From positions 1 through 32,838 of the forward strand of contig JAEINW010000031.1 of NCBI GenBank assembly GCA_016342715.1: a DNA stretch of 32,838 bases, in the 5' to 3' direction. The stretch comes from Salinivirgaceae bacterium (GTDB lineage Bacteria > Bacteroidota > Bacteroidia > Bacteroidales > SZUA-534). Of the stretch, positions 1 through 32,838 are shown one piece after another (position 1 is the stretch's first letter; each line of letters starts with the position of its first letter). Made by a program: the position numbers and the translations under genes. The notes under the pieces were generated by a model, which saw nothing but the letters and a program-made list of their open reading frames with translations, did no database searches and was not told the origin of the DNA.

Positions 1-197
1 TTTAAAATCCATTTTGTCCTGTTTTAAGTTGACTTATTAACATTTTTTTAGTCAACCTATTTCAGGACTATACACCCTGCCTATCGGCAGACAGGCCTCC
101 TTACTAAGGAGGGCTGGGGAGGATATTATTTTACAAATACAAACTGTGAAAAATAAAGTCGTAAAGTGAAACTAAGCACCCATAACAATCAAAAAAA

Positions 198-242
198 TAG
201 CCTGTAAGGCTAGCATATTTCAACTTGGGGCAACGCCCCAAG
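198..242. repeat. Tandem-hairpin repeat, left copy
   Basis: Two adjacent hairpins: TAGCC-TGTAA-GGCTA at 198-212 and CTTGGGGC-AAC-GCCCCAAG at 224-242. The same two-hairpin order, with different stem sequences that still pair, occurs at 32709-32753 at the other end of the window. Both copies are followed by a CGTYGCAAGCAG-like segment and then by a shared 34-bp sequence, so this is one dispersed repeat family. Confidence 0.75.
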
Positions 243-379
243 CACAACCAACCGTAAAAACCGTCGCAAGCAGCCAGGTTCAATTAGTAGCAAAAATCAG
301 CATGCGACGAAACAAACGAGTTACGTTTTATTGCTTTAAATCAGTGAGACTATATTTTTTTGAATTGAAAACGAATAAA

Positions 380-413
380 ACCCAAATTGAGCGATTCTCG
401 CTCACGATTTAGT
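380..413. repeat. 34-bp repeat with GAGCGA hairpin, left copy
   Basis: This 34-bp segment begins ACCCAAATTGAGCG and ends CACGATTTAGT. It is repeated exactly at 32805-32838, where the window ends. It contains the perfect hairpin GAGCGA-TTC-TCGCTC at 389-403. It belongs to the same composite repeat as the paired hairpins at 198-242, with about 140 bp between the two parts here against about 50 bp in the right copy. Confidence 0.85.
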
Positions 414-942
414 TCTTGTAAGTATTTCACTGCACTTTGTTTGTGAAACACTACAATCTCTACATCGGGGTTAACTCTAAGTAAAGCGCTTGTTCGCTAT
501 GCTCCAATCGCTCAACTTAGATAAAAAACAAAAAGTCGAACTAATACCGAAAACAAAGCGTATCTAAATATTGGATCTTGCTCCCGCATTGCAGCGAGGT
601 TGTTTAAATTCTAAACTATATTATTTATGACTGACCTTTTCAAAATTTTTAGCTTACTCCACAACTTTTCAATATGATCCCAATTTAGAATATGTGAATG
701 AGCTGTTAAAGCAAATTTATTTCTTGTTCTTTATAAGGTTTTGAGGCAACTCGTTTTTTGAATACAAAATGCAATTTTTAATTGCTGATTTTTATTTTAG
801 CTAAAATATTAAATTGCATATTACAGTTGAATTTGTAGTTTTGACCTGTAATTACTTATTGAATGAAACCCTCATGCACGTTCGTTCACAACTTAGCGAA
901 CCTTGCTTGCAAGCTCATGAGCAATTGCTAATAACAAAGTGT

Positions 943-964
943 TCTCATGAGCTTTAGCGAGTAA
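943..964. repeat. Diverged copy of 22-bp TCTCATGAGC repeat
   Basis: This segment begins TCTCATGAGC and ends AGCGAGTAA. It differs at about two positions from the two tandem copies at 20442-20463 and 20468-20489. Another CTCATGAGC lies close by at about 914-922. Confidence 0.6.
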
Positions 965-1062
965 AAGGAGACGGTAATAACATGGGGTTGCACGATTTTT
1001 AAAGAGTAAAGTAAATTATTAGGTTTTTATTTGATTGAAAAACAAACATTTAACTAAATTGC

Positions 1063-1986
1063 ATGCAAGTGAAAACATTACAAGAAATATTTGCCCTAGA
1101 AGAATTTGATAATCTTGAATGGGTTTCGAAGCAAGTGGTTGAGGGATTTATTACCGGAATGCATAAAAGCCCCTATCATGGTTTTTCGGTGGAGTTTGCT
1201 GAACATCGCTTATATAATTCGGGAGAATCGACCAAGCATATTGATTGGAAACTGTATGCCCGTACAGATAAACTTTTTATAAAACGCTACGAAGAAGAAA
1301 CTAACTTGCGATGCATGCTTCTTTTGGATACTTCATCTTCGATGTTATTTCCATTTGATGAGGCTAAAGAAAATAAATTAAGTTATTCTGTATATTCCGC
1401 AGCAGCTTTAATTTATTTGCTTAGAAAACAACGCGATGCGGTGGGTCTTACTTTGTTTTCAAATACTATAGAATTCAAGTCACAAATAAAACTTTCTGAG
1501 TCGCATGGTAAAATGCTTTATGCAGAATTAAACCGATGTTTGAATCGTGATAAAGAGCATTTTAATAAGACAACAAATATTGCAGAAACACTGCATTTAA
1601 TTGCCGAGAATGTTCATAAACGCTCGTTAATTGTCCTTTTTACCGATATGTTTTCAACGAGTACGACCGATCTTTTCTCAGCCATAGAGCATTTAAAATA
1701 TAACAAACATGAGGTAATAATTTTTCATGTTACCGATAGTGAAAAAGAGCATTTATTAGACTACCCCAATAGACCTACAAAATTTGTTGATTTGGAAACT
1801 GGTGAAGTAATAAAACTCAATCCGAATGACATTCGAAAAGACTATAAAAAGAACTTAAAAGCACAATTAAGTGAAATAAAACTTAAATGTGCTCAATATA
1901 AAATTGAGTTAATAAATGCTGATATTTCCTTTGATTTTAGGGAAGTGCTTATTCCTTTTTTAGTTAAGAGGAAAACGATGCGCTAG
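1063..1986 (+). CDS. DUF58 (vWA-like) domain protein
   Basis: A 307-residue cytosolic protein of the DUF58 family, whose members carry a von Willebrand A-like fold and usually act with MoxR AAA+ ATPases. The N-terminal half has the family signature around residues 38-75 (GFSVEFAEHR, HIDWKLYART, FIKRYEEE). A metal-site motif DTSSSM starting at D89 matches the DxSxS of vWA domains. The length is normal for the family. In many Bacteroidota the gene follows moxR and precedes batA/batB-type genes. Here the upstream kilobase is repeat sequence and the downstream gene is unrelated, so it looks detached from its usual cluster, unless moxR lies left of position 1. There is no clear signal peptide or membrane segment. 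Family assignment is solid; the cellular role is unknown. Confidence 0.88.
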   Translation: MQVKTLQEIFALEEFDNLEWVSKQVVEGFITGMHKSPYHGFSVEFAEHRLYNSGESTKHIDWKLYARTDKLFIKRYEEETNLRCMLLLDTSSSMLFPFDEAKENKLSYSVYSAAALIYLLRKQRDAVGLTLFSNTIEFKSQIKLSESHGKMLYAELNRCLNRDKEHFNKTTNIAETLHLIAENVHKRSLIVLFTDMFSTSTTDLFSAIEHLKYNKHEVIIFHVTDSEKEHLLDYPNRPTKFVDLETGEVIKLNPNDIRKDYKKNLKAQLSEIKLKCAQYKIELINADISFDFREVLIPFLVKRKTMR

Positions 1987-2061
1987 TTTAGTTCAATAAT
2001 TTTCTGGTTGATTACTTACTTTAAAATTCGTAATTTGTATCTGTTATGTAAAATTTAAGCT

Positions 2062-3192
2062 ATGGGAAAAAAAGTTGTAGTTCTTGGTGGAGGTTTGGTA
2101 GGTAGTACAATTGCTATGGAATTAAGCAAACAATACGAGGTAGTTGTTGCCGATATAAATGATAAAACGTTATCGAAGCTTAAAAGAGGTTTTGGGGTTG
2201 AATGTATCCAAACAGATATTACCGAGAGAAAAAAACTGGAATCAATAATCGAAGATGCCGATTTAGTAATTGGTGCCATTCCTGGTAAACTGGGATATGA
2301 TGTTATTAAACGGGTTATTGAGGCCGGGAAAAATATGGTAGATATTTCGTTTCTTCCTGAAGACCCACTCGACTTAGATGATAGAGCCAAACATAAAAAT
2401 GTTACGGTGGTTATTGATGCAGGAATAGCTCCTGGTGTGAGTAATATGATTGTTGGCTACCATAATTCAGGAATGAAAATTGACCGATATGAATGTATGG
2501 TTGGTGGTCTCCCATTTGAAAGAGAATGGCCTTGGGAGTATAAGGCTGTGTTTTCACCCTCTGATGTAATAGAGGAGTATGTGCGACCTGCTCGCTATGT
2601 TGAAAATGGAAAACAAATTACGAAAGAAGCTTTCAGCGATCCGGAACTGGTATATTTTAAAAGGATTGGCACTTTGGAAGCTTGGAATTCTGATGGTTTA
2701 CGGACACTTCTTAAAACCATGAAAGTTCCAAATATGGTTGAAAAAACATTAAGGTATCCTGGAACTATTGAATACCTAAAAGTATTACGAGAAAGTGGTT
2801 TTTTTTCGCATCAAGAAATTGATGTTAATGGGATTAAAATAAAGCCCATTGATGTTACCACTCAATTATTAATGCCAAAATGGGAATTAAAAAAAGGAGA
2901 GGAAGATTTTACAATTTTGAAAGCAAAAGTTTTGGGTTATGCTGGGAAAGAGCCTGTAGGATATGAGTATGTTTTATTTGATAAATATGATTCAAAGACA
3001 GGAATTCACTCTATGTCAAGAACCACAGGATATACTTGTACTGCAGTTGCAGGATTAATATTGGACGGTGACTTTAATAAGACAGGAATAATAACTCCTG
3101 AAGAATTGGCGGCAACCGATGGATTATTTCCAAAAATTATTAATTATCTTGAAGATAGAGGTGTGGATGTGAATGTTTCAAGACTTTATTAA
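2062..3192 (+). CDS. Saccharopine dehydrogenase-family oxidoreductase
   Basis: A 376-residue NAD(P)-dependent oxidoreductase. Residues 5-14 (VVVLGGGLVG) form the Rossmann dinucleotide loop, with an acidic residue at the end of the second strand (VVVADIND). The segment DAGIAPGVSNM and the following C-terminal domain match the saccharopine dehydrogenase/lysine dehydrogenase superfamily. The likely chemistry is reversible oxidation of an amino acid-type C-N bond, for example lysine dehydrogenase or saccharopine reductase activity, but the substrate cannot be read from the sequence. It stands alone on the plus strand and its stop overlaps by 4 bp the stop of the convergent TPR-SpoIIE gene, so the two 3' ends interlock. 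The ATG is followed at once by the Rossmann strand, which supports this start. Confidence 0.85.
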   Translation: MGKKVVVLGGGLVGSTIAMELSKQYEVVVADINDKTLSKLKRGFGVECIQTDITERKKLESIIEDADLVIGAIPGKLGYDVIKRVIEAGKNMVDISFLPEDPLDLDDRAKHKNVTVVIDAGIAPGVSNMIVGYHNSGMKIDRYECMVGGLPFEREWPWEYKAVFSPSDVIEEYVRPARYVENGKQITKEAFSDPELVYFKRIGTLEAWNSDGLRTLLKTMKVPNMVEKTLRYPGTIEYLKVLRESGFFSHQEIDVNGIKIKPIDVTTQLLMPKWELKKGEEDFTILKAKVLGYAGKEPVGYEYVLFDKYDSKTGIHSMSRTTGYTCTAVAGLILDGDFNKTGIITPEELAATDGLFPKIINYLEDRGVDVNVSRLY

Positions 3193-5492
3193 AATTTAAA
3201 ACCAAAAACCATCATATCATCGGTTTGTTCGTTTTTCGATTTCCAGTTGAAAAAGAAAAATTTAAGTTTGTCTGCTTGAGTTTGCATAGAGTCATTTGTA
3301 ATTTCAAGCAACAAATCTTTGAATTTTTTCCGTGTAATTTTTTGGTAATTGTTCCCCCCAAATTGATCATAGAATCCATCGGATGATAAATAAAACTGGT
3401 CGCCATTTTCAAAATTAATTTCATGAATTGTATAAGGATATTCATTTCTGCTGATTGAAATGGGCATTTTATCACCTTTAATTTCTGTTAATTCATTATT
3501 GCGAATTTTGTAAATAGGATTATAAGCTCCAGCATATTCAATATGTTTTAATTCTTTATTAATAACACATAATGAAATATCCATTCCATCGGTATTTCCA
3601 TTCATGCTGTTTTGGTGCAAGGCTTTTTTTATCTCATTTCTGAGTTCATTTAATACCTCATTGGCATGTAAGGTGCATTTATCTTTTACAATATCATTTA
3701 AAAGTGCATTGCCAAGTGTGCTCATAAATGCTCCAGGAACCCCATGTCCGGTGCAATCGGCAACAGCAACATATAATTTATTGTTTGCAAATTTATGCCA
3801 ATGAAAATCGCCACTTACTATATTTTGCGGGTTCGAAATTAGAAAATAATCTGCAAAATATCCATCTAATGAATTAAGGGGTGTAAATAAAGCGTTTTGC
3901 ACTCTGCGAGCGTAGGTTATACTATCGGTGAATTGTTTGTTTTTTATTTGAATTTCATTGCGCTGCTTTTCGAGTAGTTTTTTTGCGTTTCGGCTAAACC
4001 TTAATGCGCGATAAATTACTAGTATTAAAATAAGAAACAATAGAACAACTATAATGGCTGAAATGCTAATTAGACGTTGCTTTTTAACGCGTTCTATGTT
4101 TATAATATTTTCTTTTTCAAGTAATTGTATTTTGATTTTGTGTTCGTAGAGTTTAAGCTTCGATTGCATTTCGTTTAATTGGGTTCGGCTTTCTTCGGTT
4201 ATTAATGAATCTTTAATAAGCTGATATTTTCTATTTACATCTAGTGCTTTTTTATAATTCCCAAGTTGTTCTTCTACTTCAATTAATTTTTCATAGATGT
4301 TTTTTTGAGCATGAATGTAATTTCCATCAATTGCCATTTTTAGTGCTCGCTCATATGATTTTTTCGCTAAGCTTATTTTTTTCATTTTAAACTCAATGCC
4401 AGCAATATTTGTCAGTGAATTTATTATACCCTCACTATTATCAATTTGTTTTTGAAGTTTTAATGATTCTTCGGCATAGCTAATGGCTTTGTCTAAATCG
4501 CCCAAACCTTCGTTTGATAAACTTAAGTTGCCTGAAACCACGGCTATTGCATAGGTAAAGTTAATTTCTTTATAAATGTTGTATGCTTTTTTGAAATAAA
4601 GGGTGGCCATTTTGTATTCTTCTAATTCATTATACACACTTCCAATATTATTGAATAGACCTGCAAGTTTTTTTGTATCGCCTAAGGCCTGAACAATATC
4701 AGAAGCTTTAACAAAGTATTGAATGGCTTTTTCGTAATCATCATTGTAATAATATATAGCTCCTAAGGTTAAGTATGAGTCTGACATTCCTAGTGAGTCA
4801 TTCTTTATTCGAAATATGTTTATTCCTTTTTCAGCGTAATTTACGGCTTTAATGTATTTGCCAAGTCTTCTGTAATTGGCTGATATATTAATGTAATTGT
4901 TTGCTAAAACAATAGAATCGTTTAAAATGCTGTCGAGCGTGCTTTTTTTATGTAAAAAGTAATTTGCAGAATCATAGGCAGAGGTTAAAAAATAAGCTTT
5001 TGCAAGCTTTGTATACGATGTTTTTAAATAGTCTTGATTATTAATTTTCAATGCTATTTTAAGTAATTGTTGCGCTTCTTTTTTTGCAGATTCATAATCG
5101 TCAACTTTAAGACTTATTTTGCATTTTTTTAATTTTGCGCTATAAATTTTGTCGAAATCCTTAGTTTTTATATATGCATTTTCAGCAGCTTTAAAATTAT
5201 ATAAAGCGCTATCAAATTCTTGCAGATTAATTAATATTTCACCCTTTTGATAATAAATGTCACCAATTAATATATTATCATTGAGTTTTTCAATATGCTT
5301 TAAAGCTTGATAATTGTAGGAATTTGCCAGAGCAATACTATCAGATAAGTACATGCTTGACAATTGTAGATATGCAGAAACTTTGACATCTGTTTTTTTT
5401 GAGTTTGATAATGAAATTAAACTATCAATATTTTGCCCATATGAATGTAAATGAAGATAGACTAAAATAGAAATGAAGAGTAATTTTTTCAC
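3189..5492 (-). CDS. TPR-repeat SpoIIE/PP2C-type serine phosphatase, membrane-anchored
   Basis: A 767-residue signalling protein. Residues 1-19 look like a signal peptide. Residues about 25-430 are tetratricopeptide-like helical repeats, clearest at 195-380, predicted to sit in the periplasm. A coiled-coil stretch (about 435-470) leads to one membrane helix (about 473-495), then a short coiled linker and a cytosolic SpoIIE/PP2C-type phosphatase domain (about 525-767). Metal-ligand motifs are present: GDFHWH (D562), ADCTGHGVPGAFMS (D579), SSDGFYDQFGG (D705) and QTDDMMVFGF near the C-terminus. Such proteins in Bacteroidota dephosphorylate partner proteins, often anti-sigma antagonists, but no partner kinase or STAS protein is adjacent. 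It is convergent with the oxidoreductase gene (4-bp overlap), and the tdk gene lies upstream on the same strand with a 51-bp gap. Confidence 0.88.
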   Translation of the reverse strand: MKKLLFISILVYLHLHSYGQNIDSLISLSNSKKTDVKVSAYLQLSSMYLSDSIALANSYNYQALKHIEKLNDNILIGDIYYQKGEILINLQEFDSALYNFKAAENAYIKTKDFDKIYSAKLKKCKISLKVDDYESAKKEAQQLLKIALKINNQDYLKTSYTKLAKAYFLTSAYDSANYFLHKKSTLDSILNDSIVLANNYINISANYRRLGKYIKAVNYAEKGINIFRIKNDSLGMSDSYLTLGAIYYYNDDYEKAIQYFVKASDIVQALGDTKKLAGLFNNIGSVYNELEEYKMATLYFKKAYNIYKEINFTYAIAVVSGNLSLSNEGLGDLDKAISYAEESLKLQKQIDNSEGIINSLTNIAGIEFKMKKISLAKKSYERALKMAIDGNYIHAQKNIYEKLIEVEEQLGNYKKALDVNRKYQLIKDSLITEESRTQLNEMQSKLKLYEHKIKIQLLEKENIINIERVKKQRLISISAIIVVLLFLILILVIYRALRFSRNAKKLLEKQRNEIQIKNKQFTDSITYARRVQNALFTPLNSLDGYFADYFLISNPQNIVSGDFHWHKFANNKLYVAVADCTGHGVPGAFMSTLGNALLNDIVKDKCTLHANEVLNELRNEIKKALHQNSMNGNTDGMDISLCVINKELKHIEYAGAYNPIYKIRNNELTEIKGDKMPISISRNEYPYTIHEINFENGDQFYLSSDGFYDQFGGNNYQKITRKKFKDLLLEITNDSMQTQADKLKFFFFNWKSKNEQTDDMMVFGFKF

Positions 5493-5543
5493 GATTATTT
5501 GTTTTTGTAATCATGAAAATACAAAAAATAAATGAATTATTAT

Positions 5544-6131
5544 TTATTTGATATTATGCTCCATTTCTTTTGTAAAACAGTCACGGCAAAGTGGCTCATA
5601 CGAGTCTGTTTCGCCCAAAAGAACCAATTGATTGGTTTCTGTAAGGCGATGCGAATAATGTGCTAAATCGCCACATTTTACACAAATGGCATGCACTTTT
5701 GTAACGTATTCAGCGGTAGCTAGCAATTTTGGAATGGGTCCAAAGGGTTTTCCTGAAAAATCCATATCTAAACCCGCAACAATTACACGAATACCTCTGT
5801 TTGCAAGAGCATTGCATACTTCAACCAATCCATCGTCAAAAAATTGAGCTTCATCAATTCCCACTACTTCTATATCGTTTGCTAACAAAAGAATATTTCT
5901 GGGACTGTCAACGGGTGTAGAAAGGATGGCATTCTCGTTATGAGACACTACCTCGACTTCAGAATAGCGCGTGTCAATTTTGGGTTTGAATATTTCAATT
6001 TTTTGTTTGGCAATTTGTGCACGCTTCATTCTTCGAATTAACTCTTCGGTTTTGCCCGAAAACATTGATCCACAAACGACTTCGATCCATCCTCGTTTAA
6101 TTTCTTTGCTGTTGCCTTTTTCTAAAAACAT
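5544..6131 (-). CDS. tdk: Thymidine kinase
   Basis: A 195-residue type II thymidine kinase, which phosphorylates thymidine to dTMP with ATP in the pyrimidine salvage pathway. It has the Walker A loop GSMFSGKT at residues 21-28, the Walker B-like segment GIDEAQFF (D93, E94) with the catalytic glutamate, and a zinc site made of C150-x2-C153 and C182-x2-C185. The lasso/substrate region around 160-180 is present. Length is typical. The gene diverges from the acidic hypothetical gene at 6256, sharing a 124-bp intergenic region. I recall tdk, this hypothetical and rsmI being neighbours in other Bacteroidales, which supports ordinary core-genome context. Confidence 0.96.
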
Positions 6132-6225
6132 AGTTGCTAAATTACCAAAGGATATTAATAAACCGAATTATTATTTTAAAAAAATATAATGAAAACATTA
6201 TCATGGACGTTTAAATCACAATGAT

Positions 6226-6233
6226 TACTTTTG
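6226..6233 (+). promoter_or_regulatory. Candidate -7 box for the acidic hypothetical-rsmI pair
   Basis: TACTTTTG matches the Bacteroidota TANNTTTG -7 consensus exactly, 22 bp upstream of the ATG at 6256. No convincing TTTG -33 box is found at the usual spacing, so the call rests on one box and its position. Confidence 0.45.
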
Positions 6234-6255
6234 CAAAGAAAAAATAACCCTTGGT

Positions 6256-7263
6256 ATGAATAGAAATAATTTGATTAAAATCATTAACAAAGAATTAACA
6301 ATCTTGACCGATTTGGTGGATGGCTTTACAAATGTGGCTGATATTCATCCATTTGAAATAGATTTGGCTTTATCAAAAGTTAAGGATATATATGGCGAGC
6401 TTTTGCTATTAAAAGATGATAGCGTTGAAATAAATATTGATTTAAAAAATCCAAATGCATTTCTTGCTGACAAAACAAGGGTGACATTGAATGCTCCGGT
6501 GCCTACCAAAAAGGAAGTGCGAGAGGAAGAGCCGCTTCCAAATGAGGATGATCGCATTAAAGAGGAAGAATCCGTCGCCCATAAAAGCGAATTTGTAGAC
6601 GAAGAAAGAGGCGTTTTCAAGGAAAATGAATCGAATCAAATAGCTGATGAGCTAGCTGAACCTGTTGAGGTAACAGATAAAGAGATATTGAGTGTACCAG
6701 AGGACAACCAAACTCAAGAAGTTTCAGTAAGTAGCGATGCAAAAGAATCTGTTGATTTAGTAACTGAAGAAGATTCTCAAAAGATTGAACTGGAAAAAAT
6801 ACCTGAGGATACAGAGCCTGCAAAACAAGAAGAACTAATATTGGAAGCAAAAGCCCTGGTTGAGGAAGAACTGCCTCAGGAAAGTGAAATGAATATTGCA
6901 TCGGATAAGAAACTTAATGAAAGCAACTCAGAAATTGTTGCAGATAAATTTCAAAAACAAATGCCCTCGCTGAATGATATGTTGGCTGGAATTAAAAGCC
7001 GCAAAGATTTGGCATCAAGTATTAAAGATAAACCTATTGAAAACTTAAAAAAAGAAATAAAAATTAACGATAGAATTTGGTATGTTAATGAACTGTTTAA
7101 TAAAAACAATTCGCTTTATGAATCAACAATAAACGAGTTAAATAATGCATCAAATTTAGATGCCGCTTTATCGTATTTATTTAAAAACTTTAACTGGGAT
7201 CAAAATAAAAAGAGCACCATTAGTTTTTTGGAGTTAATTTTTAGACGATTTGCAGATAACTAG
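6256..7263 (+). CDS. Conserved hypothetical acidic protein, upstream of rsmI
   Basis: A 335-residue protein of unknown function. Residues 1-60 are a predicted helical N-terminal segment. Residues about 70-235 are a low-complexity, strongly acidic (Glu/Asp-rich) linker that is probably disordered. Residues about 265-335 form a compact conserved-looking C-terminal domain with INDRIWYVNELF, a run of helices and the ending FNWDQNKKSTISFLELIFRR. There is no signal peptide or membrane helix. From memory, proteins with a very similar C-terminal block lie beside tdk and rsmI in other Bacteroidales, so it is likely a genuine, fast-evolving core gene. The stop is 7 bp before the rsmI ATG, so the two are probably co-transcribed. 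I do not assign a function. Confidence 0.8.
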   Translation: MNRNNLIKIINKELTILTDLVDGFTNVADIHPFEIDLALSKVKDIYGELLLLKDDSVEINIDLKNPNAFLADKTRVTLNAPVPTKKEVREEEPLPNEDDRIKEEESVAHKSEFVDEERGVFKENESNQIADELAEPVEVTDKEILSVPEDNQTQEVSVSSDAKESVDLVTEEDSQKIELEKIPEDTEPAKQEELILEAKALVEEELPQESEMNIASDKKLNESNSEIVADKFQKQMPSLNDMLAGIKSRKDLASSIKDKPIENLKKEIKINDRIWYVNELFNKNNSLYESTINELNNASNLDAALSYLFKNFNWDQNKKSTISFLELIFRRFADN

Positions 7264-7270
7264 TAATATT

Positions 7271-7960
7271 ATGGCAAAATTAGTACTTGTTCCTACACCC
7301 ATTGGGAATCTTGAAGATATCACTTTACGAGCAATTAAAGTGCTTACAGCGGCCGATTTTATTTTAGCTGAAGACACCCGAACAACTGGCAATTTGTTAA
7401 AGCATCTGAATATACAAAACAAACTTTTTGCGTATCATAAATTTAATGAACATAAACAGGTAGAATCGTTAATATCGAGAATTAAAGACGCAACTATGGT
7501 TGCTCTTGCCAGTGATGCCGGAACTCCGGGTATTTCTGATCCCGGTTATTTGCTGGTTAAACATTGTATTGATAATGATATTGAAGTGGAATGTTTGCCT
7601 GGTGCCACGGCATTAATTCCTGCGCTTGTAAATTCTGGATTGCCAAATGACCGCTTTGTGTTTGAAGGTTTTTTACCGCAAAAAAAAGGCCGGGTAAAAC
7701 GTATCGAGGCGCTCATTGAAGAACCTCGCACCCTTGTTTTTTATGAATCACCACATCGTTTAATTAAAACCTTAACGCAATTAAAAGAGATGTTCAATGA
7801 AGATCGTTTGGTTTGTGTGTCACGCGAATTATCAAAACTTTATGAAGAAAACTTTCGGGGAACTTTTTCCGAAGCCATTGCTCATTTTTCAGCGAAAATC
7901 ATCAAAGGGGAAATTGTATTGGTAGTACAAGGGTTAAAAAACAGAAAAGAAAAGGATTAA
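7271..7960 (+). CDS. rsmI: 16S rRNA (cytidine(1402)-2'-O)-methyltransferase
   Basis: A 229-residue SAM-dependent methyltransferase of the tetrapyrrole-methylase fold that 2'-O-methylates C1402 in the ribosomal P site. Family motifs are plain: LVPTPIGNLEDITLRA near the start, AEDTRTTGNLLKHL (residues 33-46), SDAGTPGISDPG (81-92), the GFLPQKKGR segment and the PHRL helix. I start it at the ATG at 7271, giving MAKLVLVPTP, the standard RsmI N-terminus. An in-frame TTG at 7250 would overlap the previous gene and add seven non-conserved residues. It lies 7 bp behind the acidic hypothetical gene, suggesting one transcript. Confidence 0.95.
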   Translation: MAKLVLVPTPIGNLEDITLRAIKVLTAADFILAEDTRTTGNLLKHLNIQNKLFAYHKFNEHKQVESLISRIKDATMVALASDAGTPGISDPGYLLVKHCIDNDIEVECLPGATALIPALVNSGLPNDRFVFEGFLPQKKGRVKRIEALIEEPRTLVFYESPHRLIKTLTQLKEMFNEDRLVCVSRELSKLYEENFRGTFSEAIAHFSAKIIKGEIVLVVQGLKNRKEKD

Positions 7961-7977
7961 AAATTTCATAAAAAATG

Positions 7978-7985
7978 TATATTTG
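7978..7985 (+). promoter_or_regulatory. Candidate -7 box for the response-regulator gene
   Basis: TATATTTG fits TANNTTTG exactly and lies 65 bp upstream of the ATG at 8051, just past the rsmI stop. No good -33 box is seen. Confidence 0.4.
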
Positions 7986-8050
7986 AGCCTTAACCAGTAA
8001 TTTAACTTGCTGTTAATTCCATCATTGGGTGTTTTGTAAATCATAGGGGT

Positions 8051-8809
8051 ATGTATAAAGCGGTTATTGTTGACGACGAACTTGATGCCATTGAGGGTAT
8101 TAAATTAATTATTCAGGAAAATTGCACAAATATTAAAATTGCCGGAACTGCGCAATCGGTGGATGAGGCTATAAAAACCATAAGTGCTGAAAAACCAGAT
8201 GTTGTTTTTTTAGATATTGAAATGCCTGGTGGGAGTGGGTTCGATGTGTTGGAAGGACTGCCCGAACGGAATTTTCATGTGATTTTTGTAACCGCATATA
8301 ATCAATACGCAATAAAGGCATTTAAATATTCAGCCATAGATTATTTACTTAAGCCGGTTGATATCGATGAATTAATTGGTGCAATAAATAAGGTTGGGAA
8401 TTATGATAATTCAAACAACCAGTTTGAGACAAAAATTGAAACTCTTCTTGAAAATATAAAAAATAATAAACCAGAAAAGATTGCCTTGTCAACATCGGAG
8501 AGTATTGAGTTTGTGAAAATTTGCGATATTATTCAAATACAAGCTGAAGGAAGTTATTCTACTCTTCGTTTTTTGGATCAAAGCGAATTGGTGGTTTCTA
8601 AAAACTTAGGCGAATTTGAAAGTCTTTTGCAAGATCATCCTTTTTATCGCACGCACCAATCGCATTTAATAAGCTTACAACACGTTAAGAAGATTAACCG
8701 CTTGGGTAACGAAATTGTTATGGATGATGGTTCCGTAGCCTATTTGAGCAGAAGGAAAAAGAACCAGTTTTTAGAACTCATGTCAACCTTGGTGCAGCAA
8801 AAGAAGTAA
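8051..8809 (+). CDS. LytTR-family DNA-binding response regulator
   Basis: A 252-residue two-component response regulator. The receiver domain (residues 1-115) has the acidic pair in VIVDDE, the phospho-acceptor D55 in FLDIEMPG, the switch threonine T81 (VTAY) and the conserved lysine in LLKPVD (K101). The C-terminal LytTR domain (about 148-250) carries the typical IQAEGSYSTLRF and FYRTHQSHLISLQHVKKI blocks that contact DNA. In Bacteroidota these regulators normally pair with LytS/YehU-type histidine kinases, often adjacent. None is present in this window, so it is an orphan here. Target genes are unknown. Confidence 0.94.
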   Translation: MYKAVIVDDELDAIEGIKLIIQENCTNIKIAGTAQSVDEAIKTISAEKPDVVFLDIEMPGGSGFDVLEGLPERNFHVIFVTAYNQYAIKAFKYSAIDYLLKPVDIDELIGAINKVGNYDNSNNQFETKIETLLENIKNNKPEKIALSTSESIEFVKICDIIQIQAEGSYSTLRFLDQSELVVSKNLGEFESLLQDHPFYRTHQSHLISLQHVKKINRLGNEIVMDDGSVAYLSRRKKNQFLELMSTLVQQKK

Positions 8810-8863
8810 GCTTTCCGAATTTTCCGCAAACTAGTCCAATTATAAAAGGCTTTACGCCGTTTA

Positions 8864-8871
8864 TACATTTG
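8864..8871 (+). promoter_or_regulatory. Candidate -7 box for the ArsR-type gene
   Basis: TACATTTG fits TANNTTTG exactly and lies 61 bp before the ATG at 8933. A dyad, TTGCTAT/ATAGCAA (8902-8931), lies between it and the start codon and could be an operator. No clear -33 box. Confidence 0.4.
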
Positions 8872-8901
8872 TGAATTTTGCGTAAATCAATTATCGTAAT
8901 A

Positions 8902-8931
8902 TTGCTATGAATATTTAAATAGTTATAGCAA
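8902..8931. promoter_or_regulatory. Dyad just upstream of the ArsR-type gene
   Basis: TTGCTAT at 8902-8908 and ATAGCAA at 8925-8931 are perfect inverted repeats separated by 16 AT-rich bases, ending one base before the ATG. ArsR-family dimers often bind such dyads and autoregulate, so this is a candidate operator. It could also fold as an RNA hairpin at the ribosome entry site. Confidence 0.4.
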
Positions 8932-8932
8932 A

Positions 8933-9241
8933 ATGGGATTAGTCACAGCAGTTGAAAGTTACTCTGATTCACAGGTAGAAATGTCGAAATTGGCAAAAGC
9001 AATTGCGCATCCGGCTAGAATAGCCATTCTTCAATTATTAACGGTAAATGATTGCACATGTAACGAGATTGTTCAGCAATTGCCCTTAGCTCAATCAACG
9101 GTATCGCAGCATCTAAAGGAATTAAAAAAGGTTAATTTAATTGACGGGTTGGAAATTCCTCCCAGAACTATTTATGTGCTAAACCATGAGGTTTATGCAA
9201 AATTACAAAGTGTATTAAACAAGTTTTTTAATATTAGTTGA
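8933..9241 (+). CDS. ArsR-family winged-helix regulator
   Basis: A 102-residue helix-turn-helix protein. It has the ArsR entry motif LAKAIAHPARIAILQLL, the recognition-helix block LAQSTVSQHLKELKKVNLI and the wing with PPRTIYVLN. Cysteines C41 and C43 form a CxC (NDCTCNEI) at the place where classical ArsR/SmtB metal sensors carry ELCVCDLC, but the third cysteine is replaced by a non-ligand. It may sense metal weakly, sense redox state, or not bind metal. There are no arsenic-resistance or metal-efflux genes nearby. The gene is monocistronic, with a strong terminator immediately after it. Confidence 0.88.
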   Translation: MGLVTAVESYSDSQVEMSKLAKAIAHPARIAILQLLTVNDCTCNEIVQQLPLAQSTVSQHLKELKKVNLIDGLEIPPRTIYVLNHEVYAKLQSVLNKFFNIS

Positions 9242-9254
9242 TTTTAGTAGTTGT

Positions 9255-9290
9255 AAAAAAAGGCGGTTAATTTCATTGGCCGCCTTTTTT
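9255..9290. terminator. Bidirectional intrinsic terminator between arsR-type gene and susA-like gene
   Basis: GGCGG (9262-9266) pairs with CCGCC (9280-9284), flanked by A-runs on the left and T-runs on the right, so a poly-U tail follows the stem on either strand. It lies between two convergent genes that end at 9241 and 9306 and probably terminates both. Confidence 0.9.
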
Positions 9291-9305
9291 GTGTCAAAAT
9301 GATAA

Positions 9306-11156
9306 TTATTTCATCAAATCTATAATCATTGCTGATTTTGCTTTTATTTGTATTGTTGATAAATCTTTTAGTTCTAAGCCTGTTGTTATTTCTTTACCTG
9401 AAGTATATTGGTTTAAAATTTCAGCAAAATGATCAGTTTTTAAAGTTTTATCGTCGGTATTATTATTGTTTAGAATTACCATAACAGCATCATCTTCGGT
9501 GTATCGAAACATAACATAAATACCATCTTCGGGTAAAAAGTGTTTTAATTTTCCAGAGTGAATTACCTCATTATTTTTTCTCCAGTTTAAAATGGTACTT
9601 ACATAATTGTAAGCTTCATTTTGTTCTACAGTTCTGTCTTCTTTGGTAAATGCATTAGTTGTGTCTCCTTCCCAACCACCAGGAAAATCTTTACGGATTT
9701 GTCCATGTCCTTCATGCTCTTGACCGTCCATTAAAATTTCAGTTCCATAGTAAATTTGAGGTATTCCACGAGTTGTTAAAATAAAAGCTAAACCCATTTT
9801 GTATTTATTAATGTCTTTCCCCATGGTTTCGTAATAACGATTCAAATCGTGATTGTCAGGGAAAATAAGCAAATTATTAGGATCAGCATAAGAAAAATCC
9901 TGAGCTAATATGTAATAAAGTCTTGCCATACCTTCGCTCCAGCCTTCGTTTTCGTTAAATGCCTTTGCCAGCGCAAAGTACATCGGAAAATCGGTAAGTG
10001 CTGGCATATTTGAATTATAGCCATCTTTATTTGCCGCATCTTTTTGAAAATAAGCAGTAATAGCTATTTTTTGCAACCACGCTTCACCAACAATGTTAAA
10101 TTCAGGGTATTCATCCATCACGGCTTTCGACCATTTTGCCATAAATTCCTTATAAGGATAAGGTTGTGTATCTACACGAATACCATCAATTCCCGAATAT
10201 TCAACCCACCAAATGCTATTTTGAATTAAATAGGTAGCAAGCAATGGATTGTTCTGATTAAAGTCAGGCATATTCTTATCGAACCAGCCAGTTAACATTT
10301 TATTTCTATCGTAGTCTGATGCATATGGATCGGAAACAGTGGGTGCCCGAAAGTTTGAGCGTGTGAATTCTGCATGTTGATGAATCCAATCTTGCATGGG
10401 TAAATCTTGTATAAACCAATGGGCAATACCACAATGATTAAAAATCATATCCATAATGATTTTCAACTCTTTTTCATGGGCTTTGTCAACTAATTCAACA
10501 AACTTTTCGTTGCTTCCATGGCGTGGATCGGTCTTGTATAAATCAGAGATGGCATAGCCATGGTAGGAATATTTTTCCTGATTGTTTTCCAAAAATGGAT
10601 TTAGCCAAAGGGCTGTAAATCCAGTTTCCTGAATATAATCTAAATGATTGATCACGCCTTGTAAATCGCCACCATGTCTTCCGTCAGGGTTTTCTCTATC
10701 GACTTTTTCGGCGGTATCATCTGTGCTATCATTGTCTGGATTTCCATTAGAAAAACGATCGGGCATTAATAAATAAATAACATCAGAGGCATCAAAACCT
10801 TGATGAATATTTTCTTTATTGTTTCTTTCTTTCAATTCATATTCATAGGTGTCAACTATTTTTTTGCCTAGGGTAAATTCAATATTGAATTTACCGGGTA
10901 TTGTATTTTTAGCTATGGTTAAATCAAGAAATAAATAATTTGGGTTTTCCACCTTAATTACTTCGTTTAATGTGACTCCGGAGTATGTAAGTTTGGGAAT
11001 AGTTGTGGATATATCTTCTCCATAAACTAAGAGTTGAAGATTTTGATTTTTCATTCCAACCCACCAATTCATGGGCTCCACTCGTTTTAAGTTTACTGCA
11101 CTAAAAACAAACGACGTTGTTAACAGGCAAATGAGAATAAGGGTAAATTTTTTCAT
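9306..11156 (-). CDS. SusA-like GH13 neopullulanase/cyclomaltodextrinase
   Basis: A 616-residue GH13 alpha-glucan hydrolase predicted to be periplasmic. Residues 1-20 form a signal peptide without a lipobox. Residues 21-~110 match the N-terminal domain of cyclomaltodextrinase-type enzymes, ~120-530 the catalytic barrel, and the rest the C-terminal beta domain. Conserved regions: DMIFNH (about 236-241), GIRVDT with nucleophile D329, IVGEAW with acid/base E358, and DNHD with H436 and D437. Length and domain order match SusA of Bacteroides (about 617 residues), which trims malto-oligosaccharides and pullulan-type linkages in the periplasm. The start overlaps the stop of the upstream esterase gene by 4 bp (ATGA), indicating translational coupling. 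It is the last gene of the minus-strand arm and ends before the terminator at 9255-9290. Confidence 0.93.
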   Translation of the reverse strand: MKKFTLILICLLTTSFVFSAVNLKRVEPMNWWVGMKNQNLQLLVYGEDISTTIPKLTYSGVTLNEVIKVENPNYLFLDLTIAKNTIPGKFNIEFTLGKKIVDTYEYELKERNNKENIHQGFDASDVIYLLMPDRFSNGNPDNDSTDDTAEKVDRENPDGRHGGDLQGVINHLDYIQETGFTALWLNPFLENNQEKYSYHGYAISDLYKTDPRHGSNEKFVELVDKAHEKELKIIMDMIFNHCGIAHWFIQDLPMQDWIHQHAEFTRSNFRAPTVSDPYASDYDRNKMLTGWFDKNMPDFNQNNPLLATYLIQNSIWWVEYSGIDGIRVDTQPYPYKEFMAKWSKAVMDEYPEFNIVGEAWLQKIAITAYFQKDAANKDGYNSNMPALTDFPMYFALAKAFNENEGWSEGMARLYYILAQDFSYADPNNLLIFPDNHDLNRYYETMGKDINKYKMGLAFILTTRGIPQIYYGTEILMDGQEHEGHGQIRKDFPGGWEGDTTNAFTKEDRTVEQNEAYNYVSTILNWRKNNEVIHSGKLKHFLPEDGIYVMFRYTEDDAVMVILNNNNTDDKTLKTDHFAEILNQYTSGKEITTGLELKDLSTIQIKAKSAMIIDLMK

Positions 11157-11896
11157 TTTATATGTTCTTTTTTATGTGATAAAAACCATTCAAATAGTTC
11201 AGATTCATTATATGCAGGAATCCACGAAAAGTGATCGACCCCTTTGTAAATTGTAAATTTTACTTCGGCTCCATTTGCATTCATAGCGTCAACCATCATT
11301 TGTGAGCTAGACAATGGAACTACTGGATCAATTTCGCCATGAAAAACCCAAGCAGGAATGTTTTTAGAAAATTTCAGCAATGAAGGTGTTCCTCCTCCAC
11401 AAATTGGAGCTATTGCTGCAAAATAATCAGGATATATTTGTGCCATGGCAAATGTGCCAAAACCTCCCATGCTTAAACCTGTAAGATAGATCCTTGTGGT
11501 GTCAATGTTTAGGCTTCCAATGGTTCGATCGAGTAGGGTTTTTAGTTGAAATAGTTGCGATGTCCACCATTCCCCTTCAGGGCACTGAGGAGAAATAACA
11601 ATAAATGGCAGACCTTTTTTTTCAGCTATTTTTGGTGGCCCCCACTGTTTTACTTTTTGAATATCATTACCTCGCTCGCCTGAGCCATGTAAAAACAAAA
11701 TTAAGGGAAATCCAGTGGTGTCAGATTCATTGTAATTTTCAGGTAAGTATAAAAGGTAATCTAATTTGAATTCTGAACTAATAGTTTTTGAAACCTGACT
11801 ACCTGCCATAATTGTATTTTTGGTTTTTTCTTTTATTGATGAATTGCACCCAAATAAAAACAATCCGCTAATTAAAAATAATAATTTTTGCAGCAT
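11153..11896 (-). CDS. Alpha/beta-hydrolase (esterase/prolyl-oligopeptidase-like) lipoprotein
   Basis: A 247-residue serine hydrolase. Residues 1-17 are a lipoprotein signal with lipid-attachment C17 (LFLFGC). The catalytic triad is readable: S142 in GLSMGGFG, D190 in HGEIDPVVP and H222 in GVDHFSW. HGSGERGND at about 70-78 gives the oxyanion region. The fold and motifs match the phospholipase/carboxylesterase and poly-alcohol esterase-like families seen in polysaccharide loci, but the substrate is unknown. The stop overlaps the susA-like start by 4 bp, so the two enzymes are probably made together. An esterase is not part of the standard starch-utilisation set. It could remove acyl groups from modified glucans or serve a different oligosaccharide. 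The gap upstream (276 bp) holds a MITE-like element. Confidence 0.85.
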   Translation of the reverse strand: MLQKLLFLISGLFLFGCNSSIKEKTKNTIMAGSQVSKTISSEFKLDYLLYLPENYNESDTTGFPLILFLHGSGERGNDIQKVKQWGPPKIAEKKGLPFIVISPQCPEGEWWTSQLFQLKTLLDRTIGSLNIDTTRIYLTGLSMGGFGTFAMAQIYPDYFAAIAPICGGGTPSLLKFSKNIPAWVFHGEIDPVVPLSSSQMMVDAMNANGAEVKFTIYKGVDHFSWIPAYNESELFEWFLSHKKEHIK

Positions 11897-11910
11897 AAAA
11901 TAAAATTTTA

Positions 11911-12117
11911 AAAGAGGCTGTCTAAAAAGGATAGTTCAACTTTTGAAAACTTACAATATGAAAGTTATATTTAAAATGGAACGCAGATGACACGGATTTT
12001 TGCTGATTTTCACAGATCAAATCAGTGTAAATCAGTTTTTTTCAGCGTTATCAGTGTTCTCTTCTTTCAAATTGAAAGTGTACAGATAAGGTTTTTTACT
12101 TTTTAGACAACCTCTTT
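11911..12117. mobile_element. MITE-like element with 19-bp terminal inverted repeats
   Basis: The left terminus AAAGAGGCTGTCTAAAAAG (11911-11929) and the right terminus at 12099-12117 are inverted repeats matching at 18 of 19 positions. The 207-bp body has no ORF. Its centre (about 11979-12060) contains the CGCAGATGACACGGATTTTTGCTGATTTTCACAG-type sequence family (quoted here in pieces: ACGCAGATGACACGG, then TGCTGATTTTCACAG), an intergenic repeat I recall from many bacterial genomes. GAGGYTGTCTAAAAAG ends resemble those of IS1182-like elements, but that family link is from memory. I could not fix a target-site duplication. It lies inside the maltose operon between the GH13 lipoprotein and esterase genes. 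Confidence 0.75.
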
Positions 12118-12172
12118 AAGATACACATTTACAGACTAACAACCAACCAAAACCATTAAATGCAGTTATTTA

Positions 12173-13552
12173 TTACCTTGATAATACTTGGTATCCCCAA
12201 GGCTTTAATTTAATACTGCTATCGCTATTTAAAGCGACATTAGTCTGTGTGAACAAAGAGATGTAATCACCAAATACTATTTGGTTTTTAGTTTTAAAAA
12301 TTTGTTCTTTATCGGATAAATTAATAATTACAACTACTTTGTTTTCTTCTTTTTCGCGAACAAAGGCAAATATATTTTCAGCCTCATCAGATACTTTTAT
12401 TAAAGAGCCCCCTTCGGAACCATTCCATAAGGTTTTATTTTCCTTTTTAAGATGCAGTAATTTGCTATAGAAATCTTCAAGAGCTAAAATTGACCAATCA
12501 ATTTCATCTTTTTCAAAAAAGGCCAGGCGTTTGTTTAGTTTAGCTTCTTGTCCAGAGTATATTAAAGGCATTCCAGGAATGGTTGCACTGAGAACAGCCA
12601 TTGCTTCTGCGGCATTGCCCATTCTCTCAAAAACAGTTCCGTTCCATGAGTTTTCGTCGTGATTCGATGTAAAGTACATTATGTAATCATCTGCATTATA
12701 CGTGGAATCTACTTTCGAAAAATATTCATCAATTGATACGGTTGTAGCTTTGCCTTGGGCTATTTCGTTCATTCTATGGTGAAAATCCCAGCCATAAATC
12801 ATGTCAAAAGCATTTAGTAAATCTTTCGATTCCCATTCAGCCAACATAAAAATGGGCTTAAGGGCATCTAATCGTTTTCTTGCGTTGATCCAAAAGTCAG
12901 TAGGAACAAAGCCTGCTACATCGCAGCGATAACCGTCAATATTTGCTTCTTTAACCCAATATTCTAAACTTTGAATCATGTATTCGCGCATTTCTTGATT
13001 TTCATAATTTAAATCGGCCACATCGGTCCAATCCGTTCCGGCAGGAACCATAATATTTCCTAAGGAGTCTTTTGTGTACCAATCGGGGTGTTGTTCTATC
13101 ATCAAATTGTCCCAACCTGTATGATTTGCTACCCAGTCGATAATTACGTGCATCCCTAATTCATGAGCCTTATTTACCAGATTTTTTAAATCATCAAGAC
13201 TTCCAAAATCGGGGTTCACTTTCTGATAATCCTGAACCGCATAACAACTGCCCATGCCTCCTTTTCGGTTTTTTTCACTTACCGGATGAATAGGCATTAG
13301 CCAAAGAATGTCAACGCCCATTTGCTGTAAGCGGGGCATATGTTCCTGAAAGGCAGCAAAAGTTCCTTCCTTGGTGTACTGACGTACATTAACTTCGTAA
13401 ATATTTGCATTTTTTGCCCAGTCAACATGCGAGTAAACTTTCTCATTATTAGTTGCAGTGGTTTCATTGTTTTCTTGTTTGCTTTGTGTGGAGCATGATA
13501 CAAACGAAAAAGCAACTACTAGTATGAAAAGCTTTAAAAATTTAAGTGTCAT
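12173..13552 (-). CDS. GH13 alpha-amylase-family lipoprotein
   Basis: A 459-residue GH13 enzyme with a lipoprotein signal ending at C20 (FSFVSC). A single catalytic barrel spans about 45-380 and a short C-terminal beta domain follows; there is no starch-binding module. The four conserved regions are present: IIDWVANHT (about 137-145), GYRCDV with nucleophile D211, MLAEWE with acid/base E239, and TSNHDE with H298 and D299. It is shorter than SusG (about 690 residues) and lacks its CBM58 insertion, so it is probably a periplasmic or membrane-tethered maltodextrin hydrolase rather than the main surface amylase. The residues after the lipidated cysteine (STQSKQ) are not the acidic export signal of surface lipoproteins, which favours a periplasmic face. 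It lies 11 bp behind the GH65 gene, in one operon. Confidence 0.93.
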   Translation of the reverse strand: MTLKFLKLFILVVAFSFVSCSTQSKQENNETTATNNEKVYSHVDWAKNANIYEVNVRQYTKEGTFAAFQEHMPRLQQMGVDILWLMPIHPVSEKNRKGGMGSCYAVQDYQKVNPDFGSLDDLKNLVNKAHELGMHVIIDWVANHTGWDNLMIEQHPDWYTKDSLGNIMVPAGTDWTDVADLNYENQEMREYMIQSLEYWVKEANIDGYRCDVAGFVPTDFWINARKRLDALKPIFMLAEWESKDLLNAFDMIYGWDFHHRMNEIAQGKATTVSIDEYFSKVDSTYNADDYIMYFTSNHDENSWNGTVFERMGNAAEAMAVLSATIPGMPLIYSGQEAKLNKRLAFFEKDEIDWSILALEDFYSKLLHLKKENKTLWNGSEGGSLIKVSDEAENIFAFVREKEENKVVVIINLSDKEQIFKTKNQIVFGDYISLFTQTNVALNSDSSIKLKPWGYQVLSR

Positions 13553-13563
13553 AGTTCTTATAT

Positions 13564-15873
13564 TTATAGGGTTATTACCAGAGTCGTATTTGCAATGTTT
13601 TGATACTCTTTGCCAAACACAAGTAGCGGAACGTTCGCTTTGCCTTGGTTTGAAATTTCAATTTTATCAGTAAAAGTCTGCACATGAATTACATGGCCAT
13701 GGAAACGAACTTTAAATGAATAGCTTTCCCAGGATTTGGGTAGTTTTGGACTTAAATGCAATTTTCCATCATACACTCTTAGTCCACCAAAGCCTTGAAC
13801 CACCGACATCCATGTGCCAGCCATTGAGGTAATGTGCAAACCTTCGTGTACTTCGCAGTTGTAATCGTCTAAATCTAAACGTGAGGTTCTCAAATATAGT
13901 TCGTAGGCTTGCTCCATTCTGTCGAGTTTTGCAGCCAGCACGGTATGTACACAGGGCGAAAGGGAGGATTCATGGACGGTTCTTTGTTCGTAAAAATCAA
14001 AGTTGCGTTCAATGGTGTCGATGTCGTAGTTTTCTTCAAATAAATAGATTCCCTGAAGGGTATCGGCTTGTTTGATAAAACAGGAACGTAAAATTCGATC
14101 CCAGCTCCACTTTTGGTTAATGGGTCGATGTTTCGATTCCAAATCTTTAACCAATATTTGTTCTTTATTCAAGTAGTTATCTTGTTGTAAGAACACGCCT
14201 AATTCTTTGCTTTCAGGAAAATGCATGTTTTCAGCAATGTTTTTCCAGCGTGAGGCTTCCTTTAATTCTACAAAGTTTAGTTTCGAAACTAAAGCTTTGT
14301 ATTTGGTAGGATTTGTTTCTTTAACATACTCTAGGGCTTCTAAGGTGTAATTTAAGCACCAGCATGCAAGGGTGTTTGTGTACCAGTTGTTATCCACATT
14401 ATTTTCGTATTCGTTGGGTCCGGTAACTCCAAGAATTACATATTTTTCTAAATTTTTTGAATACGTTGAACGTTGACTCCAAAATCTTGAGATTCCCATC
14501 AACAATTCCAAACCATAATCTACCAGATATTCTTTATCTTCGGTATAGCGAATGTAATTGTAAACGGCATAGGCAATGGCACCGTTTCGGTGTATTTCTT
14601 CAAAGGTTATTTCCCATTCGTTGTGGCATTCTTCCCCATTCATGGTTACCATAGGGAAAAGAGCAGAACCACTATTAAAACCCAGCTTGGTCGCATTTTC
14701 AATGGCTTTTCCAAGCTGCTTGTATCTGTAGATTAACAAATTCCGAGCTACTTTTTTATCGGCAGTGGCTAAATAAAAGGGCAGACAATAGGCCTCTGTA
14801 TCCCAGTATGTGCTACCGCCATATTTTTCGCCGGTAAAACCTTTGGGACCAATATTTAAACGTTCGTCTTCGCCGGTATAGGTTTGATTTAGCTGAAAAA
14901 TATTAAAACGAATGGCCTGTTGTGCAGCCACATCGCCTTTTATGGTAATGTCACTTTCTTCCCATTTGGCAGCCCACGCCTGCACTTGTTCTGCAAGCAT
15001 TTTATCGTAGTGTTTTTCCTGGGCTTTATCAAGCTCAGCCTTTGCCACTTGGTGCAAGGTATGTTCTGGATGATTGAATGACGATACATTGGTGGCAAAT
15101 TTGTAAATTATAATTTCATCGCCTTCTTTTACATCAATTGTAACAGAACTTTCGGCATATTTTTCCCGGGTTAATACTTTCGGGTCAAGATTTAGTTTTT
15201 CACCATTTTTCCAGATTTCGTAACGCATTGCTGTCGTTACTGCAAAAGCTGTTTTTTTAGTAATTGCACTTACAAAAGCCTCGCAATTATTTGCCGATTG
15301 AGATACTTCGCTCCAAAATTTTTCGTCGTAATTGGAATCGGTATTCATTACATCGGCATCCACATAGGGAGTAATTACTATTTGGCCAGTAAAATTTTCA
15401 GCTTTTATGGCATATTTAATGGCTCCTAAATCGTCGTCAACTATGCTTAAAAAGCGCTGAGTATCAACAGAAATTTTGTTTTTATTTGCTAATTGAGCTT
15501 TGAAAGAACGAGCTAAAGTTCCTTCTTTCATATTTAGCACTCGCTTAAAATCTTTAACTGTAACTTTTGCTAAGTCAAGGTCTTCGCCATTTACATTAAT
15601 GTTTATGCCTATCCAGTTTGCAGCGTTTAAAACTTTAGCAAAATATTCGGGATAACCGTTTTTCCACCAGCCAACTTTTGTTTTGTCAGGGTAATACACT
15701 CCGGCTATATAACTTCCTTGCAATGAATCTCCAGAATACTTTTCTTCAAAGTTTGCTCGCTGACCCATTCTTCCATTTCCTATGCTAAATATGCTTTCTG
15801 AAGAAGTAACATTATCTTTATTAAATTCTTCTTCTATAATATTCCACTCATCGAGTTTTAAATACTTATTCAT
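13564..15873 (-). CDS. GH65 maltose phosphorylase
   Basis: A 769-residue inverting disaccharide phosphorylase of family GH65. It splits maltose with inorganic phosphate into glucose and beta-D-glucose-1-phosphate in the cytosol. There is no signal peptide. The N-terminal beta domain (about 1-270) leads into the alpha/alpha barrel (about 310-690). The acid catalyst is E488 in VTGPNEYENNVDNNWYTN, equivalent to Glu487 of the Lactobacillus brevis enzyme. The substrate motif STYWDTEAYCLPF (about 354-366) and the phosphate-binding HESSLSPCVH are intact. Kojibiose and trehalose phosphorylases share the family. Maltose is favoured by the flanking GH13, beta-phosphoglucomutase and maltose-type transporter genes. 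It starts 215 bp after pgmB, a gap holding a structured element. Confidence 0.93.
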   Translation of the reverse strand: MNKYLKLDEWNIIEEEFNKDNVTSSESIFSIGNGRMGQRANFEEKYSGDSLQGSYIAGVYYPDKTKVGWWKNGYPEYFAKVLNAANWIGININVNGEDLDLAKVTVKDFKRVLNMKEGTLARSFKAQLANKNKISVDTQRFLSIVDDDLGAIKYAIKAENFTGQIVITPYVDADVMNTDSNYDEKFWSEVSQSANNCEAFVSAITKKTAFAVTTAMRYEIWKNGEKLNLDPKVLTREKYAESSVTIDVKEGDEIIIYKFATNVSSFNHPEHTLHQVAKAELDKAQEKHYDKMLAEQVQAWAAKWEESDITIKGDVAAQQAIRFNIFQLNQTYTGEDERLNIGPKGFTGEKYGGSTYWDTEAYCLPFYLATADKKVARNLLIYRYKQLGKAIENATKLGFNSGSALFPMVTMNGEECHNEWEITFEEIHRNGAIAYAVYNYIRYTEDKEYLVDYGLELLMGISRFWSQRSTYSKNLEKYVILGVTGPNEYENNVDNNWYTNTLACWCLNYTLEALEYVKETNPTKYKALVSKLNFVELKEASRWKNIAENMHFPESKELGVFLQQDNYLNKEQILVKDLESKHRPINQKWSWDRILRSCFIKQADTLQGIYLFEENYDIDTIERNFDFYEQRTVHESSLSPCVHTVLAAKLDRMEQAYELYLRTSRLDLDDYNCEVHEGLHITSMAGTWMSVVQGFGGLRVYDGKLHLSPKLPKSWESYSFKVRFHGHVIHVQTFTDKIEISNQGKANVPLLVFGKEYQNIANTTLVITL

Positions 15874-16088
15874 CTGATAAATTTTTATTTTTTATATCAA
15901 GGCCAGATGGAATGTCCATGTAAAACATTTTGTGTTTGAGTGATTATTTTTGTCTGAACATTTCATACGTATAAGTTTTGTGCTATTGTGAAAAAAACAA
16001 AACCATTTTATTTTAAAGTAAAAAGGGAACAGCATTATCCCCCAATAATCCCATGAAATTACTTATTTCTTGAGCGCTGTCCCCTAAC
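15874..16088 (-). other. pgmB-GH65 intergenic gap with structured element
   Basis: 215 bp without a gene. The part next to pgmB (16020-16085) folds into the three-way-junction-like element described separately. The remaining about 145 bp are AT-rich, and I see no further clear promoter box on the minus strand. Confidence 0.6.
16020..16085 (-). terminator. Three-way-junction terminator/attenuator-like element after pgmB
   Basis: Reading the minus strand, AGGGGACAGC pairs with GCTGTTCCCT over 10 bp (one G-U pair) and is followed by five T residues. Between the arms are two perfect hairpins, GAAAT-AAGTA-ATTTC and ATTAT-TGGGGG-ATAAT. The element starts three bases past the pgmB stop. It looks like an intrinsic terminator or processing structure between pgmB and the GH65 gene. 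The terminal repeats would also fit a 62-bp MITE that has been put to use. Confidence 0.55.
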
Positions 16089-16739
16089 TTATAAGAACTC
16101 TAATTTTTTCAGTGTTACTTCGTTTAAGCCCGAAACAACCATATGAGCATTGCCTAAATTATCACTGCTTCCAATACCCACGCAACGCATTCCCGCCTTT
16201 AGTGCGGCTTCAATTCCAGCTTCGGCATCTTCAAATACAATGCATTCCTGTGGAGTTGCATTTAAGCCTTTTGCACCAAGCAAAAATACCTGTGGATCGG
16301 GTTTTGCTTTTTGTGTTTTTGTTCCGTCAATGATTATATCAAACCAATTAACGATGTTTATTTTTTCAAGAATTGTGATTGCATTTTTACTTGCTGAACC
16401 CAAAGCTATTTTTATTCCAGCTTCTTTTAGTTCTGTAAAAAGTTTTATGGTTCCAGGTAATATTTCTTCTGGAGTCATTTTGTTAACAAATTCTAGGTAG
16501 CAAATATTTTTTTTTTCGGCATAAGCCAATTTTTGTTCTTCGTCGAGTTTTTGATTTCCAATCTCAAGTAAAATGTTTAGAGAATCCATACGACTCACTC
16601 CTTTAAGCCTTTCGTTATCGTCTAATGTAAAATCGAAGCCCAACTCGTTTGCTAATCTTTTCCACGCTTGATAGTGATACTTTGCCGTATCAACCACCAC
16701 TCCATCTAAATCGAATATACAAGCACTAATCTGTCCCAT
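16089..16739 (-). CDS. pgmB: Beta-phosphoglucomutase
   Basis: A 216-residue HAD-superfamily phosphomutase that interconverts beta-glucose-1-phosphate and glucose-6-phosphate. It carries the nucleophile D10 and acid/base D12 in FDLDGVVVDT, the cap domain after residue 15 (KYHYQAWKRLA), the second HAD motif GSASKN (S115, S117), the lysine motif KAKPDP (K146) and the metal site FEDAEAG (E170, D171). Length is normal for PgmB. It lies 24 bp behind the transporter gene and upstream of GH65, the classic maltose-phosphorylase pairing, so its product feeds phosphorolysis-derived beta-G1P into glycolysis. The ATG is followed directly by the first HAD strand. Confidence 0.95.
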   Translation of the reverse strand: MGQISACIFDLDGVVVDTAKYHYQAWKRLANELGFDFTLDDNERLKGVSRMDSLNILLEIGNQKLDEEQKLAYAEKKNICYLEFVNKMTPEEILPGTIKLFTELKEAGIKIALGSASKNAITILEKINIVNWFDIIIDGTKTQKAKPDPQVFLLGAKGLNATPQECIVFEDAEAGIEAALKAGMRCVGIGSSDNLGNAHMVVSGLNEVTLKKLEFL

Positions 16740-16763
16740 TGCTTATTGTAAGTAAGGTGTTAA

Positions 16764-18194
16764 TTATGAATTTTCTGTTTGTTTTTGTTTGACAAAAATT
16801 ACTGAAAGTGAGCCTAAAAGCATGCTAACACCTGCTATTACAATCATGTAAATTGCTTGACCATCAAAGAAGTGTTTTAATATTGATCCGGCAATCAATC
16901 CACTTATTATTTGTGGTCCGGCTATTGTAAAATTGAATATCCCCATAAAAACTCCCATTTTATCGGCAGGCAGCGATTCAGATAATATGGCATAAGGCAT
17001 GGCTAAAATACCGGCCCAGGCAATTCCAATCCCAATCATAGGAATTAACCATAGTGCTGCACTTGCAGGCACGTCAACTTGTGTTATTAGAAGGTTTAAA
17101 TGAATAATTTCACCTCCCGAAAGGAAAAGTGTAGAAATATAACTTAAGCCTCCAATTAAAAGGGCACCACCATAAACTGTTTTTCGGCCAATTTTATTTG
17201 CAAGTTTTGTCATAAAAAGTGAAAATATGGCTGCAAATAAGCTATAGCCAGCAAAAAGAATTCCCACCCAATCGCCTGCATTTTGCGATGCTTGAGAGGT
17301 ACTGTCTCCAATTGCACAGCCCCATACGTGTTGCGATAATGCAGGAGTTGTATAAACCCACATAATATATAAAGCAAACCACGAAAAGAACTGAACGATG
17401 GCTAACTGAAGCATTGTTTTAGGAGTTATTTTTAGCATTCTAAAAAAACCTAAAATACCTTTATACTGCGTTTCAACTTTTGGATTTTCTTCAAGGCCTT
17501 TATATTCGGCATATTCTTTAGGAGCATATTCTTTGGTTCTAAAAACTGTCCAAAGTACAGATGCTAAAAGAATAGCTCCACCAATATAAAATGACCAAAT
17601 TACCGAGGGCGAAACCTGCCCTGCTGGTGCGGTATTTGAAACATGAAGACTATTGGTTAAAATAAAGGGTAGGATAGAACCTAATACCGCTCCCGTGTTT
17701 ATTAAAAAGCTTTGGGTTGAGTATCCTAAATTTCGCTGACTGGGTGGAACCATGTCGGCAACCAAAGCTCTAAAGGGTTGCATGGTAATATTAAACGATC
17801 CATCCATTAGAGCGAACATAATTAGTCCAAACAGCAAAACAGGCATGAATTTAACAACCATAGAAGCATTGGGCATAAGAAACATTGATATGGCAGCAAC
17901 AATTGCCCCGCCTAAAATGTATGGACCTCTTCTTCCAAATCTATTCCATGTTCTGTCACTGGCCGAACCTACAATGGGTTGAACAATTAATCCCATCAAA
18001 GGGGCAGCAATCCAAAATAAGGGTAAGGAATGCAAATCGGCACCAAGATTCGAAAGAATACGACTAACATTGGCGCTTTGCAAAGCAAATCCCATTTGAA
18101 TGCCAAGGAATCCGAAACTAACGTTCCAAATTTGCCAAAAGCTTAGTTTTGGTTGTTTCTTCATAAGAGTGTTTTTTTCGACCATAACTTGCAT
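16764..18194 (-). CDS. MFS sugar (maltose-type) transporter
   Basis: A 476-residue inner-membrane carrier with about 12 hydrophobic helices, related to the GPH/SLC45-type maltose and sucrose symporters found in Bacteroidota maltose loci. The N-terminus has KLSFWQIWNVSFGFLGIQMG. The signature loop VGSASDRTWNRFGRRGPYI follows helix 2. A short charged loop at about 210-240 splits the two halves. It is the first gene of the minus-strand catabolic arm and probably imports maltose for cytosolic phosphorolysis. The start is uncertain: the ATG at 18194 is used here, but in-frame ATGs at codon 4 and at codon 11 (18164) would still leave the conserved LSFWQIWN segment intact. Confidence 0.9.
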   Translation of the reverse strand: MQVMVEKNTLMKKQPKLSFWQIWNVSFGFLGIQMGFALQSANVSRILSNLGADLHSLPLFWIAAPLMGLIVQPIVGSASDRTWNRFGRRGPYILGGAIVAAISMFLMPNASMVVKFMPVLLFGLIMFALMDGSFNITMQPFRALVADMVPPSQRNLGYSTQSFLINTGAVLGSILPFILTNSLHVSNTAPAGQVSPSVIWSFYIGGAILLASVLWTVFRTKEYAPKEYAEYKGLEENPKVETQYKGILGFFRMLKITPKTMLQLAIVQFFSWFALYIMWVYTTPALSQHVWGCAIGDSTSQASQNAGDWVGILFAGYSLFAAIFSLFMTKLANKIGRKTVYGGALLIGGLSYISTLFLSGGEIIHLNLLITQVDVPASAALWLIPMIGIGIAWAGILAMPYAILSESLPADKMGVFMGIFNFTIAGPQIISGLIAGSILKHFFDGQAIYMIVIAGVSMLLGSLSVIFVKQKQTENS

Positions 18195-18339
18195 AGGGCA
18201 GGTAAAATCAGCCTGCTCAAATGTGTCTCAGTATATCTCTCAGACATGGTCTGTTTCATTTATTTAATAAATAATATGTAAGTACACGATTGTTTTTGTT
18301 GCGCTATATAACAATTCATGCTCATAAGGAAAGACGATA

Positions 18340-18371
18340 CAAATAAATAGAAAAGTTAAAAGCAGCGCAAG
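18340..18371 (-). promoter_or_regulatory. Candidate promoter of the transporter-pgmB-GH65-GH13 operon
   Basis: On the minus strand, CTTG (18371-18368) is followed after 20 bp by TTTATTTG (18347-18340). The second box matches TANNTTTG at seven of eight positions, at the spacing expected for the Bacteroidota -33/-7 promoter. Transcription would start near 18333, giving a leader of about 140 nt with two hairpins. The LacI-type operator at 18415-18428 lies upstream of this promoter. Confidence 0.4.
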
Positions 18372-18414
18372 AAAAATGAAGAAAAAAACGCTAAAAAGCC
18401 CGCTATATGGCTTT

Positions 18415-18428
18415 GAAAACGATTGCGG
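18415..18428. promoter_or_regulatory. LacI-type operator, catabolic arm
   Basis: GAAAACGATTGCGG matches, in the same orientation, GGAAACGGTTGCGG at 20683-20696 in front of susC, giving the shared pattern GRAAACGRTTGCGG. It fits the degenerate palindrome with central AAACGNTTNCG typical of LacI-family sites. It lies about 70-90 bp upstream of the predicted -7 box of the transporter operon. Confidence 0.65.
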
Positions 18429-18565
18429 GAAAGTAAAAATATTGTATTTATTAAAGATGTCGGGAGAAATTACTTGACAATAAATCTTATGTGTATTTAG
18501 CCTTTAGACTTTTATTCCTTATCTAACTCATATATAAATAATGGTTTTTGGCCAATTACATCGAG

Positions 18566-18612
18566 GCTACTCGTGCCACGACTTCAAGTCGTTGTACGAA
18601 TTCTTGGGTAGC
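18566..18612. repeat. REP-like cruciform downstream of lacI
   Basis: Nested inverted repeats: GCTAC (18566-18570) with GTAGC (18608-18612), TCGT (18571-18574) with ACGA (18596-18599), and the inner perfect hairpin ACGACT-TCA-AGTCGT (18578-18592). There is no coding potential. The form is that of a REP-type repeat. Confidence 0.6.
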
Positions 18613-18895
18613 TAACTTTTATATTCATTCATGAAATTGTTCGTTCAACTTACAATTCAGATAACCATTAAAATTTCAATGTCGTTTAGTTTAGCAACCC
18701 CCCTCATGACGCTTTCTTGTCTTAGGACGAAGAAAGGTCGAATTTGCCTTAAATCTGACGTCGTCTTTTTGACACGTCAGCATTTAATATATTTTTAACA
18801 ACGATATTGATTTAAAATTATGCCACACTTTATGTTTATTTACATATGGTGTATTAAGCAGAATATAATTGCCGCACAATGAAATTATGAAAATT

Positions 18896-19915
18896 TTAGA
18901 ATCCAGTTGATTCTCTTTTGATAATATTTGTTGCAATAATTTTAGTTACTGGCGAATAATTATCAATGGTTTGGGTAATACGGTTTAATAATAATTGTGC
19001 AGCTTGTTTGCCCATTTCGTAGCCGTGTTGGTCGATTGTTGTTAGGGTTGGATCAGTTACCATGGCAACAAAACCATCAGAAAAACCAACAACTTTAACA
19101 TCTTTAGGAATGTCGTAGCCATATTTTTTTACAATTTTAAGTACTCCGGTTGCGGTTAAATCATTTACAGCAAATACGCCATCTGGTTTAAGACCCGATT
19201 CGTAAATTTGAGTCATGACTTCCAATGCTTCTTCGCGTGAGTCGCACTTAAAGATTAGGCTTTCATCAAGAGGAAGGTTATGTTTTTTTAATGCTTTTAA
19301 ATAGCCTTCTTTTCGGCGTTGACCAATTAATAAATTTTGGGGAGCAGCCAGGTGAATTATTTTTTTGCAACCACATTCAATTAAGTGTTCAGTGGCAATA
19401 AAAGCACCTTGAACATCATCAATAATTACCTTATCGGTATTTACTTCTGCTACTGCGCGGTCGAAAAATACCAAGGGAGTTCTGTTTTCTAATAGTTCTT
19501 TATAATGTGTAAAATCAGTGGTGTCTTTTGAAACCGAAGCCAATACACCATCAACCCTTGCTGAACTTAAGGTTTGTAAACTGGTTATTTCACGCTCTTC
19601 GTTTTCGTCACTCTGACAAATCATTACATTGTAACCAGCTTCATTACATATATGTTCAATGCCACTAATCACTGATGAAAAGAAAAAATGAACCACTTTC
19701 GGAATAATTACACCTATCATATGTGTTTTGCTGCTACGGAGTGATAATGCAACAGCATTGGGTTTGTAGTGGTATTTGTTGGCTAGCTCGTGAACTGCTT
19801 CTTTAGTTTTTTTGCTTATATCAGGGTGATTTTTTAAGGCTCTAGATACCGTTGAAGGAGATATGTTTAATTCTCTCGCAATGTCTTTTATTGTGATTTG
19901 ACCTTTTCGTTCCAT
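18896..19915 (-). CDS. LacI-family transcriptional regulator of the alpha-glucan locus
   Basis: A 339-residue LacI/GalR regulator. The N-terminal helix-turn-helix (ITIKDIARELNISPSTVSR, then ALKNHPDIS, residues about 7-34) includes the usual hinge helix KPNAVALSLRSSKTHMIGV. Residues about 60-339 are the periplasmic-binding-protein-like sugar-sensing domain, with FAVNDLTATG and GFSDGF motifs. It sits between the two divergent arms of the starch/maltose locus, and matching LacI-type sites lie in front of both (18415-18428 and 20673-20696). It is therefore the likely local regulator, with maltose or a maltose derivative as effector (inference). Because both sites appear to lie upstream of the promoters, it could act as an activator. 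Its own -7 box is probably at 19939-19946. Confidence 0.95.
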   Translation of the reverse strand: MERKGQITIKDIARELNISPSTVSRALKNHPDISKKTKEAVHELANKYHYKPNAVALSLRSSKTHMIGVIIPKVVHFFFSSVISGIEHICNEAGYNVMICQSDENEEREITSLQTLSSARVDGVLASVSKDTTDFTHYKELLENRTPLVFFDRAVAEVNTDKVIIDDVQGAFIATEHLIECGCKKIIHLAAPQNLLIGQRRKEGYLKALKKHNLPLDESLIFKCDSREEALEVMTQIYESGLKPDGVFAVNDLTATGVLKIVKKYGYDIPKDVKVVGFSDGFVAMVTDPTLTTIDQHGYEMGKQAAQLLLNRITQTIDNYSPVTKIIATNIIKRESTGF

Positions 19916-19938
19916 ACGTAAAGTTAATTAAGCTTTAA

Positions 19939-19946
19939 CAAAAGTA
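19939..19946 (-). promoter_or_regulatory. Candidate -7 box of the lacI gene
   Basis: On the minus strand this reads TACTTTTG, an exact TANNTTTG match, 23 bp upstream of the LacI start codon. No -33 box is evident. Confidence 0.4.
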
Positions 19947-20137
19947 ACATTTTATTGTAAAAATCGTGGTTGTTGTACTTTAGAAGGTGAAATATTACTT
20001 TGTGGTGTTATGGATTAATTTATTATTCTTTTAAAGTAGAGGAAAGTCAAGTGTTTTTGATTATTCATTTACTAATATGAACAATGTTTTTGCTTTGTGA
20101 AACTTACTGGAGTTTATTGTTCTTTGTGTAATAACTA

Positions 20138-20214
20138 TACCACAAAGTTGCGCAAAGAAACACAAAGAAATTCATGAGGCTCATTATTCTTTCTTTGTGC
20201 CTTTTTGTGTGGTA
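20138..20214. repeat. 77-bp foldback repeat (CACAAAG type)
   Basis: TACCACAAAG...CGCAAAGAAACACAAAG on the left is answered by TTTCTTTGTG...CTTTTTGTGTGGTA on the right, an imperfect inverted repeat with a short loop. It resembles a CACAAAG-rich intergenic hairpin family I recall from many Bacteroidota genomes. It has no ORF. Confidence 0.65.
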
Positions 20215-20220
20215 CTTGTT

Positions 20221-20317
20221 CCCCTGCAAGCGTGTGAGAATACTTCGATTGTTTGAAACTGCTAAAATTAAAAATTTAGTAGTTCTGAGCTCCTTACTTA
20301 ATTAGGGAGGGCTGGGG
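20221..20317. repeat. 97-bp dispersed repeat, copy 1
   Basis: It begins CCCCTGCAAGC, contains GATTGTTTGAAACTGCT and ends GGGAGGGCTGGGG. It aligns over its whole length, with a few substitutions and small indels, to 32492-32588. Its end (CTCCTTA...TAGGGAGG-GCTGGGG) also resembles positions 96-118. Confidence 0.8.
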
Positions 20318-20441
20318 TTAATGCCAATGATTTAAGCTTTTTTTGTTGGATATTGAATTAAATAAAATAGATATAAGAACAAGGAACAGTGATTAACGAT
20401 TTAAGAAGTTGTTAATTCTGAAATCAAAATTCGTTAACTAC

Positions 20442-20489
20442 TCTCATGAGCGTTAGCGAATAACTTTTCTCATGAGCGTTAGCGAATAA
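20442..20489. repeat. Two tandem 22-bp repeats
   Basis: Two identical 22-bp units at 20442-20463 and 20468-20489, each beginning TCTCATGAGC and ending AGCGAATAA, with a 4-bp spacer (period 26). Each contains the palindrome CTCATGAG. A diverged unit lies at 943-964. Confidence 0.8.
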
Positions 20490-20672
20490 TCTTTATTCGA
20501 TATTCAATGAAATCTTATATATAAAACATTAAATATTCTAAAGTAAATGGCATTAGGGCTGGGGAGGGTATGCAAAATGTTTTAAATGAAACATTCAAAG
20601 AACTTCTTTGTTAATATTTGAGTCATTTAAAAGCATGGATAGGAAAACAAATAAATGTTCTCCAACATAAAC

Positions 20673-20696
20673 AAACGGTTGCGGAAACGGTTGCGG
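20673..20696. promoter_or_regulatory. Tandem LacI-type operator pair upstream of susC
   Basis: AAACGGTTGCGG is repeated back to back at 20673-20684 and 20685-20696. The second unit, read as GGAAACGGTTGCGG from 20683, matches the site at 18415-18428. Both lie upstream of the putative susC -7 box at 20741-20748, with the near edge about 45 bp away. Confidence 0.7.
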
Positions 20697-20740
20697 ACAC
20701 GAAATATTTATTTACCCTTTATTTAACCATTTGATTATCT

Positions 20741-20748
20741 TAAATTTG
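20741..20748 (+). promoter_or_regulatory. Candidate -7 box of the susCDE operon
   Basis: TAAATTTG fits TANNTTTG exactly. The -33 position has no proper TTTG, so the promoter may depend on an activator bound at 20673-20696. The start site would be near 20755, giving a leader of about 80 nt. Confidence 0.5.
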
Positions 20749-20832
20749 TATTGCGCTATATTATATTTCCATACTCAAAAAGGAAAAGACACAAAAACTA
20801 AACATTTAAATTAAACAAAAGCTTAACGCATT

Positions 20833-23800
20833 ATGGTTAAAAAAATACTATCGTTGCTAGCAGTTGTTTTTATTACGCTATCGTTTGCTTACGCACAAAG
20901 CGGAACAGCAGTGGGAACAATTGTTGATGGAGATGGGTTGCCTTTAATTGGCGCAAATGTTGTTGTTAAAGGGACTACTATTGGTACAATTACCGATATT
21001 GATGGTAATTATAAACTTACTGGAATCCCAGTAGGGAATCAAGTGTTACTTTCTTCTTTTATTGGTTTTACAAATATTGAAAAACCAATCACTATGGAAG
21101 CCGGAAAAGAAGTGAAAGTTGACTTTATCTTAATTGAAGATATATCTCAATTAGACGAGCTTATTGTCATTGGTTATGGTACTCAGAAAAAAGAAGATAA
21201 AACTGGAGCAGTGGCTCATATTACTGCCGATGAATTAAATGGGGGTTCGCTATCTGATCCACTTCAGGCATTAGCTGGAAAAGCAGCTGGAGTGGTTGTG
21301 ACAAAAGGTGGAGGTGATCCAAATAGTGATGTTAAAATTAAAATTAGAGGCAGTTCGGGTATTAGTGGAAAAACAGATACAAATCCATTGTATGTTATAG
21401 ATGGGATCCCTGGGGCTGATCCTAGCATGATAGCACCTGAAGATATTGCTACCTTTAGTATACTTAAAGATGCTGCCTCAACAGCCATTTATGGTTCACG
21501 AGGAGCTAATGGAGTTATTCTTATTACCACGAAAAGAGGGTCTGTAGGTGCTGCGAAGATAAATTTTAATTATACAACCAGTTTAGATATGGTATCAAAG
21601 CGCTTGGATCTTTTTAGTGCTGATGATTATAGAACGTTTGCTAATTACATTAAAGGGGATGACTGGACAGATGGTGGTGCTTCAACGGATTGGCAGGATG
21701 AAATTTTTAGAACCGGGATCACCCAAAATTACAATTTGAGTGCTAGTGGTGGAACGGAAAAAAGTAATTATTTTGCTTCTGTTACCCATTCCAATTGGGA
21801 GGGCGTTATAAACGGCTCTGGAAAAGAAAGAACAATAGGTAAATTAAATGTCACTCATAAAGGACTTAATGATAAATTAACCTTGACAGGAGGACTGACC
21901 GTAGCTTTTGAAAAGAATGAATTAATCAATTACGAAGGTGGAAATAAGGAAAATGTTCTTTATCAAGCATACCAACGCAATCCTACGGATCCTGTGCTAA
22001 ATCCTGATGGATCCATCGCTTTTGAAATGGTGAGCGCAAACAGGGGATTTAATTATATCAATCCAGTGGGTATTATTGAATCCATAGACAAGAATGATAC
22101 GAAGAAAAAAATAATGGGAATTGCTAAAGCGGATTATGAAATAATTAATGGATTAGTAGCTAGTACAAACCTAAGTTATATTAGTAAAGATAAAGAATAT
22201 AAATATTTTAGACCAGTTGGTGTTTATGGCGGGCAAGGTGAAGATGATGGAGCTGCATCCAGATGGTATGAAGTGGATTTGCAGAAAAGTTTTGAAGCTA
22301 CTTTAACCTATTCGAAATCAATAGATGATTTGCATAATATTACTGCATTAGTCGGTTATACATGGCAAGAGAATAGTTTAGAAAAATTTGGAGTTGATAT
22401 CAGAAATTCACAATCGCCAACTGTAGGTTATAATAATCTGGAATCTTTTATTGATGTAAATCATGGCGATGTTAAATCGGAGGCTAGAATATCTAGATTG
22501 ATAGGCTTTTTTGGTAGAGCGCAATATAATTTTGAGAGTAAATATTATGCTTCAGCTTCTTTACGTAGGGATGGTTCTTCAAAATTTGGAGACAATAACA
22601 AGTGGGGCTTTTTTCCAACCGCTTCTTTGGCATGGAATCTACATAAGGAAGGTTTTATGGATAACTTGGGATGGCTGGATCAGCTAAAATTAAGAACCAG
22701 TTTCGGAGTGTCCGGTAATCAGGCTTTTGATCCTTATTTTAGTAAAACATTATATCGCCCAACTGGAGGTGTATCTATTGATCCAATTACAGGGGATGAA
22801 GTGTTAGTTTGGGTAGCAGAAAGAAATAAGAATGAGAATTTAAAATGGGAACAGACAACCGAAATTAATACAGGTCTTGATTTTGCATTTATCAATAGTA
22901 AATTAAGTGGTACTTTCGAATATTATTCAAAAACAACAAATGACTTAATAAACGAATACAATGTGCCCCAAGGGAAATTAGAATGGGATAGATTGTGGGC
23001 AAATTCTGCAACGATATTGAACGAAGGGATGGAATTATTTGTATCCTATTATGCTCTAGATAATACTAACTTGAAATGGAAAACGGCCATAGCTGTGTCG
23101 AAAAATAGCTCTAAAGTTACTGAATTAGGCGAATATTGGAGTGAAACAACTGATGGTAGAAAAGGATGGCTGTCTGGTGATGGAATGGTTGGTGGAGATA
23201 ATTGGACCATATATATTGAAGAAGACCAACCCTTAGGAAATTTTTACTTATATGAATTTGCCTATATTCAAGATGGTGATGCCTTTTATAAGAATAATTT
23301 TAAAGAGAATCCTGATGAAGAAGATTTCCTACGTGCAGATGATGAAGGTTTAGATAACCTCGATAGGAAAATTAAGGGAAATGCTACACCAGACATTGAA
23401 TTGTCATGGTCAAATAATTTAACTTTTTATAAGAATATTACGCTGGACTTTTCATTCAGAGCCCTTTTAGGTCAGCAAGTATATAATCATACACGAGGAT
23501 ATTTTGCTACACCTAATCATATCGCAGAGCGTAATTTAGTAACGGAAGCCGCTGATTATGTGAATCAAGATTATTTCGACTTATTTAAAAAACCCACAGA
23601 TTTGTTTTTAGAGGATGCATCCTTTTTAAGATTAGATTATATTTCATTGGGATACAATTTTAATTTTGATAATAACAACTATTTCAAAAGCCTAAAATTA
23701 TCAATAAGCTCAAATAATTTATTTGTAATAACTAAGTACTCCGGTTCTGATCCAGAAATGACCATTGATGGATTGGATTATGGAGTTGATAATTTCAATG

Positions 23801-23850
23801 TGTATCCAAAAACTCGAACTTTTAGTTTTGGTGTAAATGCAACTTTTTAG
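20833..23850 (+). CDS. SusC/RagA-family TonB-linked outer-membrane transporter
   Basis: A 1005-residue outer-membrane importer for oligosaccharides, working with the SusD lid and energised by TonB. Signal peptide at 1-21 (ending AYAQ). Residues about 27-102 are a carboxypeptidase-regulatory-like beta domain. A TonB-box-like segment (LDELIVIGYGTQKK) at about 107-120 leads into the plug (about 118-235), which contains the SusC signature LYVIDGIPG at 186-194. The rest is the 22-strand barrel ending in the terminal phenylalanine (FGVNATF) expected for outer-membrane proteins. Length is typical. It is the first gene of the plus-strand arm, downstream of the operator pair, and is followed after 21 bp by susD. 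Substrate is inferred as malto-oligosaccharide or starch from context. Confidence 0.96.
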   Translation: MVKKILSLLAVVFITLSFAYAQSGTAVGTIVDGDGLPLIGANVVVKGTTIGTITDIDGNYKLTGIPVGNQVLLSSFIGFTNIEKPITMEAGKEVKVDFILIEDISQLDELIVIGYGTQKKEDKTGAVAHITADELNGGSLSDPLQALAGKAAGVVVTKGGGDPNSDVKIKIRGSSGISGKTDTNPLYVIDGIPGADPSMIAPEDIATFSILKDAASTAIYGSRGANGVILITTKRGSVGAAKINFNYTTSLDMVSKRLDLFSADDYRTFANYIKGDDWTDGGASTDWQDEIFRTGITQNYNLSASGGTEKSNYFASVTHSNWEGVINGSGKERTIGKLNVTHKGLNDKLTLTGGLTVAFEKNELINYEGGNKENVLYQAYQRNPTDPVLNPDGSIAFEMVSANRGFNYINPVGIIESIDKNDTKKKIMGIAKADYEIINGLVASTNLSYISKDKEYKYFRPVGVYGGQGEDDGAASRWYEVDLQKSFEATLTYSKSIDDLHNITALVGYTWQENSLEKFGVDIRNSQSPTVGYNNLESFIDVNHGDVKSEARISRLIGFFGRAQYNFESKYYASASLRRDGSSKFGDNNKWGFFPTASLAWNLHKEGFMDNLGWLDQLKLRTSFGVSGNQAFDPYFSKTLYRPTGGVSIDPITGDEVLVWVAERNKNENLKWEQTTEINTGLDFAFINSKLSGTFEYYSKTTNDLINEYNVPQGKLEWDRLWANSATILNEGMELFVSYYALDNTNLKWKTAIAVSKNSSKVTELGEYWSETTDGRKGWLSGDGMVGGDNWTIYIEEDQPLGNFYLYEFAYIQDGDAFYKNNFKENPDEEDFLRADDEGLDNLDRKIKGNATPDIELSWSNNLTFYKNITLDFSFRALLGQQVYNHTRGYFATPNHIAERNLVTEAADYVNQDYFDLFKKPTDLFLEDASFLRLDYISLGYNFNFDNNNYFKSLKLSISSNNLFVITKYSGSDPEMTIDGLDYGVDNFNVYPKTRTFSFGVNATF

Positions 23851-23871
23851 CAAACTTAAAAGAAGGTAAAC

Positions 23872-25422
23872 GTGAAAAAGATAATATATATTAGTTTAGT
23901 GTTAATCGTTACATCTATTAGTTGTACCGATTTAAATGAAGATGTTTTGGATTCCATTTCCTCGAACAATTATCCAGAAACACCCGAGCAGATAGCAGTG
24001 CAACATCTTGAAAGTTATAATGCTTTATCATCGCTTTGGGATGACGGGGGTTATTGGTTTTTGGCTCAAGAAGTTTCATCAGACGAGATGGTAGCGCCAA
24101 CAAGAGGACCCCATTGGTTTGATGGGGGAAAATGGTTGCAATTGCAATACCATAATTGGAATGATCAGAGTGATCCGCCGGTTGGAATGTGGCGTGATAT
24201 TTTTAGAGGAATTGTTACAAGTAATAAAATTAATGATAAATTAAAAGCTGGAGGTGGCTTAGCTCAGAGTAAAATATCAGAAGTGGAAGCCATTCGATCC
24301 TTTTATTATTATATTTTTATGGATAATTTTGGTGATGTGCCGTATCTAGATAAATATATAGGTGCACCAGAAAAACCTTTTAGGAATAACAGAACTGAAA
24401 TATTTGACAGTTTAACTACGACCTTGGAAAGAGGATTGAAAAATTTACCATCTATTTCAAATCCAGCATATAAAAATTATGCTTCTAAAGAAATGGCTCA
24501 GGCCTTATTGGTTAAGCTTTATTTGAATGGTAAGGTTTATGCTGAAACAGATGATCAAATATTTTATGAAAAAGCCATTCAATATTGTGATAGCTTAATT
24601 GCCAATGTAAATCTTTTTTTAGAGCCAGATCCATTGGACGCCTTTAAAGTTGATAACACAAATTCTTCTGAAGTAATTTTTGCAGTTCCTTTTGATGAAG
24701 TAAATAAAGAGGGTTTTCGTTTGCATATGCGAAGCTTGCATTACAATCATAACGAAACCTTTGATATGGCTGCAGGACCCTGGAACGGATTTTGTGTAAT
24801 ACCTGATCATTTTGATACTTATCAGTCTATAGATAAAAGAAAATCTGGCTATTTCTTATGGGGTCCACAATTTACATATTCCGGTAGTCCTCTGATGGTG
24901 GATGGAAAGCAACTTGATATTGATTATAAGATTCCTTATCCAAATATGCCTGTGGATGGACCATTGTCAATAGACTTTATTACAAACTGTGGCGCAAGAA
25001 TACAGAAGTTTGAAATTTACAAGGATGCAAAGGAAAACTTGACTGTTAATTTTCCAGTATTTAGATTGTCAGATATTTATTTAATGAAAGCGGAAGCAGA
25101 ATTAAGATCTTCTGGCTTAACTCCTGCAACACTTACTTTGGTTAATCAAATTAGATCAAGAGCTAGTATTGCAGAATGGAATTTAGGTGAAGTAACTCTG
25201 GATTCAATTTATGCTGAAAGAGGGAGAGAATTGTATGCTGAAGGTCATCGTAGGAATGATATGATACGATTTGGAAAATTTGACCAGCCCTTTTGGGGTA
25301 AGGGAGATGAAACCGATCCTAATGACCCGGGGCAAAATGCCATTGAGAATATTTTCCCAATACCATTAAATGCTAGAACAACCAATCCAAATTTAGATTT
25401 AGAACCAAAACCAATAAATTAA
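23872..25422 (+). CDS. SusD/RagB-family starch-binding outer-membrane lipoprotein
   Basis: A 516-residue surface lipoprotein that caps the SusC channel and binds glycan. Lipoprotein signal with lipidated C18 (TSISC), followed by an acidic TDLNEDV segment consistent with surface export. The N-terminal TPR-like half (about 40-260) and the C-terminal SusD domain, ending in the characteristic VNQIRSRA, ERGRELYAEGHRRNDMIRFGKF and IFPIPLNA blocks, are complete. The start codon is GTG at 23872, preceded at 23861-23866 by AGAAGG, an unusually good Shine-Dalgarno for this phylum, which decides the start. It is 21 bp behind susC. Starch specificity is inferred from the operon. Confidence 0.95.
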   Translation: MKKIIYISLVLIVTSISCTDLNEDVLDSISSNNYPETPEQIAVQHLESYNALSSLWDDGGYWFLAQEVSSDEMVAPTRGPHWFDGGKWLQLQYHNWNDQSDPPVGMWRDIFRGIVTSNKINDKLKAGGGLAQSKISEVEAIRSFYYYIFMDNFGDVPYLDKYIGAPEKPFRNNRTEIFDSLTTTLERGLKNLPSISNPAYKNYASKEMAQALLVKLYLNGKVYAETDDQIFYEKAIQYCDSLIANVNLFLEPDPLDAFKVDNTNSSEVIFAVPFDEVNKEGFRLHMRSLHYNHNETFDMAAGPWNGFCVIPDHFDTYQSIDKRKSGYFLWGPQFTYSGSPLMVDGKQLDIDYKIPYPNMPVDGPLSIDFITNCGARIQKFEIYKDAKENLTVNFPVFRLSDIYLMKAEAELRSSGLTPATLTLVNQIRSRASIAEWNLGEVTLDSIYAERGRELYAEGHRRNDMIRFGKFDQPFWGKGDETDPNDPGQNAIENIFPIPLNARTTNPNLDLEPKPIN

Positions 25423-25447
25423 ATAAATTAACTAAATAAATAAAATT

Positions 25448-26986
25448 ATGAAGAAGAATTTTTTAAGATTATTTGCAATTGCTATCATTGGAGCAATTTC
25501 TTTTACAGCTTGTGATAAAGATGATGATGGTCCAACTATAACACCAACCCCAACAGATACAACTGGTGTAAGTGTGAATTTGCCTGATGGTTACTATGTT
25601 TTTAATGGAGGAACAACTATTGAAAATATCACAGCTGATGGATTAATGAAAGTTACTAGAAACGAAGTGATTCAAGAAGATCGTGATGATTTATTAGAAG
25701 TATTCTTCCCAGTAAGCGCAGCAGACGGTTTTTATTTAATGGAAATTAAAAACAAAAAACCAACTATGATAGCTGCGGGTGCTGATTTTGCTAAGATTGC
25801 AGAACCAGATACTGAAGCTCCACAAGATGGTTTATGGCGCGGTGCTTTTGTTGAGGATTCTTCAGCATTTACTGTGGAAGAAGATGGTTTATATCACATC
25901 ATGATTGACCTTGAAGTTGAAAAAATTGCTATTGCCTATGTAAAAACATGGGGCGTAATTGGTGCTGCAACTCCTGGTGGATGGACAACTGATACTGAAC
26001 TTGCTTTAGAAGCATTTGATATGAATACATTGGTGTTTAAAGCAACTGAAATTGAAATGTCGAAAGCTGATTTCAAATTCCGTTATAGCGGTGGATGGAA
26101 AGTTATTATTGATTCTGAGTATGCTGCAGATCCTGAAGATGCTACAAAATTGGGAATTAAAGTTAACACGAATTTTGGTGGAACTCTTGAAGCATTGGTT
26201 CCAGGTGGAGATAACATTGCAAATGAAACTCCAGGTATTTATACAATTACTATGACATATATTGTTGGAACAGGATATACTGCTGTTCTTGAAAAAACTG
26301 GTGAGTCTGGTATTATTGATTATTCAGCAACTGAACTTGGTTTAATTGGTTCATATATTGTTATTGGTGAAGAAGCCTCTTCTGGTTGGGATGTAACAGC
26401 AGGTTTAACTATTCCTGAAGCAAACAATACCGTTTATACTTGGAGATGGTCGGCAGTTGAAATTATGGCTGATAGTTCTTTCAAAATTCGCGAAGGTCAA
26501 ACTTGGGATGATATAAGTATTGGTTATGGCTCTGTTACAATGGCTGGAAGTTTAGCTGATGATTTTGGTACAAATGCTGATGGAAATTTTGTTCCTACGG
26601 TTGATGGTACTTATGACTTTACATTAACTATTGATGCTTCAACTGAAACATATACATTTACAGCTGAACCAAGTGGAACTCCAGTTCCAGATCATATTTG
26701 GGGAGTAATTGGTTCTTCAGTAGTACCATATGATTGGACCGTTGACGTAGATATGACTTGGGAACACACAACAAATATTTGGTCTGTGACTTTAGATATG
26801 GTAGCTGGTGAATGGAAATTCAGAGCTGATGACGATTGGGCTTTAGCTTATGGTGTTGATGGTGACGGTAATTTAACTTCTGAAGGTGGTGCTACTAATA
26901 TGGCAGTAACTGAAGATGGAAACTATACCATCGAGTTAATATTAACAGATGCTGAAAATCCAACTTATACAATTGTTAAAAACTAA
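25448..26986 (+). CDS. SusE/SusF-like starch-binding surface lipoprotein
   Basis: A 512-residue outer-membrane lipoprotein. Lipidated C22 (SFTAC) is followed by DKDDDG, a good match to the lipoprotein surface-export signal of this phylum. A first beta domain (about 40-160) precedes three repeats that each open with a W/L-G-(V/L)-IG motif: residues about 167-285 (TWGVIGAATPGGW), 297-408 (LGLIGSYIVIG) and 417-510 (IWGVIGSSVVPYDW). Each repeat has a later FK(F/I)R or WKFR strand with nearby tryptophans, typical of SusE/SusF carbohydrate-binding modules. It probably holds alpha-glucan at the cell surface without cutting it. It is 25 bp behind susD and followed by a perfect palindromic terminator before the amylase gene. 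Confidence 0.92.
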   Translation: MKKNFLRLFAIAIIGAISFTACDKDDDGPTITPTPTDTTGVSVNLPDGYYVFNGGTTIENITADGLMKVTRNEVIQEDRDDLLEVFFPVSAADGFYLMEIKNKKPTMIAAGADFAKIAEPDTEAPQDGLWRGAFVEDSSAFTVEEDGLYHIMIDLEVEKIAIAYVKTWGVIGAATPGGWTTDTELALEAFDMNTLVFKATEIEMSKADFKFRYSGGWKVIIDSEYAADPEDATKLGIKVNTNFGGTLEALVPGGDNIANETPGIYTITMTYIVGTGYTAVLEKTGESGIIDYSATELGLIGSYIVIGEEASSGWDVTAGLTIPEANNTVYTWRWSAVEIMADSSFKIREGQTWDDISIGYGSVTMAGSLADDFGTNADGNFVPTVDGTYDFTLTIDASTETYTFTAEPSGTPVPDHIWGVIGSSVVPYDWTVDVDMTWEHTTNIWSVTLDMVAGEWKFRADDDWALAYGVDGDGNLTSEGGATNMAVTEDGNYTIELILTDAENPTYTIVKN

Positions 26987-27008
26987 GAATATTTTAAATA
27001 TTATTATA

Positions 27009-27036
27009 AAAAGAGCACACCATGGTGTGCTCTTTT
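27009..27036. terminator. 28-bp perfect palindrome, intra-operon terminator
   Basis: AAAAGAGCACACCA (27009-27022) is exactly complementary to TGGTGTGCTCTTTT (27023-27036). As RNA it gives a stem of about 12 bp with a tiny loop and a four-U tail. It lies 22 bp after the susE-like stop and 26 bp before the amylase ATG, so it probably acts as a partial terminator or an mRNA-stabilising 3' hairpin that sets susCDE expression above that of the downstream secreted proteins. Confidence 0.85.
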
Positions 27037-27062
27037 ACTATCAACTAAGAAATATTATACCA

Positions 27063-29834
27063 ATGAGGCAACTGCTACTTTTTGCATTTATAATTTTTGT
27101 AAGCGCTATTCAGGCACAGGTAATAAGTACCGATCCTGCATTTCCTATACAGAATGGACAAGTAATAATTACTTTTAATGCTACGGGCACTGGCCTTGAA
27201 GGTGCTACTGGCGATGTTTACGCTCATACGGGTGTTACTATTAATGGCGAACGTTGGGCAAATGTTATTGGTACTTGGGGCGATAATACCTTACAACCAA
27301 AACTTACCAATGTTAGCACTGATTTATATGAATTGGAAATAACACCTTCAATAAATGACTTTTATAGTGTTTCTGCCGGTGAAAACGTAACTGAACTTTG
27401 TTTTGTTTTTCGAAGTGGTGATGGAGGATCGCAATCAGCCGATCTTTTTGTTGAGGTATATCAATCAGAATTAAGTGTAAGCCTTATTTCACCCTATAAT
27501 AATGCAATTGTTGAATTTAATTCAATCATTAACATTCAGGCAGCAGCAAATTTTGCCGATAGTTTAATTCTTTATGTTGATGAAGTTAGAATTGATGCAA
27601 CTACTGAGTCGGAATTAACGAATACTTGGAATGTAAATACTTACGGAAAACATTGGATAAAAGCAGAAGCTAAAGACGAAACCACCAGTGTATTTGACTC
27701 CGTTTCGTACTACGTAAAAGGCGAGGTAATTATTGAAAATTTACCCGCAGGAGTACGATACGGAATCAATTATATAGATGATGAAACGGTTACTTTAGTT
27801 TTACATGCTCCCAATAAAGAATTTGTGTATCTAATTGGCGATTTTAATAATTGGGATGTTTCCTTAACTACTCAAATTGATGAATCAAATCCATTGCAAG
27901 TACTGTCAGATACCTGGATGATGAATAAAACGCCCGAAGGAACTCATTTTTGGATTACCATTGAAAACCTTCAAACACAGGTAGAATATGCTTATCAATA
28001 CTTTATCGATGGCAAAATTGTGGTGGCCGATCCTTATACAGAGAAAGTGCTCGATCCTTGGAATGATAAATATATTTCTGATGAAACCTATCCAAATTTA
28101 AAAGCCTATCCTGAAGGAAAAACAACGGAGCCAACATCTGTATTTCAAACAGCTCAAGAAGAATATCCTTGGGAAGTAGAAGCCTTTACACCTCCAGCAG
28201 TCACTGACATGGTTGTTTACGAAATGTTAATTCGCGATTTTGTTGAAACTCATGCCTATGCTACCATTTCAGATACTTTGGATTATCTGCAAAATTTAGG
28301 TGTGAATGTGCTTGAATTAATGCCCATTAACGAATTCGAAGGCAATTCAAGCTGGGGTTACAATCCCTCGTTTTATTTTGCCCCCGATAAATATTATGGT
28401 CCAAAAGAAGAACTTAAAAAGCTAGTGGATGAGTGCCATAAGCGTGGAATTGCGGTGGTAATTGATATGGTTTTGAACCATTCATTCGGGCAAAGCCCAT
28501 TGGTACGGATGTATTTCGAAAATGGAAAACCTGCTGCCGATAATCCATGGTACAATGTCGATCATAACTTCCAAAATCCTGATGCGCATTGGGGCTACGA
28601 TTTTAATCATCAAAGTATTGCCACTCAAGAATTGGTAGATAGTGTGAATTCATTTTGGATGACAAATTATAAAGTGGATGGTTTCCGATTCGATTTTACC
28701 AAAGGATTCTCAAATACTATTTATGGACCCACAGATTGGGGTAGTGCCTATGATCCTGCAAGAATCTCAAATCTTAAACGTATGACTGATAAAATACGTG
28801 TGGTTAACCCAGATGCTTATGTAATTTTCGAACATCTTTCTGACAATACTGAGGAAAAAGTATTGGCTAATTATGGTATCTTATTATGGGGAAATATTAC
28901 TCATAATTATGCCGAAGGTACCATGGGATGGACAGAAAGTGGCAAGTCCGATCTGTCATGGATATCTTATAAAGAAAGGGATTGGACTTATCCCCATGTG
29001 ATGGCTTATATGGAAAGCCACGACGAGGAACGCATGATGTTTAAGAATTTGCAATGGGGAAAAGATGAAGGTGCTTATGATACAAAAAATATTTTTACAG
29101 CCTTACGTAGGGCTGAATTGGCTGCATGCTTCTTTTTAACTATACCTGGGCCAAAAATGTTGTGGCAATTTGAGGAATTGGGCTACGATTATTCCATCGA
29201 TGAAAATGGCAGAGTTGGCGAAAAACCCATTCGTTGGGATTACTTTCATACATCGGCCAGAAAAAGACTGTACGATGTTTTTGGAGCCTTGGCTAAAATT
29301 AAAGTTAATGAACCTGCTTTTGAAACAGACGATTATAATTTGGATGTTAGGAATGGGGTGAAAACCATTCATCTGAATCATTCCGATATGAATGTGGCGG
29401 TTTTGGGAAACTTTGAAGTGACGGAACAATCGGTCGATCCGAGTTTTCAAGAAACAGGGTGGTGGTATGAATATTTTAGTGGCGATTCAACCAATATAAC
29501 TAATGTGAATGCAGAATTTGCCTTTGATCCTGGAGAATATCGATTGTACACTACAAAACGCTTGGAAACTCCTATAATTGAAGATTCGATTATTAAAAAA
29601 GTACCAAATACAACGATCGGTGTTTACCCAAATCCTGTTAAAGATATGCTATACTTTGCCAATATGGAAAATGTGGTGAAAGTAGCAGTTTACAATATGT
29701 TTGGGCAGGAAATATATGCAATTAACGATATTATTCAAAGCATATCTGTATCAGCACTCGAATCGGGGGTTTACTTTATTAAAATTAACGATATAAATGG
29801 TGTTGAATATTTATCACGTTTTATAAAACTGTAA
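27063..29834 (+). CDS. Multidomain GH13 alpha-amylase with T9SS sorting domain
   Basis: A 923-residue secreted amylase. Signal peptide at 1-19 (ending SAIQAQ). Residues about 20-132 are an N-terminal beta domain of the kind found on Bacteroidota amylases (DVYAHTGVTI, WANVIGTWGDN). About 135-218 is Ig-like, and about 228-350 is a CBM48/AMPK-type glucan-binding domain (VYLIGDFNNWD). The GH13 barrel covers about 380-760, with VVIDMVLNH (D468, N472, H473), GFRFDF with nucleophile D544, VIFEH with acid/base E590, and ESHDEE with H653 and D654. Residues about 850-923 are a T9SS type A sorting domain (GVYPNPVKDMLYF ... GVYFIKI). I start it at 27063. A longer in-frame ATG at 26949 would run through the susE 3' end and the terminator and bury the signal peptide. 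It likely replaces lipoprotein SusG as the surface amylase. Confidence 0.93.
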   Translation: MRQLLLFAFIIFVSAIQAQVISTDPAFPIQNGQVIITFNATGTGLEGATGDVYAHTGVTINGERWANVIGTWGDNTLQPKLTNVSTDLYELEITPSINDFYSVSAGENVTELCFVFRSGDGGSQSADLFVEVYQSELSVSLISPYNNAIVEFNSIINIQAAANFADSLILYVDEVRIDATTESELTNTWNVNTYGKHWIKAEAKDETTSVFDSVSYYVKGEVIIENLPAGVRYGINYIDDETVTLVLHAPNKEFVYLIGDFNNWDVSLTTQIDESNPLQVLSDTWMMNKTPEGTHFWITIENLQTQVEYAYQYFIDGKIVVADPYTEKVLDPWNDKYISDETYPNLKAYPEGKTTEPTSVFQTAQEEYPWEVEAFTPPAVTDMVVYEMLIRDFVETHAYATISDTLDYLQNLGVNVLELMPINEFEGNSSWGYNPSFYFAPDKYYGPKEELKKLVDECHKRGIAVVIDMVLNHSFGQSPLVRMYFENGKPAADNPWYNVDHNFQNPDAHWGYDFNHQSIATQELVDSVNSFWMTNYKVDGFRFDFTKGFSNTIYGPTDWGSAYDPARISNLKRMTDKIRVVNPDAYVIFEHLSDNTEEKVLANYGILLWGNITHNYAEGTMGWTESGKSDLSWISYKERDWTYPHVMAYMESHDEERMMFKNLQWGKDEGAYDTKNIFTALRRAELAACFFLTIPGPKMLWQFEELGYDYSIDENGRVGEKPIRWDYFHTSARKRLYDVFGALAKIKVNEPAFETDDYNLDVRNGVKTIHLNHSDMNVAVLGNFEVTEQSVDPSFQETGWWYEYFSGDSTNITNVNAEFAFDPGEYRLYTTKRLETPIIEDSIIKKVPNTTIGVYPNPVKDMLYFANMENVVKVAVYNMFGQEIYAINDIIQSISVSALESGVYFIKINDINGVEYLSRFIKL

Positions 29835-29886
29835 TGAGCTAAAAGCCAAGGTTGCGTTTTTTTTCTAATCCATTAAGTTTACAACG

Positions 29887-32439
29887 ATGAAAAAACTTTT
29901 ACTTTTTATTTTACTTGCTTGCAATGTTTTAATTGAATTAAAGGCTCAACCATGGTTTCCAGAGGACAAGCAAATTTTTCGTAAAGATGTCATTCCAAGA
30001 GTAGATATATCTATTCATCCCGATTCTTTAAACTGGATATATGAAAATGTCGATTCTTATCATGAGTTTAAAGTTGATTTTATTTATACGGTTGATGGAG
30101 ACTCTGATACGGTATTGAATGTTGGCTTTCGATTACGTGGAAATACTTCTCGATATGCGGCTAAAAAATCATTTAAAGTATCATTTAACACCTTTGAATC
30201 GGGAAGAAAATTTAAAGGTCTGGAAAAAATGAATTTGAATGGGGAGCACAACGATCCTTCCATTATTCGAAGTTATTTAGGATGGAATGTATGCAAGGAT
30301 ATTAAAATTCCTGGAGCAAGAGTAAATCATGTGGAGTTTTATATAAACGACGAATATTTTGGCTTGTATGCAAATGTGGAGCATATTGATGAAGAATTCA
30401 TTGAAAAACGCTTCGATCATAATTTTGGAAACCTTTACAAATGCCTTTGGCCTGCCAGTTTAGAATATTTGGGTACTAATACTCAGGATTATATAGATAA
30501 TGGATACGAATTGAAAATAAATTCAGATCAGCCTGATTATTCCGATTTAATAAACCTTACTCAAATAATTAGTAACACTAGTAGTGGAGATCTTCAAACT
30601 TATTTAGAACCAATCTTTAATGTAAACGCTTTTCTACGATATTTGGCCATGGAGGTTTTTATTGGTCATTGGGATGCCTATTCCTTAAACACTAATAATT
30701 ATTACTTATATAACAATAAGTTCACTGGCAAATTTGAATTTATCCCCTACGATTTAGACAATACCTTTGGCGTTGGCTGGATGTACGATTATTTAGCTTC
30801 AAGAAATATTTACAGCTGGGGCAGTACGAATTTTAACACACTGATTTTATCCAATGAAACTTATCGCAACAGGTATTCATATTTTCTGAACCGCTTAGTG
30901 GAAACCCATGAAACGGACACTTATTTTTCAGAAATTGAAAGCAAAAAAGAACAAATAAGTACTTCGGCAAATTTAGATCCTTTTAGGCCGCTAGATTATG
31001 ATTGGTCCTATGCCGATTTTTTAACTTCTTATACCAGCGCACTTGACGATTATCATGTGCACTATGGTCTAAAGCAATTTATATCGGAGCGTATTGCAAA
31101 TATTAATAACCAGTTAGAGTTAAACCCAATTGATCCTATTATTGAAAATATCTATCATAATTTTGCGGCGCTTAACGAAGCTATAAAAATTAAAGCCGAT
31201 ATTAATGATGATCAAGCAGGATGTGCTGCCAAAGTGTTTTGGAAAATTGGCGATGGTAGTTATCAATCGGTATCCATGACTAACGATTCCTTGGATGTTT
31301 TCTCTGCTATCCTACCTTCAGTTACTTCAGAAGGAACGCTTTATTATTATGTGGAGGCTACCGATGCTTCAGACAATAATACTCGCGATCCATTTTCAGG
31401 CTCCTATGAAATCATATTCGGTGAAAGTGCAAAGCAAATTGTTATCAATGAATTTATGGCGAGCAATACCCAAGCTATTTACGACAATTATGGAGAAACG
31501 GATGATTGGATTGAATTAAAAAATAAAGGAACGCAAGCGCTTAATTTGGGCGATTTATTTTTAAGCGACGATATAACAGATAAATCGAAATGGAAATTGC
31601 CAAATGTTACTTTAGCACCCGGTGATTTTTATTTGGTTTGGCTTGATAAAGATACGGAGCAAGGTGACAATCATGCCAATTTTAAAATAAGTGCTGATGG
31701 AGAATTTATTGGCTTATTCGATTCATTTGAAAGCAACTATGCAGCCATCGATACATTAACATTTTCTGCCGTAGGTTCTGATATTTCCATGGGTTTAAAT
31801 ACACAAGGAAGCATGGGTATACAATCGTTTATTACTCCCATGGGTGAGAATGAATCGAATGAACTTGCTTATATCACTTTCAATTACAACATGAATAAAC
31901 AAATTCAAGATGGTAATTTTGTTCAAAATATCGATTTTATTGACATTGCGGGTACCTTTAATAGTTGGAATGGTTCGGTTTTGATTTATGATGGCGACGA
32001 TGATGGCATTCATACGGCTACACTTTTTGGATACACCGCAAATCAAGCTATTGAATATAAAGCGCGCATGGGAGCTATCTGGGAGGGTGGTGAATTTTAT
32101 GACTTGGGTGAGGCCGGAAACCGTCAATTTACTGTGGGCTCAGGAGCAAACAGTGTTTCGCATTGGTTTAACGATGAACCTTTGGAAATCGACCGCTATG
32201 CAGCCAACACCGAATTTAGTATTTATCCAAATCCTGTGCAAAGTTCCGGTTTTACTATAGAATCAGAAGCAGATATTTCTGAAGTTTCTCTGTTTGAATT
32301 AAGCGGAAAGCTCGTTTACAAAGCTATTCCAGCCATGGGAAATCAAATTCGAATAGAGCAAATGTTTCAACCCGGATTATACATAATTAAACTGAATTAT
32401 AATAAGACAGTACATTGTAGAAAAATAATTATTCATTAG
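29887..32439 (+). CDS. CotH-kinase-family protein with LTD, glucan-binding-like and T9SS domains
   Basis: An 850-residue secreted protein. Signal peptide at 1-20. Residues about 35-400 are a CotH domain: RGNTSRYAAKKSFKVSF (about 84-100) carries the nucleotide-binding lysine region, GHWDAYSLNTNNYYLY includes D263 and N270/N271 as catalytic-loop candidates, and FIPYDLDNTFG (D289, D291) is the metal-binding counterpart of DFG. Residues about 415-510 are a beta domain. About 517-630 is a lamin-tail domain (VINEFMASN, DDWIELKN). About 670-760 resembles a CBM48-type glucan-binding fold (IAGTFNSWNGSVLIYDGDDDG). About 775-850 is a T9SS type A sorting domain (FSIYPNPVQ). CotH proteins are atypical protein kinases known from spore coats and from domains on carbohydrate-active proteins. 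The substrate here is unknown. It follows the amylase by 52 bp and ends the operon. Confidence 0.9.
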   Translation: MKKLLLFILLACNVLIELKAQPWFPEDKQIFRKDVIPRVDISIHPDSLNWIYENVDSYHEFKVDFIYTVDGDSDTVLNVGFRLRGNTSRYAAKKSFKVSFNTFESGRKFKGLEKMNLNGEHNDPSIIRSYLGWNVCKDIKIPGARVNHVEFYINDEYFGLYANVEHIDEEFIEKRFDHNFGNLYKCLWPASLEYLGTNTQDYIDNGYELKINSDQPDYSDLINLTQIISNTSSGDLQTYLEPIFNVNAFLRYLAMEVFIGHWDAYSLNTNNYYLYNNKFTGKFEFIPYDLDNTFGVGWMYDYLASRNIYSWGSTNFNTLILSNETYRNRYSYFLNRLVETHETDTYFSEIESKKEQISTSANLDPFRPLDYDWSYADFLTSYTSALDDYHVHYGLKQFISERIANINNQLELNPIDPIIENIYHNFAALNEAIKIKADINDDQAGCAAKVFWKIGDGSYQSVSMTNDSLDVFSAILPSVTSEGTLYYYVEATDASDNNTRDPFSGSYEIIFGESAKQIVINEFMASNTQAIYDNYGETDDWIELKNKGTQALNLGDLFLSDDITDKSKWKLPNVTLAPGDFYLVWLDKDTEQGDNHANFKISADGEFIGLFDSFESNYAAIDTLTFSAVGSDISMGLNTQGSMGIQSFITPMGENESNELAYITFNYNMNKQIQDGNFVQNIDFIDIAGTFNSWNGSVLIYDGDDDGIHTATLFGYTANQAIEYKARMGAIWEGGEFYDLGEAGNRQFTVGSGANSVSHWFNDEPLEIDRYAANTEFSIYPNPVQSSGFTIESEADISEVSLFELSGKLVYKAIPAMGNQIRIEQMFQPGLYIIKLNYNKTVHCRKIIIH

Positions 32440-32491
32440 TTATACCTTACAACTTTAATTTTTACCTCTCTCCCGATCAATATCGGGATCT

Positions 32492-32588
32492 CCCCTGCAA
32501 GCATGGGAGAATGCTTTGATTGTTTGAAACTGCTTGAAGTATAATTTAGTAGTTTTAAGCTCCCTCCTTAATTTAGGGAGTGTTGGGG
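32492..32588. repeat. 97-bp dispersed repeat, copy 2
   Basis: It aligns with 20221-20317 from CCCCTGCAAGC to GTTGGGG. This copy has the better hairpin CTCCCT (32560-32565)/AGGGAG (32575-32580). The adjoining GGGGAGGGTATACAAAAT matches about 20560-20580. Confidence 0.8.
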
Positions 32589-32708
32589 AGGGTATACAAA
32601 ATATGGTACAGGCTGTTTTTTTATTTTATGGTTATCCATATGTCAACCTAAATTAAAAAATTAGAAAAGGTGGTTTAAAAAAGTCGCTTAATACATTCAG
32701 ACAATTAA

Positions 32709-32753
32709 TTGCCTGTAAGGCATATTTATTTCAGCCGGAGGTAACGCCTCCGG
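32709..32753. repeat. Tandem-hairpin repeat, right copy
   Basis: Hairpins TGCC-TGTAA-GGCA (32710-32722) and CCGGAGG-TAACG-CCTCCGG (32735-32753) are in the same order as at 198-242. Loops TGTAA and NAACG are conserved while several stem pairs have changed on both sides, keeping the pairing. Confidence 0.75.
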
Positions 32754-32804
32754 TATTGAATAGGTAAAAAATCGTTGCAAGCAGAAATATTAATGATAAT
32801 TGAT

Positions 32805-32838
32805 ACCCAAATTGAGCGATTCTCGCTCACGATTTAGT
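32805..32838. repeat. 34-bp repeat with GAGCGA hairpin, right copy (window edge)
   Basis: Identical over 34 bp to 380-413 and in the same orientation. The hairpin GAGCGA-TTC-TCGCTC is at 32814-32828. The match reaches the last base of the window, so the true repeat may be longer. Confidence 0.85.

Follow-up and report, generated by a model that had tools for sequence, protein, structure and literature searches.

The window considered here is the whole stretch of DNA that was analysed, i.e., 32,838 nucleotides from a Salinivirgaceae bacterium (contig JAEINW010000031.1). SusC, SusD and a GH13 protein are encoded together in the window, which is the combination that defines a Sus-like starch utilisation locus, and the last gene of the forward-strand row encodes a protein with a CotH kinase-like domain. 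The genes were assigned as follows:

9306..18194, reverse strand: divergent maltodextrin cluster (cyclomaltodextrinase-type GH13, esterase-like protein, GH13, GH65, HAD hydrolase and MFS transporter)
18896..19915, reverse strand: LacI-family regulator (Pfam and NCBIfam scans)
20833..23850, forward strand: SusC/RagA TonB-dependent transporter (TIGR04056, 1.4e-213)
23872..25422, forward strand: SusD-like protein (Pfam and NCBIfam scans)
25448..26986, forward strand: SusE/SusF-like protein (PF16411, 1e-13)
26949..29834 (likely start 27063), forward strand: secreted GH13 alpha-amylase-family protein with a T9SS tail (profile scans)
29887..32439, forward strand: CotH - FN3-like - LTD - CBM20-like - T9SS tail protein of 850 amino acids (ORF, domain scans and model)

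A prior inspection of the letters and reading frames, referred to here as the sequence-only reading, had placed a CotH-type protein at 29887–32439, 52 bp behind a T9SS amylase and within a starch operon. The position and the gene order were borne out: a frame of 850 residues is present there on the forward strand, the GH13 protein upstream carries its own T9SS tail and ends at 29834, and the genes preceding it are those of SusC, SusD and a SusE/SusF-like protein according to Pfam and NCBIfam. The GH13 and CotH reading frames are on the same strand and separated by 52 bp, a gap in which no terminator-like site or structure was found. The genes of the locus are probably transcribed jointly with the CotH ORF. 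The GH13 ORF as called (26949) runs into the SusE ORF, and the position of a signal-peptide-like stretch suggests that its true start is at 27063.

Domains of the CotH protein

The product of the last gene was divided into the following parts:

29887..29949, forward strand: probable signal peptide, residues 1–21 (hydrophobic N-terminus)
29986..31128, forward strand: CotH kinase-like domain, residues 34–414 (Pfam, and model versus 5jd9/5jda)
30673..30675, forward strand: D263, opposite the catalytic Asp of CotH (alignment, 38/38)
30751..30753, forward strand: D289, opposite the second catalytic-site Asp of CotH (alignment, 38/38)
31129..31425, forward strand: FN3/Ig-like domain, residues 415–513 (structure-search rows of rank 3–45, many of which align this range)
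31426..31761, forward strand: lamin-tail domain (LTD), residues 514–625 (PF00932, E value 7.7e-13)
31837..32190, forward strand: CBM20/CBM48-like module of predicted starch-binding type, residues 651–768 (predicted fold, profile searches)
31966..31968, forward strand: W694, in the alignment column of the first Trp of the AMPK beta-2 CBM (kept in 7/7 CotH-borne copies)
32080..32082, forward strand: W732, in the alignment column of the second Trp of the AMPK beta-2 CBM (kept in 6/7 CotH-borne copies)
32221..32433, forward strand: type IX secretion C-terminal sorting domain, residues 779–849 (Pfam, 4.2e-9; TIGR04183, 1.2e-10)

The matches of the CotH domain, the LTD and the T9SS tail all exceed their curated cut-offs. 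The CotH match (PF08757; residues 82–374; E value 1.1e-55) scores 189.9 bits against a cut-off of 23.8, and the TIGR04183 tail 41.2 bits against a cut-off of 23. A model of the tail resembles PorZ (5m11; Z 9.4). Because SprA (SprA_N, 8.1e-162) and PorV (1.5e-129) are encoded in the genome from which the window derives, export by the T9SS is plausible, and the CotH protein is likely to be exported and displayed at the surface. Chance domain calls were considered and rejected, as the E values and folds are far from those expected by chance.

The full-length AlphaFold model, obtained with an alignment of 38 sequences (A2), has a mean pLDDT of 85.5, and over the CotH domain the values of 10-residue blocks are mostly 82–96, with one block at 70. 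The modelled CotH domain matches CotH of B. cereus (PDB: 5jd9/5jda) with Z scores of 39.8 and 39.3 over 347 and 349 residues, respectively (rmsd 2.4 over 347 residues). D263 and D289 are aligned opposite two Asp residues of 5jd9 (residues 224 and 247 of the chain as we count them). The spacing of these two Asp on the B. cereus chain, 23 residues, is the same as that of D228 and D251 in CotH of B. subtilis, and the correspondence between the window protein and the B. subtilis protein was drawn from this spacing and not from a direct alignment. The D228Q and D251A forms of the B. subtilis enzyme are described as catalytically inactive (PMC7821199).

The 38 aligned CotH sequences comprise the window protein and 37 others sharing 38–53% identity with it, from records labelled Bacteroidota, Caldithrix, KSB1 and Chlorobiota. 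Residues D263, D289, D291, N270, N271, E165, and D168 are invariant throughout (38/38), while Y184 is Tyr in 33 sequences and Phe in 5, and Y288 is Tyr in 37 and Phe in 1. A review describes two aromatic residues which sandwich the adenine in CotH (PMC12189002), and Y184 and Y288 are candidate counterparts of this pair. A 20-row alignment, consisting of the window protein and 19 other CotH proteins that belong mostly to non-starch loci, includes two further CotH proteins encoded in the window's genome; read by eye, the columns of D263 and D289 are Asp in 20/20 rows, the column of D291 is Asn in many distant CotH proteins, and other positions vary. A degenerate pseudokinase is not supported, given the invariance of the catalytic-type residues in the 38-sequence alignment and of the two Asp in the 20-row alignment. 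Since D263 and D289 are also kept in CotH proteins outside of starch loci, their conservation does not tie the putative kinase to starch; it speaks for selection on a nucleotide site across the CotH family, and neither for an actual activity nor for a starch substrate.

The domains that had been named by the sequence-only reading, i.e., CotH motifs with intact catalytic aspartates, a lamin-tail domain and a T9SS C-terminal domain, were all recovered by these searches, and the structure prediction which it had proposed returned the fold of B. cereus CotH. That reading would have been undermined by a model without the active-site geometry of a kinase; the geometry appears to be retained, as judged from the fold match and the residue alignment and not from a superposition of atoms.

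The segment GTFNSWNGSVLIYDGDDDG, which had been likened to CBM48/AMPK glucan-binding domains, falls within the module of residues 651–768. No Pfam match to these residues was obtained in the whole-protein scan, and when the module of the window was scanned alone, CBM_48 was found below threshold (E value 0.13; 13.0 bits versus a cut-off of 22.4) and no CBM_20 row was returned. Because this copy does not reach the CBM_48 and CBM_20 cut-offs of Pfam, it is termed CBM20-like here and is not filed as a member of the clan. When modelled alone with another alignment (A5), the module has a pLDDT of 85.1 (AlphaFold), and the model matches the CBM20 of STBD1 with bound maltotetraose (PDB: 8x8k; Foldseek E value 2.1e-6; Z 11.2; rmsd 1.9 over 90 residues). 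The same structure is matched at residues 659–763 of the full-length model (Z 9.3), for which the different alignment A2 was used. Among the 50 structure matches listed for the module, nearly all are chains with starch-binding domains, including CGTases, glucoamylases and beta-amylases; PDB entry 4rkk, also among the matches, is presumably laforin. We take the Trp pair of the W694/W732 type to have a glucan-stacking role. The comparison of residues 660–765 with CBM48 and CBM20 structures, which the sequence-only reading had proposed, thus returned a predicted fold of starch-binding type, so that the likeness it had seen stands for the predicted fold and fails at the Pfam cut-offs.

Alignment A5 contains domains borne by GH13 proteins, and the profile evidence drawn from it (matches to pullulanase and AMPK beta) was therefore set aside as partly circular. 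The placing of W694 and W732 opposite the Trp pair of AMPK beta-2 comes from this A5 search. Alignment A6 consists of the seven CotH-borne copies only. Its matches to PDB chains are weak, with AMPK beta chains at an E value of 0.68 or worse, and the comparison by hhalign of CotH-borne with GH13-borne modules is likewise weak (probability 7.4%). The best Pfam scores among the seven CotH-borne copies are 2.7e-4 for CBM_20 and 3.8e-4 for AMPK1_CBM. When GH13-borne copies are left aside, the sequence evidence for a CBM is weak. The A6 profile finds the same module in three other proteins of a small set of ORFs, for which bits are quoted instead of E values. These are a T9SS alpha-amylase (L197; residues 42–148; 104.8 bits), a two-copy T9SS protein whose gene has a GH13 and a LacI gene next to it (L199), and a further two-copy T9SS protein, L200, encoded between SusD and GH13 in genome G005 (L064:5351–6340). 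The modules of L199 and L200 pass the CBM_48 cut-off, and the copy of L197 is just short of it (20.6 versus 22.4 bits). What carries the claim of a CBM-type module is its predicted fold together with its presence on an amylase and on proteins scoring with CBM_48, and residues 651–768 would be expected to bind alpha-glucan.

L200 has no CotH domain, and this related two-module protein is one argument for the main rival to a catalytic role, namely that the product of the window gene is a non-catalytic surface protein which binds or scaffolds starch in the manner of SusE/SusF, with a binding or structural CotH domain and a function that comes from the CBM. We know of no supply of extracellular ATP; this agrees with a non-catalytic binder and is the main objection to a phosphotransferase. 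Among cellulosomal CotH proteins, structural as well as kinase roles have been proposed (PMC12484212), as has wall binding (PMC8665504). A purely structural domain would, however, be expected to lose some of the catalytic-type residues that are kept in all 38 sequences, and we consider a non-catalytic binder possible but rather doubtful.

Occurrence of related genes and their neighbours

The distinct CBM-bearing CotH genes encountered number seven: that of the window, four in genomes from its own family (G007, G005, G011, and G001; loci L063, L064, L065, and L138) and two on MAG contigs labelled Chlorobiota (L066 and L092). A homologue of the same GH13 is located directly upstream, at a distance of 24–225 bp, in 6/6 of the genes with upstream sequence; the remaining contig begins inside the CotH gene and is excluded from this count. 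SusC and SusD were seen in four of the loci (window, L064, L092, and L138), and elsewhere the contig ends first. Among the genes seen, the module is fused to CotH only where the same GH13 immediately precedes the gene or the preceding DNA is not on the contig.

In a comparison of 12 genomes, which overlap with the set of 80 loci described below, GH13 is found within 5 kb of 7/12 orthologues versus 0/40 other CotH genes (Fisher p 5.9e-6, ignoring relatedness and contig ends). The 40 places are those left after three rows had been dropped as fragments of listed genes, and short contigs may hide a neighbouring GH13 among them. The GH13 labels used for the CBM-bearing genes, the tree, and the 80-locus and phylum-wide counts are based on phmmer searches with the GH13 proteins of the window (at least 40 bits) and not on a GH13 profile. 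Of the 80 nearest GTDB loci, GH13 lies within 5 kb in 28 and is absent in 24, and 28 could not be judged; the figure used is that for loci with full flanks only, in which GH13 is present in 13/37. By our own arithmetic, from 105 GH13 matches including fragments in about 50 Mb, roughly 3% would be expected by chance. GH13 is the commonest family among the immediate upstream neighbours in this set (18/73), and the leading downstream neighbours are MFS_1 transporters (8/73) and GH13 (7/73). When the labels were mapped on a quickly built tree of 81 CotH proteins, no fewer than 8 changes were needed for GH13 and 2 for the CBM.

Across the phylum, the CotH-LTD-T9SS core was detected (E value ≤ 1e-30) in 56 of 395 sampled genomes, including that of the window, the only one in which the match extends beyond residue 672. 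The loci considered in this sample are the best 40 by score after the window's own; 34 have 5 kb on both sides, the 6 cut ones being uncounted, and GH13 is present within 5 kb in 1/34. No constant neighbour of the core was found in the phylum-wide sample, the commonest family being DUF2911 (8/78 neighbours), and none of four matching plasmid records holds a relative covering 80% of the query. Because GH13 is near the core in a single one of these 34 loci, the co-occurrence with starch genes is lineage-limited and the core does not depend on starch. The core is a widespread and mostly non-starch protein which certain lineages have recruited into their starch loci, and among the genomes sampled the form with the CBM is rare. 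The starch link of the CotH protein is therefore real but confined to particular lineages; the sequence-only reading, which had expected conserved co-occurrence with starch loci, holds for the CBM-bearing genes and fails as a general rule.

The same distribution has to be weighed against the explanation that this is a general secreted CotH protein with a kinase substrate unrelated to starch (e.g., other T9SS or surface proteins), for which the starch locus provides expression or anchoring. Such a role would fit a core that usually lies outside of starch loci and without a constant neighbour, but it accounts poorly for GH13 adjacency in several branches of the tree and for a starch-binding-type fusion that accompanies the same GH13 wherever the upstream DNA is available. 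We regard it as improbable.

Proposed function and comparison with known systems

We propose, with a confidence that stops just short of even, that the product of the window gene is a CotH-type phosphotransferase that belongs to a Sus-like system and is tethered to glucan at the cell surface, recruited from the CotH-LTD-T9SS core. In the proposed mechanism the CotH protein, like the neighbouring amylase, would be exported by the T9SS, and the CBM20/CBM48-type module would keep it on alpha-glucan beside the amylase. The LTD and FN3-like domains would act as spacers, and the CotH domain would transfer phosphate locally, either to Ser/Thr residues of a Sus or amylase partner or to hydroxyl groups of the glucan. 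The gene would have been recruited from the widespread core, and the binding module gained in the CBM-bearing lineage or lineages. We infer activity from the conserved active site, binding from the fold, and joint action from the arrangement of the genes. Of the glucan-held kinase or adaptor suggested by the sequence-only reading, the parts now in hand are the CotH fold, the catalytic-type residues, the predicted starch-binding-type fold and the T9SS tails on both the CotH protein and the amylase. A crude window count found no CotB/CotG-like substrate with Ser/Lys/Arg-rich repeats among 12 proteins of the locus.

A special case of the phosphotransferase is a secreted glucan kinase, in which the CotH domain, positioned by the CBM20-like module, would phosphorylate starch and loosen it for the amylase. 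The module would bring starch to the active site, and there are precedents in PWD, a plant glucan dikinase which carries a CBM20, and in laforin, a CBM20-phosphatase. Fam20B, a relative by fold, phosphorylates xylose (PMC5865150). The characterised CotH enzymes are, however, Ser/Thr protein kinases, and the literature covered contains no CotH protein with demonstrated action on a glycan. We regard a glucan kinase as very improbable. If true, crystalline glucan at the cell surface would be made accessible to the adjacent amylase, and bacteria would have an extracellular process that parallels the phosphorylation of starch in plants.

Extracellular systems for carbohydrate degradation repeatedly include CotH domains, whose role in cellulosomes is described as not clear in a 2025 review (PMC12484212). 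With a predicted alpha-glucan module fused to CotH right behind an amylase gene, the role of CotH can be tested using a single protein, a single polysaccharide and an active-site mutant. If the domain is active, phosphorylation would be added to Sus-like starch use. The association of CotH with a polysaccharide-degrading system is already known, and what is apparently new is the combination of an alpha-glucan module, a T9SS tail and a Sus-like placement; in the open-licence literature, no report was found of this combination or of CotH in starch loci.

Among known systems, CotH of the spore coat is a kinase that acts on the repeats of CotB and CotG (PMC7821199). The window protein shares with CotH of B. 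subtilis and B. cereus (5jd9, 5jda) the Pfam family, the fold (Z 39.8) and the catalytic-site Asp residues, whereas the solved CotH chain is without an LTD, a CBM or a T9SS tail. The dockerin protein Cthe_0239 of C. thermocellum is listed as LTD-LTD-Fn3-CotH, and CseP as Cthe_0044 (Table 1 of PMC6083626). These cellulosomal proteins likewise combine CotH, LTD and Fn3 on an extracellular polysaccharide-degrading system, but they are attached by dockerins and associated with cellulose, while the window protein carries a T9SS tail and a CBM of alpha-glucan type and is encoded in a Sus-like locus. Fungal CotH kinases were reportedly studied by Lillington in 2023. Dockerin-CotH proteins of anaerobic fungi are described in PMC8665504 and PMC10978972, the former calling a wall-binding role speculative.

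The CBM20 of STBD1 (8x8k) and the CBM48 of AMPK beta have the predicted fold and the aligned Trp residues in common with the module of the window, which misses the Pfam cut-offs. Within SusCD loci, SusE, SusF and other Sus surface proteins of Bacteroides bind alpha-glucan by means of CBM-like repeats. Surface binding of alpha-glucan is thus common to SusE/SusF and to the protein proposed here; the latter also has a kinase-like domain, and to our knowledge none of the Sus starch-binding surface proteins has one. PWD and laforin join a glucan-binding module to a phosphoryl-transfer or phosphatase domain, and both are eukaryotic and act in other locations. Fam20B, in which a kinase-like fold acts on a sugar (PMC5865150), is also eukaryotic and differently located. 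Of Fam20B, GWD/PWD and laforin, Fam20 alone is related to CotH, and that distantly.

Proteins bearing the CBM20/48-like module

At the other loci compared (designated by L-numbers), the CBM20/48-like module is found on a T9SS amylase (L197:2949-5444), on an LTD-CBM-LTD-CBM protein (L194:3192-5360) and, in two copies each, on the T9SS surface proteins L199:2189-3973 and L064:5351-6340. It is also carried by a 3385-aa PKD protein (L055:1831-11988) in the window's own genome. A T9SS protein of 1104 aa (L078:9605-12919) contains four clear CBM-like repeats together with CBM9 domains, and adjoins a homologue of the secreted T9SS GH13 encoded directly upstream of the window CotH gene; the CotH gene in its vicinity is without a CBM.

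GH13 genes directly behind CotH

GH13 proteins of ~790 aa, with an N-terminal module of the CBM20/48-like type, are encoded no more than 14 bp downstream of CotH, on the same strand, at the following positions:
L073:12211-14586, ~790-aa GH13
L080:12268-14649, ~790-aa GH13
L082:3139-5514, ~790-aa GH13
L122:4924-7305, ~790-aa GH13

CotH genes and their surroundings

A short inverted repeat, cccgatcaatatcggg, lies 3' of the window CotH gene (32472-32487). In the phylum-wide sample of CotH-LTD-T9SS genes (L154-L193), the most frequent neighbouring family was DUF2911 (8 of 78 neighbours, a raw count that ignores kinship). Two more CotH proteins are encoded in the window's genome (L053:7173-12032 and L054:2930-5500), both with LTD and chitobiase C-terminal-like domains; the two catalytic-type Asp residues are retained in each, and other motif positions differ.
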